This document shows, piece by piece, positions 1 to 64,000 of a stretch of DNA of 64,000 bases (its first letter is position 1; each line of letters begins with the position of its first letter). The DNA comes from Nocardioides coralli. GTDB taxonomy: Bacteria > Actinomycetota > Actinomycetes > Propionibacteriales > Nocardioidaceae. Both the position numbers and the translations under genes were made by a program. The stretch covers positions 2,356,001 through 2,420,000 of the forward strand of contig NZ_CP082273.1 in assembly GCF_019880385.1 (NCBI RefSeq), read 5' to 3'. The notes under the pieces were generated by a model. The model searched no databases and was not told the origin of the DNA. It was given only the letters and a program-made list of their open reading frames with translations.

Positions 1-2
1 AG

Positions 3-56
3 GACCGGGTGCACCTCGTCGACGGCGTCGACGAGGCAGTGGAGCTGGTCGGGTGA
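3..56 (+). CDS. 3' end of a CDS cut by the window edge, unrecognised
   Basis: An open frame enters from the left edge and stops at TGA 54-56. The last 17 residues read DRVHLVDGVDEAVELVG. It converges on rlmN with one base between the two stop codons. The visible tail is too short to assign a family, and the coding call rests on the open frame and tight packing alone. Confidence 0.45.
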   Translation, partial: DRVHLVDGVDEAVELVG

Positions 57-57
57 C

Positions 58-1194
58 TCAGGACTCGGTCGCGGCCAGCTGACCGCAGGCGCCGTCGATC
101 TCCCGGCCGCGGGTGTCCCGCACCGTCGTCGGCACCCCCTTGGCCTCCAGCCGTCGCACGAACTCCCGTTCGTCGGCGGGGTCGGAGGCGGTCCACTTCG
201 ACCCCGGCGTCGGGTTGAGCGGGATGAGGTTGACGTGGACCCAGCCCCAGTCGCCGTGGGACAGCAGCACGTCGGCCAGCAGGTCGGCGCGCCAGGCCTG
301 GTCGTTGATGCCCCGCATCATGGCGTACTCGATCGAGACCCGGCGGCGGGTCGTGCGCGCGTAGTTCCAGGCCGCCGCCACGGTCTCCTCGACCGAGAAG
401 CGGGTGTTGATCGGCACCAGCTCGTTGCGCAGCTCGTCGTCCGGGGCGTGCAGGCTCAGCGCCAGCGTCACGGGGATGCCCTCGTCGGCGAGCTGGTTGA
501 TGCGCGGCACGAGGCCGACCGTCGAGACGGTCACGCCGCGCGCCGACATGCCCAGCCCGCCCGGGGCCGGGTCGGTGAGGCGACGTACGGCCCCCATGAC
601 GGCCTTGTAGTTGGCGAGGGGCTCCCCCATGCCCATGAACACGACGTTCGAGACGCGACCGGGGCCGCCGGGGACCTCGCCGCGAGCCAGCGCGCGTGCC
701 CCTGCGACCACCTGCTCCACGATCTCCGCGGTGGACATGTTGCGTTGCAGGCCCCCCTGCCCGGTCGCGCAGAACGGGCACGCCATGCCGCAGCCGGCCT
801 GGCTGGAGACGCACATCGTGACCCGACCCGGGTAGCGCATCAGCACCGACTCGACGAGCGCGCCGTCGAAGAGCCGCCACAACGTCTTGCGGGTGGTGCC
901 GCGGTCGGCCGTCATGGTCCGCAACGGCGTCATCAGCTCCGGCAGCAGCGTGGCGACCAGCTCCTCGCGCTGGTCGGCGGGCAGGTCGGTCATCTCGGCC
1001 GGGTCGTCGACGAGACGGCCGAAGTAGTGGGTCGACAGCTGCCGCGCGCGGAAGCCGGGGAGACCGGCCTCGGTGACGGCCTCGACCCGCTCGGCCTCGG
1101 TGAGGTCGGCGAGGTGGCGCGGTGGCTTCTTGCGGCCGCGCGGCTCGGCGAGGACCAGCGGCAGCTGCCGTGGGGGCTCGGTGGGGTCGGACAT
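58..1194 (-). CDS. rlmN: 23S rRNA (adenine2503-C2)/tRNA-A37 methyltransferase RlmN
   Basis: A radical-SAM enzyme that methylates C2 of A2503 in 23S rRNA and A37 in some tRNAs. The protein has 378 aa. The CxxxCxxC Fe-S motif lies at about residues 135-142 (CGMACPFC), followed by a MGMGEPL segment, and the methyl-carrying Cys sits in GACGQLA near the C-terminus. I chose ATG 1194, which has GGGAGA 11 bases upstream; the in-frame GTG at 1212 has no ribosome binding site. It is the last gene of the minus-strand run rpsB-tsf-pyrH-frr-cdsA-1240..1599. Confidence 0.95.
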
Positions 1195-1239
1195 CGCTCG
1201 CGATTCTCCCACGGGCGCCCGGCGGGGCCGATTCGTCGG

Positions 1240-1599
1240 CTACTGCTGCTGGACCATCACGTAGAGCACCAGGGACGTCACGCCGAGCACCACGACCGCC
1301 GTCACCGCGATTCCGAGCCACATGAACTGCGCGAAGCGGCGGGTACGCCGGCGGAAGAGCATGCCGAAGGGCAGCAGGAAGAACAGCAGCACGAACGGGA
1401 ACAGCTCGGTGGCCGTCTCGTAGTGGAACAGCAGCCGGAGCACTGCTGCGAACCCTCCGGGGACCGCGGTGACGAACACCATGCCGCTGAAGAAGCCGGC
1501 GAGCGCGGCGAACGTCGGGTGCGACTCGTGCCACCAGTCCCACCAGTGGTGGTCCTCGGGCCGCGCCCGTGCGGTGGGCTGCGCCTCGGTGTCGCTCAT
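1240..1599 (-). CDS. small membrane protein, function unknown
   Basis: A 119-aa protein with a short Trp/His-rich N-terminus (HHWWDWWHESH) and three hydrophobic stretches at about residues 30-50, 60-80 and 95-117. An Arg cluster (RRRTRRF) between the second and third stretches suggests a cytoplasmic loop. It lies between cdsA (73-base gap) and rlmN, so it is probably transcribed with them. ATG 1599 is preferred over an in-frame GTG at 1623, although neither has a strong ribosome binding site. I do not recognise a named family. Confidence 0.65.
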   Translation of the reverse strand: MSDTEAQPTARARPEDHHWWDWWHESHPTFAALAGFFSGMVFVTAVPGGFAAVLRLLFHYETATELFPFVLLFFLLPFGMLFRRRTRRFAQFMWLGIAVTAVVVLGVTSLVLYVMVQQQ

Positions 1600-1672
1600 G
1601 GACCCAGCGTACGGCGCCGGCACTCCCCCGCCGCACCCGGCGCGACCACCGGGTGTCGGCCCTCCCGCGCCG

Positions 1673-2536
1673 TCAGAAGACGGTGTAGTGCAGGAGCAGC
1701 CAGATCGGCGCGATGGTCGCCAGCAGCGAGTCGAGCCGGTCCATGAGGCCGCCGTGGCCCGGGATGACCGAGCTCATGTCCTTGACGCCGAGGTCGCGCT
1801 TGATCACCGACTCGCACAGGTCGCCGAGGGTCGCCATGACCACGGCGATCAGGCCGAGCACGACGCCGACCCAGGCCCGACCGTCGAGCAGGTAGACCAC
1901 CAGCAGCCAGCCGGCGACGACGCAGAACAGCGCCGAGCCGGCGAAGCCCTCCCACGACTTCTTGGGGGAGATCACCGGTGCCATCGGGTGGCGGCCGAAC
2001 AGCACCCCGGCGACGTACCCGCCGATGTCGGAGGCGATCGTCACGAGGATGAAGACGATGATGCCGCGCACTCCGTCGTCCCAGCGCTCGACGTCGGTCG
2101 TCCCACCCTCGGCGAGCAGGAGCGCCACGAACGACCCGAGGAAGGGGACGTAGACCAGCGTGAAGACCGCCGCGGTGGCGTTGCCGACGTAGCCCTGGAC
2201 CCCACGGCGGAGCAGCCACAGCATGATCGCCAGCGCGGTCACGGCGGTGGCGGTGACCAGCGCCGCTGCGCCGAAGAAGTAGGCGACGACCACCATGACC
2301 ACGCCGCCCACCATGAGCGGCTGCTCGGGCACGTCGATGCCCTTGGCGAGCATGCCCTGGTGGAGCTCCCAGACCGCGACGACGACGGCAGCCGCGACGA
2401 CGAGGAGGAACGCCGTCTTCCAGAAGACCAGGGATGTCGCGATCGCGGCCAGCAGCACGAACGCGGAGGCGAAGGCAGCGGGCAGGTTGCGTCCGGCGCG
2501 CCCGTGGTCCTTCGCGGGGGCGGGGGTGTCGGTCAT
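1673..2536 (-). CDS. cdsA: phosphatidate cytidylyltransferase
   Basis: Makes CDP-diacylglycerol from phosphatidate and CTP at the membrane, feeding phospholipid synthesis. The 287-aa protein has about eight hydrophobic segments. It carries the C-terminal CdsA signature, seen here as SVIKRDLGVKDMSSVIPGHG followed by GLMDRLDS. It starts 7 bases after the frr stop, an arrangement (pyrH-frr-cdsA) conserved across bacteria. Confidence 0.95.
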   Translation of the reverse strand: MTDTPAPAKDHGRAGRNLPAAFASAFVLLAAIATSLVFWKTAFLLVVAAAVVVAVWELHQGMLAKGIDVPEQPLMVGGVVMVVVAYFFGAAALVTATAVTALAIMLWLLRRGVQGYVGNATAAVFTLVYVPFLGSFVALLLAEGGTTDVERWDDGVRGIIVFILVTIASDIGGYVAGVLFGRHPMAPVISPKKSWEGFAGSALFCVVAGWLLVVYLLDGRAWVGVVLGLIAVVMATLGDLCESVIKRDLGVKDMSSVIPGHGGLMDRLDSLLATIAPIWLLLHYTVF

Positions 2537-2543
2537 CGGGGTG

Positions 2544-3101
2544 TCAGACCTCGAGGAGCTCGGACTCCTTGTGCTTGAGGAGCTCGTCGATGGTGTCGGT
2601 GTGGCGCTTGGTGATGGCGTCCAGCTTCTTCTCCGCGCCGGTGACGTCGTCCTGGCCGACCTCGCCGTCGGAGCCGAGCTTCTCCAGGCCCTGCTTGGCG
2701 TGGCGCCGCAGGTTGCGCACCGCGACCCGGCCGTCCTCGGCCTTCTGCTTGGCGACCTTGATGAACTCCTTGCGCCGCTCCTCGGTCAGTTCCGGGAACA
2801 CGCACCGGAGCACCTTGCCGTCGTTGGCCGGGTTGACGCCGAGGTCGGAGTCGCGGATGGCCTTCTCGATGTTGGCCATGGCGCCCATGTCGTAGGGCGC
2901 GATGATGATCACGCGCGCCTCGGGAGCCGTGAACGAGGCCAGCTGCTGCAGCGGCGTCGGCGTCCCGTAGTAGTCAACCATGATCTTGCTGAACATGCTC
3001 GGGTGAGCCCGTCCGGCCCGGATCGTCCCGAACTCCTCACGGGTCGCCTCGACCGACTTGTCCATCTTCTGGTCGGCCTCGTTGAGGATCTGGTTGATCA
3101 C
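2544..3101 (-). CDS. frr: ribosome recycling factor
   Basis: With EF-G this protein splits post-termination ribosomes. It has 185 aa, the usual length, and the family N-terminus (INQILNEADQKMDKSVEATR) with TIRAGRAHPSMF and PPLTEERRKE-like segments (here FPELTEERRKEF). The start is GTG 3101, with AGGAG 8 bases upstream. The gap to pyrH is 42 bases. Confidence 0.96.
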   Translation of the reverse strand: MINQILNEADQKMDKSVEATREEFGTIRAGRAHPSMFSKIMVDYYGTPTPLQQLASFTAPEARVIIIAPYDMGAMANIEKAIRDSDLGVNPANDGKVLRCVFPELTEERRKEFIKVAKQKAEDGRVAVRNLRRHAKQGLEKLGSDGEVGQDDVTGAEKKLDAITKRHTDTIDELLKHKESELLEV

Positions 3102-3143
3102 GGCGTACTCCTGTGTCGCTCGTCGGTGCGGCGGGGCCAGCGG

Positions 3144-3854
3144 TCAGTCACTGACCAGTGTGCCGATCTTCTCACCCTGCACGATCCGGGCGATGGCGCC
3201 CTCCTCCTCGGCCCCGAAGACGATCATCGGCATCTTGTTCTCCATGCAGAGGGCGAACGCCGTGGCGTCGGCGATGCGCAACCCCTGCTGGAGGGCGTCC
3301 TGGAAGGTGACGTGGTCGAGCTTGGTCGCCGTGGGGTCGACCCGGGGGTCGGCGGTGTAGACGCCGTCCACGCCCTGCTTGGCCATCAGCACCACCTCGC
3401 AGCGGGTCTCCAGCGCCCGCTGCGCCGCGACGGTGTCGGTGGAGAAGAACGGCATCCCCGCGCCGGCGCCGAAGATGACGACGCGCCCCTTCTCGAGGTG
3501 GCGCATCGCCCGCCGCGGGATGTAGGGCTCGGCGACCTGGCCCATCGTGATGGCTGTCTGCACGCGGGTCTCGACGCCCTCCTTCTCCAGGAAGTCCTGG
3601 AGCGCGAGGCAGTTCATGACGGTGCCGAGCATGCCCATGTAGTCGGCGCGCGCCCGGTCCATGCCTCGTTGCTGCATCTCGGCGCCGCGGAAGAAGTTGC
3701 CGCCGCCGACCACGATGCTCACCCCGACGCCCTGGCGGGCGACTGCCGCGATCTCGTGGGCGACCTGGGAGACCACGTCGGGGTCGACCCCCACGCGGCC
3801 ACCGCCGAACACCTCGCCGGAGAGCTTGAGGAGGACCCGCTTGTACGCCGTCAC
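3144..3854 (-). CDS. pyrH: UMP kinase
   Basis: Phosphorylates UMP to UDP in pyrimidine nucleotide synthesis. It is an amino-acid-kinase fold protein of 236 aa with [14 protein letters not shown] at the N-terminus, VGGGNFFRG, and the YTADPRVDP segment. The longer frame to 3905 adds a His/Arg-rich run that does not fit the family. GTG 3854 is chosen because GGGAAAGG lies about 7 bases upstream. A 20-bp stem-loop separates it from tsf. Confidence 0.95.
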
Positions 3855-3915
3855 TGCCGTGCCTTTCCCGCACCGTCGGTGCCTGTGGTGATGCCTGTGC
3901 TGCATGCCGTGGACG

Positions 3916-3969
3916 CGAAGGAGGCCGGTCCGATGAACGCGTCGTGCTCCATCGGACCGGCCTCCTTCG
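3916..3969 (-). terminator. 20-bp perfect stem-loop between tsf and pyrH
   Basis: Arms at 3916-3935 and 3950-3969 are exact inverted complements over 20 bases, with a 14-base loop. No T-run follows on the minus strand. It lies 67 bases past the tsf stop and 61 bases before the pyrH GTG. It may be a (partial) rho-independent terminator of the rpsB-tsf transcript or an mRNA 3' stabiliser; high-GC actinobacteria often lack the U-tract. The structure is certain, the function inferred. Confidence 0.75.
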
Positions 3970-4036
3970 GTTGCCTGATGTGGCGGTGGGTGAACCCTAC
4001 CGGCAGGTCCGGGTCACCGATCGTGCCGCGACCCGG

Positions 4037-4846
4037 TCAGGCGCCCACCTCGAACCGCACGAAGCGGCTGACGCTGGTGCCTGCCTCGTCGAGGACCGCC
4101 TGGACGGTCTTCTTGGACTCCGTGACCGACGGCTGCTCGAGCAGGACGACCTCCTTGAAGAAGCCGTTGAGGCGACCCTCGGTGATCTTGGCGATCGCCT
4201 GCTCCGGCTTGCCCTCCTCGCGCGAGGTGGCCTCGGCGATGGAGCGCTCCTTCTCGACGACGTCCGCGGGGACCTCGTCGCGGGTGAGGTACTTGGGCCG
4301 CATGGCCGCGATCTGCATCGCGACGCCGCGGGCACCCTCCTCGTCACCGGCGTACTCGACGAGGACGCCGACGGCGGGCGGCAGGTCGGCCGCGCGCTTG
4401 TGCATGTAGGACACGACCTCGCCCTCGAAGTAGGCCACTCGGCCCAGCTCGATCTTCTCGCCGATGGTCATGCCCAGGCCCTCGACGACCTCGGCCACGG
4501 TCTTGTCACCGATCTGGACGGCCTTGAGCGCCTCGGCGTCGCCGGCCTTGGCCGCGTCGGCGGCCTCGGCGATCTGGCGGGCGGCCGCGACGAACTCGTC
4601 GCCCTTGGCGACGAAGTCGGTCTCGCAGTTGAGCTCGACCAGGGCACCACCGGCGGTGGCGACGAGACCGGCCGAGGCCTCGCGCTCGGCGCCGCGGGCC
4701 GCCATCTTCTTGCCCAGCTTGACCCGGATCAGCTCGGCGGCCTTGTCGAAGTCGCCGCCGGCCTCCTCCAGGGCCTTCTTGCAGTCCATCATGCCCGCGC
4801 CGGTGAGCTCACGGAGCTTCTTGACGTCAGCGGCGGAGATCGCCAT
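4037..4846 (-). CDS. tsf: translation elongation factor Ts
   Basis: The guanine-nucleotide exchange factor for EF-Tu. It has 269 aa and starts with the typical UBA-like helix ([20 protein letters not shown]). The core contains the [10 protein letters not shown] segment. It starts at ATG 4846 with a GAGGAAGAGG purine tract upstream. It lies 54 bases downstream of rpsB and is probably cotranscribed with it. Confidence 0.96.
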
Positions 4847-4900
4847 GTGTCCTCTTCCTCGCAGTCGTGTGGGTGGTGGTGGCGGGTGCCTCGGCCTGGG

Positions 4901-6121
4901 TCAGGCCTTCTCCTCGGCCTTGGCCTCGGCGTTCACGAACCCGGCCTTCTCGGCGGCCTCGGCGGTGCGGAACCACACCTCGGCGTTGGTCCGGTCGTAC
5001 CAGGGGCTCGACGGGGCGTGGAACTTCTTCGAGGTCTTGTTGCCCTTGATCTCGAAGCCCTCCGGCGCCTCACCGCTCTCGAGGGGAGCCGCGGAGTCGG
5101 GCCCGAACTCACCCTCGGCCGCGTCGTCGGACGCGGAGGTCTCGTCGGACGCGGGGGTCTCGTCGGTGGCCTCGGTCGCGGCCTGGGCGGCGGGGGCCTC
5201 GGTCGCGGCCTCGGCGGCGGGGGCCTCGGTCGCGGCCTCGGCGGCAGCCTTGCCCTCCGTGCTGGCACCGGTCGCCTCGGCGGCCGGGGTGTCCTCGGTG
5301 GCGGCGTCACCGCCGGTGGCCGCCACGGCCGCCTTGTCGGCGTCGCCCTCGAGCAGCTCGCGCTCCCACTCGGCCAGCGGCTCCTCGGCACCCGGCGTCG
5401 CCGAGCCCTCGCCCTCGCCGGACTTGGCGCCGGAGCGGGCGATCAGGCCCTCGGCCACCGCGTCGGCGACGACGCGGGTGAGCAGGCCGACCGCGCGGAT
5501 CGCGTCGTCGTTGCCCGGGATGGGGAAGTCGACGAGGTCCGGGTCGCAGTTGGAGTCGAGGATCCCCACGATCGGGATGCGCAGCTTGCGCGCCTCCTCG
5601 ACCGCCAGGTGCTCCTTGTTGGTGTCGACGATCCAGACGGCGGCGGGGGTGCGGGACATCTCGCGGATACCACCGAGCGACTTCTCGAGCTTGTCGCGCT
5701 CACGGCGCAGCTGCAGCAGCTCCTTCTTGGTGCGGCTGCTGCCCGCCACGTCGTCGAAGTCGATCTCGTCGAGCTCCTTGAGGCGGTTGATCCGCTGGTG
5801 CACGGTCTGGAAGTTGGTCAGCATGCCACCGAGCCAGCGCTGGTTGACGTAGGGCATCCCGACGCGGGTCGCCTGCTCGGCGATCGCCTCCTGGGCCTGC
5901 TTCTTGGTGCCGACGAACATCACGGTGCCGCCCTTGGCGACGGTCTCCTTGATGAAGGCGTAGGAGCTGTCGATGTAGGCCAGCGACTGCTGCAGGTCGA
6001 TGATGTAGATGCCGTTGCGCTCGGTCATGATGAAGCGCTTCATCTTCGGGTTCCAGCGACGGGTCTGGTGACCGAAGTGGACGCCGCTCTCGAGCAGCTG
6101 GCGCATGGTGACGACTGCCAT
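4901..6121 (-). CDS. rpsB: 30S ribosomal protein S2 with long acidic tail and sunset-like C-terminal domain
   Basis: A small-subunit ribosomal protein. Residues 1-250 are standard S2 ([20 protein letters not shown], and [13 protein letters not shown] further on). At 406 aa it is about 150 residues longer than E. coli S2. The tail is an Ala/Glu/Thr-rich linker with a 9-residue repeat, ending in about 46 residues of the form KxFHxPxSPWYxRTxAEVWF..AEKAGF, which resembles the short sunset domain of actinobacterial proteins. The start is ATG 6121 with AGGAG upstream; the frame runs on to 6181 without another binding site. Confidence 0.95.
5171..5251. repeat. three 27-bp direct repeats in the S2 linker
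   Basis: CCTCGGTCGCGGCCT recurs at 5171, 5198 and 5225, giving a 27-base period. On the minus strand this encodes a near-perfect 9-residue repeat of Ala/Glu/Thr/Pro (AATEAPAAE type). It lies inside the low-complexity linker of rpsB and keeps the frame, so copy number could vary without disrupting S2. Confidence 0.8.
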
Positions 6122-6538
6122 GGGGATCTCCTGTGGTCGCGAGCGGCTCGCCGTTGGCGCCCGGCCTTGCACTGTCAGCACAGGAGGCCGAGCCGGTTCA
6201 CGCGCTCTGCATTGGTGTTCAGTTCCTGCCTCGGGCGGGTGCCCTCGGCCCTGACGTCCACGCGCGATCCGACCCGGTCGGCTGACCGGGACCGAGGATC
6301 GACGCCCACGGGCGGTCGGAGCCAGGAAGAGCCCCGTCGCGGTCGGTGAACGTGCGAAGTCAATCCACGAGTGGATTGCTGTCGGCCAGCGTAGTCGAGG
6401 TCACGCTCGGGCCGCCAATCCGGGCATCCTCGGCTCGGGGACCGGCTTCTGCCCACAGCCACCCTCCGGGTCGCTGGTGTGCACAGCCGCGGACCCGGGT
6501 CTGGCCCGGTACCGGCGCCGACGTGGATGGTCGGCCCC
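6122..6538. other. divergent intergenic region between rpsB and the M23-like gene
   Basis: This 417-base stretch has no convincing gene. It must hold the rpsB-operon promoter and leader (minus) and the promoter of the M23-like gene (plus). It contains one perfect inverted repeat at 6361-6378. On the minus strand a TTGACT hexamer partly overlaps that repeat, but I see no convincing -10 partner. No riboswitch or T-box core is evident. Confidence 0.6.
6361..6378. promoter_or_regulatory. perfect 18-bp inverted repeat, candidate operator
   Basis: CAATCCAC-GA-GTGGATTG: 8-base arms around a 2-base centre. The centre is too small for a good RNA hairpin, so a dimeric DNA-binding protein is more likely than a terminator. 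It lies about 240 bases before the rpsB start and 160 before the M23-like gene. The regulator is unknown. Confidence 0.4.
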
Positions 6539-7123
6539 ATGAGATCGACAGCCCTGGCGGTCGCGGTCCTGGTGGCCGTGACAGCCACCCCTGCGGCGTA
6601 CGCCGTCCCCGACCCGGTCGGCGAGTGGCCCCTCTCCCCCACACCCGAGGTGGTGGCCGGCTTCGACCCGCCCGAGTCGACGTGGGGCGCCGGTCACCGC
6701 GGGGTCGACCTGCTCGGGACGCCTGGCCAGCGGGTCCGGGCCGCCCTGCCGGGCACCGTGTCGTTCGTCGGCATGATCGCGGGACGCGGGGTCGTCACGG
6801 TCGACCACGGGGCGACCCGGACCACCTACGAGCCCGTCGCTGCGACGCTCGAGCGCGGAACCGCGGTGCCCGCAGGTGGGGTCGTCGGCATCCTCGAGCT
6901 CCCCGGATCACACTGCTTCCCCCGGGCCTGTCTCCACTGGGGCTGGATCCGCGGGACGACCTACCTCGACCCGCTGAAACTGGTCGGCGGGGGCCCGGTC
7001 CGGCTGCTCCCCCTCGACGGCCTCCCGGCCGGCGCGGAGCGAGATCCCGGGCCGACCGTCGAGTCGCTCTACGTCACCTGGAGACCGCTCGCGCACCTGC
7101 TGCGGCCCGGCGTGCTGCGTTGA
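6539..7123 (+). CDS. secreted M23/LytM-fold protein, probably catalytically degenerate
   Basis: A 194-aa protein with a Sec signal peptide (about residues 1-22, MRSTALAVAVLVAVTATPA). It then has an M23 (LytM) fold: HRGVDL supplies the HxxxD zinc pair and CLHWGW supplies the third zinc His. In active M23 enzymes the last motif is HxH and an upstream YxHL carries a second catalytic His. Here these read CLH and YEPV, so both catalytic histidines look replaced. It may bind peptidoglycan or activate an amidase, as EnvC/NlpD do. ATG 6539 is chosen because it begins the signal peptide. It converges on xerC with a 9-base gap. Confidence 0.85.
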   Translation: MRSTALAVAVLVAVTATPAAYAVPDPVGEWPLSPTPEVVAGFDPPESTWGAGHRGVDLLGTPGQRVRAALPGTVSFVGMIAGRGVVTVDHGATRTTYEPVAATLERGTAVPAGGVVGILELPGSHCFPRACLHWGWIRGTTYLDPLKLVGGGPVRLLPLDGLPAGAERDPGPTVESLYVTWRPLAHLLRPGVLR

Positions 7124-7132
7124 GCTCGGCGC

Positions 7133-8071
7133 TCATGCGCGCGGGTGCGCCTGCTGGAAGGCCCGGCGCAGCCGGTCGGTGGTGACGTGCGTGTAGAGCT
7201 GCGTCGTGGCCAGGGAGGCGTGGCCGAGCAGCTCCTGGACGGAGCGGAGGTCCGCACCTCCCTCCAGCAGGTGGGTGGCGGCCGTGTGCCGGAGTCCGTG
7301 CGGACCGAGGTCCGGTGCTCCCGGGACGTCGGCCAGCCGCCGGTGGACGAGGGTTCGGACGGCGCGCTGGTCGATGCGGCGCCCTCGGGCCCCGAGGAAG
7401 AGCGCCGCGCCCGAGCCCTCCACCCTGAGTGCGGGCCTCCCGGCCTCGAGCCACCGTGCAAGGGCGCGGTCGGCCGGGTGACCGTAGGGCACCGTGCGCT
7501 CCTTGCGGCCCTTGCCGAACACCCGGACCACCTGCCGGTCACGGTCGAGGTCGTCGATGTCGAGCCCGACCAGCTCCCCCACCCGCACGCCTGTCGCATA
7601 GAGCAGCTCGAGCATCGCCACGTCGCGCAGGCCGAGCGGGCTGCCGTCGTCGGCCAGGGCGGCCGCCGCTTCCACCAACGCCCTCGCCTCGTCGGGCCGC
7701 AGCACCGCGGGCAGCGTCTTGAGCGCCCTCGGCGATCCCAGGCTGGCACCGGCGTCGGTCGTGGTCCGGCCGGTCCGGGCCAGCCAGGCGGTGAACACCC
7801 GCACGGCGGTCGCACGCCGTGCCAGGGTGGTCCGCGACCGTCCCCGGGTCTGCTGGTTGGCCAGCCAGCTGCGCAGGGTCCGCAGGTCGAGCTCGTCGAG
7901 CGACGACAGGCCCAGCCGGTGGGCGTGGTCGAGCATGGAGACGAGGTCGCCGAGGTATCCGCGCACCGTGTGTGACGACAGGTCCCGCTCGGACACGAGG
8001 TGGCGCTCGTAGTCGCCGAGCACCCGGGTGAAGGCCTCAGGGAGGTCTGCCTCGCCAGACTCCTCGCTCAT
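7133..8071 (-). CDS. xerC: tyrosine recombinase XerC
   Basis: A site-specific recombinase that, with XerD, resolves chromosome dimers at dif. The 312-aa protein has an N-terminal SAM-like DNA-binding domain and a C-terminal catalytic domain. The catalytic Arg lies in ATGVRVGE, then [22 protein letters not shown] and the nucleophile Tyr in LYTHV. It follows dprA by 18 bases in a yraN-comM-dprA-xerC run. This housekeeping context argues against a phage integrase. Confidence 0.93.
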
Positions 8072-8089
8072 GGGGCGAGCCTAGGCGGG

Positions 8090-9238
8090 TCATCGCGCCG
8101 ATCCCGGGAGGTCGGAGCGACCACGCCGACCCAGCCGCCACCCCGCGGCGTCGCGGACGACGAAGTCGCGCTCGGCGAGATAGGTCAACGCTGTCTGTGT
8201 GTGGAGCAGGGCGATGCCGGCGGTCGCGGCGATCGACTCCAGGCCCGCCGGGTGGCGCACCGGCACCGCCTCGAGCACCTGGCGGTGCCGACGGGTGAGC
8301 CGGTCGCGCGGCCGCTCGGGCGCCCGGGGGACGTCGACGAGGTGCTCCCCCGCACCGCCGACCATCTCCAGCAGGTCGGCCGGACCGGTCACCAGGCTGG
8401 CGGCCCCGCTGCGGATCCACTGGTGAACGCCCTGAGAGGGGGCGCTCGTGACCGGGCCGGGCACCCCCATGAGGGGGCGGCTGAGACTGGTCGCCCAGGC
8501 GGCCGTGTTGAGTGCGCCGCTGCGGATCGCCGCCTCGACCACGACGGTGCCGCAGGTGAGGGCCGCGATGATCCGGTTGCGGGCGAGGAACCGGACGGGC
8601 AGGGGGGCGCACCCGGGCGGGAGCTCGGACACCACCGCTCCGGTGGCGGCGAGGTGGTCGATGAGGGCTCGGTGCTCGACCGGGTAGGGGCGGTCCGCCC
8701 CGCAGGCGAGAACCGCCACCGACGCCCCATCGAGCGCGAGCGCGCCGCGGTGGGCGGCCTGGTCGATCCCGAAGGCCGCCCCGGAGACCAGGCAGCGGCC
8801 GGCACGGGCGACGCCGGCGCCGAGCTCGCGGGCCACGCTCTCGCCGTACGCCGTCGCCGACCGTGAGCCGACCACGGCGACCGATCCGCCCACCTCGTCG
8901 AGCCGCTGCGGACCCCGCACCCAGAGCCCGATGGGGCGGCCGCCGAGGTCGGACACGCTGGGGGCGTGGTCGAGGTCGTCGAGCTGCGTCGGCCACTCGG
9001 TGTCACCCGGGACCAGGAACCTGATGCCGCGGGTCGCGGCCTGCTCGAGCTCGCGGGCGGGGTCCAGCCGCGTCAGCCGGCCGGCCGCGTCGGCCACGAG
9101 GTCGTCGGTGGACCGGTTGGCCAGCACGTCCTCGTAGAGGCGCACCGCGCCCACCTGCGCCAGGGCGCGAGTCACCCGGGGGTCAGCGGGCTCCGTCAGC
9201 CGGCACAGGGCCGCCCGCGCGAGGCGCTCGTCGGTCAC
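8090..9238 (-). CDS. dprA: DNA-processing protein DprA
   Basis: Protects incoming single-stranded DNA and loads RecA during natural transformation. The 382-aa protein has a Rossmann-like DprA/Smf core (VAVVGSRSATAYGESVARELG, SGAAFGIDQAAHRGAL, LACGADRPYP) and a C-terminal winged-helix region. GTG 9238 overlaps the comM TGA by 4 bases (GTGA), which decides the start; an 86-codon extension to 9496 lies inside comM and is rejected. Confidence 0.93.
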   Translation of the reverse strand: MTDERLARAALCRLTEPADPRVTRALAQVGAVRLYEDVLANRSTDDLVADAAGRLTRLDPARELEQAATRGIRFLVPGDTEWPTQLDDLDHAPSVSDLGGRPIGLWVRGPQRLDEVGGSVAVVGSRSATAYGESVARELGAGVARAGRCLVSGAAFGIDQAAHRGALALDGASVAVLACGADRPYPVEHRALIDHLAATGAVVSELPPGCAPLPVRFLARNRIIAALTCGTVVVEAAIRSGALNTAAWATSLSRPLMGVPGPVTSAPSQGVHQWIRSGAASLVTGPADLLEMVGGAGEHLVDVPRAPERPRDRLTRRHRQVLEAVPVRHPAGLESIAATAGIALLHTQTALTYLAERDFVVRDAAGWRLGRRGRSDLPGSAR

Positions 9239-10824
9239 GACGCCACCCGTCGCAACGTCTCCGACCCCAGGGGCTCGCCGGTTCGCAGCAGCAACGCGGT
9301 GCGGGCGTCGGCCACCGAGGGCGTCGGTGCGCCGCGGAGGTCCGCCACCGTCCACGCCATGCGGTGCACCCGCGTCGCCCCCCGGCGGCTCAGCAGCCCG
9401 CGGTACATCTGGTCGTCGATCACCGCCTGCGCCTCCGCGGTCAACGGCCACTCCTTGGTCAGGGCAGGCCCCGGGGTCTGGCCGTTGAGACGCCAACCGC
9501 GGCCCGCGAAGCGCTCGGCCTGCCGGGTGCGTGCCGTCGTCACGCGCGCCCGGACCGTGCTGGAGGACTCCGGTGCGGCGAACCGGTCGCGGGCGTCGTG
9601 CGGCTGCAGCGGCTCGAGGTGACGGGTGATGTCGATCCGGTCCGTGATCGGGCCGCGGACCCGCCGGCGGTAGTCCTGCCGCTGCACCTCGCGGCAGGTG
9701 CAGCGGTTGCCGCCCGCCGTGGGGCGGTAGTCGCCGCAGGGGCAGGGGTTCGCGGCGAAGACCACGAGGCCGCGGGCGGGGTAGGTCACCGTGTCGTCAC
9801 CCCGGGCAATGGTGACCTCGCCGCTCTCGAGCGGCTGGCGCAGGGCGTCGATGACATCCGTCCGTAGCAGCGGGAACTCGTCGAGCAGCAGCACTCCGCA
9901 GTGGGCCCGACTGATCTCGCCGGGGCGGACGCGACCAGAGCCGCCGCCGACGATGCTCGCCTTGCTGGCGTCGTGGTGGGGGCCCGCGAAGGGCGGCCGG
10001 GTGATCAGCCCGTCGCCCTCCTCCAGCGCGCCCGCGAGCGAGTGCAGGGCCGTCACCTCGATCGACTCCTCCAGCGTCAGGTCCGGGAGGATCGTGGGTA
10101 GCCGCTCGGCGAGCGTCGTCTTGCCGCACCCCTTGGGACCGCTCAGCAGCAGGTGGTGGCCTCCCGCCGCCGCCACCTCCACGGCGTAGCGTGCGTCAGG
10201 CATCCCGAGGACGTCGGCCATGTCGACCTCGTCGAGACGCCCCTGACCGCGCCAGGAGAGCAGCCGTTCCGCGGACATCGGCGCCACCGGGGGCGCCTCC
10301 GGCACCTCGCTGCCGGTCAGCTGGGCGAGCACCTGCCCCAGGGAACGGACGCCCAGCACCTCGACGTCGGGGACCATCGCCGCCTCGTGCGCCTGTGGCT
10401 CCGGGACGAACACGCGACGGATGCCCCGCCGGCTGGCGGCCAGCGTCATCGGGAGCACGCCCGGCACCGCACGGAGCCCACCGTTGAGCGTGAGCTCCCC
10501 GACGAACACGGATCCGTTCACGTCCACCTCGGGGATCAGCCGGTCGGCCTTGAGGACGGCCAGCGCGATGGCGAGGTCGAAGTGGGTGCCCCGCTTGGGC
10601 AGGTCGGCCGGCGAGAGCAGGATCGTGACCCGCTTGGACGTCGGCCAGGGCAGGCCGGTGTTGTGGACCGCCATCTGGCAGCGGTGGTGCGCCTGGTTCA
10701 GCGACACGTCGCAGCGCCCGACCATGGTGAGGCCGGCCTGGCCCGGCGACACGTCAGCCTGGACGTCGACCAGGTGGCCGACCGCCCCGTCGAGGGCGAT
10801 CGTGGGGGTGGAGGCGACGGGCAT
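9235..10824 (-). CDS. comM: YifB/ComM-family AAA+ ATPase (Mg-chelatase-like)
   Basis: A hexameric helicase of the ComM/YifB family, which promotes branch migration during integration of transforming DNA. The 529-aa protein has an N-terminal Lon-protease-like fold without an obvious Ser-Lys dyad. Walker A reads GPKGCGKTTLAERLP, Walker B reads GVLLLDEFPLL, and a C-terminal Mg-chelatase domain has a Cys pattern (NPCPCGDYRPTAGGNRCTC). ATG 10824 overlaps the yraN stop by 4 bases (ATGA). Confidence 0.93.
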   Translation of the reverse strand: MPVASTPTIALDGAVGHLVDVQADVSPGQAGLTMVGRCDVSLNQAHHRCQMAVHNTGLPWPTSKRVTILLSPADLPKRGTHFDLAIALAVLKADRLIPEVDVNGSVFVGELTLNGGLRAVPGVLPMTLAASRRGIRRVFVPEPQAHEAAMVPDVEVLGVRSLGQVLAQLTGSEVPEAPPVAPMSAERLLSWRGQGRLDEVDMADVLGMPDARYAVEVAAAGGHHLLLSGPKGCGKTTLAERLPTILPDLTLEESIEVTALHSLAGALEEGDGLITRPPFAGPHHDASKASIVGGGSGRVRPGEISRAHCGVLLLDEFPLLRTDVIDALRQPLESGEVTIARGDDTVTYPARGLVVFAANPCPCGDYRPTAGGNRCTCREVQRQDYRRRVRGPITDRIDITRHLEPLQPHDARDRFAAPESSSTVRARVTTARTRQAERFAGRGWRLNGQTPGPALTKEWPLTAEAQAVIDDQMYRGLLSRRGATRVHRMAWTVADLRGAPTPSVADARTALLLRTGEPLGSETLRRVAS

Positions 10825-11204
10825 CAGCCGATCCCCCTGACGTGCTCGACCAGGGCGCGGCCCTTGCCCGGTTGGAGCACGGCCACGAGGTCCACCCGCA
10901 CGGGCACGCCCACCAGCCCCTGGCGCTCCGCCCAGCGGACCGCCAGCCGCCGCAGCCGCTGCAGCTTCTCGGCGGAGACCGCCTCGTGGGGTGTGCCGTG
11001 GTCGAGGGTGGTGCGGGTCTTGACCTCGCACACCACCAGCTCGTCCGCGTCCCGGAGGACCAGGTCGATCTCACCCTCGTCGCAGCGCCAGTTGCGATCG
11101 AGCTCCACCATCCCGCGCTCGGCCAGGTGGCGCGCCGCCACCCGCTCTCCGTAGTCGCCGAGGGCCTTGTTGTGACCCTGCTGCCGTGTCGTCGTGCCTG
11201 TCAT
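10824..11204 (-). CDS. YraN/UPF0102 family endonuclease-like protein
   Basis: A 126-aa protein with the restriction-endonuclease-like fold of UPF0102: GDYGERVAARHL, NWRCDEGEIDLVLRD and VVCEVKTRTT give the E...D...ExK pattern. The cellular role is not settled. It is the first gene of the coupled run yraN-comM-dprA-xerC. It starts at ATG 11204 with GGAGG 7 bases upstream. Confidence 0.9.
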   Translation of the reverse strand: MTGTTTRQQGHNKALGDYGERVAARHLAERGMVELDRNWRCDEGEIDLVLRDADELVVCEVKTRTTLDHGTPHEAVSAEKLQRLRRLAVRWAERQGLVGVPVRVDLVAVLQPGKGRALVEHVRGIG

Positions 11205-11292
11205 GTGCCGACCTCCATGCCGTCAGCGTCGTCCGCCGCGGCGACACCGACGGAGCTCGATGCACCTGGCTGGGGAGCACGACGGGGACACA

Positions 11293-11328
11293 GCCGCTGT
11301 GGACGACTGGTGGTCCAGTCGTCCAGCG
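11293..11328. promoter_or_regulatory. long inverted repeat in the yraN / TadE divergent region
   Basis: Arms at 11293-11309 and 11314-11328 pair over 15 bases around a 4-base loop (TGGT), with a 2-base bulge. The inner 11 bases (TGGACGACTGG / CCAGTCGTCCA) are perfect. It lies between divergent genes, 90 bases before yraN and 126 before the first tad gene, so no gene ends here for it to terminate. An operator or a 5'-UTR structure of the tad transcript is more likely. Confidence 0.45.
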
Positions 11329-11454
11329 GACCGTTGGCGACCCCCGGAGGCTCCTTCAGGACCAGTTCCGCCACTTTGCTGCGCACGCCGGGAGCGGTCG
11401 GCAAGAATGACGAATGGCTTGCGGCCCCCCACACGCAGGCCGAGGAGTGACGAC

Positions 11455-11970
11455 GTGAGACTGGCCCCCCGTCCACACCGTGGCGCCCGCGGCGCCTCGG
11501 CGGTCGAGTTCGCCCTCGTCGCGGTCATCTTCTTCATGCTGGTCTTCGGCATCTTCGAGTTCGGACGTGCCGTGTGGATCCAGCAGGGCGTCTCGGCGGC
11601 CAGCCGCGAAGGCGCCCGGTTCGGTGTCGGGACCGGCCTCAGCGTGACCGGCTCACCGACAGGCGTCCCCCAGTTCCGCAACTGCGGCGCCATCCGACAG
11701 GCCGCCGTCGCCAAGGTGCCGGACCTCAACCTGTCGACGGCGAACGTCAAGGTGAGCTACGAGCTCTACGCCCCCAGCGCCAGCCCCTCCGCCTCCCCGA
11801 CGGCGACCCCGACCTGCAATCCCTCCACGACTCCGTCGCTGAAGGACGGCGACAAGGTCATCGTCGTGGTCGAGAGGACCATGGACTTCAACCTCCCCCT
11901 GGTGCCGCTCAGCCCCATCACGCTGGACGCGCGCAACGAGCGCTCCCTCTACCTCGGGAGCACCCCGTGA
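11455..11970 (+). CDS. TadE-like pseudopilin
   Basis: A 171-aa TadE-family protein. The N-terminus has the short basic lead and RGASAVEFALVAVIFF followed by one transmembrane helix (about residues 15-38) ending FEFGRAVW. The rest is extracytoplasmic, with a Ser/Pro/Thr-rich loop (SASPSASPTATPT). TadE proteins are processed like prepilins by TadV-type peptidases. The start GTG 11455 has GAGGAG 9 bases upstream. It is the first of three overlapping tad-like genes. Confidence 0.85.
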   Translation: MRLAPRPHRGARGASAVEFALVAVIFFMLVFGIFEFGRAVWIQQGVSAASREGARFGVGTGLSVTGSPTGVPQFRNCGAIRQAAVAKVPDLNLSTANVKVSYELYAPSASPSASPTATPTCNPSTTPSLKDGDKVIVVVERTMDFNLPLVPLSPITLDARNERSLYLGSTP

Positions 11971-12374
11971 TGGCGCGACGACGTCGGGGCACCCGCGGAG
12001 CCGCCGCGGTCGAGCTGGCGCTGGTCATCCCGATCCTGTTCCTGATCGTCGGCGGCGTCGTCGACCTCGGTCTCGCCATCGCCCTGCGAGCCCAGATGGA
12101 GGAGGCCGCGCAGGAGGGCGCCGCCATTGCCGCCCGCAACCCGACCCAGCCCTCGCTCGCGCGACAGCGCGCCAAGGAAGTGGTGACGTTGACCAACCTC
12201 GCCAACAGCGACATCAAGATCACCTGTCCCGCCGGCCCCGGGCCACGGGTGACCATCAGCCACACCTCGCCCACGATCCTGCTCGGCGCGTTCTTCAGCC
12301 AGCCGTTCGCCATCGAGACCAAGATGACCTCCGGCAGGCTGTCGTCGGGCACGTGCACGGAGCTGACGTCATGA
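11970..12374 (+). CDS. TadE-like pseudopilin, second copy
   Basis: A 134-aa protein with basic lead MARRRRGTRG, AAAVELALVIPILFL and one transmembrane helix. It is clearly related to the preceding gene but shorter. A single Cys pair in the distal half (ITCPAG, SSGTCTEL) could form a disulfide. Its ATG overlaps the upstream TGA by one base, so the two are translationally coupled. Confidence 0.85.
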   Translation: MARRRRGTRGAAAVELALVIPILFLIVGGVVDLGLAIALRAQMEEAAQEGAAIAARNPTQPSLARQRAKEVVTLTNLANSDIKITCPAGPGPRVTISHTSPTILLGAFFSQPFAIETKMTSGRLSSGTCTELTS

Positions 12375-13528
12375 GGCGGTTGCGACGACGGAGCCGTACC
12401 GACCGCGGCGCCGTCGCCATCATCGTGGCGGCGTCGATCGTCGTGTTCATGGGCATCCTCGCCTTCGCCATCGACCTCGGCATGACGCGGTCGGACCGGG
12501 CCCGGGCCCAGGGCGTGGCCGACAACGCGGCGCTCAGCGCGGTCTACACCTACTGCGAGAGCCTCAAGACCAAGACCGCCGTCGCAGCCCAGGCTGACGC
12601 CACGGCCGCCGCCAACGCCGTCGCGAGCGCCAACGGCTACACCGCCACGGTCACGCCGCAGGGCGCCTCCAGCGCCGAGGGCTGGCGCGTCGACGTGACC
12701 TCCACGACCAAGGGACGCTTCATGGGCGTCCTCGTGAGTGGCAGCCAGATCAGCTCCCAGCTCGCGGCCGTCGCCAACGCGAGCTGCTCGACGGCGGTGA
12801 CCCTGCCGGCCCTCTACGCCGACAGCACGAACTGCGGCGACAAGTCCTTCGAGTGGTCGGGGTCCAACTCCACGGTCACGGGTGGCATCCACAGCAACGA
12901 CGAGATCAAGTTCGGCGGTAACAACAACGTCTTCGGCCAGGGCACCTACGTCGACCAGGTCAAGGACAGCAACAAGATCAACTGGAATCCCAGCGCCAGC
13001 AACCCCTCGAAGACGTCTGTCCGCACGATGCCCGCAACCTTCAACATGGCTGACTTCAGGCCGACCACCGACGGGGGCACGCGCTCGACGAGCGAGCCCA
13101 ACTACAAGTGGTACAGCGGCAACTTCACCCATTCCAGCGGAACCCTCGCCCCCGGGACCTACGTCGCCAACGGCAACATCATCCTCAGCGGCGGAACCAT
13201 CAGCGGGTCCTACACGTTCGTCGCCGGCGGCCACGTCACCATCAGCGCCAGCGGCGTGAACATCACGGCGCGGGAACAAGGGCTGGCCGCCTGGGGCAAC
13301 CGCACCAGCGGCTGCGACAACAACGAGGCGTTCTCCCTCAACGGCTCCAACAACACGATCAACGGGATCATGTACGCCCCCAACGGCTGGGCCAAGGTCG
13401 AGGGATCCAACCACACGATGAACGCGGCGTTCCTCGCCAAGACGCTGTACGTCGCCGGGTCGAACTTCTCGCTGACGAACTACTCGACGCTCGGGGGCGG
13501 CACCTCCGGCATCACCCTGGTGCGCTGA
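12371..13528 (+). CDS. TadG-like protein with Asn/Ser/Gly-rich extracellular domain
   Basis: A 385-aa protein. The N-terminus matches the Flp pilus TadG-like segment: RTDRGAVAIIVAASIVVFMGILAFAIDLG (given in parts: RTDRGAVAIIVAAS, then IVVFMGILAFAID), followed by ADNAALSA. From about residue 150 the protein is rich in Asn, Ser and Gly, with short alternating strands (NGNIILSGGTISGS, HVTISASGVNIT, VEGSNHTMNAAF), compatible with a right-handed beta-solenoid. The ATG overlaps the preceding TGA (ATGA). No TadA, TadB/C or TadV partner is in the window. A surface adhesin or accessory pilus factor is an inference. Confidence 0.8.
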   Translation: MRRLRRRSRTDRGAVAIIVAASIVVFMGILAFAIDLGMTRSDRARAQGVADNAALSAVYTYCESLKTKTAVAAQADATAAANAVASANGYTATVTPQGASSAEGWRVDVTSTTKGRFMGVLVSGSQISSQLAAVANASCSTAVTLPALYADSTNCGDKSFEWSGSNSTVTGGIHSNDEIKFGGNNNVFGQGTYVDQVKDSNKINWNPSASNPSKTSVRTMPATFNMADFRPTTDGGTRSTSEPNYKWYSGNFTHSSGTLAPGTYVANGNIILSGGTISGSYTFVAGGHVTISASGVNITAREQGLAAWGNRTSGCDNNEAFSLNGSNNTINGIMYAPNGWAKVEGSNHTMNAAFLAKTLYVAGSNFSLTNYSTLGGGTSGITLVR

Positions 13529-13540
13529 GGCGCCGGCGGC

Positions 13541-13849
13541 TCAGCCCTTCGGCGGGTCGATGTCGGAGGGCGAGAGCTCCTCGACGTTGACGTCCTTGAA
13601 CGTCAGCACCTTGACGTTCTTGGCGAACCGGGCGGGTCGGTACATGTCCCAGACCCAGGCGTCGCTCATGGACACCTCGAAGAACACGTCCCCCGACTCG
13701 GTGCGCGCCTTCACGTCGACCTGGTTGCACAGGTAGAAGCGGCGGTCGGTCTCGACCACGTACTTAAAGATCCCCACCACGTCGCGGTACTCGCGGTAGA
13801 GGTGGAGCTCCATCTCGGTCTCGTACTTCTCGAGGTCCTCGGCGCTCAC
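13541..13849 (-). CDS. DUF2469 family protein
   Basis: A 102-aa cytosolic protein of the actinobacteria-specific DUF2469 family (Rv2901c type). Its typical beginning is MSAEDLEKYETEMELHLYRE and it contains FYLCNQVDVKAR and DAWVWDMYRPARF. The function is unknown; the family is constantly found after rnhB, as here. GTG 13849 overlaps the rnhB TGA by 4 bases. Confidence 0.92.
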   Translation of the reverse strand: MSAEDLEKYETEMELHLYREYRDVVGIFKYVVETDRRFYLCNQVDVKARTESGDVFFEVSMSDAWVWDMYRPARFAKNVKVLTFKDVNVEELSPSDIDPPKG

Positions 13850-14610
13850 GGTCTCTCCTCCTCGCCCCAGGGGGTCTCGACAAGCTCGACCTGCGTGTGC
13901 GGCTCGATCCGCACGAGGTCCGCTTCAGGGTCCCCATTCTGCATCGGAGCCGGAGCTTCGATCCCCGCGGCCCGCCGCACATTGACGAAGCGCATCCGGT
14001 GCTCGGGGCACGGCCCGTGCTGGGTGAGGGCGGCGCTGTGCACGTCGGTGATGTAGCCCTTGTGCGTCTTGAAGTCGTACGCCGGGTAGCGCTCGTCCAG
14101 CCCGGTCATGATCCGGTCGCGGGTGACCTTGGCCAGCACGCTGGCGGCCGCGATGCAGGCGGCGACCCGGTCCCCCTTCCACACCGCCAGCCCGGGGACG
14201 CCGAGCCCGTCGACGGGGAACCCGTCGGTGAGCACGTAGGCGGGCGGCAGCTCCAGCAGCGCGACTGCCCGGCGCAGCGCCTCCACGTTGGCGACGTGCA
14301 TCCCGAGCCGGTCGCACTCCTCGGCGGGGAGCACCACGACCGACCAGGCGACGGCCCGCTTCACCACCTGGGCGTAGCAGCGCTCCCGGGCGGCAGCCGT
14401 CAGCAGCTTGGAGTCGGCCAGGCCCGGCACGATCCCGGCCTTCCCGGCCGGGAGGATCGCGGCGCCGGCGACGAGCGGTCCGGCGCAGGCACCCCGGCCG
14501 GCCTCGTCGACGCCGGCGATCGGGTCGAGCCCGGCACGCCGCAGCGCCCGCTCGTAACCGTAGAGCCCGGCGTCCCGCCGGACGGTCATCCCCCGCGGCA
14601 GGTCGGACAT
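13846..14610 (-). CDS. rnhB: ribonuclease HII
   Basis: Removes ribonucleotides from DNA-RNA hybrids. The 254-aa protein has the family motifs IAGVDEAGRGACAGPLVA (catalytic DE), TDGFPVDGL, AAASVLAKVTRDR and YPAYDFKTHKGY. ATG 14610 overlaps the lepB stop by 4 bases; the longer frame to 14679 lies inside lepB. Confidence 0.95.
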   Translation of the reverse strand: MSDLPRGMTVRRDAGLYGYERALRRAGLDPIAGVDEAGRGACAGPLVAGAAILPAGKAGIVPGLADSKLLTAAARERCYAQVVKRAVAWSVVVLPAEECDRLGMHVANVEALRRAVALLELPPAYVLTDGFPVDGLGVPGLAVWKGDRVAACIAAASVLAKVTRDRIMTGLDERYPAYDFKTHKGYITDVHSAALTQHGPCPEHRMRFVNVRRAAGIEAPAPMQNGDPEADLVRIEPHTQVELVETPWGEEERP

Positions 14611-15392
14611 CAGGAGCCGTCGGGCACGGCCTCGAACGAGTCGGGGCTGCCGATCCAGTCGAAACGGTCGAAGGGCCACAGCAGCACGAAGACCTTGCCC
14701 ACGACCAGGTCGACGGGGACGAACTCGTCACCTGGCACGCAGTCGGTCTCGTCCTTGCGGCACATGTGGGCCGTCGAGTCCGCGGAGTGGCCCCGGTTGT
14801 CGCCCATCACGAAGACGTGGCCCTCGGGGACGGGCCCGGCCGTCCACCCGCACGTCGGGTTGCCCCGGGGGCCGTTGCACTGGAGCCCCTTGCGCCGGAT
14901 GTAGCCGTCCTCCTCGAGGGGCTCGCCGTTGACCGCGATCCGACCCTGGTTGTCGCAGCACTCGATGGTGTCGCCGCCCACACCGACGACGCGCTTCACG
15001 AGGTGACCACCCTCGGGGTAGAGGCCGACGGTGGCCATCACACGCGCGAAGGGGTTGGTGGGGCCCACGGTGTCGGCCCCGACGAGCCAGCCCCCCGGGT
15101 CCTGGAAGACGACGACGTCGCCGCGTTCCGGCTCGCCGCCGAACCAGTAGGAGACCTTCTGGACCAGGATCCGGTCGTTGCGGATCAGGCCGGGCTCCAT
15201 CGACTCCGAGGGGATGTAGAAAGCCTGGACGAGCACGGCCTTGATGAGCACCGCCAGCCCGAGCGCCATCGCCAGCAGCAGGATCGTCTCCTGCCACAGG
15301 GGCATGTGCTTGCGGCGGGCAGCATGCGACGACCGCGGCCTGGGCCCGTCACCGGGGACGGAGGGCGCAGTGCCGCGGTCGTCGGAGGTCAC
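14610..15392 (-). CDS. lepB: signal peptidase I
   Basis: A membrane serine protease that removes Sec/Tat signal peptides. The 260-aa protein has one N-terminal transmembrane helix (about residues 34-55). The nucleophile Ser is in YIPSESMEPGL, the general-base Lys in HLVKRVVGVGGD and box E in VFVMGDNRGHSADS. Two extra cysteine pairs occur between boxes D and E (ECCDN, LQCNG..TCGW). The start is GTG 15392, without a clear ribosome binding site, so the exact N-terminus is uncertain. It lies 36 bases after rplS. Confidence 0.93.
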   Translation of the reverse strand: MTSDDRGTAPSVPGDGPRPRSSHAARRKHMPLWQETILLLAMALGLAVLIKAVLVQAFYIPSESMEPGLIRNDRILVQKVSYWFGGEPERGDVVVFQDPGGWLVGADTVGPTNPFARVMATVGLYPEGGHLVKRVVGVGGDTIECCDNQGRIAVNGEPLEEDGYIRRKGLQCNGPRGNPTCGWTAGPVPEGHVFVMGDNRGHSADSTAHMCRKDETDCVPGDEFVPVDLVVGKVFVLLWPFDRFDWIGSPDSFEAVPDGS

Positions 15393-15428
15393 GCGCAGAG
15401 CGTAGCCAGCGGATGTCTGACCCGAGGG

Positions 15429-15779
15429 TCAGCCCTCGCGCCGCTCCTTGATCTTCGCGGCCTTGCCGCGCAGGTTGCGCAGGTAGTAGAGCTTGGCCCG
15501 CCGGACGTCACCGCGGGTGACGACCTCGATCTTCTCGAAGATGGGCGAGTGGAGCGGGAAGGTCCGCTCGACACCCACGCCGAAGGAGACCTTGCGGACC
15601 GTGAAGGTGCGGCCGACGCCGGAGCCGTGGACACGGATCACGACGCCCTGGAACTGCTGGACGCGGGACCGGCTGCCCTCCACGACCTTGACGTGGACGT
15701 TGACGGTGTCGCCGGCGCGGAAGTCGGGGACGTCGTCACGCTTGATGGCGTTGCCGAGATCGGCGATGACGTTGCTCAT
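15429..15779 (-). CDS. rplS: 50S ribosomal protein L19
   Basis: A 116-aa L19 (bL19) with [36 protein letters not shown] and [16 protein letters not shown]. The start is ATG 15779, which has GAGGAG 5 bases upstream; the 7-codon extension to 15800 overlaps that site. It is transcribed after trmD and before lepB. Confidence 0.96.
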
Positions 15780-15964
15780 GGTTCTCCTCACGGGTGCCAC
15801 AGGTCAGCCGCGGAATCGTTGATCACGCTGGTGGCCGGTCGTGTGGCCAAGGCGCAGGCTCCCCCTGTGGCAGGAACCTGACGCAGGAACCCCTGCTGGG
15901 CGCTGCCCTCGGGGGATCCGGATGTGGCCGACCGGGCCAGTGGGCAAGTCTGCCAGAGGCGCGG

Positions 15965-15982
15965 GTCGGAGTGAAATCCGAC
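15965..15982 (-). terminator. weak stem-loop directly after trmD
   Basis: GTCGGA / TCCGAC arms (6 bp) with a 6-base loop immediately follow the trmD TGA. There is no T-run. It may act as a weak terminator or as a 3' structure in the 203-base trmD-rplS gap, which otherwise shows only the rplS leader. Confidence 0.3.
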
Positions 15983-17104
15983 TCAGTGGGCGGCCTTGAC
16001 CATGCGCCGCACGCCCGGTGACTCCTCGCCGCCCGAACGGTAGCCGGCCTTGCGCCAGAACCGGGCCAGCCGCGCGTCGTGCCCCCGCGTCAGCAGGGAG
16101 TACGTCGCCACCGACTGCGGTGCGGCGTCCTCCACGTGCCCGAGGAGGAACCGGCCCACGCCGCGGCCCCGCACGTCGGGCGCCACCATCAGCAGGCTGA
16201 TCCGCCACTCGTCGTCGAGCTGGACGCCGCGCACCGCGCCGATCGCACGGCCGGCCACGCGCACGACGAACGACGTGCCGTCGTGCAGGTCGCGCGCCAG
16301 CGCCTCCGGCTCCTCGCGGAGGTCGGGGTCGAAGCACGCCCACTGCAGCGTCGTCAGCTCACCGACGTCCGCAGGCGTCACGAGTGAGACGTGACCCGCG
16401 AGCTGGCCGGCGTCGACGGCCCGGGCCGGGTGGGCCAGGTCGGGACGCCGCTGCGCCGTCCGCCGTAGGGCCTGGTCGTGCCGCCAGCGGGCGATCGCCG
16501 CGTGGTCGCCCCCGAGCAGCACGGGGGGCACCTCGAGGTCGCGCCACCGGGCCGGGCGGGTGTAGACGGGGTACTCGAGCAGTCCGGCCTCGTGAGACTC
16601 CTCCACCAGCGACTCGGCATTGCCCATGAACCCCGGCAGCAGCCTGACGACCGCCTCGCTGATCACCAGCGCCGCCGCCTCGCCACCGTTGAGGACGTAG
16701 TCGCCGATGGAGACCTCGAGGACGTCGTGGTCGGCCGCGTAGTGGTCCACCACGCGCTGGTCGATCCCCTCGTAACGGCCACAGGCGAGCACGAGGTGGT
16801 CGCGCCCGGCCAGCTCGCGGGCCAGTGCCTGGTCGAGGGGCCGGCCCGACGGCGTCGGCACGACCAACGTCGACCCCTCGCCGAGCAGCTCGTCGAGCGC
16901 CTCGCCCCACGGCTCGGGCTTCATCACCATGCCGGCCCCACCGCCGTACGGGGTGTCGTCGACGGTCCGGTGCCGGTCGTGGGTCCAGTCCCGCAGGTCG
17001 TGCACGGCGAGCTGCAGCAGGCCGGCCTCCACCGCCTTGCCCGGCAGCGACAGCCGGAGCGGCCCCAGGTAGGCGGGGAAGATCGAGACGACGTCGATCC
17101 GCAT
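15983..17104 (-). CDS. trmD: tRNA (guanine37-N1)-methyltransferase TrmD fused to a GNAT acetyltransferase domain
   Basis: A 373-aa protein. Residues 1-230 are TrmD, a SPOUT-fold enzyme that makes m1G37 in tRNA using [80 protein letters not shown]. Residues 235-373 are a GNAT-type domain with the acetyl-CoA loop [17 protein letters not shown] and a FWRKAGYR tail. Bacterial TrmD is normally about 240-270 aa. The frame is continuous. It follows the kelch gene by 3 bases. The acetyl acceptor is unknown. Confidence 0.93.
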
Positions 17105-17107
17105 GGC

Positions 17108-18142
17108 TCAGGCCAGCTCGAGCCGGTCCACGGTCCGCACGTCGCGCAGCGGGTTGAGCGCGCAGCCACCGATGGAGTAGATGACGCCATCGACCACGAC
17201 GAACCCCATGCCGTGCCGCGAGAGCGTCAGCGGGTTGGCCTCCTCCCACCCTGCCTCGGGGTCGCTCGGGTCCAGCACGTACGCCGACTCGTGCAGGGCG
17301 ATCCACACCATGCCCTCGGTGAACACCACGCCCGAGCGCGACATGGGCTCCGGCAGCGTCGGCAGCGTGCTCCACTCGCCCGTCGCCGGGTCGAACCGGT
17401 CGACGAGGTCGCTGTCCTCGAAGTCGCGGAAGCCGCCCGCCACCACGAGTCCCGCCGGCGTCGCGGCGGTCTTGTGGGAGTCACGGGCGTTGGGCATCGG
17501 CTGGTCGAGGGTCGTCCACTCCTCGGTCCGTGGGTCGAAGACGTCGACCTCGGCCACCGGCCCGTCGCCGTCACGGCCGCCGATGACGTAGTAGAGGCCG
17601 TCGTACGCCGTCACCGTGTGGGCGTAGCGCGCGTGCGGCAGGGCGTCGAGCCGTCGCCACGTCCCGGTCCGCGTGTCGAGCACGGAGGAGAAGGCCGTGG
17701 CCGTGCTGGTGGCGTCGAGGCCGCCGAACGCGTAGACCAGCGGACCGTCCGCGACGACCTCGAACGAGGCGAGGCCACGGGGCATCTCGATGTCGGAGGT
17801 CCGCCACTCGCCGGTGCGGGTGTCGAGGATCTCGATCGACAGCAGCCGGTTGCCCCGCTCCCCCGTCATCCCCCCCAGCGCCCAGATCTCCCGCCCGATG
17901 ACGGCGGTCCCGAAGTCGTCCCGCGGGGTCTCCAGGCCGGCGATGGGCTGCCACTCGGGCAGCTCCTCGGACTCGGTCGTGATCCCGTCGGAGTCCGAGC
18001 CCGGGGAGACCGACGGCGAGTCGCTCGGCGACACGGCAGCGTCCGGCTCGGACGCCTCCTCCGCAGCGCAACCACCGAGCAGGAGGAGGACGCCGAGGCC
18101 CGGGCCGAGGGCACGCGCCCGCAGGCTGCGGCGTAGGGGCAC
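17108..18142 (-). CDS. kelch-repeat lipoprotein
   Basis: A 344-aa putative lipoprotein. The signal peptide ends in lipobox LGGC (Cys about residue 25), followed by a Ser/Asp/Pro linker. About five to six kelch blades follow (IWALGGMTGE, VYAFGGLDAT, YYVIGGRDGDG, LVVAGGFRDFE, IYSIGGCALNP), forming a beta-propeller outside the membrane. GTG 18142 starts 2 bases after the oppF stop and the gene ends 3 bases before trmD, so it is coupled to both. The ligand is unknown. The longer frame to 18217 has no signal peptide at its start and is rejected. Confidence 0.85.
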   Translation of the reverse strand: MPLRRSLRARALGPGLGVLLLLGGCAAEEASEPDAAVSPSDSPSVSPGSDSDGITTESEELPEWQPIAGLETPRDDFGTAVIGREIWALGGMTGERGNRLLSIEILDTRTGEWRTSDIEMPRGLASFEVVADGPLVYAFGGLDATSTATAFSSVLDTRTGTWRRLDALPHARYAHTVTAYDGLYYVIGGRDGDGPVAEVDVFDPRTEEWTTLDQPMPNARDSHKTAATPAGLVVAGGFRDFEDSDLVDRFDPATGEWSTLPTLPEPMSRSGVVFTEGMVWIALHESAYVLDPSDPEAGWEEANPLTLSRHGMGFVVVDGVIYSIGGCALNPLRDVRTVDRLELA

Positions 18143-18144
18143 CG

Positions 18145-19226
<1,082 letters not shown>

Positions 19227-19230
<4 letters not shown>

Positions 19231-20279
19231 TTGGCCTGGACCTCCTCCCAGAAGTGGCACGCGCTGGTCCGGCCACCGGGCACGGGGTACAGCTCGGGCT
19301 TGTCGGTCTTGCACTTGTCGCGGGCGAAGGTGCACCGCGGGTGGAACGAGCAGCCCGGCGGCGGGCTGACCAGAGCGGGCGGCAGCCCCTTGATGACCGT
19401 CAGCTCCTGTCCCTTCTGGTCGACCCGCGGGATCGACTCCAGGAGCGCTCGCGTGTAGGGGTGGGCCGGGCTCTCGTAGATCTGGTAGACGTCGGCCTGC
19501 TCGACGGCGTTGCCGGCGTACATCACACAGATCTTGTCGGCCACGTCGGCCACCACGCCCATGTCGTGGGTGATGAGGATCAGGCCCATCTTCATCTCCT
19601 GCTGGAGATCGGCCAGCAGCTGCATCACCTGGGCCTGCACGGTCACGTCGAGCGCCGTGGTGGGCTCGTCGGCGATGATCACCTCGGGCTTGAGGGCGAG
19701 CGCCATCGCGATCATCACGCGCTGCCGCATGCCGCCGGAGAACTGGTGCGGGAAGTCGTTGACGCGCGACTTCGCCGCCGGGATGTTGACCAGCTCAAGC
19801 ATCTCGATCGCCTGGGCCTTCGCCTCCTTGCGGCTGGCGCCCTGGTGCTTCCGGAAGAGCTCGGCGAGCTGCCACCCGACGGTGAAGACGGGGTTCAGCG
19901 ACGACAGCGCGTCCTGGAAGATCATCGCGATCTTGTTGGCCCGGACGTGCCGCCGGAGCTTCTCGTCCATCGACAGCAGGTCGACCCCGCGGTAGCGGAC
20001 CTCGCCCCCCGCGATCCTGGCGGGCGGGGTGTCGAGGATGCCCATGATCGCCTGTGCGGTCACGGACTTGCCGCAGCCCGACTCGCCGAGGATGCCGAGG
20101 GTCTCCCCCTCGCCCAGCGAGAAGCTCACGCCGTTGACGGCCTTGGCGACTCCGTCGCGGGTGTGGAACTCGACCCGCAGGTCGTCGGCCTCCAGCAGCG
20201 GGGCGTTGGGGTCGAACGGGACGTCGGCGAGCGGGTTCTTGGCCGGCCCGGTCGACACGTCGGTCTTGGTCTCAGTCAT
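19227..20279 (-). CDS. oligopeptide/dipeptide ABC transporter ATP-binding protein (OppD/DppD type)
   Basis: A 350-aa partner ATPase with Walker [17 protein letters not shown], signature [15 protein letters not shown] and Walker [13 protein letters not shown]. The C-terminal oligo_HPY segment has [17 protein letters not shown] 20279 has a GAGGA site upstream; the frame to 20330 overlaps the permease end and is rejected. It forms a heterodimer with the next gene product. Confidence 0.93.
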
Positions 20280-20289
20280 GTGTCGGTCC

Positions 20290-21216
20290 TCAGCGGCTTC
20301 GGGGGTCCAGGGCGTCACGGAGCACGTCACCCAGCAGGATGAACGCGAGCACCGTGATCACGATGAACGCACAGGGGTAGACGAGCAGGTGCCAGAAGCC
20401 CGCCAGGGCGAGGGTCTGACCGTCCGCCACCAGCAGGCCCCACGAGACGGTCGGCCGCTGGTAGCCCACCCCGAGGAACGTCAGCGTGGCCTCCGCACTG
20501 ATGTAGGACCCGAGACCGATGGTCGCGAGCACGATCACCGGAGCGATGCTGTTGGCCAGGATGTGCTTGCGGATGATGAACATGTCGCTGGCACCCAGCG
20601 CCCGGGCTGCGTCGACGAAGTCGCGTTGCTTCGTCGACAGCACGCTGCCCCGCATCACGCGCGTGATCGAGGTCCACCCGAGGATGATCAGCACCAGCGA
20701 GATGGTGATCTCGTTGCGCGTCGGGAAGATCGCCAGGAAGACGATCGCGCCCAGGATGAAGGGCAGTCCGAAGAACACGTCGGTGATGCGGCTGATGACG
20801 GTGTCGGTGAAGCCCCCGAACCACCCGGCGGCGGTACCGGTGATGACACCGACGATCGCGGTGCCGGTCGTCGCGAGGATCGCCACGATGACGGACTTGC
20901 CGGTGCCCCACACGAGCGAGGACCACATGTCGCAGCCGTCGCGGGTGAAGCCGAAGGGCTTGTCCCACGTGGGTGTGACGCGGGCGTTGCGCAGGTCGCA
21001 GGCGCCCGACGAGTTGGGCGAGGTGCTCGCGAAGATCTGCGGGAAGAAGGCCATCAGCAAGATGATGAGCACGAGCACCGAGGACACCCAGAAGATCGGG
21101 TTGCGGGTCAGCTCGTAACGGACATCACCCCACAGGGTGCGGTTGGAGCCCGAACCGGAATCGGAGGAACCACCGGGTTCCGCCGTGGCGGTCGTGGCCT
21201 GGCTGAGGTCACTCAT
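20290..21216 (-). CDS. peptide ABC transporter permease (OppC/DppC type)
   Basis: A 308-aa inner-membrane permease. It has an N-terminal cytoplasmic lead and first helix (FWVSSVLVLIILLMAFFP), then the BPD_transp_1 domain with the EAA loop (DAARALGASDMFIIRKHILPN-like; here ARALGASDMFIIRKHI). Its ATG overlaps the end of the OppB-type gene by 8 bases. Confidence 0.92.
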   Translation of the reverse strand: MSDLSQATTATAEPGGSSDSGSGSNRTLWGDVRYELTRNPIFWVSSVLVLIILLMAFFPQIFASTSPNSSGACDLRNARVTPTWDKPFGFTRDGCDMWSSLVWGTGKSVIVAILATTGTAIVGVITGTAAGWFGGFTDTVISRITDVFFGLPFILGAIVFLAIFPTRNEITISLVLIILGWTSITRVMRGSVLSTKQRDFVDAARALGASDMFIIRKHILANSIAPVIVLATIGLGSYISAEATLTFLGVGYQRPTVSWGLLVADGQTLALAGFWHLLVYPCAFIVITVLAFILLGDVLRDALDPRSR

Positions 21217-22213
21217 AGCGGATCCTCGGGTCGAGAGCGGCGTACAGGATGTCGACGAGCAGGTTGGAGACGAGGAACACGATGGTGATGATCGTGATCA
21301 CGCCCACGATGACCGGGGTGTCGTTGGCCTGGATGGCCAGGAACACCAGCTGGCCGATGCCGGGCACGTTGAAGATGCCCTCGGTCACCAGCGAGCCGCC
21401 CAGCAGGAACCCGATGTCGATGCCGATGTAGGTCACCACCGGGATCAGCGAGTTGCGCAAGGTGTGGATGCCGATGGTGCGGCTGGTGGTCATGCCCTTG
21501 GCCCGCGCCGTACGGACGTAGTCGGAGCGCAGGTTCTCCACGAGGCTCGTGCGGGTCAGCCGGGCGACCGCGGCGAGCGAGAACGCTCCGAGCACCACGC
21601 CGGGCAGCACGAGGCTCAACCACGGGTAGTCGGCCTGGTAGCCCACCTGGAACATCTGGCCGAGCCAGTCGGGTGCCCAGTCACTCTGCCTGAGGTAGAG
21701 GCCGAACTTGAGCCCGACGAACAGGAGAGCGAGCGAGCCGAAGACGAAGACCGGGAAGGCGATGAGGATCGAGGTCGTCACGCGGACGAAGTTGTCGACG
21801 AACTTGTCCTTGCGCAGGCCCGCGAAGACTCCCAGCATGATGCCGACGACGATCTCGAAGATGATCGCGATCGTCGTCATCCGGATCGTCACGCCGATGC
21901 GCTCGCCGAACAGGTCGCTGACGGGCCGACCGCGGAAGTTGGTGCCGAAGTCGCCCTGGGCGTACTGGCCGAGGCGGTCGACGAACATGCCGATGCAGGG
22001 GTTTCCGGTCGTCTCGAGACACGGGTCGTCGAGGCCGTACTGGGCCTGCAGCTGGTCGATGACTGCCTGCGGGGGTGCGTTCTCCCCGAACAGGGCGCGC
22101 ACGGGGTCACCGACGATCTGGATCGTGATGACGCTGAGCAGGTGGAGCAGGAACAGGGTCCCCAGGATGACGGGGATGAACTGGATCAGTCGGCGGGCTA
22201 CGTAGCGCCCCAT
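21209..22213 (-). CDS. peptide ABC transporter permease (OppB/DppB type)
   Basis: A 334-aa permease with the family N-terminus (RYVARRLIQFIPVILGTLF), a periplasmic loop with QAVIDQLQAQYGLDDP, and EAA-loop sequence (YVRTARAKGMTTSRTIGIHT). It starts at ATG 22213 with a GAAAGAGGA purine tract upstream. It follows the binding-protein gene after a 103-base gap holding a strong stem-loop. Confidence 0.92.
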   Translation of the reverse strand: MGRYVARRLIQFIPVILGTLFLLHLLSVITIQIVGDPVRALFGENAPPQAVIDQLQAQYGLDDPCLETTGNPCIGMFVDRLGQYAQGDFGTNFRGRPVSDLFGERIGVTIRMTTIAIIFEIVVGIMLGVFAGLRKDKFVDNFVRVTTSILIAFPVFVFGSLALLFVGLKFGLYLRQSDWAPDWLGQMFQVGYQADYPWLSLVLPGVVLGAFSLAAVARLTRTSLVENLRSDYVRTARAKGMTTSRTIGIHTLRNSLIPVVTYIGIDIGFLLGGSLVTEGIFNVPGIGQLVFLAIQANDTPVIVGVITIITIVFLVSNLLVDILYAALDPRIRYE

Positions 22214-22249
22214 GCGAGTCCTCTTTCCGAAACGCAGCGAGCAACCTGA

Positions 22250-22283
22250 GACGGGGGCCGAGCCGGAAGGCCCGACCCCCGTC
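22250..22283 (-). terminator. 15-bp stem-loop between the binding-protein and permease genes
   Basis: Read on the minus strand, bases 22283-22250 fold into a 15-bp stem with two G-U pairs and a UUCC tetraloop. Read on the plus strand the same two positions are mismatches, so the structure is optimised for the minus-strand RNA. It sits 33 bases past the solute-binding-protein stop. It probably terminates part of the transcripts or protects the upstream mRNA, giving more binding protein than permease. Confidence 0.7.
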
Positions 22284-22316
22284 GCAGTCGCCTGTGGACG
22301 TTACCTTAGGCGATTG

Positions 22317-23930
22317 TCACTGGGTGACGGAGATCTCCTTGAAGGCGATCTCACCCTCGCCGACGTCGAAGTAGACGTCGCCGACCTCGTCGCTGAAGGC
22401 GATCGCGGCGCCACCGCTCCACATCGGGATGATGGGCAGCTCCTCCAGGGCGATGTCACCGGCCTGCTGGTAGAACTCGAAGGCCTCCTCGGTCGAGCCG
22501 GCCTGGTCGCCCTGCTCGATGAAGTCGTCGACCTCCTGGTTGCTGTAGCCGGTGTAGTTGGAGTCACCGTTGGTGCCGACGATCGGCCGCAGGTAGTTCT
22601 CCGGGGACGGGTAGTCCAGCGACCAGCCGAGGCGGAACGGACCGGTGAACTTCTGGGCGTCCAGGAGCTCGAGGTACTGGGCCCACTCGGTCGACTGCAG
22701 CTTGTAGTCGAAGCCGAGGTTCTCCTGCACCTGGCGGGCGGCAGCCTCGACCCACTGGTCGTGACCGGCGTCAGCGTTGAAGTAGAACTGCAGGGTCTGG
22801 CCCTCGGCGTTGAAGCCGGCCTCGTCCAGCAGCTCCTTGGCCCGCTCGGGGTCGTAGGTGCAGTAGTCGCAGGCGTCGTCACGCGAGCCGGGGATCGGCG
22901 GGGTGACGATGTCGGTCGACGGGTAGGCCTGGCCGTTGAGGACCTGGTCCACGATCAGCTGGCGGTCGATCGACAGCGAGATGGCCTGCCGGACCAGCTT
23001 CTCGTCGAACGGCTCGGTGCCGAGCGGGAAGCCCAGGTAGGTCAGGGTCGCGGTCGGCTCCTCGAGGATCTCGTCGCCGAGCTGGCCCTTGGCCTCCAGG
23101 TAGACCTCCGGCGCGAGCTGGATCACGTCCAGGCCGCCGTTCTGGAAGTCACGGAACGCCGCGGTGGGCGTGGTGAACATCTGGAAGGTCACCTTGTCGG
23201 CCGTGGCCGGCTGGTCGCCGGCGTAGTCGGCCCACTTGGCGACAGCGATCTGCTGGTCGTGCTGCCAGGCGCCGTCCATGGTGTAGGGGCCGGTGCCGAT
23301 GGGCTCCTCGTTGCAGGCCTTGAAGTCGTCGAAGCACTCCTGCGCCACGGGGGCGAAGGCCGGCGAGTAGGACATCATCTGGCCGAACTGCGAGAACGGA
23401 CCGTTGAGGGTGACCTCGAAGGTGCGCTCGTCGACGACGTTGAGGCCCGACATCTCCTTGCCCTCACCGGCGCCCTGGATGCGGGCGAGGAAGCCGGCGG
23501 TGGCCTGGGCGTTCTTCGGGTTCTGGGAGTAGTTCCACGCGCGGGCGAACGCCTCGCTGTCGACGGGCTCGCCGTTGTGGAAGGTCCGGCCCTCCTTGAG
23601 GGTCACGGTCCAGACGGTGTTGTCCTCGTTGGCCTCGATGCTCTCGGCCAGGCCGTCGTAGACCAGCTCGCCGGACTCGAAGTCGGTGGACACGACCGGG
23701 TCGTTGATCATGTCGAGGATGGCCGAGCACTCGGACTCGTAGCAGTTCGTCGTGGGGGCGAGGAACGACGGTTCGGTGATCTCGGCGATGTACTCGCCAC
23801 CCGGCTCACCCGTGGGCTCCGCGGCGCCCGGAGTGTCCTCCGGCTCGTCGCTTCCGCCGCCACAGGCGGCCAGCCCGAGCACGAGCGCCGCTGCAACGGC
23901 GGTCGCGCGCATAGGCATGCTGACCTTCAT
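22317..23930 (-). CDS. peptide ABC transporter substrate-binding lipoprotein (family 5)
   Basis: A 537-aa extracytoplasmic solute-binding protein. The signal peptide ends in lipobox LAAC (Cys 23), then GGGSDEPED. SBP_bac_5 features follow: TVTLKEGRTFHNGEPVDSEA and the C-terminal PIIPMWSGG stretch. It probably binds oligopeptides, although related clusters also take nickel or opines. ATG 23930 has a perfect AAGGAGG 7 bases upstream; the frame to 24005 is rejected. It is the first gene of the five-gene importer operon (SBP-B-C-D-F). Confidence 0.93.
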   Translation of the reverse strand: MKVSMPMRATAVAAALVLGLAACGGGSDEPEDTPGAAEPTGEPGGEYIAEITEPSFLAPTTNCYESECSAILDMINDPVVSTDFESGELVYDGLAESIEANEDNTVWTVTLKEGRTFHNGEPVDSEAFARAWNYSQNPKNAQATAGFLARIQGAGEGKEMSGLNVVDERTFEVTLNGPFSQFGQMMSYSPAFAPVAQECFDDFKACNEEPIGTGPYTMDGAWQHDQQIAVAKWADYAGDQPATADKVTFQMFTTPTAAFRDFQNGGLDVIQLAPEVYLEAKGQLGDEILEEPTATLTYLGFPLGTEPFDEKLVRQAISLSIDRQLIVDQVLNGQAYPSTDIVTPPIPGSRDDACDYCTYDPERAKELLDEAGFNAEGQTLQFYFNADAGHDQWVEAAARQVQENLGFDYKLQSTEWAQYLELLDAQKFTGPFRLGWSLDYPSPENYLRPIVGTNGDSNYTGYSNQEVDDFIEQGDQAGSTEEAFEFYQQAGDIALEELPIIPMWSGGAAIAFSDEVGDVYFDVGEGEIAFKEISVTQ

Positions 23931-24116
23931 TGGTCCTCCTTGGTGGAAAATGCGCATGAAACGCTTAGCGCGGCCAACCCTGACTTCTGTCACAAGCAAG
24001 GGCAAGCACCCCGGCCGTCATCGTTATCGGACCGTATCCATCCGATCTCGAGCCGTGACCTTCGCGCCGATTCGGCACTCCGGACAGCGGGGTGCACGGC
24101 GTGGGCTCCCAGGGGC

Positions 24117-24668
24117 TCAAGCGTCCTCGGGCAGCGGCGACACGAGACCCGGACGGTCGGCGACGACGACCCGGCCGGCGTCCAGGTCCACCTCGGGGAC
24201 CAGCTCCTTGACGAAGGGCACGAGCGCGTCGCGGCCACCGGCCGTGCGGATCGTCAGCAGGTCCTGCGCGCCACCGCGCACCAGGGCCGTCACCTCCCCC
24301 AGGTGGTCGCCGGCGACGTCGTACGCCGCGAGGCCGACGAGCTGGTGGGAGTAATACTCGTCCGGGTCCGCGGGACGGTCGTCTGGATCGATCTCGGCGT
24401 GCAGCAGGGTGCCTCGCGCCGCCTCGGCAGCGGTGCGGTCGCCGAGCTCCTCGAAGGTCACCAGCAGCGTCCCCTGGTGCCACCGCGTCCCCTGCACGGT
24501 GAGGCCCACGTGACGCGTCGCGGCGTCCCGCCGGGGCTGCGCGCGCAGCCGGGTGCCGGCGGCGAACCGGCGTTCCGGTTCGTCGGAGCGGACCTCCACG
24601 GTCACCTCGCCCCTGATCCCGTGGGGCTTGCCGATGCGCCCCACCACCACCTCGATGCGCTCGTCCAC
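24117..24668 (-). CDS. rimM: ribosome maturation factor RimM
   Basis: A 30S assembly factor that binds S19. The 183-aa protein has the N-terminal RimM domain (VVGRIGKPHGIRGEVTVEVRSD) and the C-terminal PRC-barrel (YYSHQLVGLAAYD, LVPFVKELVPEVDL). It starts at GTG 24668. It normally precedes trmD directly; here the peptide transporter operon intervenes. The 186 bases between it and the transporter should hold the transporter promoter, which I cannot place confidently. Confidence 0.94.
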   Translation of the reverse strand: MDERIEVVVGRIGKPHGIRGEVTVEVRSDEPERRFAAGTRLRAQPRRDAATRHVGLTVQGTRWHQGTLLVTFEELGDRTAAEAARGTLLHAEIDPDDRPADPDEYYSHQLVGLAAYDVAGDHLGEVTALVRGGAQDLLTIRTAGGRDALVPFVKELVPEVDLDAGRVVVADRPGLVSPLPEDA

Positions 24669-24716
24669 GCCGCCAGCCTAGGCGGAGGGCGAGGTGCACG
24701 CGCGGGCGGAGACGCG

Positions 24717-24757
24717 ACGACGGGCGCCGCTCCCGGTGAGGGAGCGACGCCCGTCGT
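24717..24757 (-). terminator. 18-bp stem-loop between the KH gene and rimM
   Basis: Arms 24717-24734 and 24740-24757 with a 5-base loop. In the minus-strand RNA all 18 positions pair, one as G-U; in the plus-strand sense that position is an A-C mismatch. It lies 15 bases after the KH gene stop and 48 before the rimM start. It probably terminates or attenuates the rpsP-KH transcript. There is no T-run. Confidence 0.7.
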
Positions 24758-24771
24758 GATGGCGTGGGGAC

Positions 24772-25023
24772 CTACCGGCCCCGGTCGACGTCCACGAAGT
24801 CGATCCGGGCGCCGCCACGGCCCGCGAGGGCCGAGATGACGGTGCGGAAGGCCGTGGCCGTGCGACCGCTGCGGCCGATCACCTTGCCGAGGTCGTCGGG
24901 GTGGACCCGGACCTCGAGGACCGAGCCACGGCGCTGCTGGCGGTCGCGGACCGTGACGTCGTCGGGGTGGTCGACGACGCCACGCACGAGGTGCTCGAGG
25001 GCATCGGCGAGCACGGCGGTCAC
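24772..25023 (-). CDS. KH-domain RNA-binding protein (KhpA family)
   Basis: An 83-aa single KH domain with [18 protein letters not shown] (the GxxG loop is GRSG). Proteins of this family follow rpsP and bind RNA, often with KhpB/Jag. GTG 25023 overlaps the rpsP stop by 4 bases (GTGA). Confidence 0.92.
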
Positions 25024-25577
25024 GCCTCGCTCTTGCCGGCGTCCTCGGCGGTGATCTCCTCGGCGGCCTCGGCAGCCTCGGCCGCGCCCTCAGGGGTCTC
25101 CGACGCGGGGACCTCGGCGGGCTCGTCGGCCTTCTCGGCGCCCTTCTCGGGGGAGGCCTCCTCGGCCTTGTCCTCGGCCTTGGGCTCGTCCTTCTTGGCG
25201 GCCTTCTTGGTCACCGCGGCGCCCTTGGGCTCGTTGGCGGCGTCCTTGAGGGCCTCGTTGAAGATCTCGGTCTTGTCGCGCTTCGGCTCCGCGACCTTGA
25301 GGGTGCCCTCGGCACCCGGCTCGCCCCGGAACTTCTGCCAGTCACCGGTGACCTTGAGGATCGCGGCGACGGCGTCGCTCGGCTGGGCACCCACGCCGAG
25401 CCAGTACTGCGCCCGGTCGGAGACCACGTCGATGTAGGACGGGTCCTCCTTGGGGTGGTACTTGCCGATCTCCTCGATCACACGACCGTCACGCTTCTTG
25501 CGCGAGTCGACGACGACGATGCGGTACTGCGGCACCCGGACCTTGCCCAGGCGCTTCAAACGGATCTTGACGGACAC
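25020..25577 (-). CDS. rpsP: 30S ribosomal protein S16 with acidic/Lys/Ala-rich tail
   Basis: A 185-aa S16. Residues 1-95 are the ordinary protein ([47 protein letters not shown]). About 90 further residues are Ala/Glu/Lys-rich and probably disordered. E. coli S16 has 82 aa. GTG 25577 is chosen because GAGGAG lies about 13 bases upstream and the family starts here; the frame continues to 25904 without homology. Confidence 0.93.
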
Positions 25578-25705
25578 GTGTGTGGTGTCTCCTCGGAAGT
25601 TGTGTGTGGTGAGGAACCGCCACCGGGTGGGGACCGGGTGGTTTCCTCGGCGGGCTCCGCGGCCCCCGGGTGAGAGGGTCCGGTGGTCGCGGGACTCAGC
25701 GCGCC

Positions 25706-25735
25706 ATTGTGCCAGACCCGTCCGGCGTCCGGTAA
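25706..25735 (-). promoter_or_regulatory. candidate promoter of rpsP-KH(-rimM)
   Basis: On the minus strand TTACCG (25735-25730) and CACAAT (25711-25706) are separated by 18 bases, close to a sigma-A type -35/-10 pair. It would give a leader of about 120 bases before the rpsP GTG. This is the only convincing pair in the 179-base gap between rpsP and the downstream amidohydrolase stop. Confidence 0.4.
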
Positions 25736-25756
25736 TCGAGCCGGAGCGCCGGTGTC

Positions 25757-26827
25757 TCAGGCGACGACGCGACCGCGCAGCACCACCCGGGAGGGGCGGC
25801 CCAGCACCGACAGGTCGGAGCGCGGGTCGCCGTCCAGGACCACGAAGTCGGCCGCCGCCCCCTCCTCCGTCCCGGGGAAGCCCAGCCACGCCCGCCCGCG
25901 CCACGACACCGCCGCGAGGACGTCACCGGCGGGGACGCCCATGTCCGCCATCGCCAGGATCTCGCCGACGAGGTCGCCGTGGCGGGTCACCCCACCACCG
26001 TCGGAGCCGACGAAGAGCGGCACCCCCGCCTCGTACGCCGACATCAGTGTCTCGCGGCGGCGGGCGTGGAGACCCTCCATCGTCGTGGCGTACGCCGGGA
26101 ACTTCTCGCGCGCGGCGGCGACGTAGTCGGGGAACTTGGAGGTCTGCTGGACCGTCGGCACCAGGGCGACGCCGGCATCGGCCATCTGCTGGACCTGGTC
26201 GAGGTCGAGCCCGGTCCCGTGCTCGATGCAGTCGATGCCGGCGTCGAGCAGCCCCTGGAGCACGTCGTGCCCGAAGCAGTGGGCGGTCACCTTGGCCCCC
26301 TCGGCGTGGGCGGCCTCGATCGCCGCGGCGAAGGTCTCGGTGGGGAAGCTCGGCTGCAGGTCGCCGTCGTCGCGGGAGATCCAGTCACCCACCAGCTTGA
26401 TCCACCCGTCGCCGTCGCGGGCCTCCCGCGCGGCGTACGCCGGCAGCTCGTCGGGCTCGACCTCGTGACCGTAGTTGCGGATGTAGCGCTTCGTGCGGGC
26501 CAGGTGCCGACCACACCGGACCAGCCGTGGCAGGTCCTCGCGGTCCTGGACCCAGCGGGTGTCCGCGGGCGACCCGCAGTCGCGGGTCAGCAGCACACCG
26601 GTGTCGCGGTCGGCGAGCGCCTGGCGCTCGATCTCGTCGTCGGGGACGGCTCCCCCGTCGTCGAGACCGAGGTGGTTGTGGGCGTCGACGAGGCCCGGCA
26701 CGATCCAGCCCCGGGCGACGGTCTCGGCGCCCGGCTGTGGTTCGTAGGTGATGCGTCCGTCGACGACGTAGACGTCGCGCACCTCGTCGCTGGGAAGGAC
26801 CGGGCCGGAGAACCGAAGGGCCGTCAT
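25757..26827 (-). CDS. metal-dependent amidohydrolase (imidazolonepropionase/prolidase-like)
   Basis: A 356-aa amidohydrolase-superfamily enzyme. The HxH metal motif lies in VDAHNHLGL, with a candidate carboxylated Lys in GWIKLVGDW, metal His in [10 protein letters not shown] and CIEHGTGL, and catalytic Asp in FVGSDGGG. The substrate is unknown; relatives hydrolyse Xaa-Pro dipeptides or cyclic amides. The start at ATG 26827 is not firm: an in-frame ATG lies at 26845. A 102-codon extension to 27133 overlaps the divergent secreted-protein gene and is rejected. Confidence 0.85.
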
Positions 26828-26942
26828 GGTCGCCAACCTACCCATGGCGACGGCTGGGCGCCGGTCCCCAATACGGGCGATGCCCCCGGTGGCCGTCGCA
26901 GGAAGCGTGGAGGGCCAGGCAACCGACAACCAGGGAGCTCTC

Positions 26943-28091
26943 ATGAAGGCTCGGAACCGTCGTGCCCGTCTCGGGGTCCTCGCGGGCACGACCGCACTCG
27001 TCATCTCCAGCACGTTGACCGCGGCGCCCACCGCCGCCGACGACTCGGCCTGGGAGGAGGTCGCCAGCGGCCTCGACAACCCACGTCTGCTGTCCTTCCG
27101 CGGCAACCGGCTCTTCGTCGCCGAGGCCGGCACCGGCGGCTCGGGGCCATGTCTGACCAGCCCCGAGGGCGAGGTCTGCTACGGCCCCTCGGGTGCCATC
27201 ACCCGGATCCGCAACGGCCACCAGCGGCGCGTGGTCACCCACCTGCCCTCGCTCGCCGGCCCTGACGGCGGTGGCGCGATCGGCCCTGCGGACGTGCAGG
27301 CACTGGGCTGGGGGAAGCTCGCTATCAGCATCGGGCTCGGCAACGAGCCCGCGGTCAGGGACCTCCTGCCGCGCCGGGGCAGGAGGCTCATGGGCACCGT
27401 CGCCGCGGGCCGGGTCCACCGGAAGCACCTCCGGGTCCTGGCGGACCTCGCCCACTTCGAGGAGAAGCGCGACCCCGACGGCGAGGGTGCCGACAGCAAC
27501 CCCACCGGCATGGTGGTCCGCGGGAGGCACATCGTCGCCACCGACTCCGGTGGCAACACGCTCGTGAAGGCGGCCGCGGCACCGGGACAGTCCTCTTCGC
27601 GCGGAGGCGGCCGGCACCGGATCCGGGCCCTGGCGGTCTTCGACTCGCCCGGCACCGTGCCGAACCCGTTCCCCGGTCCCCCGCCCAGCTTCGACATGCA
27701 GTCGGTGCCGACGTCGGTCATCCCCGGACGAGGTGGCTGGTTCGTCAGTGAGCTGACCGGGTTCCCGTTCGCGCCCGGCTTCGCCCGCATCCACCACGTC
27801 CCCCGGGGCGGCGGGGCTCCGACGGTCTACGCCGACGGCCTGACGAACGTCACCGACCTCGCGTGGTACCGCGGGGACCTGTACGCCGTGCAGATCGCCG
27901 ACGGTGGCCTGCTCACGCCCGGGCTGCCCATGGGCTCGCTCGTGCGGGTGCTTCCCGGTGGCGGCTCCGAGCCGGTCGCCGGTCCGTTCCCGGCGCCCTA
28001 CGGCGTCGCGATCCGCGGTGGGGCGGCGTACGTCACCACCTGCAGCGTGTGCGCCGGCGGCGGCAGCGTCATGCGGGTGCCGTTGCCCTGA
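26943..28091 (+). CDS. secreted ScyD/ScyE family protein
   Basis: A 382-aa exported protein with a signal peptide of about 35 residues (basic lead KARNRRARLG, then a hydrophobic run ending TAAPTAAD). It continues as a beta-propeller of the ScyD/ScyE type: LDNPRLLSFRGNRLFVAEAG, CYGPSGAITRI, DSNPTGMVVRG, TVYADGLTNVTDLAW. A C-terminal CSVCAGGG could form a disulfide. ATG 26943 has AGGGAG upstream. The function outside scytonemin clusters is unknown. It converges on the NYN gene with a 5-base gap. Confidence 0.83.
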   Translation: MKARNRRARLGVLAGTTALVISSTLTAAPTAADDSAWEEVASGLDNPRLLSFRGNRLFVAEAGTGGSGPCLTSPEGEVCYGPSGAITRIRNGHQRRVVTHLPSLAGPDGGGAIGPADVQALGWGKLAISIGLGNEPAVRDLLPRRGRRLMGTVAAGRVHRKHLRVLADLAHFEEKRDPDGEGADSNPTGMVVRGRHIVATDSGGNTLVKAAAAPGQSSSRGGGRHRIRALAVFDSPGTVPNPFPGPPPSFDMQSVPTSVIPGRGGWFVSELTGFPFAPGFARIHHVPRGGGAPTVYADGLTNVTDLAWYRGDLYAVQIADGGLLTPGLPMGSLVRVLPGGGSEPVAGPFPAPYGVAIRGGAAYVTTCSVCAGGGSVMRVPLP

Positions 28092-28096
28092 GCCGG

Positions 28097-28474
28097 TCAG
28101 CCCAGGAGGTCCAGCAGCCAGCTGGGCGACAGCACCCGGGCCGGGGAGACGTTGGCGGCGAGAGCACGGTCGGCCGTGACCACCGCGACGTCCTTCCCGG
28201 CCTCGGTGGCCAGCTCGGCCTGGCGACGGATCTCGCTGTCACCGTCGCGCGTGGCGTGGACGACCCGCAGCGAGGCGGGGCCGCCGGCGCGTACGCCCTG
28301 CTTGGCCTGACCCTCCAGCACGAGGACGATCTCGTCGTGCGGCACGGCGGCCTGCAGCAGGGCGTCGTGCAGCCGCGCAGCGGCGCCGGCACGGTCCTTC
28401 CACCACCCGTCGGGACGGGCGCCGACCACGTTGGCGCCGTCGACGACCAGCACGGACCGGCGGGCTGGGCTCAC
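28097..28474 (-). CDS. NYN/PIN-like nuclease-domain protein
   Basis: A 125-aa protein with VLVVDGANVVGARPDGWW at the N-terminus, DGDSEIRR in the middle and VVTADRALAANV near the end. These acidic positions fit the NYN (YacP-like) branch of PIN-fold ribonucleases. GTG 28474 overlaps the ffh stop by 4 bases, so it is made with the SRP protein. Nuclease activity is inferred from the fold. Confidence 0.75.
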   Translation of the reverse strand: MSPARRSVLVVDGANVVGARPDGWWKDRAGAAARLHDALLQAAVPHDEIVLVLEGQAKQGVRAGGPASLRVVHATRDGDSEIRRQAELATEAGKDVAVVTADRALAANVSPARVLSPSWLLDLLG

Positions 28475-30045
28475 TTGAGGTACTTGGAGAAGTCCTGGGG
28501 CAGGTCGAGCGCCGCGGCGGCCTTCTCGTAGTCGATCGGCTCACCTTCGGGGGTGCCGAAGGGGTTGCCCCCGTCGCTCGCGGCCGCCTTCTCCTGCTGT
28601 GCCTTCTTCTGGGCCGCGGCCTTGGCGGGGTTGCCGGACACCCGCTTGCCCTTGCCCTTCTTCTGCTGCTTCCCCTTGGCCTTCTTGCCGCCGCCCGCGC
28701 CCGGCAGCCCCGGCATGCCGGGCATCCCCGGGAGGCCGCCACCGCGGGCCAGCTGCTGCATCATCTTGCGTGCCTCGAAGAACCGGTCGACCAGCTGGTT
28801 GACGTCGGAGACCTGGCGGCCGGACCCCTTGGCGATCCGGGCCCGCCGCGAGCCGTCGATGATCTTGGGGTTGGCGCGCTCGGCGGGGGTCATCGACTGG
28901 ATGATCGCCTGGATCCGGTCGATCTCGCGCTCGTCGAAGTTGTCGAGCTGGTCGCGGAACTGACCCATCCCGGGGAGCATCCCCATGATCTTCGACAGCG
29001 AGCCCAGCTTGCGGACCTGCTGCATCTGCTCGAGGAAGTCGTCGAGGGTGAAGTCGCCGCCCTTGCCGGTCAGCTTCTCGGCGGCCTTGAGGGCCTGCTC
29101 CTGGTCGAAGGCCTTCTCGGCCTGCTCGATCAGCGTGAGCACGTCACCCATGTCGAGGATGCGGGACGCCATCCGGTCGGGGTGGAAGAGATCGAAGTCG
29201 GTGAGCTTCTCGCCGGCCGAGGCGAACAGGACCGGCCGGCCGGTGACCTTCGCGATCGAGAGGGCGGCGCCGCCGCGGGCATCACCGTCGAGCTTGGTCA
29301 GGACGACGCCGTCGAAGCCGACCCCCTCGAGGAAGGCCTGCGCCGTCGTGACGGCGTCCTGGCCGATCATGGCGTCCACGACGAAGAGGACCTCGTCGGG
29401 CGTGACCGCCTCCCGGATGTCGGCCGCCTGCTGCATGAGCTCGGCGTCGACGCCCAACCGACCTGCCGTGTCGACGATGACCACGTCGTGGAGCCGTCGG
29501 CGGGCCTCCTCGAGGGACTCGCGGGCCACGGCCACGGGGTCGCCGACGCCGTTGCCGGGCTGCGGCGCGAAGACGGGTACGCCGGCGCGCTCACCGTTGA
29601 CCTGCAGCTGGTTGACCGCGTTTGGCCGCTGCAGGTCGGCTGCGACCATCAGCGGCGAGCGACCCTGCTCCTTGAGCCAGAGCGCCAGCTTGGCGGCGAG
29701 GGTGGTCTTCCCGGAGCCCTGCAGACCGGCCAGCATGATGACCGTCGGCCCGGACTTGGCGAACCTCAGCCTGCGGGTCTCGCCGCCCAGGATCTCGACG
29801 AGCTCCTCGTTGACGATCTTGACGACCTGCTGGGCGGGGTTCAGCGCCTGGCTGACCTCCTCGCCCCGGGCGCGCTCCTTGACCGCGGCCACGAACTCCT
29901 TGACCACCGGCAGCGCGACGTCGGCCTCGAGCAGCGCGATGCGGATCTCGCGACAGGTCGCGTCGATGTCGGCCTCGGAGAGCCTGCCCTTGCCGCGGAG
30001 GCCCTTGAAGGTGTCGGCGAGTCGGTCGGAGAGAGTGGCGAACAC
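28471..30045 (-). CDS. ffh: signal recognition particle protein Ffh
   Basis: The SRP54 GTPase that binds signal sequences and 4.5S RNA and docks with FtsY. The 524-aa protein has an N domain, G domain with MLAGLQGSGKTTLAAKLAL, DTAGRLGVDAELM and TKLDGDARGGAALS, and a Met-rich M domain with MGMLPGMGQ and RRARIAKGSGRQVSDVN, followed by a Lys/Gly-rich tail. The start is GTG 30045 with AGGGAAAG upstream. No 4.5S RNA gene is apparent nearby. Confidence 0.96.
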   Translation of the reverse strand: MFATLSDRLADTFKGLRGKGRLSEADIDATCREIRIALLEADVALPVVKEFVAAVKERARGEEVSQALNPAQQVVKIVNEELVEILGGETRRLRFAKSGPTVIMLAGLQGSGKTTLAAKLALWLKEQGRSPLMVAADLQRPNAVNQLQVNGERAGVPVFAPQPGNGVGDPVAVARESLEEARRRLHDVVIVDTAGRLGVDAELMQQAADIREAVTPDEVLFVVDAMIGQDAVTTAQAFLEGVGFDGVVLTKLDGDARGGAALSIAKVTGRPVLFASAGEKLTDFDLFHPDRMASRILDMGDVLTLIEQAEKAFDQEQALKAAEKLTGKGGDFTLDDFLEQMQQVRKLGSLSKIMGMLPGMGQFRDQLDNFDEREIDRIQAIIQSMTPAERANPKIIDGSRRARIAKGSGRQVSDVNQLVDRFFEARKMMQQLARGGGLPGMPGMPGLPGAGGGKKAKGKQQKKGKGKRVSGNPAKAAAQKKAQQEKAAASDGGNPFGTPEGEPIDYEKAAAALDLPQDFSKYLK

Positions 30046-30115
30046 GTGTCTTTCCCTGAACGCTGGGGGTGGTGCCTGGAGTCGTCAACCCTAGCCGAGC
30101 GCCCGGCGGCGCCCG

Positions 30116-32341
30116 TCATCCGCGGTGGGCAGGCGCCGGGGGGCTGAGCGCGTCGCGCACCGCGTGGGCGGCAGCGGCGGCCCGGGTGTCGGAGAGGGCG
30201 CCCGCCCCCGACTCCTGGAGGTAGAACACGTCCACCGCCTGCGGGCCGAGCGTGTCGGCGTGGGCGGAGCGCACCCAGATGTCGAGGTCGGCGAGGGTCT
30301 CCAGGGTCAGCTGCAGCACTCCGGTCCGGTCAGCGGCCCGCACCTCGAGCACCGTCGCCTCTCGGGAGGCGTCCGGCCGCAGCGCCACCCTGGGTTCGAG
30401 GTCACGTGGCGCCACGGGTCGCGCGCGGGCGGGTACGCCGAGCCGAGCGGCCGTCAGGGCGTCGTACCGCTGTCGCAGCACGGCGACGTCCGGCACGTCA
30501 CCGTCCAGCGACCAGACAGACGCGGCGACGTCACCCTCGGTCCACGCCCGGACGGTGCGCACGGGGAGCCGCTGCAGGGTGAGCACGGCGGCGACGTCGG
30601 CCAGCAGCCCGACCCGGTCGGCGGCGACGACGGTGACCCGGCAGTCGTCGCCGCCGCTCTCCACCACGAACTCCGGCGATGCCGGGGCCGTGGCGGGCAG
30701 CGCGGTCCCGAGCGCCGGTGGCCCCGTTCCCTCATCCTCGTCCAGCCGGGCGATGAGCCGCCGGGCGAGATCGGTGACGAGGCCCGCGCGCCAGCTCGAC
30801 CAGGCTTTCGGCGCGGTGGCCCGGGCGTCGGCCTCGGTGAGCGCGAGCAGCAGGCGGGCCGTGGTGACGTCGGGGATCCGTCGCACCAGGTGGTCCAGGG
30901 TGGCGGGGTCGTCGGGGTCGCGGGTGGTCGCGGTCTCGGCGAGCAGCAGGTGCCAGCGCACGAGCGTCGCCACCGTCTCGACCTCCTCGCGACCGAGGCC
31001 GATCCGCGCCGCGACGTCGCGGGCGATCGGCTCCCCCGCCGCGCAGTGCTCGTGCGGGCCGCCCTTGCCGATGTCGTGCAGCAGCGCGGCCACCATGAGG
31101 ACGTCGGGGCGCGCGACGTCACGGATCAGTGCCGAGGCCTCGATGCAGGTCTCCACCACGTGCCGGTCGACGGTGAACCGGTGGATCTCCGAGGCGTGCG
31201 GCAGCAACCGGATCCGCTCCCACTCCGGCAGCAGACGTGGCAGGGCTCCGGTCTCGTCGAGGGTCTCCCACACCGCGAGCAGGCCGGGACCCGCCGCGAG
31301 CAGCCGCACCAGCAGCTGCCGGGCGGCGCGCGGCCATGGTTCGGGGATCGGAGCGCACTCGCGCACCAGGCGGGCGGCGGTGGGCGGCGCGAGCACCACG
31401 TCGCGCTCCGCGGCCTCGGCTGCCGCCCGGAGCAGGAGCAGCGGGTCCGCCGCGGGATCAGCACCCCGGTCCAGCACGACCTCTCCCGCGGAGAGGGCGA
31501 CGCCGGGTGCGATCGAGGTCAGCTCCGGGCGACGTACGCCGACCGGCGTGCGGCGGCCCTGCACGGCCTCGACCCGCCGCCACGTCAACCGGGACAGGTG
31601 GGTGAGACGCCGACCGACCTCGCGCACGTGCTGCTGCGTGGCCGCTTCCTCCAGGCCGAGGGAGTGGGCCAGCCCGGGCCAGTGCTCGGGTGCGATCCGG
31701 TCGGTGGCGCGGCCCGCCAGGGCGTGGAGCCGGTCGCGGACATCCAGGAGGGAGCGATGACCGGCTCTCAGCTGGGGGTGGGGGACGTCGACCAGCCAGG
31801 ACGCGACGAGGGCCCGCAGGATGGTCGCGTCGCGGAGGCCGCCGGCGGCCTCCTTGAGGTCCGGCACCGACAGGTGCGCCAGCTCCCCCACCTGCTCGTG
31901 GCGCGCGCGCACCATCTCGCGGAGCTCCGGCAGCCGGCGTCGGGCGTCCCGGCGCCACTGGGTCAGCATGGTCGTGCGCAGCCGCAACGTCAGGTTGGGG
32001 TCGCCGGCCAGGTGCCGGGTGTCGAGCAGGCCCAGGGCGACCTTGAGGTCGGTCCCGGCCGCGGCGGTCATCTGCGGCAGGGCACGCACGGCGTGGTCGA
32101 GCCGGGTGCCGCTGTCCCAGATCGGGTACCACAGCTCCCCGGCCCACCCGCCCAGCCGCACATCGTCGTCGTGGACGAGGACGACGTCGAGGTCGGAGCA
32201 CGGCGCCAGCTCGCCGCGGCCGTAGCCCCCGACCGCGACGAGCGCCACCCCCGTGACCGGAGCCTCGACCTTCTCGAACGCTGCCACGCACAGGGTGTCC
32301 GCGGCGGCGGTCCGTTCGGCTCTGGTCTCCACGTCGGTCAC
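30116..32341 (-). CDS. glnD: [protein-PII] uridylyl/adenylyltransferase GlnD
   Basis: A bifunctional nucleotidyltransferase and deadenylylase/deuridylylase that modifies the PII protein. The 741-aa protein has the nucleotidyltransferase motif GGYGRGELAPCSDLDVVLVH, an HD domain (VAALLHDIGKGGPHEH), and two C-terminal ACT domains (VVAADRVGLLADVAAVL, VRAADRTGVLQLTLETL). In studied actinobacteria the modification of PII is adenylylation. GTG 32341 lies 20 bases after glnB; an earlier frame to 32428 overlaps glnB and is rejected. Confidence 0.93.
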   Translation of the reverse strand: MTDVETRAERTAAADTLCVAAFEKVEAPVTGVALVAVGGYGRGELAPCSDLDVVLVHDDDVRLGGWAGELWYPIWDSGTRLDHAVRALPQMTAAAGTDLKVALGLLDTRHLAGDPNLTLRLRTTMLTQWRRDARRRLPELREMVRARHEQVGELAHLSVPDLKEAAGGLRDATILRALVASWLVDVPHPQLRAGHRSLLDVRDRLHALAGRATDRIAPEHWPGLAHSLGLEEAATQQHVREVGRRLTHLSRLTWRRVEAVQGRRTPVGVRRPELTSIAPGVALSAGEVVLDRGADPAADPLLLLRAAAEAAERDVVLAPPTAARLVRECAPIPEPWPRAARQLLVRLLAAGPGLLAVWETLDETGALPRLLPEWERIRLLPHASEIHRFTVDRHVVETCIEASALIRDVARPDVLMVAALLHDIGKGGPHEHCAAGEPIARDVAARIGLGREEVETVATLVRWHLLLAETATTRDPDDPATLDHLVRRIPDVTTARLLLALTEADARATAPKAWSSWRAGLVTDLARRLIARLDEDEGTGPPALGTALPATAPASPEFVVESGGDDCRVTVVAADRVGLLADVAAVLTLQRLPVRTVRAWTEGDVAASVWSLDGDVPDVAVLRQRYDALTAARLGVPARARPVAPRDLEPRVALRPDASREATVLEVRAADRTGVLQLTLETLADLDIWVRSAHADTLGPQAVDVFYLQESGAGALSDTRAAAAAHAVRDALSPPAPAHRG

Positions 32342-32361
32342 GGGGGTGGCGGAGTCACCAC

Positions 32362-34034
<1,673 letters not shown>

Positions 34035-34153
34035 GGAACCTCCAGGGATCGTGCAGGGACGGTTGGCCCCGGATCGACGTCGCTGTCGTCGGGGCGGCAC
34101 CCGATGCCGGAACGATCCCGGCCGGAGGTTTCGGTCGGTGGAGGTGGATGTTG

Positions 34154-34177
34154 CCGTCGCGCAACGAAGCGCGACGG
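34154..34177 (-). terminator. 9-bp stem-loop after ftsY
   Basis: CCGTCGCGC / GCGCGACGG with a 6-base loop (AACGAA), 27 bases past the ftsY stop on the minus strand. It probably separates ftsY transcription from amtB-glnB-glnD. No T-run is present. Confidence 0.55.
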
Positions 34178-34204
34178 GGTGTTACGAGCGTGTGAACGGC
34201 TCGG

Positions 34205-35338
34205 TCAGGAGCCGAGCATGGCGTCGACGAACGCCCCGGGGTCGAACGGCGCCAGGTCGTCCGGCCCCTCCCCGAGGCCGACCAGCTTGACGGGTACGCC
34301 GAGCTCGCGCTGGACGGCGACGACGATGCCGCCCTTGGCCGACCCGTCGAGCTTGGTCAGCACGATCCCGGTCACGTTGACGACCTCGGAGAAGACGCGC
34401 GCCTGGATCAACCCGTTCTGACCTGTCGTGGCGTCGAGGACCAGCAGCACCTCGGTCACCGGGGCCTGCTTCTCGATGACCCGCTTCACCTTGCCGAGCT
34501 CGTCCATGAGCCCGGCCTTGTTCTGGAGGCGGCCCGCGGTGTCGACGATGACCGTGTCGGCCACTCGCTCCACACCGGAGCGCACGGCCTCGAAAGCCAC
34601 CGAGGCGGGGTCTCCCCCCTCGGGGCCGCGGACGACCTCGACGCCGACCCGCTCTCCCCAGGTGGCGAGCTGGTCGACGGCGGCAGCCCGGAAGGTGTCG
34701 GCAGCGCCGAGCACGACCGTCTTGTCCTCGGCGACCAGGATCCGGGCGATCTTGCCGACCGTCGTGGTCTTGCCCGACCCGTTGACGCCCACGACGAGCA
34801 CGACGCCGGGCTTGCCGTCCGCGCCGCTGATCTGGAGCCGCCGGTCCATCGTGGGGTCGACCAGGCCGACCAGCTCCTCGCGGAGCACCGATCGAGGGTC
34901 GGCCGCTCCGTCGCCCTCGACGCGGAGGCGGGTCCGGAGGTTCTCGACGACCTGCTGGGTGGGCGCGACCCCCACGTCTGCGGTGAGCAGGGTGTCCTCG
35001 ATCGACTCCCACGTGTCCTCGTCGAGGCGGTCACGCGACAGCAGCGCCAGCAGTCCCTTGCCGAAGCCGCCCTGGCTGCCCGCGAGGCGGGCGCGGAGCC
35101 GCTGCATGCGCGAGGCGGTGCCCTCGGGCTTCTCGAGCGTGGGGGCCTGCGCCTCGGCGGGCGGGGCGGCCTCGGAGGGCGCCTCGACCTCGGCCTCGGT
35201 GGGAGGTGGCGTGGTGACGACGTCGGTGCCGGCGCGCGGTGGCACCGGTCGGCCCCGACGCGTCCGCGCCAGCAGGCCGACGACGAGGAGGACGCCGAGG
35301 ACCGCGATCGCGACGATCAGGTAGAGCAGCTCACCCAT
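34205..35338 (-). CDS. ftsY: signal recognition particle receptor FtsY
   Basis: A 377-aa SRP receptor. It has an N-terminal transmembrane helix (LYLIVAIAVLGVLLVVGLL), an acidic Pro/Ala/Glu linker, and the NG domain with VVGVNGSGKTTTVGKIARIL, DTAGRLQNKAGLMDEL and TKLDGSAKGGIVVAV. ATG 35338 is used; an in-frame TTG at 35350 is possible, and neither has a clear ribosome binding site. A small membrane-protein gene precedes it by 12 bases. Confidence 0.95.
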   Translation of the reverse strand: MGELLYLIVAIAVLGVLLVVGLLARTRRGRPVPPRAGTDVVTTPPPTEAEVEAPSEAAPPAEAQAPTLEKPEGTASRMQRLRARLAGSQGGFGKGLLALLSRDRLDEDTWESIEDTLLTADVGVAPTQQVVENLRTRLRVEGDGAADPRSVLREELVGLVDPTMDRRLQISGADGKPGVVLVVGVNGSGKTTTVGKIARILVAEDKTVVLGAADTFRAAAVDQLATWGERVGVEVVRGPEGGDPASVAFEAVRSGVERVADTVIVDTAGRLQNKAGLMDELGKVKRVIEKQAPVTEVLLVLDATTGQNGLIQARVFSEVVNVTGIVLTKLDGSAKGGIVVAVQRELGVPVKLVGLGEGPDDLAPFDPGAFVDAMLGS

Positions 35339-35350
35339 GGGTGAATCCAA

Positions 35351-35587
35351 TCAGAGGCGGACCAGCGTCTCCCGGTCGCGGTCCGCCCCACGGTCGAGCT
35401 CGCCGTCGGGCACGGGGTCGAGCTCGCCGTCGGCGATGGTGGGCAGCGAGCCGACTGCCCTGCTCAGGGTCTCCCCGAGCCACGGGACACCGGGCAGCTG
35501 CTGGCCGCGGTGAGGGAAGGCGACGAAGGCCACGACCAGCCCGGCGACGCCCATGATGACGGCCAGGGTGAATGCGAAGAAGAGCAC
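35351..35587 (-). CDS. small single-span membrane protein, function unknown
   Basis: A 78-aa protein starting at GTG 35587 (AAGGAA about 9 bases upstream). One transmembrane helix occupies roughly residues 2-26 (LFFAFTLAVIMGVAGLVVAF), followed by a cytoplasmic or periplasmic acidic tail rich in Asp/Glu/Arg. It is in operon position just before ftsY. No family is recognised. The longer frame to 35674 adds a Cys/Arg-rich lead without support. Confidence 0.6.
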   Translation of the reverse strand: MLFFAFTLAVIMGVAGLVVAFVAFPHRGQQLPGVPWLGETLSRAVGSLPTIADGELDPVPDGELDRGADRDRETLVRL

Positions 35588-35674
35588 GAGGGGGGTTCCT
35601 TCCGCCCGAGACGAGGGCTCCACAGTCCCACAGCCACCTCGCCGGACGCACGTCGGCGACCGCTCCGTGGTCAC

Positions 35675-36112
35675 TCAGGCGCGCAGCAGCGGGGTGACCG
35701 CGTCCCGGATCTGCTCGGGCATCGGCACGACCGGGCGGGCGGGGTCGTCGTTGTCGACGTACACGTGGACGAAGCGCCCCTCGGCCGCCGCCTCCTCACC
35801 GCCCTGGAAGAGCCCCACGCGGTAGACCACCGACGACCGGCCGACCCGGTCGACGACCACCCCCAGGTCGACGGGGTCGGGGTAGCCCACCTCGGCGAAG
35901 TAGCGGCACCCGACCTCCGCGACGACGCCGATCGCCGGAAGCTCCCGGATGTCGACGCCCGTCGCCGCCGCGAGGTGGTTGTTGACGACGGTGTCGATGA
36001 GCTCGAAGTAGCGAGCGTTGTTCATGTGGCCGTAGACGTCGATGTCGGCCCACCGGGTCGTGGCCTGCTGCCAGTGGACGTAGTCGGCGCGGGTGGGGCG
36101 GTGCTGCGGCAT
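35675..36112 (-). CDS. hotdog-fold acyl-CoA thioesterase
   Basis: A 145-aa 4HBT/YbgC-type protein with the active-site region TTRWADIDVYGHMNNARYFE (Asp and helix HMNN) and CRYFAEVGYPDPVDLGV. It hydrolyses an acyl-CoA thioester; the substrate is unknown. It is divergent from the CysH-SqdB gene, sharing a 116-base promoter region. Confidence 0.9.
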   Translation of the reverse strand: MPQHRPTRADYVHWQQATTRWADIDVYGHMNNARYFELIDTVVNNHLAAATGVDIRELPAIGVVAEVGCRYFAEVGYPDPVDLGVVVDRVGRSSVVYRVGLFQGGEEAAAEGRFVHVYVDNDDPARPVVPMPEQIRDAVTPLLRA

Positions 36113-36176
36113 GCAGCGATTATGGAGGTGGGTCCTGGTGCCCGCCGCGATGCCGGGAACCAGCGAGTCCCGGTGT

Positions 36177-36198
36177 TAGCATCGCGAGTCAGCTCGCG
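36177..36198 (+). promoter_or_regulatory. candidate -10 box and overlapping palindrome upstream of the CysH-SqdB gene
   Basis: TAGCAT at 36177-36182 fits an actinobacterial TAnnnT -10 box, 46 bases before the TTG start. It abuts an inverted repeat CGCGAG-TCAG-CTCGCG at 36183-36198. An operator at the transcription start would allow repression by sulfur status. No good -35 is visible and no SAM riboswitch core is present. Confidence 0.3.
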
Positions 36199-36228
36199 CC
36201 GGTCGCACCACAGGACCAGGGGGTTTCG

Positions 36229-38268
36229 TTGGACTACCGCGATGCCCTCTCGGAGACCCTCGAGGTCCTCCGAACCATCGCCTCCGAGCACACCCCCGCC
36301 GTGCTGGCCAACGCGTTCGGTCCCGAGAGCATGGTCATGACCGACCTCATCGCCGAGCACGACCTCGACATCGGGATCTTCAGCATCGACACGGGTCGGC
36401 TCCCGGAGGAGACGCACGCGCTGGCCCACAGCGTGCACACCCGCTACGGCCACATGATCGAGATGGTCAACCCCGACCCCGTCGAGGTGGCGGCGTGGAC
36501 CGCCGAGCACGGGCAGAACGGGTTCTACGACGCCGTCGAGCTCCGTCACGGCTGCTGCGGGGTCCGGAAGGTCGCTCCGCTGCGCCGGGTCCTGTCCGGC
36601 AAGCGGGCCTGGCTCACCGGCCTCCGTCGCGAGCAGTCAGTCACGCGTCGGGACCTCAGCGTGCGGTCGTGGGACGACGACTACGGCCTCGAGAAGTTCA
36701 ACCCCATGCTCGAGTGGACCACCGACCAGGTCTGGGCCTACATCCACGACCACGCGGTGCCCTACAACAAGCTCTACGACCGGGGCTACACCAGCATCGG
36801 CTGCGCCCCCTGCACCCGTGCGGTGTCGCCCGGGGAGGACCCCCGGGCCGGTCGCTGGTGGTGGGAGGTCGACGCCGTCAAGGAGTGCGGCGTCCACTTC
36901 GACCCGGCCACGGGGCGGATGCAGCGCGCCGCGGCCAGCCAGCCCGAGGGGCAGCCGCAGGTGGCGGCGGCCGCCCCGGTCACCCCCGAACACAGCATCG
37001 ACTCGTCAGACGACCAACGCTCGCAGCTCGAGCCGCAGACCGCGGCCTCGGTGAACGATGAAGGGAAAGCAATGCGCGTACTCATCCTCGGTGGAGACGG
37101 ATTCTGCGGATGGCCCACCGCCCTGCACCTGTCGGCGCAGGGTCACGAGGTCGCCATCGTCGACAACCTGTCCCGTCGCAAGATCGACATCGAGCTCGAG
37201 GTCTCCTCGCTCACCCCGATCCGGCACATGGGCGAGCGGCTGCGCGCGTGGCAGGAGGTCTCCGGCAAGGAGATCGCCTTCCACGACATCGACGTCGCCA
37301 TCAACTACCAGCGGCTGCTGGACCTGCTGGAGGACTGGCAGCCCGACGCGCTGGTCCACTTCGCCGAGCAGCGGGCGGCGCCCTACTCCATGAAGAGCAG
37401 CCGCCACAAGCGCTACACCGTCAGCAACAACCTCAACGCGACCAACAACGTGCTGGCCGCGGTGGTCGAGAGCGGGCTGGACATCCACGTCGTCCACCTC
37501 GGCACGATGGGCGTCTACGGCTACGGCACCGCCGGCATGAAGATCCCCGAGGGCTACCTGCAGGTGAAGGTGGACACGGGCAACGGCCTGGTCGACCAGG
37601 AGATCCTCTACCCCGCCAACCCGGGCAGCATCTACCACATGACGAAGACGCAGGACCAGCTGCTCTTCGCCTACTACAACAAGAACGACCACGTCCGGGT
37701 CACCGACCTCCACCAGGGCATCGTGTGGGGGACGCAGACCGCCGAGACCCGGCAGGACGAGCGCCTCATCAACCGGTTCGACTACGACGGCGACTACGGC
37801 ACGGTCCTCAACCGGTTCCTGATGCAGGCCGCGATCGGCTACCCGCTGACCGTGCACGGGACCGGCGGCCAGACCCGCGCCTTCATCCACATCCAGGACA
37901 CGGTGAAGTGCATCGAGCTGGCGCTCGGCAACCCTCCCGCCCGGGAAGACCGCGTCCAGATCTTCAACCAGATGACCGAGACGCACCGCGTCCGCGACCT
38001 GGCGAAGATGATCTCGGACCGCACCGGGGTGAAGGTCGCGAACCTGCCCAACCCCCGCAACGAGGCCGACGAGAACGAGCTCCACGTCGCCAACGAGCGC
38101 TTCCTGCACCTCGGCCTCACCCCCATCACCCTCAGCGAGGGCCTGATGGAGGAGGTCACCGAGATCACGAAGAAGTACGCCGACCGCTGCGACGAGTCGA
38201 AGATCCCGTGCGTCTCGGTCTGGAGCGATGACGCCGCCGCCGCGAAGGCCACCGCACCCGCCGAATGA
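36229..38268 (+). CDS. APS reductase CysH fused to UDP-sulfoquinovose synthase SqdB
   Basis: One 679-aa frame with two enzymes. Residues 1-232 are an assimilatory APS reductase. Cys109-Cys110 (RHGCCGVRK) and Cys192-x2-Cys195 (GCAPCTRAV) are the [4Fe-4S] ligands, and Cys220 (KECGVH) is the nucleophile. Residues 233-281 are a Gln/Ala/Pro-rich linker. Residues 282-679 are a SQD1/SqdB-type SDR: GGDGFCGW nucleotide loop, Thr426 in HLGTMG, Tyr469-x3-Lys473 (YHMTK) and QGIVWGTQTAETRQDERLIN. CysH makes sulfite from APS; SqdB adds sulfite to a UDP-glucose-derived intermediate. The start is TTG 36229 with AGGGGG upstream. An internal ATG at 37072 (AAGGG 6 bases before) could also yield free SqdB. Confidence 0.92.
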   Translation: MDYRDALSETLEVLRTIASEHTPAVLANAFGPESMVMTDLIAEHDLDIGIFSIDTGRLPEETHALAHSVHTRYGHMIEMVNPDPVEVAAWTAEHGQNGFYDAVELRHGCCGVRKVAPLRRVLSGKRAWLTGLRREQSVTRRDLSVRSWDDDYGLEKFNPMLEWTTDQVWAYIHDHAVPYNKLYDRGYTSIGCAPCTRAVSPGEDPRAGRWWWEVDAVKECGVHFDPATGRMQRAAASQPEGQPQVAAAAPVTPEHSIDSSDDQRSQLEPQTAASVNDEGKAMRVLILGGDGFCGWPTALHLSAQGHEVAIVDNLSRRKIDIELEVSSLTPIRHMGERLRAWQEVSGKEIAFHDIDVAINYQRLLDLLEDWQPDALVHFAEQRAAPYSMKSSRHKRYTVSNNLNATNNVLAAVVESGLDIHVVHLGTMGVYGYGTAGMKIPEGYLQVKVDTGNGLVDQEILYPANPGSIYHMTKTQDQLLFAYYNKNDHVRVTDLHQGIVWGTQTAETRQDERLINRFDYDGDYGTVLNRFLMQAAIGYPLTVHGTGGQTRAFIHIQDTVKCIELALGNPPAREDRVQIFNQMTETHRVRDLAKMISDRTGVKVANLPNPRNEADENELHVANERFLHLGLTPITLSEGLMEEVTEITKKYADRCDESKIPCVSVWSDDAAAAKATAPAE

Positions 38269-39005
38269 CCGAGGAGTCCCTGCCTGACGCCGCCCCGGAC
38301 GGGGGCCGGGGCGGCGTCACGTGGCGCGAGCTCCAGTCGTACTTCCCGAACTCGCGGATCAGCACCTACCTGAAGCCACTGCCGTCCCACGACCTGCTGT
38401 ACGTCAAGAACCCGAAGGCCGCGTGCTCGACCCTGCTGCTGTGGTTGGACAGGATCCACACGGGCGAGAAGAACTTCCGTCCCACGAACATCCATCAGGA
38501 GCACCGGCTGCCGTCCATCCGGCAGGTGGGCCGACGACGCGTGCTCAGCATGATCCGCGGAACGGCCTTTCGGTTCACCTTCGTCCGACACCCCCTGCGC
38601 CGACTCGAATCGGTCTATTGGGACAAGGTGGCGGACAACCCCAGGTGGCGCACCCGGATGCAGGCCATGCTCGACGTGCCGCAGGATCCAGCAGAGCAGA
38701 TCTCGTTCGAGCAGTTCCTCAGCGCTGTGGAGCTCCAGCCCGTGATCGACATGGACCCGCACTGGCGGCCGCAGCACGTCAATCTCCTGCACCCGCTGGT
38801 CGCCTATGACCGCGTCGGTCGGGTCGAGAGCTTCGACGCGGACCTGCAACGGATTCGGGACGAGGCAGGTCTTCCCGCGCTGCCGTGGGAGAGGCGCAAC
38901 TCCTCACGGCACCAGACGCCCGAGAGCGTCTATGCCAACCGGCCAGACCTGGTACGCCGGGCGGAACGCATCTACGAGAAGGACTTCGAGCTCTACGGGT
39001 ACTGA
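38265..39005 (+). CDS. PAPS-dependent sulfotransferase (family 2 type)
   Basis: A 246-aa cytosolic sulfotransferase. The 5'-phosphosulfate loop is KNPKAACSTLLLWL (about residues 48-61) and the 3'-phosphate site is FVRHPLRRLESVYW (106-119, with Arg108 and Ser116). Family 2 members sulfate carbohydrates. The ATG overlaps the CysH-SqdB TGA by 4 bases, so it is translationally coupled. Base composition appears somewhat less GC-biased than its neighbours. The acceptor is probably a glycan or glycolipid. Confidence 0.85.
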   Translation: MTEESLPDAAPDGGRGGVTWRELQSYFPNSRISTYLKPLPSHDLLYVKNPKAACSTLLLWLDRIHTGEKNFRPTNIHQEHRLPSIRQVGRRRVLSMIRGTAFRFTFVRHPLRRLESVYWDKVADNPRWRTRMQAMLDVPQDPAEQISFEQFLSAVELQPVIDMDPHWRPQHVNLLHPLVAYDRVGRVESFDADLQRIRDEAGLPALPWERRNSSRHQTPESVYANRPDLVRRAERIYEKDFELYGY

Positions 39006-39041
39006 GTCCTACGTCAGCAGCGCGGCCTTGGGGGGCCGTAG

Positions 39042-39785
39042 TCAGCGATGCAGGTCGCGGATCCGGTCGATGGTCATCTCCGGCAGCGACCGCAGGATGG
39101 ACTTGCGCCCACTGCTCTCGACCACGAGCGAGAAGTCACGGCGCCGCTTGAAGATGATCGTGTCGCGCACCACCACGTGCCTCCACCCGCGCGACATCGT
39201 CTCGACGGCGAACTGCCAGTCCTGGAACGAGAGCCCGTTCGGGATGTCCCGGTGCACGTAGGGCACCTCGAGGTGTGCCTCCCGGGGGGTGAGGCAGAGC
39301 GAGTCGTAGCCGTTGCGGACGTAGAGGAAGTACGGCGTGAACAGCGGGGAGTCCTGGTCGACGTTCTGGAGCAGGTACTTGCCGCCGTCGAAGACGATGT
39401 TGACCTCCGGGTGGGCGATCACACGCTCACCCCGGGCTTCTGCGGCCGTGAGCGTGTCCAGGCCCCTGGCCAGCCAGTTCTCGCTGAACAGGTCATCGGC
39501 GTCGAGGAAGGCGATGTGTCGGCCGTCCGTTCTCGGGATGAGTGCGTTCCGGACCCTGCCGAGGTCGCCGTGGTCCATCTCCCAGCGCTCCCAGTGGTCG
39601 AAGGCCGGTTGGTGGAAGTAGTCGGTGGTCTCGGGTGTCGCCTTGTCCAGCGCGACGATGGTCTGGACGGTGTAGCCGGCGTCTCGCGCGGCCTGCACCG
39701 CGAGATCGGCCGCCGTCATCGTGGGCCCGCACACGAAGGTCTCGTTGTGCGCTGTCACGACCAGCGACAGGTCGACGGCGGTCAT
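39042..39785 (-). CDS. family 2 glycosyltransferase, copy A
   Basis: A 247-aa GT-A enzyme. It begins DLSLVVTAHNETFVCGP and has the DxD metal site in HIAFLDADDLFSENW, followed by IAHPEVNIVFDGG, IPNGLSFQDWQFAVETM and IIFKRRRDFSLV. The donor and acceptor are unknown. Its ATG overlaps the GT4 copy A stop by 4 bases. Its closest visible relative is copy B at 45091-45834. It converges on the sulfotransferase with a 36-base gap. Confidence 0.85.
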   Translation of the reverse strand: MTAVDLSLVVTAHNETFVCGPTMTAADLAVQAARDAGYTVQTIVALDKATPETTDYFHQPAFDHWERWEMDHGDLGRVRNALIPRTDGRHIAFLDADDLFSENWLARGLDTLTAAEARGERVIAHPEVNIVFDGGKYLLQNVDQDSPLFTPYFLYVRNGYDSLCLTPREAHLEVPYVHRDIPNGLSFQDWQFAVETMSRGWRHVVVRDTIIFKRRRDFSLVVESSGRKSILRSLPEMTIDRIRDLHR

Positions 39786-41623
39786 GTGCCCTCACCACCT
39801 TCCCGGCTCTCCAGGAGGACCCGGCGGGCGCGATCGGTGAACTGCTCGATCGTGCGGTCCTGCAGCAGCCGCTCGCGGAGCGCAGCCGCGCGCCTGCGCG
39901 CCTCCCCCGGATCTGCGAGAACCTCACGGATGGCACGCTCGTAGGCCGCCGCGCCCGCCTCGGCGTCGACCGGCCAGGCGTCGGCCTCGCTGACGACCTC
40001 GCCGGTACCACCGACCTGGGTCGCCACGATCGGGATCCCGGTCATCGCCACCTCCAGGAGCTGGCTCGGGACCCCGTCCCAGCCCGAGGTGTAGAGCCAG
40101 GCGTCGGCCTCGGCGAGGGGGATCTCCGTGATGTGCCCGTAGCGGCCCTCGATGCTCAGGTTGGCCGGCGCCTCCGGGGGCTGGCCCCCCATGACGGTCT
40201 CGCCCCAGACCCGGAAGTCCACGTCTGGCATCAGACCAGCCACCTCGAGCAGCAGCGGCACGCGCTTCTGCCGATCCCACCGACCGGCCCAGAACACCTG
40301 CGGCCTGCCGGTCGGCGACGGCTCGTGGGCCGGGGTCGGCAGCGAGTCGTCGACGGGGGCACGGAAGACGTGGATCCGGGACCGCGCTGCATCCGTCACC
40401 CGGTACATCCGCGTCAGCTCACCGGCGAGGTACTCGCTGTCGGTGATCACGCCGGCGACGTCGTCGAAGGCCCGGTAGAAGTAGCGGAGGCTCCAGCCCT
40501 CCCAGGTTCCGAGACCGGACTGCTCGTTGCAGAAGAAGCAGAGAAAGACCCGCTCGGTCGCGGTCAGCGCACGCCCGTACGTGCGCAAGGCGTGGTATAG
40601 CATCCGCGAGTTGATGGTGACGATGGCGTCCGCCCGGAGCGACCGCAGCAACACGACGAGGGATCGCTGGGCGTGCTCCTTGGGCATGTGGGCGGTCAGC
40701 TGCGCGAAGTCGAGCTCCCTGACGCCGTCGGGGAAACGCCCCTGGGGGGACGTCGTGCTGTCGTCGGTGTAGATGACCACGATGTCGTCGGGAGCCAGGT
40801 CGCCGACGAGGGCGTGGGCGAGGTGCCCTTCCAGGCGGCGGCCGCCGCCCCAGCGTGCGCGGTTGATGACCAGGACGAGCCGGGCCTGGCGCCACCCCAG
40901 ATCCTCGTGTGCGCGGAACAGGGCGTGCTGCTGATCGGCCACGGGGGCGGTGCTCAACGGAAGCAGCTTGGGATCGGCCACCTCAGTCCAGGCCGCCCCG
41001 ATCAGGGGTTCGATCTCAGCCGCCTTGGCCATCATGGCTCCGAGCGTGCCCGTCCGAAACCGATCCTGGAGGTCTCGGCGGCGTTCGGCCATCGTGTCGA
41101 CCAGCTCCGCGGGCGGCAGGCCGAGGACCTGTGCCATCCGCATCACGCGCGGCGTGGGGTCGGCGATCTCCCCCGCGTCCCGACCCCGCTTGAGCCACGC
41201 GAGGTAGGGGCTGCGCTCACGCCCCTGTGCCCGCCGGGGGAACCGACCGAGGTAGTTGCTCATGGAGAAATCGGGGTGCGGGCTGAGCCCCCGGTCGACG
41301 CCGTGCTCGAGGAAGTGCTCGATGAGGTCCACGCCCCGCTGGTTCAGGAGCTCCGGGGTCTGGAGCAGGTAGTGACGCGTGTCGAAGTTCGCCCGGAGCA
41401 GGTCGTAGTCGGCGTCCTCCCCGGGGGGTCGCATGGCCAGCTGTGCGCGGAAGACCTGCTCGTCCATGACCGGCCCGAGGTGTGTGGTCTCGGGCACCGG
41501 ATCGGGTACGGGGACGAAGGAGACCATCGGGGCCTCCCGGGTCGCCGGGACCGGCAACCTCCTCCGGAGGCCGGCCGCCTTGGTGCGGATCCTGGCCGAG
41601 AGGGAACGTGGGCTGCCCGTCAC
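39782..41623 (-). CDS. large GT4-type glycosyltransferase, copy A
   Basis: A 613-aa protein. The N-terminal third has repeats of the polysaccharide-GT type (FDTRHYLLQTPEL..., DFSMSNYLGRFP..., PYLAWLKRGRDAGE). The C-terminal half is GT-B: GGGRRLEGHLAHAL, FWAGRWDRQKRVPLLLEVAG, DAWLYTSGWDGVPSQLLEVA and PIVATQVGGTGEVV. GTG 41623 is chosen for its AGGAGG 8 bases upstream. With the GT2 it forms a coupled pair, duplicated at 45.1-47.6 kb. It is divergent from the sulfotransferase-like array across a 158-base promoter region. Confidence 0.85.
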   Translation of the reverse strand: MTGSPRSLSARIRTKAAGLRRRLPVPATREAPMVSFVPVPDPVPETTHLGPVMDEQVFRAQLAMRPPGEDADYDLLRANFDTRHYLLQTPELLNQRGVDLIEHFLEHGVDRGLSPHPDFSMSNYLGRFPRRAQGRERSPYLAWLKRGRDAGEIADPTPRVMRMAQVLGLPPAELVDTMAERRRDLQDRFRTGTLGAMMAKAAEIEPLIGAAWTEVADPKLLPLSTAPVADQQHALFRAHEDLGWRQARLVLVINRARWGGGRRLEGHLAHALVGDLAPDDIVVIYTDDSTTSPQGRFPDGVRELDFAQLTAHMPKEHAQRSLVVLLRSLRADAIVTINSRMLYHALRTYGRALTATERVFLCFFCNEQSGLGTWEGWSLRYFYRAFDDVAGVITDSEYLAGELTRMYRVTDAARSRIHVFRAPVDDSLPTPAHEPSPTGRPQVFWAGRWDRQKRVPLLLEVAGLMPDVDFRVWGETVMGGQPPEAPANLSIEGRYGHITEIPLAEADAWLYTSGWDGVPSQLLEVAMTGIPIVATQVGGTGEVVSEADAWPVDAEAGAAAYERAIREVLADPGEARRRAAALRERLLQDRTIEQFTDRARRVLLESREGGEGT

Positions 41624-41781
41624 CGATCCCGCCTCCTGGGGTGGCTGGGGGCCCACCCGAGAGGGCGGCCCGATCTGCCCGCTGTCGACGCCACGCGCCA
41701 CACCCTAGACGGCGCGAGGCACCTGCTCGCGACCATGCCGCTTGTGACACGTGACCGTTTCCTCGTGAGAGGCTGACGCCG

Positions 41782-42891
41782 ATGAATCCGCCCCGCCTCC
41801 GCGGACGCCAGACGGCGTCCCCCTCGTCCGGGAACACCACCCAGGACCTGGTGCTCCACATCGGGACCGGCAAGACAGGAACGTCCTCCCTCCAGGCCTT
41901 CCTCCACCAGAACCGCGACCACCTGGTGGCCCACGGGGTGCTCTACCCGCGCGCGCCCGGGTCCACCCGGCACACGCGCTTCGGGCTCTACATCAAGCCG
42001 GACCAGGCACTGCTCTCGACCCCCTCCTGGAAGCGCGCAAAGGCCGCGACCCCCGCCGAGTTCCGTCGGCGGTTCGAGCGGGAGCTGCTCGCCGAGATCG
42101 CCGACGCCGGGACTCCCCGGGTTCTCGTGTCCGACGAAGCCCTCTACGGCATGCCCGCAGCAGCCATGCGGCGGCTCCGTGACTTCGCCGAGTCGCACGG
42201 CTGGCGAAGCACCATCGTGTGCTACCTCCGGCGTCAGGACGACCATCTCGTCAGCCGGTACCAACAGGTGGTCAAGGTCGGCGAGACCCGACGTCTGGCC
42301 GAGCGGACCCGCGCCATGGACCTGTCGGAGACCTACGACTACCACGCGCGCCTGGACCTGTGGGAGGAGGTCCTCGAGCCCGCGTCGGTGGTGGTACGTC
42401 GTTTCGAGCGCGACAGCATGCTGGGCGGCTCGCTGTTCCAGGACTTCCTCGATGCGGTCGGGGTGGACGCCGGGGTCGACGAGCTCGAACCGGTGACCGA
42501 GCGCAACGTGAGCCTGGACGCCGAGGCGGTGGAGTTCCTCCGGCTCCTGAACCTGCATCGCGTGGAGCGCGAGGGTGCGGTGCCGGGCCACATCGACAAC
42601 CGGCAGGTGGCCGCCAGGCTCGCCGAGGCGTCGACCGGACCCACGCTGACCCTCCCCGACGACCTCCTCGATGAGTTCATGTCGCAGTGGGAGGAGTCCA
42701 ACCGCAAGGTCGCCACCCGCTACCTGGCCGACTCGTCCGGCGTGCTGTTCCGCTCCCCGCGCAAGGACAGCGGCACCACGAGCCTGCAACGCCTCGATCC
42801 GTCGCGCGTGGGCCACCTGCTCGAGGTAGCCGGCGTCGACGGCGATCTTCGGGAGCCGCTGTGCCGCTTGATCGACCGGGAGGACGGGTAG
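41782..42891 (+). CDS. sulfotransferase-like protein, paralog 1
   Basis: A 369-aa protein. Near the N-terminus DLVLHIGTGKTGTSSLQAFL is the P-loop-like phosphosulfate site. YLRRQDDHLVSRYQQVVKVG matches the 3'-phosphate region. The C-terminal half has ERNVSLDAEAVEFLRLLNL, IDNRQVAARLAEASTGPTL and QWEESNRKVATRYL. These blocks recur in paralog 3. A GAGAGG site lies upstream of ATG 41782. The acceptor is unknown; a glycan is inferred from the context. Confidence 0.8.
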   Translation: MNPPRLRGRQTASPSSGNTTQDLVLHIGTGKTGTSSLQAFLHQNRDHLVAHGVLYPRAPGSTRHTRFGLYIKPDQALLSTPSWKRAKAATPAEFRRRFERELLAEIADAGTPRVLVSDEALYGMPAAAMRRLRDFAESHGWRSTIVCYLRRQDDHLVSRYQQVVKVGETRRLAERTRAMDLSETYDYHARLDLWEEVLEPASVVVRRFERDSMLGGSLFQDFLDAVGVDAGVDELEPVTERNVSLDAEAVEFLRLLNLHRVEREGAVPGHIDNRQVAARLAEASTGPTLTLPDDLLDEFMSQWEESNRKVATRYLADSSGVLFRSPRKDSGTTSLQRLDPSRVGHLLEVAGVDGDLREPLCRLIDREDG

Positions 42892-42894
42892 CAG

Positions 42895-43995
42895 ATGCAT
42901 CTCGTCCTCCACCCCGGCATGGGCAAGACCGGTACCTCCACCATCCAGACGTTCCTCAGGACGAACCGCGCGACGCTGCTCGAGCACGGGGTGCTCTACC
43001 CGACCACCCCTGGACAGGTGCGCCACCTGCGCCTCGGCTTGTTCATCACGCCGGACGCGACCTTCTCGGGGAGTCGGGTGGCCCACCGGGAGCGTCGGGA
43101 CCCGCGCTGGCGCGAGGTCATCGATCACTCACCCGCGGGCTTTCGCGAAGCGTTCCGTCGAGCCCTGCTCGACGAGGTCGAGCGGAGCGGCGCGTCTCGG
43201 GTCGTTCTCTCCGACGAAGCGGTGTTCAGGGCCCCCGACGCATCCCTGCGCATCCTCGGAGACTTCACGAGCGCCCACGCGCAGTCCCTGCGCGTGGTGT
43301 GCTACCTGCGCCGACAGGACGACCACCTGGTCAGCCGCTACCAGCAGGCTGTGAAGACGGGCGAGGTGCGCAGGATGGCAGACCGCACGGACGAGATCGA
43401 CCTGGTCGGTGTTTACGACTTCGCCGGGCGACTGAGGGCATGGGAACGGCTGGTCCAGCCGACCCAGCTGATCGTGCGTCGCTTCGACAGGAGCGAGTTC
43501 CGAGAGGGCTCGCTCATCGAGGACTTCCTAGACGCGGCTGGAATCGCCATCCCCGGCCAGCAGCTGCAGCCCGTGCCCCGCCGCAACGAGAGCCTCGACG
43601 CCGAGTCGGTGGAGTTCCTGCGACTCGTCAACCTGCACCGGGTCGAGGCGGAGGGCGGACGCCCGGGGCGCCTCAACAACCGCAAGCTCACCAAACGACT
43701 CACGGCTGCGTGTCAGGGTCCGACGCTCACGCTTCCCGGCACGGTCCTGGACGCCTTCATGGCCAGGTGGGAGGCCGGGAACCGCGAGGTGGCGAGCAAG
43801 TACTTCGGCGAGGACGGAGATCTGTTCCACGTCCCACGCAAGACCGAGGGCACGACCGTGCACCAGTACCTCGACCCGTCTCGCCTGCCCGACCTGTTCG
43901 ACATCACCGAGCTCCCCCGGCGTCTCAGGGAACCGGTGCGCCGCCTGGCCGAGCGCGAGGCGGCGGTCTCTCGCCCCGAGGCGGGCACCAGGTGA
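42895..43995 (+). CDS. sulfotransferase-like protein, paralog 2 (divergent copy)
   Basis: A 366-aa protein starting 3 bases after paralog 1. It keeps HPGMGKTGTSTIQTFLRTNR and YLRRQDDHLVSRYQQAVKTG. The last third differs from paralogs 1 and 3: INDR-type and STGPTL blocks become LNNRKLTKRL and CQGPTLTLPGTVLD, and QWEESNR becomes RWEAGNR. It may therefore have another acceptor. No independent ribosome binding site is obvious, so coupling is likely. Confidence 0.8.
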   Translation: MHLVLHPGMGKTGTSTIQTFLRTNRATLLEHGVLYPTTPGQVRHLRLGLFITPDATFSGSRVAHRERRDPRWREVIDHSPAGFREAFRRALLDEVERSGASRVVLSDEAVFRAPDASLRILGDFTSAHAQSLRVVCYLRRQDDHLVSRYQQAVKTGEVRRMADRTDEIDLVGVYDFAGRLRAWERLVQPTQLIVRRFDRSEFREGSLIEDFLDAAGIAIPGQQLQPVPRRNESLDAESVEFLRLVNLHRVEAEGGRPGRLNNRKLTKRLTAACQGPTLTLPGTVLDAFMARWEAGNREVASKYFGEDGDLFHVPRKTEGTTVHQYLDPSRLPDLFDITELPRRLREPVRRLAEREAAVSRPEAGTR

Positions 43996-45089
43996 CTCCA
44001 CGCCAATCCGGACCCGCGGATGCTCCCCGAGTCCCCGTGGACCTGGTGCTGCACATCGGGACGGGCAAGGCGGGCAGCACCTCGCTGCAGTTCTTCCTGC
44101 GCGACAACCGCGACCGGCTCGCTGAGCTCGGCGTGCTCTACCCGAGCTCCCCCGGCCGGGCCCGCCACGGCAAGCTCAGCCTCTTCATCCGCGACGGTGA
44201 CGAGCTGGTGGCCACCCCGCACTGGCAGCGCCAGCGGCAGTCCGACCCACGGATCTTCAGACGAAGGTTCCGGCGCCGCCTGCTGGCCGAGATCGAAGAC
44301 TCCGGCCTCGACCGGGTGCTGCTGTCGGACGAGGAGATCTACAAGTCGTCCGACGCCGCGCTCACGAGGCTGCGACGCTTCACCGACCAGGTGGCCCGGC
44401 GGGTACGTGTGGTCGTCTACCTGCGGCGCCAGGACGAGCACATGGTCAGTCGATACCAGCAGGGGGTGAAGATCGGCTGGACCACCCGGTTGGCCGACTG
44501 GGCCAACGAGGACATGTCCGATCTCTACGACTACGCCTCCCGGCTCCGCAAGCACCGGAAGATCCTCGGGCCCGATCCGCTCGTCGTGCGTCGGCTCGAC
44601 CCGGCGTGCCTGCTCCGGGGATCGCTGTTCGAGGACTTTCTCGAGGCCGCCGGTATCGAGGCGACGGGGGTCCCGTTGACCTCGGTCACCCACCGCAACG
44701 TCAGCCTCGACGCCGAGAGCGTGGAGTTCCTGCGCATCCTGAACCTCTACCGGGTCGAGCACGAGGGTGCCATCCCGGGTCTGATCGACAACCGCAGCGT
44801 CGCCTCCCGGCTGGGCAGCTCCTCGACTGGCCCGACTCTCTCGCTGCCACCACGGCAGCTCGACGCCTTCATGGAGCAGTGGGAGGAGTCGAACCGCGTC
44901 GTGGCACGGGAGTTCGTCGGCGACCGCAGCGGCCCGCTCTTCCCCACGCCCCGCAAGGACGGCGGGAGTGTGATGGAGCAGAGCCTCGACCCCGCACGCG
45001 TCGATCATCTCTGCGAGGTCGCGGAGCTTCCTGACGGCCTGCGTCCCGAGCTGCGCAGGCTGGCCGAGCGCGAGGCGCGACGGGGTTGA
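43992..45089 (+). CDS. sulfotransferase-like protein, paralog 3
   Basis: A 365-aa protein. GTG 43992 overlaps the paralog 2 TGA by 4 bases (GTGA). It has DLVLHIGTGKAGSTSLQFFL, YLRRQDEHMVSRYQQGVKIG, HRNVSLDAESVEFLRILNL, IDNRSVASRLGSSSTGPTL and QWEESNRVVAREF. It resembles paralog 1 more than paralog 2. Its stop is one base from the stop of GT2 copy B, leaving no room for a terminator. An upstream in-frame extension to 42687 only shadows paralog 2. Confidence 0.8.
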   Translation: MTPRQSGPADAPRVPVDLVLHIGTGKAGSTSLQFFLRDNRDRLAELGVLYPSSPGRARHGKLSLFIRDGDELVATPHWQRQRQSDPRIFRRRFRRRLLAEIEDSGLDRVLLSDEEIYKSSDAALTRLRRFTDQVARRVRVVVYLRRQDEHMVSRYQQGVKIGWTTRLADWANEDMSDLYDYASRLRKHRKILGPDPLVVRRLDPACLLRGSLFEDFLEAAGIEATGVPLTSVTHRNVSLDAESVEFLRILNLYRVEHEGAIPGLIDNRSVASRLGSSSTGPTLSLPPRQLDAFMEQWEESNRVVAREFVGDRSGPLFPTPRKDGGSVMEQSLDPARVDHLCEVAELPDGLRPELRRLAEREARRG

Positions 45090-45090
45090 C

Positions 45091-45834
45091 TCAGTCCCGT
45101 CGACCGAGAGCCCGCACCCGGTCGACCGCCATCGCAGGCAGGGACCTGACGAGCGAGCTGCGGCCGTTGCTCTCGGTCACCAGCGAGAAGTCGCGCCGCC
45201 GCTTGAAGATGATCGTGTCGGGCACCACGAGGTGCTCCCAGCCGGCAGCCATCGTCTCGATCGTGAACTGGTAGTCCTGGAAGGAGAGGCCGTTCGGGAT
45301 GTCTCGCGACACATAGGGGATCTCGAGGTGGGCGGCGCGCGGCGCCAGGCACAGCGAGTCGTAGTAGTGACGGACGTACAGGTAGTGCGGCGTGAACAGG
45401 AGCGAGTCCTGAGCGATGTTGAGGCGCACCGCCTGTCGGCCGTCGAAGATCACGTTGAGCTCGGGATGGGCGATCGCGCGGCGACCCTCCTCGGCGGCGG
45501 CGTCGAGGGCTGCGACACCCTCGGCCAGCCAGTTCTCGCTGAACAGGTCGTCCGCGTCGAGAAAGGCGACGTGGCGGCCGTCGACGTCGGCGAGCACCGC
45601 GTTGCGGACCCTCCCCAGGTCACGCTCGTGGAGGACGCGCCGTTCCCAGTGGTCGAAGTGGGGCTGGTCGAAGTAGCGAGAGGTCGCATCCGTGGGCGCG
45701 TCGAGGGCGATGACGGCCTGCACGACGTACCCCCGCTCCCGGGCAGCCGCCACCGCGATGTCCGCCGAGCGCATCGTGGGCCCGCACACCGTCGTCTCGT
45801 CGTGTGCCGTCACCACCAGGGTCAGGTCGGTCAC
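45091..45834 (-). CDS. family 2 glycosyltransferase, copy B
   Basis: A 247-aa protein, the same length as copy A. It carries DLTLVVTAHDETTVCGPTM, HVAFLDADDLFSENWLAEG, IAHPELNVIFDGR, IPNGLSFQDYQFTIETM and IIFKRRRDFSLVTES. The ATG overlaps the GT4 copy B stop by 4 bases. Acidic DxD residues are intact, so both copies are probably active. The donor sugar is unknown. Confidence 0.85.
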   Translation of the reverse strand: MTDLTLVVTAHDETTVCGPTMRSADIAVAAARERGYVVQAVIALDAPTDATSRYFDQPHFDHWERRVLHERDLGRVRNAVLADVDGRHVAFLDADDLFSENWLAEGVAALDAAAEEGRRAIAHPELNVIFDGRQAVRLNIAQDSLLFTPHYLYVRHYYDSLCLAPRAAHLEIPYVSRDIPNGLSFQDYQFTIETMAAGWEHLVVPDTIIFKRRRDFSLVTESNGRSSLVRSLPAMAVDRVRALGRRD

Positions 45835-47648
45835 GAGTCCTCACCCCCACCGTCGACCAGCAGCACCTGCGCGACATGGGCCGCGAAGTCGGTCGCGGAC
45901 CGCTCCCGGAGCAGCCGCTCGCGGAGCGCGTGGGAGCGTCGGCGGGCCCCCACCGGGTCCGTCAGCACCTCCCGGAGTGCGGCGACGTAGGCGGCCGGGT
46001 CCTCCGGCTCCGTGACCGGCCAGGCGTCCTCCGGGCTGAGGACCTCACCGGTGCCGCCCACCAGGCTCCCGACCAGGGGCACTCCGGTCATGCCGACCTC
46101 GAGCAGCTGGCTCGGGACCCCGTCCCAGGCCGAGGTGTAGAGCCAGGCGTCGGCGTCGTCGAGGGCGACCTCGGAGATGTGGCCGTAGCGGCCCTCCAGG
46201 GCGACGTTGGCCGGGGCGGCACCGCGGCGGCCCCCGGGCATCACGGTCTCGCCCCACACGCGGAAGTCGACGTCGGGCATCCGGCTCGCGATCTCCATGA
46301 GCACGTCGACGCGCTTCTGCCGGTCCCACCGCCCTGCCCAGAACACCTGCGGTCGGCGTCCGGCAGCGGGTGTCGGGGCCGTCGACTCGGGCAGGGTCGC
46401 GTCGACCGGCGCCCGGAGGGCCTGGATCTTCGCCCCGTCCTCCTCTCCCAGCTGGTGCCGGTCGCGCAGCCAGCCCGCGAGGTACTCGCTGTCGGTGAGC
46501 ACCCCCGCCACCTGGTCGAAGTTGCGGTAGACCTGGCGCAGCGGCAGGCCCACCCAGTTGCCGAGCGCCAGCTGCTCGTTGCAGAAGAGCATGAGAAAGA
46601 CCCGCTCGGAGGCGCGCAGTGCCCGTCCGTAGGTGGCCAGCGCGGCGTACATGAGGTCGGAGTTGACGACGACCACCGCGTCGGCCCGGAACGAGCGGAC
46701 CAGCTCGACCAGGACGCGCTGGGCGGGCTCCGCTTCGAGGTCGCCGACGGCCGTCGCCAGGTCGACCTCCCGGACGCCGGCCGGGAACCGGTCGGGCGGC
46801 GTGGTCCCGGTGTCGTCGGTGTAGACGACCACGATCCGGTCCGCCCCTACCACGGGCGCGAGTGCGTGGGCGAGGTGGCCCTCCATGCGGCGTCCCCCGC
46901 CCCACCGAGGGCGCTTGACGACCAGCACGAGGCGTGCAGTGGCGAAGCCGGCCTGGTCGTGGCACTGATGGAGCGCGGCGACCTGACCGGCGATGGTCGG
47001 TGAGTCCATCGGGGGGATCACGGGGCGGGCGGTCTCCGACCAGGCCTCGCCGATGAGGGGCTCGACCTCGACCGCCTGCGCGAACATCTGCCCCAACGTG
47101 CCGTGACGCAACCGCTCCTGGAGATCGGACCGGGTCCGGACGAGGGCGTCAGCCAGCTCGTGCGGGTCCGTGTCGAGCACCCGGGAGATCTCGGCGAGCC
47201 CCGGGGCCGGATCGGCGATCTCTCCCTGCGCCCGGCCCTCCTCGAGCCACGCCAGCCACGGGCTGCGACCGGTGCCGTCACGTCGCTCGGGATGCCGTTG
47301 CAGGTAGGACCGCATGTCGAAGTTGATCTCGGGACTGGCCTTGGCATCCGGCCCGTTGCGCAGGAAGTGGCGCAACGGGTCGATGCGGTCGTCCTCTGCG
47401 AGACCCCGCGCCTGCAGGAAGAAGTGGGCGATGTCGAAGTGCTCGCGCGCGAGGTCGTAGTCGGAGTCGGCCCCGGGCGGCATCATCCGCGACCGCGCCC
47501 GGCTGACTGCGTCGTCCAGTGCCGGCCCCAGCCGGGTCGGCCGCTCCACGACCGGCGCCGCGGGAGGCGCGGAAGGCGTGTCGGCCCCGCGCCGCCACCG
47601 CGACCAGGCCTGTCGGACCCGTCCCCGTGCGGTCACGTCGTCAGCCAT
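45831..47648 (-). CDS. large GT4-type glycosyltransferase, copy B
   Basis: A 605-aa paralog of copy A with the same architecture: FDIAHFFLQARGL and DMRSYLQRHPE-type repeats, GGGRRMEGHLAHAL, FWAGRWDRQKRVDVLMEIA, DAWLYTSAWDGVPSQLLEVG, VGGTGEVLSPEDAWPV. The start is ATG 47648. It lies 28 bases after the methyltransferase gene, so it is part of the run epimerase-methyltransferase-GT4-GT2. Confidence 0.85.
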   Translation of the reverse strand: MADDVTARGRVRQAWSRWRRGADTPSAPPAAPVVERPTRLGPALDDAVSRARSRMMPPGADSDYDLAREHFDIAHFFLQARGLAEDDRIDPLRHFLRNGPDAKASPEINFDMRSYLQRHPERRDGTGRSPWLAWLEEGRAQGEIADPAPGLAEISRVLDTDPHELADALVRTRSDLQERLRHGTLGQMFAQAVEVEPLIGEAWSETARPVIPPMDSPTIAGQVAALHQCHDQAGFATARLVLVVKRPRWGGGRRMEGHLAHALAPVVGADRIVVVYTDDTGTTPPDRFPAGVREVDLATAVGDLEAEPAQRVLVELVRSFRADAVVVVNSDLMYAALATYGRALRASERVFLMLFCNEQLALGNWVGLPLRQVYRNFDQVAGVLTDSEYLAGWLRDRHQLGEEDGAKIQALRAPVDATLPESTAPTPAAGRRPQVFWAGRWDRQKRVDVLMEIASRMPDVDFRVWGETVMPGGRRGAAPANVALEGRYGHISEVALDDADAWLYTSAWDGVPSQLLEVGMTGVPLVGSLVGGTGEVLSPEDAWPVTEPEDPAAYVAALREVLTDPVGARRRSHALRERLLRERSATDFAAHVAQVLLVDGGGEDS

Positions 47649-47676
47649 GGCGCACTGCGTGCACCCGTCGGCCTCG

Positions 47677-48618
47677 TCACAGGCGCGGCTTCACAGCCAG
47701 CCGACCCGAACCGAGGGGAACGAGCAGCAGAGGTTCCTTGCGCGCGGCGAGGAACTCGTCGGTGGCCTGGCGGGCGCCCTCCCAGTCGCCGTAGTCGTCG
47801 AGGATCAGCACACCACCGGGCGACAGCCGGTCGTAGAGGTGCTCGAGCTCGTGCTTGGTCGACTCGTACCAGTCCGTGTCGAGCCGCAGCAGCGCGATCT
47901 GCTCCGGCGCCTGGCTCGGCACCGTGTCCTCGACCAGGCCGGCGTGGTAGTGGATCAGCTCGCTCGGGTAGCCCGTCTCCTGCATCCCCTCCTGCACGTC
48001 GTCCAACCCGGCGATGGCCCACACCCGGTGGTCCTTGTCGTGCTGGGCCAGCAGCTCCGCCGCGCTGGCGTTCGGACGCCGGTCCTTGTCGGTGGGGGGC
48101 GGCATGCCCTCGTAGGTGTCGAAGAGGTGCAGCGCACGGTCCGGTGTGCCCTCGTCGAGCAACGTCCACGCCACGGCCTGCATGCTCCCGCCGCGCCACA
48201 CCCCGCACTCGACGACGGCGCCCGGGACCGCGTGCCGGGCGATGTAGCGCGTGGCCTCGATCAGGCCGTAGAGCTTGGCGTGGTCGGTCATGGTCCGCTC
48301 CTGCGAGCGCTCCAGGATGCGCGCAGCCGGGTCGTCGACATGGCGCGGGACAGCCTTCTGCTTCCGCCTCAGCTCGGCGAGACGTCGCTTGGCGGCCTCC
48401 GCCCTCGACTGCGCCTTCTCGGCCCGCTCCGTGAGCTTGCGGGCGCGGTTCCGCGACTTCCGGAGCTCCTCACGGGTGGTGGTGAGCTTGGCCTCCGTCT
48501 CGCGCAGGCGCTCGCCCGTCCCCGTGAGGCTCCTTCCCGCTCCACCGTCCGTCCCGACCCGCTCCAGCTGGTAACCGGTGAGCCGGCGCAGTGCGCCGTT
48601 GACCGACCTCTTCCACAT
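47677..48618 (-). CDS. TylF/MycF-type sugar O-methyltransferase with N-terminal coiled coil
   Basis: A 313-aa protein. Residues 1-18 (MWKRSVNGALRRLTGYQL) look like a membrane- or complex-associated lead. Residues 35-90 are a Lys/Arg/Glu-rich coiled coil. The rest is a TylF-family SAM methyltransferase: GAVVECGVWRGGSMQAVAW, HLFDTYEGMPPPTDKD, LRLDTDWYESTKHELEHLYD and GGVLILDDYGDWEGAR, with metal-binding acidic residues. ATG 48618 is chosen at the typical lead; the frame to 49071 overlaps the epimerase. It probably methylates a sugar of the surface glycan. Confidence 0.85.
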   Translation of the reverse strand: MWKRSVNGALRRLTGYQLERVGTDGGAGRSLTGTGERLRETEAKLTTTREELRKSRNRARKLTERAEKAQSRAEAAKRRLAELRRKQKAVPRHVDDPAARILERSQERTMTDHAKLYGLIEATRYIARHAVPGAVVECGVWRGGSMQAVAWTLLDEGTPDRALHLFDTYEGMPPPTDKDRRPNASAAELLAQHDKDHRVWAIAGLDDVQEGMQETGYPSELIHYHAGLVEDTVPSQAPEQIALLRLDTDWYESTKHELEHLYDRLSPGGVLILDDYGDWEGARQATDEFLAARKEPLLLVPLGSGRLAVKPRL

Positions 48619-48638
48619 GGCCACGACCCTAGTGGCTG

Positions 48639-49562
48639 TCAGCCGACGTCCCGTGCCCGGAACCACTCCCACGTCCGCGCGAGACCTTCCTCCAGCTTCG
48701 TGACCGGTGCGAAGCCGATGCCCTCCCGGGCCTTGTCGATCTCGCACCAGGTGCGCCGGACCTCGCCGGAGCGGAAGTCCTCGTAGACCACGTCGAGCTC
48801 TTGTCCGGTCGTGGCGCGCATCAGGTCGAGGAGCTCGTTGACCGTGGTGGGCTCGCCGCTGCCGAGCTGGTAGGCGCCGGTGGCATCGCTGTCGATCGCC
48901 GTGCGGATACCCTCGACGAGGTCTCCGACGTAGAGGAAGTCGCGCGCCTGGCTGCCGTCGCCGTAGACGACCAGCGGCTCGCCGGACAGGATCCGCTTGA
49001 AGAAGTGGGCCACCACCGAGCCCTTGTGGAAGGACTTCGGTCCGTAGATGTTGGAGAACCGGAGGGCACACCCGCTCATGCCGTAGGAGCCGGAGTAGGC
49101 ACTCAGGTAGCCCTCCAGCATCAGCTTCGAGGCGCCGTACGGCGAGGTCGGCTGCGCCGCCATCCGCTCGTGGACCGGCGGCGGTACGTCACCCACGATG
49201 GCGCCGCCCGTCGAGGCAGCCACGATGCGCCCGACACCCAGCTCGCGGCAGAGCTCCAGCAGGTTGAACGTCCCCACCACGTTGTTCTCGAAGTTGTGGG
49301 CGGGGTCCTCGATGCTGTCCATGACCCGGGTGTCGGCGGCCAGGTGGACCACCGCGTCCTGCCCCTCCAGCGCCTCGCGGAGCTGGTCGGCGTCGCGCAG
49401 GTCGCCCGGGACGAACCGCACCTGCTCCAGGTCGAGGTTCCGGCGGTCGCCCAGCGACTCGTTGTCGATGACGGTCACGGTGTAGTCGCCGCTGGCGGTC
49501 AGGTGGTCGGCGAGGTGGACGCCGATGAACCCGGCACCGCCGGTGATGAGCACGTTCTTCAC
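48639..49562 (-). CDS. NAD-dependent nucleotide-sugar epimerase/dehydratase
   Basis: A 307-aa extended SDR: VLITGGAGFIGVHLADHL nucleotide loop, AADTRVMDSIEDP, and the Tyr-x3-Lys catalytic pair in SPYGASKLMLEGYL. RFSNIYGPKSFHKGSVV and DGSQARDFLYVGDLV are typical of UDP-hexose 4-epimerases and relatives. The exact substrate is open. GTG 49562 is preferred: AGAGG lies 6 bases upstream, whereas the in-frame GTG at 49568 abuts that site. It is the first gene of the minus-strand glycan run. Confidence 0.85.
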   Translation of the reverse strand: MKNVLITGGAGFIGVHLADHLTASGDYTVTVIDNESLGDRRNLDLEQVRFVPGDLRDADQLREALEGQDAVVHLAADTRVMDSIEDPAHNFENNVVGTFNLLELCRELGVGRIVAASTGGAIVGDVPPPVHERMAAQPTSPYGASKLMLEGYLSAYSGSYGMSGCALRFSNIYGPKSFHKGSVVAHFFKRILSGEPLVVYGDGSQARDFLYVGDLVEGIRTAIDSDATGAYQLGSGEPTTVNELLDLMRATTGQELDVVYEDFRSGEVRRTWCEIDKAREGIGFAPVTKLEEGLARTWEWFRARDVG

Positions 49563-49582
49563 GGTCACCCTCTCGTCGTGGG

Positions 49583-49600
49583 GCCGGCTCCGGTGCCGGC
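49583..49600 (-). terminator. short stem-loop between guaD and the epimerase gene
   Basis: GCCGGC-TCCGGT-GCCGGC: a 6-bp GC stem with a 6-base loop in the 69-base gap after guaD. It may end smc-guaD transcription or lie in the leader of the glycan run. A TAGGGT -10-like box lies just upstream (49613-49608, minus). Confidence 0.3.
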
Positions 49601-49631
49601 GGGCGACACCCTAGCCAAGCCGGGGCCCTCC

Positions 49632-50960
49632 TCAGGAGAGCGGGCGGCGGAAGCCGCCGGAGGCGATCTGCTGGCCGCCGATCCAGACGTCGGCGACGTC
49701 GGCGTCGCCGGCCAGCGCGAAGACCTTGCCGATCAGGTCGTCGGGTGACTCGGCATGCCGGACGCAGACGTCCAGCGCCGTCCCCGCCCGGGGCCGGACG
49801 CAGACGGCGTCGAAGGCCATGCCGGGGCTCAGGTGGCCGACGTCGTCGAGACCGAGCGCCCTCGCACCCGCCGTCGTGGCCAGCCAGAGCAGGTGGGCCG
49901 CAGTCAACGGGATCCCGTCCGGCCCGAGCAGGCTCTGGGTGAAGTAGGCCTGCAGCCCCTCCTTGAACAGCGAGAAGCCGGTGCCGGCACCGACGTCGCA
50001 CCCGAGCGCCACCCGGACACCGGCGTCGAGATGGCGCCGGAACGGGAACGATCCGCTCCCGAGGGCGGCGTTGCTGCTCGGGCAGTGGGACACCACCGTC
50101 CGCGTCGCGCCCAGCACCTCCAGCTCCTCGTCGAGCGGGTGCACGTCGTGGGCCAGGACCGCTCGCGGGCCAAGCAGCCCGAAGGCGGCATAGGTGTCGA
50201 CGTAGTGCCGGTGCTCCGGGAAGAGGTCACGGACGACGGCGACCTCGGCCGGGTTCTCGTTGACGTGGGAGGTGAACCAGGCGCCGTCGACGCCCTCGAG
50301 CACCTCGCCGCACGACCGCAGCAGCTCCTCCCCCGCCGAGAGCGAGAAGCGTGGCGTGACGGCGTAGCGGGCCCGGCCGGTCCCGTGCCACCGTTCCGCC
50401 AGCGCCAGCGCCTCGTCGCGGGACCGCCCCGGGGTGGTCAGCAGCGGGTCGGGGAGGTTGCGGTCGCTGACGACGAGCCCGCTGGTGATCCGGAGCCCGA
50501 ACCGCGCGGCCTCGGCGAACAGCGCGTCGACGGCGGCGGCGTAGTGGGAGCCGAACACCAGGGCGCTCGTGGTGCCGGCCGCCACCAGCCCCGACACGAA
50601 CTCGCCGGCGATCGCAGCGGCGTGCCGCTGGTCCGCGAGCCGCATCTCCTCCGGCAGCGCGCAGCGGTCCAGCCACTCCAGCAGCGGCATCCCCAGCGCC
50701 CCCATGGCCCGCACCTGGGGGAAGTGGACGTGGGTGTCGACCAGTCCCGGCAGGAGCACGCCGTCGCGCACGTCGATGACCCAGGCGTCGGGGTGGTCGC
50801 GCCGTACGTCGGCGAAGTCGCCGCGGCCCACGATGACCCCGCCCGCGACCACGAGCCCCACGTCCTCGCCGTAGCGGAACCCGGCGCCCGCGAACGGGTC
50901 CTCCGGGGTGTCGAAGACCCGCGCCCGGTAGAGGACCGTGCGCTCAGGCGGGCTCGGCAT
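49632..50960 (-). CDS. guaD: guanine deaminase
   Basis: Deaminates guanine to xanthine with one zinc. The 442-aa protein has PGLVDTHVHFPQVRAMG (HxH plus the guanine-deaminase FPQ signature), SHVNENPAEV, AVLAHDVHPLDEE, SHCPSSNAALGSG and catalytic Asp in LGCDVGAGTGFSLF. ATG 50960 overlaps the smc end by 17 bases. Confidence 0.92.
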   Translation of the reverse strand: MPSPPERTVLYRARVFDTPEDPFAGAGFRYGEDVGLVVAGGVIVGRGDFADVRRDHPDAWVIDVRDGVLLPGLVDTHVHFPQVRAMGALGMPLLEWLDRCALPEEMRLADQRHAAAIAGEFVSGLVAAGTTSALVFGSHYAAAVDALFAEAARFGLRITSGLVVSDRNLPDPLLTTPGRSRDEALALAERWHGTGRARYAVTPRFSLSAGEELLRSCGEVLEGVDGAWFTSHVNENPAEVAVVRDLFPEHRHYVDTYAAFGLLGPRAVLAHDVHPLDEELEVLGATRTVVSHCPSSNAALGSGSFPFRRHLDAGVRVALGCDVGAGTGFSLFKEGLQAYFTQSLLGPDGIPLTAAHLLWLATTAGARALGLDDVGHLSPGMAFDAVCVRPRAGTALDVCVRHAESPDDLIGKVFALAGDADVADVWIGGQQIASGGFRRPLS

Positions 50961-53900
50961 CGCGGAGCCGCTGGCTGATCACGGTCGACACGCCGTCGCC
51001 GCGCATGGTGACGCCGTAGAGGGCGTCGCCGACCTCCATGGTCCGCTTCTGGTGGGTGATGACCAGGAGCTGGGAGTTCTCGCGCAGCTCCTCGTAGATC
51101 TGCAGGAGGCGACCGAGGTTGGTGTCGTCGAGCGCCGCCTCGACCTCGTCGAGGATGTAGAACGGCGACGGACGGGCCTTGAAGAGAGCCACGAGGAAGG
51201 CGACGGCGACCAGCGACCGCTCGCCACCGGAGAGCAGCGAGAGCCGCTTGACCTTCTTGCCCGGAGGCCGGGCCTCGACCTCGACGCCCGTGGCCAGCAT
51301 GTCGCCGGGGTCGGTGAGCACCAGACGTCCCTCGCCGCCCGGGAAGAGCCGGGCGAAGGTGGCGTCGAAGGCCTTGCTCACGTCGGCGTACGCCGTGGTG
51401 AAGACCTCCTCCACCCGGGCGTCTACCTCGCGGACGATGTCGAGCAGGTCACGGCGCGTCTTCTTGAGGTCCTCGAGCTGCTCGGTGAGGAACTTGTGGC
51501 GCTCCTCCATGGCCGAGAACTCCTCGAGGGCCAGCGGGTTGACCCGTCCGAGCATCGAGAGCGCCCGCTCGGCGGTCCGCAGCCGCTTCTGCTGCTCCTC
51601 CCGCACGTACGGCGTCGGCTCGGGGACCTCCTGGCCCTCCTCGACGTCACCGGTGAAGGGCACGGGGACCTCGGGGCCGTAGTCGGCGACGAGCGCGTCG
51701 GGGTCGAGGCCGAGCTCCTCGAGCGCGCGCTCCTCGAGCTGCTCGATGCGCATCCGCTGCTGGGTGCGGGCCATCTCGTCACGGTGCACGGAGTTGACCA
51801 GCTCGTCGTGCTCGCGGGACAGGTCGCGCAGGGCGCCACGGACCGTGAGGAGCTGCTGCTCACGCTCGCTCCGGCTGGCCTCGACCGCTGCGCGCGCCTC
51901 GGCGGCCCGGTGGATGGAGACCTCGAGACGCTGGAGCACCACGCCGACGGCGACACCGACCGCCTCGGCTGCCCGGCCCTCGCGCAGCAGCCGCTCGCGC
52001 CGCTCGGCGGCACGCGCTCGCGACTCGCGCTCGGCCTGCGCGGCGCGCGCGAGCTGGTCGGCCCGTCCGTGCAGCGCCCGGGCACGTTCCTCGGCGGTCC
52101 GCAGCCCCAGCCGGGCGTCCATCTCACCCTGCCGTGCCTCGCGGGCGGCCTCGGCGAGCTGCTCACGCGTGGAGGTGTCCGGCTCCTCCTCGGGTGCGTC
52201 CTCGGCGGTGGCGAGCCGCTGCTCGAGCTCCGCGAGGCCGGCGAGGTCGGCGTCGCGCGCCTCCTCGGCCCGGGTGATGGCCGCGGCGAGCCGCTCCGCC
52301 TCACCCCGGGCCGCCCGGGCCTGGGAGCCGTACTGGCCGAGCTCCTCGGCCACGGCGGCCAGGGTGGCGTCGGACTCGTGGAGCTTGGCCAGCGCGACGT
52401 CGACGCGCTGGCGCGCGCTGTGGCGCTCCGCCTCGAGGCGGGAGATGTCGAAGCCGAGCCGCTCGACCGACGCGGTCGCCTCGGCCAACTGGTCGGTGGC
52501 GTCGTCGACGGCGGCCTGGATCTCGAGCAGGCTCGGCTGGCTGGAGGAGCCGCCGGTCGCGAAGTGGGCGCCGAACACGTCGCCGTCGCGGGTCACCGCA
52601 GTCACGTCGGGCGCCTCGGACACCAGGGCCCGGGCGGTCGCGAGGTCGTCGACCACGGCGGTCTTGAAGAGCAGCCGGGCGAGCGCCCCGTCGAGCTCAC
52701 CGGGCGCCTCGACCACGTCGACGGCGTACGTCGCGCCGGCGGGGAGACCGGGCCAGTCGCGGTCGGTGACGGGTGCGCCGCCGAGCAGCATCCCGGCGCG
52801 GCCGAGGTCGTCGGCCTTGAGGTGTCCGAGGGCCCCCACGGCGGCGTCCGCGTCGGCGACCACCACGGCGTCGGCGGCGGCCCCGAGCGCACCGGCCACC
52901 GCGGCCTCGTAGCCGGCGCGCACCGACAGCAGCGCCGCCACCGAGCCCAGGAGGCCGGACACGTCGTCGGAGGCCGCGAGCAGGGCCCCGGCACCGTCCT
53001 TGCGGTTGAGCCCGAGCTCCAGAGCGTCCTTGCGCGCCAGCAGCGAGGCCCGCTCGCGCTCGGCCTGCTGCAGCTCCTCGCGCGCCTTCGTCAGCCGCTC
53101 GTCGAGGTCGTCGAGCTCGGCCACGGCGGCCTCGTGCTCGGCGTCGAGGCCCTCCTCGCCGGCGTCGAGGCCGGCGACCCTGGTCTCCAGGGCCGTGAAG
53201 TCGTGCTGGGCCCGGGCGGCGCGGGCGGCCGCGTCCTCGCGCGCCTGGCCGAGCCGGCCCAGCTCCTCCTCGGCGGCTCGCGCCCGGGAGCGCAGTGCGT
53301 TGACCTGGCCGTGTAGCCGGGCCAGCCCCTCCCGGCGGTCGGCGGCGGCCCGCTGCAGACCGGCGACGCGGCGCTCTTCCTCGGCAGCGGCGTCCTCGGC
53401 CGCGCGGCGTGCGGCGACGGCCTCCTCCAGCGACGTACGCCGCTCGGTGACCTCCGCCTCGATGACCTGCTCCTGCTCACGGACCGCGGCGGCCTCGGCG
53501 TCGAGCTCCTCGGGGTCGCGGCCCGACTCGCTGACCTCCTCGACGCTTCCCGCGTTTCGGACCCGCTCGGCGGCGAGGGACTGGGTGCCACGGAGCCGCT
53601 CCCGCAGGCCGTTGAGGGAGAACCACGTGTCCTGCGCCTGCGACAGCGCCGGCAGCTCGTCGCGGAGCGCGGCCTCCAGCGAGGCCTCGGTCTGCCGGGC
53701 CTCGGCGATGGCCTGCTCGACCGACGTGCGCCGCTCCACCAGCACCGACTCGTCGGCGAGCTCCTGCTCGAGCGAGGTGCGCGCGGTCACCAGGTCGTCG
53801 GCGAGGAGGCGGCTGCGGGCGTCGCGGACCTCGGCCTGGACGCCGGCCGCCCGGCGGGCCACCTCGGCCTGCCGGCCCAGCGGCTTGAGCTGGCGCCGGA

Positions 53901-54492
53901 TCTCGGTGAGGAGGTCGTGGAGCCGGTTGAGGTTGCCGTCGGTCGCGTCGAGCTTGCGGAGCGCCTTCTCCTTGCGCTTGCGGTGCTTGAGCACCCCGGC
54001 TGCCTCCTCGATGAACCCGCGGCGGTCCTCGGGAGTGGCGTGGAGGATCGAGTCGAGCTGGCCCTGACCGACGATGACGTGCATCTCGCGGCCGATGCCG
54101 GAGTCGGAGAGCAGCTCCTGGACGTCGAGCAGCCGGCACGGGCTGCCGTTGATGGCGTACTCGGAGCCGCCCGACCGGAACATGGTGCGGCTGATCGTCA
54201 CCTCGGCGTACTCGATCGGCAGGGCACCGTCGGAGTTGTCGATGGTGAGGACGACCTCGGCGCGGCCCAGGGGTGGGCGTCCGGAGGTGCCGGCGAAGAT
54301 GACGTCCTCCATCTTGCCGCCGCGCAGGCTCTTGGCGCCCTGCTCCCCCATCACCCAGGCGAGGGCGTCGACGACGTTGGACTTGCCGGAGCCGTTGGGG
54401 CCGACGATGCAGGTGATGCCGGGCTCGAGCTGCAGGGTCGTCGAGGAGGCGAAGGACTTGAACCCCTTCAGGGTCAGGCTCTTCAAGTACAA
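50944..54492 (-). CDS. smc: chromosome segregation protein SMC
   Basis: A 1182-aa condensin ATPase. The N-terminal head has LKSLTLKGFKSFASST and GPNGSGKSNVVDALAWVMGE (Walker A), then IVGQGQLDSILHATPEDRRG. Two long coiled coils flank the hinge at about residues 500-650. The C-terminal head has LSLLSGGERSLVAVAFLVAL (signature) and PFYILDEVEAALDD (Walker B). TTG 54492 is chosen because GAGGAG lies 6 bases upstream and the SMC N-terminus begins here. The 195 bases before it hold the promoter. Confidence 0.95.
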   Translation of the reverse strand: MYLKSLTLKGFKSFASSTTLQLEPGITCIVGPNGSGKSNVVDALAWVMGEQGAKSLRGGKMEDVIFAGTSGRPPLGRAEVVLTIDNSDGALPIEYAEVTISRTMFRSGGSEYAINGSPCRLLDVQELLSDSGIGREMHVIVGQGQLDSILHATPEDRRGFIEEAAGVLKHRKRKEKALRKLDATDGNLNRLHDLLTEIRRQLKPLGRQAEVARRAAGVQAEVRDARSRLLADDLVTARTSLEQELADESVLVERRTSVEQAIAEARQTEASLEAALRDELPALSQAQDTWFSLNGLRERLRGTQSLAAERVRNAGSVEEVSESGRDPEELDAEAAAVREQEQVIEAEVTERRTSLEEAVAARRAAEDAAAEEERRVAGLQRAAADRREGLARLHGQVNALRSRARAAEEELGRLGQAREDAAARAARAQHDFTALETRVAGLDAGEEGLDAEHEAAVAELDDLDERLTKAREELQQAERERASLLARKDALELGLNRKDGAGALLAASDDVSGLLGSVAALLSVRAGYEAAVAGALGAAADAVVVADADAAVGALGHLKADDLGRAGMLLGGAPVTDRDWPGLPAGATYAVDVVEAPGELDGALARLLFKTAVVDDLATARALVSEAPDVTAVTRDGDVFGAHFATGGSSSQPSLLEIQAAVDDATDQLAEATASVERLGFDISRLEAERHSARQRVDVALAKLHESDATLAAVAEELGQYGSQARAARGEAERLAAAITRAEEARDADLAGLAELEQRLATAEDAPEEEPDTSTREQLAEAAREARQGEMDARLGLRTAEERARALHGRADQLARAAQAERESRARAAERRERLLREGRAAEAVGVAVGVVLQRLEVSIHRAAEARAAVEASRSEREQQLLTVRGALRDLSREHDELVNSVHRDEMARTQQRMRIEQLEERALEELGLDPDALVADYGPEVPVPFTGDVEEGQEVPEPTPYVREEQQKRLRTAERALSMLGRVNPLALEEFSAMEERHKFLTEQLEDLKKTRRDLLDIVREVDARVEEVFTTAYADVSKAFDATFARLFPGGEGRLVLTDPGDMLATGVEVEARPPGKKVKRLSLLSGGERSLVAVAFLVALFKARPSPFYILDEVEAALDDTNLGRLLQIYEELRENSQLLVITHQKRTMEVGDALYGVTMRGDGVSTVISQRLRDAEPA

Positions 54493-54687
54493 CGCAGGCT
54501 CCTCACCACGCCGGATGTGTCTCGAGCAGGCACTGAAACATTGGGGAAGCTCAGCGGGCCTCACCCTACCTGCGGCGAGCGGCTCCTCGTGGGAGGTGGT
54601 GGCACCGGGTCGACGGGGTCGCCCGACTGCGCTCGGCCCCCGCGAGAGACCCGCCGGGACCGCTGGCGAGCGAACTCGCGCTGCCGC

Positions 54688-55785
54688 CTAGCCCTGCGCG
54701 AGGGCCTCCTCGAGCGCAGCGAGCACCAGCAGCGCGGCGTCGGGGCGGGCGTTGTGGCCCATGAGCCCGATCCGCCACACCGAGGCGGCGAACTCCCCCA
54801 CCCCGGCGCCGATCTCGATGCCGTGACGCTCCAGCAGCTGCGCGCGGACCTTGGCGGAGTCGACGCCCTCGGGGACCCTGACCGACGTCAGCTCGGGCAG
54901 CCGCGCGCCCTCCTGGGCGAAGAGCTCCAGCCCCAGGTCCTGCAGCCCTGCCTGGAGCAGCGCGCCGGCCTCCTCGTGGCGGGCCCACACGTTCTCGAGG
55001 CCCTCGCCCAGGATCCGGCCCAGCCCGGCGTGCAGGCTGGCGACCATCGCCGTGGGCGCGGTGTGGTGGTAGGTGCGCTGGCCCTTGCTGGCGCTGGCCT
55101 CGCCGACGTACCCGCCCAACAGCCCGAGGTCGAGGTACCACGACTGCGGCTTCTCCACGCGGCGCTCGAAGGCCCGGTCGTTGATGGTGAACGGCGCCAG
55201 GCCGGGTGCGACACCGAGGCACTTCTGGGTGCCGGCGTAGGCCACGTCGACCCCCCACTCGTCGGCGCGCAGCTCGATGCCGCCGATGCTGGTCACCGCG
55301 TCGGTGACGAGGAGGGCGTCGCCCTTGCCCGCGCCCAGGGCCGCGATGTCGGAGCGCACGCCGGTGGAGGTCTCGGCGTGGACGGCGGCGATGATCGCCG
55401 GGCTCGGGTGGGCGTCCAGCACCCGCTGGGCGTCGACGGGCGTGCCCCAGGCGTGCTCGACGGGCACGACCTCCGCCCCGCAGCGGGCGGCGACGTCGCA
55501 CATCCGCTGTCCGAAGAGGCCGTTGACCGCTACCACCACCACGTCGCCCGGGTGGACCGTGTTGACGAAGGAGGCCTCCATGCCGGCCGAGCCGGTCGCG
55601 CTGAGAGGGAGCGTGCGGGCGTTGGTGGTCCCCCACACCGTGCGCAGCATGTCGCAGGTCTCGTCCATCAGCTCCAGGAACGCGGGGTCGAGATGCCCCA
55701 GCAGCGGCTGGGCCAGTGCGGCGGTCGCCTCCGGGTAGGGGTTGGACGGACCGGGACCGAACAGCTTGCGATCGACGAGGCTCAT
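54688..55785 (-). CDS. class V PLP aminotransferase (alanine/serine-glyoxylate type)
   Basis: A 365-aa protein with KLFGPGPSNPYPEA at the N-terminus, LPLSATGSAGMEASFVN, VTDAVTSIGGIEL and the PLP Lys in YAGTQKCLGVAPGLAP. This is the AGXT/SgaA pattern: glyoxylate is converted to glycine using Ala or Ser. ATG 55785 is used; a 72-codon extension to 56001 lacks homology. A GlcD-type oxidase gene lies 0.6 kb upstream on the same strand. Confidence 0.88.
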   Translation of the reverse strand: MSLVDRKLFGPGPSNPYPEATAALAQPLLGHLDPAFLELMDETCDMLRTVWGTTNARTLPLSATGSAGMEASFVNTVHPGDVVVVAVNGLFGQRMCDVAARCGAEVVPVEHAWGTPVDAQRVLDAHPSPAIIAAVHAETSTGVRSDIAALGAGKGDALLVTDAVTSIGGIELRADEWGVDVAYAGTQKCLGVAPGLAPFTINDRAFERRVEKPQSWYLDLGLLGGYVGEASASKGQRTYHHTAPTAMVASLHAGLGRILGEGLENVWARHEEAGALLQAGLQDLGLELFAQEGARLPELTSVRVPEGVDSAKVRAQLLERHGIEIGAGVGEFAASVWRIGLMGHNARPDAALLVLAALEEALAQG

Positions 55786-55987
55786 GCGGTCGAACGTAGC
55801 GGCCGTGGCCGGATCCCGCGACGTGCAGCCCGTCACCGGCTCGGCGCCCTGCGCATCCTGAAGAGCCGCCACGCCGAGCTGTCGTCGATCCACACGGCCG
55901 AGACGTGCCGCTGAGGCGCAGGTGGTGCGGTCCGCGCTCCGCGGTGCCAAGATGCCGAGAAGCCCTTCGATCGAAAGAGGTGACCTC

Positions 55988-56275
55988 GTGTTCGTCGTCA
56001 TCGGATCGTGGGAGCTCGACCCCGAGCGGCGAGAGATGCAGCGGCAACTCCTTGACGTGATCGTCGCCGGAGTCAGTCAGGCGCCAGGGATCGTCAAGGG
56101 CTACTGGGCAGAAGACATCACTGATCCGCCCCGGTCACACACCTTCATCGTGTTCGCCGATCGCGCCTCGGCTGAGTCCTTCGCGGCAGACGTCCGCGCG
56201 AACCTGGAGAACCAGGCCAAGGCAGGGGTCACCAACCTCGGTCTCGACATTGCGGAGATCTCAGCCACGACATGA
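55988..56275 (+). CDS. small ABM-like dimeric alpha/beta-barrel protein
   Basis: A 95-aa protein (GTG 55988, AGAGG 7-8 bases upstream). It has the beta-alpha-beta pattern of antibiotic-biosynthesis-monooxygenase-like folds: FVVIGSWELDPERREM, VSQAPGIVKGYWAED, HTFIVFADRASAESFAADV. The function is unknown. It is divergent from the aminotransferase and less GC-rich than its neighbours. Confidence 0.65.
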   Translation: MFVVIGSWELDPERREMQRQLLDVIVAGVSQAPGIVKGYWAEDITDPPRSHTFIVFADRASAESFAADVRANLENQAKAGVTNLGLDIAEISATT

Positions 56276-56314
56276 CTCGACAGATCCGTCGCACTCATAT
56301 CGGCACGAGCGAGC

Positions 56315-56354
56315 GCTCCCCGCGCGGGGCAATCGGCCCCATCTGATGGGGAGC
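56315..56354. terminator. bidirectional terminator-like structure between convergent genes
   Basis: GCTCCCC (56315-56321) can pair with GGGGAGC (56348-56354). Alternatively two local hairpins form: CCCCGCGCGGGG at 56318-56329 and CCCCAT-CTG-ATGGGG at 56337-56351. It lies between the converging ABM-like gene and the GlcD-type gene, where a two-way terminator is expected. Confidence 0.5.
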
Positions 56355-56388
56355 ACCCCCCAGCAGGTGACCAGCTGGAGCTGGAGGT

Positions 56389-57750
56389 CTAGAAGAACAC
56401 CCCGGGGTTGAGGATCCCGTCGGGGTCGAGGGCGTCCTTGACGCGCCGCGTCAGCGCCATCACGTCCTCCCCCACCTGGTCGGGCAGGGCCGACTTCTTG
56501 GTCCGCCCCACCCCGTGCTCGCCAGTGATGGTGCCGTCCAGGGCGATCGCCGCGTGCATGATGTCGTCGAAGGCCTGCAGCGCCCGCAGGTGGGCAGCGT
56601 CGTCGTCGTGGGGCACCACGATCAGCGGGTGGGTATTGCCGTCGCCGGCGTGGGCGATGACGGGGATCAGCAGGTCCTGCTCGGTGGCGATCCGCTCGAC
56701 CTCGGCGAGCAGCTCCGGCAGCCGCGGCACCGGGACCCCGACGTCCTCGAGCATGAGCGCGCCGAGCTGCTCGACCGCCGGGATGACCATGCGGCGCGCC
56801 TGCACGAACTGCTCGCCCTCGTCGGGGTCGTCGGTGACGAAGACCTCGGTCGCGCCGGCATCGCGGCTCGCCTTCTCCATGGTCGCGATCTCCTCGGTGC
56901 GCGAGGTGCCGGGTGCGTCGGACTGGGCCACCAGCAGCGCCCCCGCCTCGACGTCGAGGCCCATCGAGCGGTGCTGCTCCACCGCCCGGATCGAGGGCCG
57001 GTCCATCAGCTCGAGCATGGAGGGCCGCAGCCGGCCGCGGATCGCCACGACCGCCTCCGCGGCGACGGTCGGCGACGCGAAGGTCGCCACGAGCGTCGAG
57101 CGCTGCGGCTGGGCGGGGACGAGGCGCAGGACGGCCCGCGTCACGATGCCGAGGGTGCCCTCGCTCCCGACGAACAGCTTGAGGAGGCTGAGGCCGGCGA
57201 CGTCCTTGATCCGCTTGCCGCCCAGGGTGACGAGGGTCCCGTCGGCGAGCACGACGTCGAGCCCCAGCACGTAGTCGGTCGTGACGCCGTACTTGACGCA
57301 GCAGAGGCCCCCGGCGTTGGTGGCGACGTTGCCACCGATGGAGCAGAACTCGTAGGACGACGGGTCGGGTGGGTACCAGAGCCCGTGCTCGGCGGCCGCC
57401 CGCTTCACGTCGACGTTGAAGGCACCGGGCTCGACCACGGCCACTTGGCAGGTCGGGTCGATCTCGACGGCGGTCATCCGCTCGAGGCTGAGGACGATCC
57501 CGCCGTCCACGGCACTGGATCCGCCGGAGAGGCCGCTGCCGGCTCCGCGCGGCACGACGGCCACCCCGTGGCGGGCGGCCCAGCGGACCGCCTCCCGGAC
57601 CTGGTCCGCACGCTCCGGGCGGACGACGGCCAGCGGGGTGCCCGTGTCGGGGTCCTGGGAGCGGTCGTGCCGGTACTTCTCGACGCGCTCCGCGTCGGTG
57701 ACCACGACGCCGGCGGGCAGCGCCGCGGTCAGCTCCTCCAGCGGCTCCAT
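56389..57750 (-). CDS. FAD-linked oxidase, glycolate oxidase GlcD type
   Basis: A 453-aa 2-hydroxyacid (glycolate/lactate) dehydrogenase subunit. The N-terminal PCMH FAD domain has VVPRGAGSGLSGGSSA, PPDPSSYEFCSIGGNVATNA and LFVGSEGTLGIVT. The C-terminal FAD-oxidase domain has IAHAGDGNTHPLIVV and GEHGVGRTKK. No GlcE/GlcF partner is adjacent. The downstream glyoxylate-type aminotransferase suggests glycolate to glyoxylate to glycine. Confidence 0.88.
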   Translation of the reverse strand: MEPLEELTAALPAGVVVTDAERVEKYRHDRSQDPDTGTPLAVVRPERADQVREAVRWAARHGVAVVPRGAGSGLSGGSSAVDGGIVLSLERMTAVEIDPTCQVAVVEPGAFNVDVKRAAAEHGLWYPPDPSSYEFCSIGGNVATNAGGLCCVKYGVTTDYVLGLDVVLADGTLVTLGGKRIKDVAGLSLLKLFVGSEGTLGIVTRAVLRLVPAQPQRSTLVATFASPTVAAEAVVAIRGRLRPSMLELMDRPSIRAVEQHRSMGLDVEAGALLVAQSDAPGTSRTEEIATMEKASRDAGATEVFVTDDPDEGEQFVQARRMVIPAVEQLGALMLEDVGVPVPRLPELLAEVERIATEQDLLIPVIAHAGDGNTHPLIVVPHDDDAAHLRALQAFDDIMHAAIALDGTITGEHGVGRTKKSALPDQVGEDVMALTRRVKDALDPDGILNPGVFF

Positions 57751-57795
57751 GTCTCCATCGAACCACTCGACACCGGTGTGGTCACCCGAGCCGGC

Positions 57796-59328
57796 TCAGG
57801 CCTGCCGGCGGGCGCGTCGGCGTACGGCGGCGGCGAGACCCAGGGCCCCGGCGACGAGCCCGGCCGGGAGCGCGGCGGCAGCGGCGAGGTCGGCGGCACT
57901 GTGCTGCGGCCCGGTGCCCGACATCGGCTCGATCCCGACCTTGCCGGGCACGTCGACGCTGTAGACGTCGAGCCCGCGGACGAGGTCGATGGAGTAGACG
58001 ATGTTGGTCTTGGCGCCGGTCTGGCGCCCCTTGCCGTTGTAGACCGGGACCCACATGGCGTCCCAGACCTCGGAGCCACCCATATAGGCGTAGCCGAAGG
58101 ACTTGATGTCGCGCGGGTCGCGGACGTCGAGGAACTGGGTGCCGCCACCGTAGTAGCCGATGGCGACGATGCCGCCTGGTCGGTAGTCGAACCAGTGCGC
58201 CGAGCAGAAGGCCCCCTGGGGCAGGTCGAGGTTCATGCCCTGCTCGGCGTGCAGGTCGCCGAGCTCGACCTTGTCGAGCGGGCTGAGCTCCTCGCCGCCC
58301 GGGCGCAGCGAGTTGACCTGCCAGGTCTGGAACGAGCCGGCCTTGTTGCAGTCGGTCTCGATGTAGTCCTCCTCCGTCACCAGCAGCACGTTGCCCTTGT
58401 CGACCGAGGGCCGCCGGCCCTCGCGGAACTCGCTGGCGGACGGGCGGTAGGAGTTGTGGTGGATGAAGTCGTTGTAGCCCTCGGCCTTGGGGTCCTCGCC
58501 CCGCCCGGCCGCGCCGCTCGTGGTCACCAGCCGCGGCTCGCGCGGCTTGGACACGTCGAACACCGACGAGCCGTCGTAACCGGTGTGGACGCCGTAGCCC
58601 GCCTCGTCGAAGTTCCACTTGTGGCCGCCCGTGGGCGACGAGAACGGCTGGATGCCCTCCTTGCCGGGGTCGCTGTCGATCTCGCGCGGCTTGTCGAGGT
58701 TGCGCAGGTCGAAGATCGAGAAGGTGTTCTTCTCCCCCGACGTGTAGGCGTAGCGGCAGTTGGTCTCGGCGATGCAGGCGACGGTGTGCGTGCCGGTCGT
58801 CGACGGCACGCCGGGGTCCTCCTCGGGCCCCAGCAGCTTCGGGTCACTGGGGTCGGTGACATCGACCAGCAGCAGCTGGTTGGCCTCGCCGCTGACGTGC
58901 GCGATGCCGTTGGAGTCGGCGGCCGCGTTGTAGAGGTCGATCCCGATCAGGGCGAAGCGGCGGACGCCCTTCTTGGTACGCCGCTCGCCGCAGTTCATCG
59001 CCTCGTTCTCGAACACGACGTTGGCCAGGACGCCGGTACGGGTCGGTTTGGTGGGGTCGCTGGCGTCCCACACGGTCAGCGCCTCGAGCCCGCTGGTCAC
59101 GAACAGGGGCGCGGTCTCCATGAAGCAGCCCGCGATGCCGACCGTGCCGGGGTGGGTGCTCTGGAGCGCGACGTTGCCGCTCATCAGGGGGTTGTCCCCC
59201 TCGGCGAGCAGCTGGGTCCGCATCTCGCGGTTGCGCTCGTTGTCGCCGTGAGCGTGGGCGGGGACGGTGGTCCCGAGGGTCGTCAGCAGCAGGGTGGCCG
59301 CGGCAGCGAGGGCAGGCAGGGTGCGCAT
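57796..59328 (-). CDS. secreted LVIVD-repeat protein with C-terminal membrane anchor
   Basis: A 510-aa protein with a signal peptide (MRTLPALAAAATLLLTTLG, cleavage near AHAHG). Repeated beta-propeller blades of the LVIVD type follow (LTVWDASDPTKPTRTG, LLLVDVTDPSDPKLLG, FSIFDLRNLDKPREID, SSVFDVSKPREPRLV, TQFLDVRDPRDIKSFG). The C-terminus has a transmembrane helix and an Arg-rich stop (RRRARRQA), so it is probably anchored on the outer face. Several Cys (GCFMET, MNCGER, CIAETNCRY, DCNKAG) may form disulfides. The role is unknown. Confidence 0.85.
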   Translation of the reverse strand: MRTLPALAAAATLLLTTLGTTVPAHAHGDNERNREMRTQLLAEGDNPLMSGNVALQSTHPGTVGIAGCFMETAPLFVTSGLEALTVWDASDPTKPTRTGVLANVVFENEAMNCGERRTKKGVRRFALIGIDLYNAAADSNGIAHVSGEANQLLLVDVTDPSDPKLLGPEEDPGVPSTTGTHTVACIAETNCRYAYTSGEKNTFSIFDLRNLDKPREIDSDPGKEGIQPFSSPTGGHKWNFDEAGYGVHTGYDGSSVFDVSKPREPRLVTTSGAAGRGEDPKAEGYNDFIHHNSYRPSASEFREGRRPSVDKGNVLLVTEEDYIETDCNKAGSFQTWQVNSLRPGGEELSPLDKVELGDLHAEQGMNLDLPQGAFCSAHWFDYRPGGIVAIGYYGGGTQFLDVRDPRDIKSFGYAYMGGSEVWDAMWVPVYNGKGRQTGAKTNIVYSIDLVRGLDVYSVDVPGKVGIEPMSGTGPQHSAADLAAAAALPAGLVAGALGLAAAVRRRARRQA

Positions 59329-59404
59329 GGGCTAACAACGACGCATCACTGGGCGCGTTACGACTGGAGAAGTTGACTGCGGGCTACGCCTCGCGTGCCC
59401 CTTC

Positions 59405-59420
59405 TAGTCACATGTGACTA
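59405..59420. promoter_or_regulatory. perfect 16-bp palindrome, candidate operator
   Basis: TAGTCACATGTGACTA is fully self-complementary, without a spacer. It lies in the 178-base gap between the divergent LVIVD gene (77 bases away) and the histidine-kinase gene (87 bases away). It is a good candidate for a dimeric regulator, possibly the LuxR-type response regulator encoded next door. It is not the TGTGA-N6-TCACA order of a CRP box. Confidence 0.5.
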
Positions 59421-59506
59421 TGCGAACCCGGCACATACGGGTCTGACAGGGCCGAGCAAAGAGAACCACACTCGGGGCCTCGAGAGTTCTTTCCTGGGGG
59501 GAACGA

Positions 59507-60352
59507 ATGGGCTTCTCGTTTGGGGGAATCTGGGTGCCGTGGCCGGACCTCGGCGCCGACGGGGGATGGTCCGAGCTGAGACCGGCGAGGATCGTCATCG
59601 AAGTGGTGCTCCTCTTGGGAGCGCTCTGGCTTGTGCACCGAGCACGCGTTCGAGCGCGAGCCCGAGCAGCCGAAGCCGCGGCCCTGCTCACCCTGGCCAA
59701 CAGCAGTGCGACGCGCGAGTACGAGGCACACTCCGAGCTGCGGCACGACGCTGCGAACTCCGTAGCTGCCATTAACGCCGCTTTGCACGCCCTGGGCGGT
59801 GAATACATGTCCCGCCATCCCCTCTGGGAAGCCCTTCGAGGCGAGCTGCACCACCTGGAGCGCCTCGTGTCAGGCCCGCAGGAGGAGTCCTCCCAGCCGG
59901 TAGCGGTGGACGACCTCGTCCGTGAGGCAGCTCTTCTGTGCTCATTGCAGGGCGCTCCCGTGGCGGTCGAGGCCAGCCGTACGACGGTCGTGAGCCGTCC
60001 GACAGAGGTGCGTCGAGTGGTCCAGAACCTGTTGGCCAACGCTCAGCGGCACGGGGTCGGGCCTATCGAGGTTGCAGTACGCTCCCGCGCATCGGACGTC
60101 GAGATCTCCGTGACGGACAACGGCCCCGAGATCTCTCCGACAGTCGCGGCCCGGATCTTCGATGCCGGTGTGACACGTGACCCGGCGCGAGGCGGCGGGC
60201 TGGGGCTCTACGTGTCTCGACGGCTTGCTCGCGACCTACACGGCGATCTGACGGTTCCCTCAGGCTCCGGCAGGGCGACGTTCGCACTGAGCCTGCCTGG
60301 AGGCGGCGAGCTGGATCACCCGGGCTCTGCCGGGTTGCGGGGGCTGGGATGA
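59507..60352 (+). CDS. sensor histidine kinase without a sensing domain
   Basis: A 281-aa protein. One transmembrane helix (about residues 28-45, ARIVIEVVLLLGALWLVH) is followed by Arg/Ala-rich coil and a DHp-like helix with the likely phosphoacceptor in LRHDAANSVAAI. The HATPase domain has QNLLANAQRHG (N box), VTDNGPEI (G1) and GGGLGLYVSRRLA (G2). No periplasmic loop or PAS/GAF domain is present. The start ATG 59507 has GGGGGA 4 bases upstream. Confidence 0.85.
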   Translation: MGFSFGGIWVPWPDLGADGGWSELRPARIVIEVVLLLGALWLVHRARVRARARAAEAAALLTLANSSATREYEAHSELRHDAANSVAAINAALHALGGEYMSRHPLWEALRGELHHLERLVSGPQEESSQPVAVDDLVREAALLCSLQGAPVAVEASRTTVVSRPTEVRRVVQNLLANAQRHGVGPIEVAVRSRASDVEISVTDNGPEISPTVAARIFDAGVTRDPARGGGLGLYVSRRLARDLHGDLTVPSGSGRATFALSLPGGGELDHPGSAGLRGLG

Positions 60353-61023
60353 CTTCGCCCGCGCGTGTACTCATCATCGACGACCACGAGCTGTTCGCAC
60401 GCGGCCTAGAGCTCGTGCTGCGGGGTGAGGGCATTCAGGTCGACGTGGCGACGATCGACTCGCGGGAGCATGTGATTGCGCTCGCGACGCGGGTGAAGCC
60501 GGACCTGGCCCTCCTCGACCTCGACCTGGGCGAACCACTCGGCGACGGGCTCGACCTCGTCGGCCCGCTGACGGAGCTGGGGTGTGCCGTCATGGTGGTG
60601 AGCGGCACGCGCGAACTGCACCGCGTCGGCGCAGCGCTCGAAGCCGGGGCCATCGACCACGCGAGGAAAACTGAACCGGTCGAGACGTTGGTACAGCGGG
60701 TTCGACTCTTGGCCGAGGGCCACGAACCCCCCGTAGACGTACCTCGCCGGCGCGGCGCCCTGGAGAGTCTTGCCGAGCATCGCCGGCGGCAGCAAGGTGC
60801 GCTCGCGCCGCTTCGCTCTTTGACGCCGCGGGAGCAGATGGTGCTGCTGGCTTTGTCCGACGGGTTGACCGCGACTCAGATCGCAACGCGGGAGTGGGTG
60901 TCGGAGAACACAGTGCGCTCCCAGATCCGAGGCGTCCTCGGCAAGCTGGGAGTGGGTAGCCAGGTCCAGGCTGTCGCGCTCGCTTGGCGCAACGGCTGGC
61001 CTGCGGAGGCTGACCGGACCTGA
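60349..61023 (+). CDS. LuxR-family response regulator
   Basis: A 224-aa NarL/FixJ-type regulator. The receiver domain has VLIIDDHELFARGLEL, phosphorylatable Asp in LALLDLDLGE, VVSGT and Lys in HARKTEPVE. The C-terminal LuxR HTH is LTPREQMVLLALSDGLTATQ followed by WVSENTVRSQIRGVLGKLGV. Its ATG overlaps the kinase TGA by 4 bases, so the two form one two-component system. The target may be the palindrome at 59405. Confidence 0.9.
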   Translation: MTSPARVLIIDDHELFARGLELVLRGEGIQVDVATIDSREHVIALATRVKPDLALLDLDLGEPLGDGLDLVGPLTELGCAVMVVSGTRELHRVGAALEAGAIDHARKTEPVETLVQRVRLLAEGHEPPVDVPRRRGALESLAEHRRRQQGALAPLRSLTPREQMVLLALSDGLTATQIATREWVSENTVRSQIRGVLGKLGVGSQVQAVALAWRNGWPAEADRT

Positions 61024-61082
61024 GGAAACCTGGCGTGCGTTACGTCCCGCCCGGCGTCGCGAGCGGGTGACGGGTGCGCGCC

Positions 61083-61280
61083 TCAGGCGGGCTGGAGGTC
61101 GGACTCGACCTCGAGCACCTCGCCGGCCGCGGCGGCCTCGAGGGCGTCGTTCTGCTGGGTCAACCGGAGGGTGAGTGCCTCCAGATCGGACACGCGGGCA
61201 CGAAGTCGGGCGTTCTCCGCCTCGAGTCGAGCCGTCGTCCGGGGGTCGCTGTGCATGTAGCCGATCAGCGCCTTGGCCAT
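61083..61280 (-). CDS. small conserved coiled-coil protein
   Basis: A 65-aa protein: MAKALIGYMHSDPRTT then a leucine-heptad coiled coil (LEAENARLRARVSDLEALTL). Similar short MAKAL(L/I)G proteins are common in actinobacteria without assigned function. An AAGG site precedes ATG 61280. It lies 99 bases downstream of mutM. Confidence 0.7.
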   Translation of the reverse strand: MAKALIGYMHSDPRTTARLEAENARLRARVSDLEALTLRLTQQNDALEAAAAGEVLEVESDLQPA

Positions 61281-61379
61281 GGATGAGCCTTCCGAACAGG
61301 GTGGGAGTCCGGGTTTGGACTGTCTTCAAGCGTCCCACCTCGAACGTGAACGGTCAATCCGCTGCCGGCGAATTCGTGG

Positions 61380-62291
61380 TCACGCCCGTGGTCGCCGGGG
61401 AGCTGGCTGGCAGCGCGGGCAGAAGAACGACGAGCGGTTGGTGAAGGCGACCCTGCGGATCGGCGTGCCGCAGCGGTCGCACGGCTCGTCCTCGCGCCCG
61501 TAGGCGTGCAGCGAGCGGTCGAAGTAGCCGGACTCCCCGTTGACGTTGACGTAGAGCGCATCGAAGGACGTGCCGCCCTGTCCGAGGGCAGCGGACATCA
61601 CCTGCCGTGACTCCGCCAGCAGCGAGCGCACCTGTGCCACGGTCAGCCGCGCTCCCGGCCGCTCACCGTGGATCCGCGCGGCCCACAGGGCCTCGTCGGC
61701 GTAGATGTTCCCCACTCCGGAGACCAGGCTCTGGTCGAGCAGCAGCCGCTTCACTCCCGCGCTCCGGCGGCGGACCGCCGCGACGAACACCTCGTCGTCG
61801 AAGTCGGGGTCGAGCGGGTCCCGGGCGATGTGGGCGATCTCGGGTGGGAGGACGGCTCCCCCCGGCGAGAAAAGCAGGCCCCCGAACATGCGCTGGTCGA
61901 CGAAGCGCATCTCGAGGACCCGGTCGGAGGGTACGAGCGCCGGGTCTGCGTCGGCCTCGACGACCAGCGAGAACCGCACCCTCAGGTGCCGCTCGTCCGG
62001 TGCGCCGGGGCGCTGCAGCAACATCTGCCCGCTCATGCCGAGGTGCCCCAGCAGGGCATCAGCCGTGGGTGCCTCCCCGTCGACGGGTCCCAGCGAGAGC
62101 CAGAAGTACTTGCCCCGGCGGTGGACCCCGGTGATGAGGCGCCCCGCGAGGGCGGCGGCGAAGCCGTCGGGTCCACGGGGGTCGCGGCGCACCGGCCGAG
62201 GGTGGAAGACCTCGACGGCGGCGATGGTGGCGCCGACGACGTGGCGGGCGAGTCCGGCGCGGACGACCTCGACCTCGGGGAGCTCGGGCAC
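61380..62291 (-). CDS. mutM: formamidopyrimidine-DNA glycosylase MutM/Fpg
   Basis: Removes 8-oxoguanine and formamidopyrimidines. The 303-aa protein begins with start then [13 protein letters not shown] (catalytic Pro and Glu), has the H2TH region [16 protein letters not shown] and a C-terminal zinc finger [10 protein letters not shown]...FFCPRC. The start is GTG 62291, 4 bases after the rnc stop. Confidence 0.95.
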
Positions 62292-62295
62292 GCGG

Positions 62296-63069
62296 TCAGT
62301 CGAGGCTGGTGACGGCGCCGCCGGAGGTCAGCCCCGGCAGGCCGAGCCGCTCCACGATGTCGCTGTACGCCGTCTCGGCGGCCGCCTGCTCCGCCTCCTT
62401 CTTCGAGCGACCCACGCCGTTGCCGTAGAGCGCGTCGCCCACCCGGACCTGGGCGGTGAAGGTCTTCATGTGATCGGGGCCGTCGTCCTCGATGAGGTAC
62501 TCGGGGACGCCGAGCCCGTGCTCGGCGGACAGCTCCTGCAGGGAGGTCTTCCAGTCCAGGCCGGCACCCATCGCGGAGGCGGCCTCGATCAGCGGGTCGA
62601 AGAGCCGGTGGACGACCTCGGCGGAGACCTCGAAGCCGCCGGAGAGATGGACGGCTCCCAGCACGGCCTCGACGGTGTCGGAGAGGATCGAGGCCTTATT
62701 GCGTCCACCCGTGGTCTGCTCGCCCCGTCCGAGCTTGATGTGGGTCCCGAGCCCGAGGTCGCGCGCCACACCGGCGAGCGCGCGGGCGTTGACCACGGCC
62801 GCCCGGAGCTTGGCCAACCGACCCTCGGAGAGATCGGGATGGGTCCGGTAGAGCGTCTCGGTCACCACCACGCCGAGCACGGCGTCGCCCAGGAACTCCA
62901 GCCGCTCGTTGGTCGGCAGCCCACCGTTCTCGTAGGCGAAGGACCGGTGGGTGAGGGCGCGCTCCAGCAGCTCGGGGTCCAGCTGCGGATCCCCGAGCGC
63001 TGCGCGCAGCTCGGCGTAGTTGCTCAAGCCGTGCGTGGAACCGTCAGAGGACCTGTCGACGATCGGCAC
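62296..63069 (-). CDS. rnc: ribonuclease III
   Basis: Double-strand RNA nuclease for rRNA and mRNA processing. It has the RNase III signature [16 protein letters not shown], the second acidic site [16 protein letters not shown], and a C-terminal dsRBD ([20 protein letters not shown] ... [18 protein letters not shown]). The start is uncertain: GTG 63069 (overlapping rpmF by 26 bases, 257 aa), TTG 63027, or the frame opening at 63123. None has a strong ribosome binding site. Confidence 0.92.
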
Positions 63070-63229
63070 GGCCGCCGTACTGGCCGCACTCGCCGCACGC
63101 GCGGTGGGGCAGGTGCTTGGCACCGCAGGCCGCGTTGGCGCACGTCACCAGGGTCGGCGCGACGGCCTTCCACTGCGAGCGACGGTGGCGCGTGTTGCTG
63201 CGCGACATCTTCCGCTTCGGAACAGCCAC
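63044..63229 (-). CDS. rpmF: 50S ribosomal protein L32
   Basis: A 61-aa bL32 with [19 protein letters not shown] and a zinc ribbon ([20 protein letters not shown]) with four cysteines, the Zn-dependent form. The start is GTG 63229, with a GAGAGAAG purine tract upstream. It follows yceD by 67 bases, the usual yceD-rpmF pairing. Confidence 0.93.
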
Positions 63230-63296
63230 TTCTCTCTCCTCATGCTCAGAGCCGGTGTTCCGGCCTGCGTTCGTCCCCGTCCGGGTGTCCGGCGGG

Positions 63297-63830
63297 TCAG
63301 TCTCCGTCGTGCTCAGCATCGTGCTGCAGGGCCGCCAGACCCGCCCATCGTGGGTCGATGGGCGCCTCGTGCGCGTGGCCGGGGTCATCGGCCAGGCGTA
63401 CGCCGCACTCGGCGCACAGCCCGGGACAGTCGTCCACGCACAGCGGCTGGAACGGCAGTGCGAGCACCACCGCATCCCGCAGCAGGGGTTCGAGGTCGAG
63501 CAGGTCTCCCTCGAGCCGGCTGACGTCGTCGCCCTCCTCGCCCTCGGCCACGTCGGCGTCCTGGTCGTAGACGAACAGCTCCTGGAACGTCACGTCGACG
63601 TCGTCGTCGATCGGCTCCAGGCACCGTGCGCACTCACCGGCGAGGCCGGCGTGCGCCGAGCCGGTGACCAGCACACCCTCCATGACCGCCTCGAGCCGCA
63701 GGTCGAGGTCGACCGGTGAGCCCTCGGGGACGTGCAGGACGTCGATGCCCAGCTCTGCCGGCGCCGGGGCCGCGAGCGTCACCTGCCGCTGGGACCCCGG
63801 GCGGCGGCCGAGCTCGCGGGTGTCGAGCAC
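63297..63830 (-). CDS. YceD/DUF177 family protein
   Basis: A 177-aa protein with the family core [21 protein letters not shown] and the C-terminal CxxCxxxC-like set ([16 protein letters not shown]), then [10 protein letters not shown]. YceD-type proteins have been linked to 23S rRNA accumulation and sit before rpmF. The start is GTG 63830. Confidence 0.92.
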
Positions 63831-63898
63831 GAGCGGCGCTCTCGGGTCCAGGCGGTTCAGAAGATCACTCCCGGTTCCGGGCAGACAGAACTCGGAGA

Positions 63899-63928
63899 AT
63901 CGTAACGGTGGGGGCGCGGCACCGGCAA
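63899..63928 (-). promoter_or_regulatory. candidate promoter of yceD-rpmF-rnc-mutM
   Basis: On the minus strand TTGCCG (63928-63923) and TACGAT (63904-63899) are 18 bases apart, a fair sigma-A match. It lies 68 bases before the yceD GTG and just downstream of the stop of the preceding gene. Between that stop and the -35 is a GC-rich run ending CTTTT (minus), which may be a weak terminator. Confidence 0.45.
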
Positions 63929-63945
63929 AAGCCCGCCGCGCCGGG

Positions 63946-64000
63946 TCAGGACTCCCCGTCGCGGTGTCCGCCCAGGCGGGCCACGAGGAGGTCGTGGACG
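63946..64000 (-). CDS. 3' end of a CDS cut by the window edge, unrecognised
   Basis: An open minus-strand frame enters from the right edge and stops at TGA (63948-63946). The last residues read VHDLLVARLGGHRDGES. The position before yceD is often taken by coaD or a DivIVA-like gene in actinobacteria, but the visible tail cannot decide. Confidence 0.45.
   Translation of the reverse strand, partial: VHDLLVARLGGHRDGES

Follow-up and report, generated by a model that had tools for sequence, protein, structure and literature searches.

Results

A gene fusion of cysH and sqdB

The window analysed is a stretch of 64,000 nucleotides of the Nocardioides coralli genome (contig NZ_CP082273.1, positions 2,356,001 to 2,420,000). 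It contains a gene in which a CysH and a SqdB-type UDP-sulfoquinovose synthase are encoded in one frame, with the following parts:

36229..38268, plus strand: whole fused gene, TTG start, 679 codons, TGA stop, no internal stop; full-length relatives known
36229..36924, plus strand: CysH domain of the APS reductase type, residues 1-232, with CC (109-110), CxxC (192-195) and the catalytic KECG Cys220
36925..37071, plus strand: linker, residues 233-281, of low complexity and predicted to be disordered
37060..37074, plus strand: putative internal translation-start region, GAAGGGAAAGCA (37060-37071) followed by ATG (37072-37074), which encodes Met282
37072..38265, plus strand: SqdB-type UDP-sulfoquinovose synthase domain, residues 282-679, matching SQD1 by sequence and fold

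The first-pass annotation of the window had described a single open frame with CysH and SqdB joined by a 49-residue low-complexity linker, and this was confirmed: the 679 codons contain no stop, and the protein matched PF01507 (PAPS_reduct) at residues 25-198 with 141 bits (cut-off 22.5) and PF01370 (epimerase/dehydratase) at residues 284-571. All residues named there are present (Cys109/110, Cys192/195, Cys220, GGDGFCGW at 288-295, Thr426 and Tyr469/Lys473).

The search for proteins with both domains that had been proposed returned at least 120 full-length fusion clusters among the matches listed; the best 120 of 7997 protein-database matches were all full-length fusions with 97-100% query cover, 73-100% identity and both Pfam domains, and the organism names among these best 120 were Nocardioides (N. 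bizhenqiangii and N. antri included), Marmoricola or Nocardioidaceae. The intact fusion was found in 10 of 341 genomes of the same family (G000, G025, G396, G419, G528, G597, G604, G635, G643 and G690), G528 being from another genus; the copy L055 of the named collection is the G635 fusion and was counted once. In G651 (70% complete) the fusion is present with a frame that breaks within the CysH part. A scan of the class gave a match in 21 of 394 genomes, the fusions being those of the source genome and of two congeneric ones, and a scan of the phylum gave a match in 39 of 396 genomes, with the fusion in the source genome alone; outside the genus, no fusion was found in these 394 and 396 genomes. 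More distant fusions may exist, since the class and phylum genomes are samples and the protein listing comprises the best 120 of 7997 matches.

That the fusion is an artefact of sequencing or assembly, made from two separate genes, has a vanishingly small probability: at least 120 fusions are listed, and the independent assemblies of the 10 genomes with the fusion, five of which are single-contig, already refute it. The first-pass annotation had named a stop hidden in the linker as a danger to its reading; in 11 fusion loci (G651 included) no linker contains an in-frame stop, while the other forward frames are interrupted in 7 and 6 of the 11. Because at least 120 homologues cover 97-100% of the fusion and the linker is stop-free in 11 loci, chance or a sequencing accident is excluded as its source. 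The CysH-SqdB fusion is a real protein family. In agreement with the earlier statement that it is not known as a described enzyme, a full-text search of open-access papers (subscription papers being outside its scope) gave, among the titles and abstract openings listed, no description of a fusion of CysH with SqdB.

With the CysH half as query, at least 14 CysH-only relatives (P0121-P0134, 62-83% identity) were listed, of which 13 were inspected as proteins. Among these, three appear to carry frameshifts (P0125, P0126 and P0131), two are truncated (P0123 and P0133), and six (P0121, P0127, P0128, P0130, P0132 and P0134) may either be genuinely unfused or end with their contig. P0122 and P0124 run, in another frame, a short way beyond the start of SqdB, like overlapping unfused genes, sequencing indels being a possible cause. 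In the 12 family genomes that have the fusion intact, broken or as a remnant, no unfused pair of the same clade was found. In G575 (L142 and L163, G575:C23) tblastn detected no CysH before an intact SqdB, and by eye a short CysH-like remnant could be seen in the upstream frame. Since SqdB persists there without CysH, the gene content of this genome indicates that the fusion is not indispensable.

The SqdB half

The SqdB half matched plant SQD1 (1qrr) at phmmer rank 1 with an E value of 3.9e-98, and SQD1 (1i24) was also rank 1 when the fusion model was compared with the PDB by Foldseek. It is 66-67% identical to Prochlorococcus SqdB. Among the matches listed, the active-site motifs LGTMGVYGYG and YH[ML]TK are present in 120 and 119 of 120 fusions, and the signature [ST]MG ... 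YxxxK, given for UDP-sulfoquinovose synthases in an excerpt of PMC8987622, is retained. The active site reads TMGVY in 80 of 80 loci of the named collection (one fusion, and Prochlorococcus, Cyanobium, Paracoccus and Rhodobacter included) and TMGEY instead in SQD1 and in more distant actinobacterial SqdB copies (mostly 36-48% identical); judged by these residues, the active site of the half is of the same type as in SqdB from cyanobacteria and alphaproteobacteria. Two of the fusion genomes encode an extra, second SqdB of the TMGEY type (L155 on G643:C158 and L154 at G635:C7:59083).

The NCBIfam model NF041015 missed the SqdB half, which scored 345.8 bits against a cut-off of 575, and also missed one TMGEY copy (471.7 bits). 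This is a curated model of UDP-sulfoquinovose synthase, and Prochlorococcus SqdB is likewise far under its cut-off (327.2 bits). Because that enzyme misses too, the cut-off fails to separate the SqdB proteins of this branch.

The CysH half and the separate CysH

The CysH half matched the APS reductase of P. aeruginosa (2goy) with an E value of 4.6e-50 by sequence and at rank 6 of the PDB entries by Foldseek. With the APS reductase model TIGR02055 (NCBIfam) it scored 233.7 bits, 1.6 below the cut-off of 235.3; the cut-offs of NF002537 (245.6 versus 154) and TIGR00434 (166.9 versus 165.1) were exceeded. The Fe-S ligand motifs CC..RK (119/120) and CxxC (120/120), which we take to mark the APS-preferring type of CysH, and the KECG motif of the catalytic cysteine (120/120) are conserved in the fusions among the matches listed. 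Over both halves, nine of ten catalytic motifs occur in 119 or 120 of the 120 fusions, and GLRR occurs in 112.

The first-pass annotation had suggested that this CysH serves glycan sulfonation rather than cysteine synthesis and that a second, stand-alone cysH with sirA be looked for. Indeed, all 10 genomes with an intact fusion encode a separate CysH no more than 0.5 kb from a protein with two NIR_SIR matches. The label "SirA-like" for this neighbour rests on its place beside cysH, because in the source genome it scores below the NCBIfam cut-offs of its families. In a CysH tree of 44 rows, 13 fused CysH formed one clade (support 99/98), nested among stand-alone enzymes, the named ones of which are proteobacterial, and far from the housekeeping CysH of the order. 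Since a separate CysH is kept in 10 of 10 genomes and the fused CysH belongs to another clade, the latter probably serves sulfosugar synthesis specifically; the suggested role in glycan sulfonation is supported as probable by the separate CysH and by the glycan island described below.

The source genome also encodes CysD/CysN and an APS kinase domain. At L167 (G000:C1:3063001-3083000, 4633-5910) an APS kinase domain carries an extra N-terminal stretch of ~230 residues and lies near cysD/cysN and a TauE-type protein. At L168 (G000:C1:596001-616000, 3905-10357) a fourth PF01507 protein lies near a cysteine desulfurase, in a cluster that presumably resembles those for DNA phosphorothioation (Dnd).

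Pairs of cysH and sqdB were also seen outside the fusion family. In G024, of the same genus (L026, G024:C1:1612001-1632000, 8092-9964), the gene immediately after sqdB is a second, stand-alone cysH that belongs to the housekeeping lineage, an order opposite to that of the fusion, and in G187 (L047) another CysH adjoins sqdB as well. Because both CysH group with the housekeeping side in the tree, these pairings are, by phylogeny, of an origin independent of the fusion. In a neighbourhood survey of 80 SqdB loci of the named collection, with flanks of up to 8 kb and some of the contigs being short, a CysH was close to SqdB at 1 of the 79 loci outside the fusion family (L107), L055 being the fusion itself, and no CysH was found beside SqdB in 19 loci of the phylum scan with 1.5 kb flanks. 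Since only 1 of 79 named loci outside the family has it, the tying of CysH to SqdB is, as judged from these neighbourhoods, not general.

The linker

An AlphaFold2 model of the fusion (64 sequences) has two folded domains, with a pLDDT below 50 at residues 217-278 and a pTM of 0.56. From the KECG motif to SqdB the linker measures 31-101 residues (median 52) in the 120 fusions listed. Compared with G025, it is 31% identical over 39 aligned residues (dS 1.20, dN 0.66), and the substitution rates of CysH (dS 0.63, dN 0.18, dN/dS 0.29) and SqdB (dS 0.43, dN 0.06, dN/dS 0.14) indicate that both halves are under purifying selection. The reading frame of the linker is maintained despite this fast change.

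The first-pass annotation had proposed that the fusion channels sulfite from one active site to the other and that structure prediction be used to look for a tunnel. In that form the proposal found no support: the linker is disordered in the model, and a tunnel or rigid channel was rejected on account of the disorder and variable length. What is left of channelling is tethering at most, because the linker is predicted to be disordered and is 31-101 residues long; the model argues for flexible tethering rather than a fixed tunnel.

A conserved, probable internal start at the SqdB domain

The purine-rich stretch GAAGGGAAAGCA ahead of Met282, overlooked by the first-pass annotation, is conserved; the site reads GAAGGGAAAGCAATG in the source genome and GGAGGA...ATG in others. 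Among the matches listed, Met is found at the SqdB start in 118 of 120 fusions. In 116 of the 120 a Gly precedes it by two to four residues; P0011 and P0112 lack this Gly but retain the Met, and P0109 and P0113 lack both, the Met having been lost on separate branches. Pairing with the anti-Shine-Dalgarno sequence did not exceed that of synonymous recodings (combined p 0.08 over 7 loci; L137 and L138 were left out for want of a motif match, and L139 was counted apart), and pairing strength was rejected as proof of an internal start. Codon and folding tests were used instead, with 10 Met-bearing loci, G651 included.

Around Met282, 40 of 80 codons in these 10 loci end in A or T, versus 381 of 6168 elsewhere in the same genes. 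The excess was significant singly (p <0.05) in 8 of 10 loci, the exceptions being L135 (0.10) and L141 (0.087). In all 10 loci the local mRNA had less structure than its synonymous recodings (p 0.002-0.007). The pooled p-values of both tests treat the loci as independent and are too small because the loci are related. At L139, where the Met is lost, neither signal was seen (A/T-ending codons 1/8, folding p 0.69). Upstream in this line, which resembles P0109, ATG occurs in frame at distances of 7 and 10 codons, and its internal start may have moved rather than been lost. G575 retains the internal start as well as SqdB.

The point at which the SqdB domain begins has the appearance of a conserved site of translation initiation. 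Because Met, open mRNA and A/T-ending codons are conserved there, one gene probably gives two products, the fusion and a free SqdB, with CysH never free. The idea of a single polypeptide product is probably wrong in view of the conserved internal start and of SqdB surviving the loss of CysH in G575.

The fusion lies in a glycan island

The first-pass annotation had linked the sulfosugar to glycan synthesis, and the neighbourhood agrees with this, since the fusion sits in an island of glycosyltransferases and a sulfotransferase:

38265..39005, plus strand: sulfotransferase (PF03567, 80.7 bits), its ATG overlapping the stop of the fusion (ATGA, 38265-38268)
39042..39785, minus strand: GT2-type glycosyltransferase (Pfam)
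39782..41527, minus strand: GT4-type glycosyltransferase (Pfam in the longer frame, NCBIfam)
41782..45089, plus strand: three tandem paralogous proteins of ~360 residues each (41782-42891, 42895-43995 and 44037-45089)
45091..45834, minus strand: second GT2-type glycosyltransferase (Pfam)
45831..47486, minus strand: second GT4-type glycosyltransferase (Pfam in the longer frame, NCBIfam)
47677..48618, minus strand: TylF-type methyltransferase, absent from the other 9 fusion stretches
48639..49562, minus strand: sugar-nucleotide epimerase/dehydratase (PF01370), with 71-84% identical copies in 6 of the 9 other fusion stretches

The three tandem proteins, which we assume to be sulfotransferase-like from their P-loop motif only, gave no match in Pfam (all three), NCBIfam (first and third) or the PDB (first). 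In a census of the flanks of the 10 intact fusions (64 kb at the source locus, 9.8-20 kb elsewhere), GT2 and GT4 glycosyltransferases were each present in 10, the family of the 41782-42891 protein in 8, and the PF03567 sulfotransferase, the sugar epimerase and ftsY in 7 each; the methyltransferase was seen in the stretch at the source locus only.

The best homologue in G000 of the gene after Prochlorococcus sqdB is a 35% identical GT4 far from the island. Of 35 genomes searched, 25 contain a homologue of that gene with an E value of 1e-40 or better, many of them lacking SqdB, and in the fusion genome G528 the best value was 2.8e-15. SqdX was rejected as a marker of SQDG because such homologues are not diagnostic, and no clear SqdX was found. 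Because of this and of the island with glycosyltransferases and a sulfotransferase, a surface glycan with sulfoquinovose is more likely than SQDG on genomic grounds; perhaps the glycan also carries sulfate esters.

Discussion

We propose, with a probability of roughly 0.6, that the fusion is a bifunctional enzyme for the sulfosugar donor in which sulfite made by CysH is used by the tethered SqdB, and that extra free SqdB comes from the internal start. The CysH half would convert APS and reductant to sulfite; in prokaryotic APS reductases an enzyme thiosulfonate is formed from which thioredoxin releases sulfite, as stated in an excerpt of PMC6827007. The SqdB half, held close by the flexible linker, would then use sulfite and UDP-glucose to form UDP-sulfoquinovose, which would go to the glycosyltransferases of the same island. 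According to excerpts of PMC4388408, UDP-sulfoquinovose synthase dehydrates UDP-glucose and then adds sulfite, Agl3 at low sulfite accumulates UDP-glucose-5,6-ene, isolated synthases have low activity, and the in vivo transfer of sulfite to the synthase is called unknown. Because UDP-glucose-5,6-ene accumulates when sulfite is low, a tethered sulfite source would fit the need of the synthase: it would raise local sulfite, divert none to the SirA/cysteine route and avoid the side product. With the second start supplying free SqdB, CysH would always be tied to SqdB and SqdB could be in excess. The sequences show the fusion and its conservation, the intact motifs, the signature of an internal start, the separate CysH and the island; the activities of the two halves, initiation at the internal site, any gain from tethering and the nature of the final glycan are inferred.

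The fusion might instead tie expression only, having arisen by loss of a stop in an operon, with independent halves, sulfite diffusing to SqdB and SirA alike and no kinetic gain. We regard this as possible but clearly less probable. It would agree with the disordered, variable linker, the model pTM of only 0.56, the retained internal start, SqdB outliving CysH in G575, and P0122 and P0124, which look like overlapping unfused genes (six further CysH-only proteins are possibly unfused too); on the other hand, the linker is stop-free in 11 of 11 loci despite its fast change, at least 120 fusions are listed, and none of the 12 family genomes has an unfused pair of the same clade. It is unlikely that SqdB takes the sulfonate from the thiosulfonate of the CysH tail, or sulfite confined between the tethered sites. 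In that case the fusion would show what UDP-sulfoquinovose synthases really use as sulfur donor in vivo, and the conserved internal start would determine how much free SqdB is made relative to the fusion.

The strict form of such a hand-off, with the Cys220 thiosulfonate as sulfur donor to the SqdB intermediate and no free sulfite at all, appears very improbable. The linker does begin ~13 residues past Cys220, and an enzyme thiosulfonate intermediate has been described for APS reductases (excerpt of PMC6827007), but Agl3 uses free sulfite in vitro (excerpt of PMC4388408), the model has no docked tail and SqdB is kept without CysH in G575. Equally hard to credit is that the SDR half is another UDP-sugar dehydratase or epimerase and is paired with CysH to make some other sulfonated product. 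This would be in line with the missed NF041015 cut-off and with Val429 at the position of Agl3 Glu147, but Prochlorococcus SqdB has the same Val and is likewise below that cut-off, both sequence and fold match SQD1 best, and the [ST]MG..YxxxK signature is retained.

The fusion combines features of several known enzymes. Its SqdB half shares the fold, the Thr-Tyr-Lys triad and the [ST]MG signature with stand-alone bacterial SqdB and plant SQD1, but here a sulfite-producing enzyme is carried at the N-terminus of the synthase. With the assimilatory, [4Fe-4S]-containing CysH of P. aeruginosa (2goy) the CysH half shares CC/CxxC, KECG and the fold; unlike that enzyme, it is joined to its partner after the catalytic tail, and a housekeeping CysH is kept separately beside the SirA-like gene. 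Plant-type APR is likewise an APS reductase with a partner domain, thioredoxin-like, at its C-terminus (excerpt of PMC6827007); the added domain of APR supplies electrons, whereas the partner in the fusion would consume sulfite. Agl3 of Sulfolobus likewise makes a sulfosugar donor for a glycoconjugate (excerpt of PMC4388408) but is stand-alone and differs from the fusion in the Glu147/Val429 position.

As a natural protein in which a sulfite producer is joined to the synthase, the fusion lends itself to testing tethered sulfite supply and, directly, where sulfosugar-making enzymes obtain their sulfite. It would also be a natural case of one gene that gives bifunctional and monofunctional products by a conserved internal start. 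For the actinobacteria of this family, the Nocardioidaceae, the fusion points to a sulfonated glycan, probably of the cell envelope.
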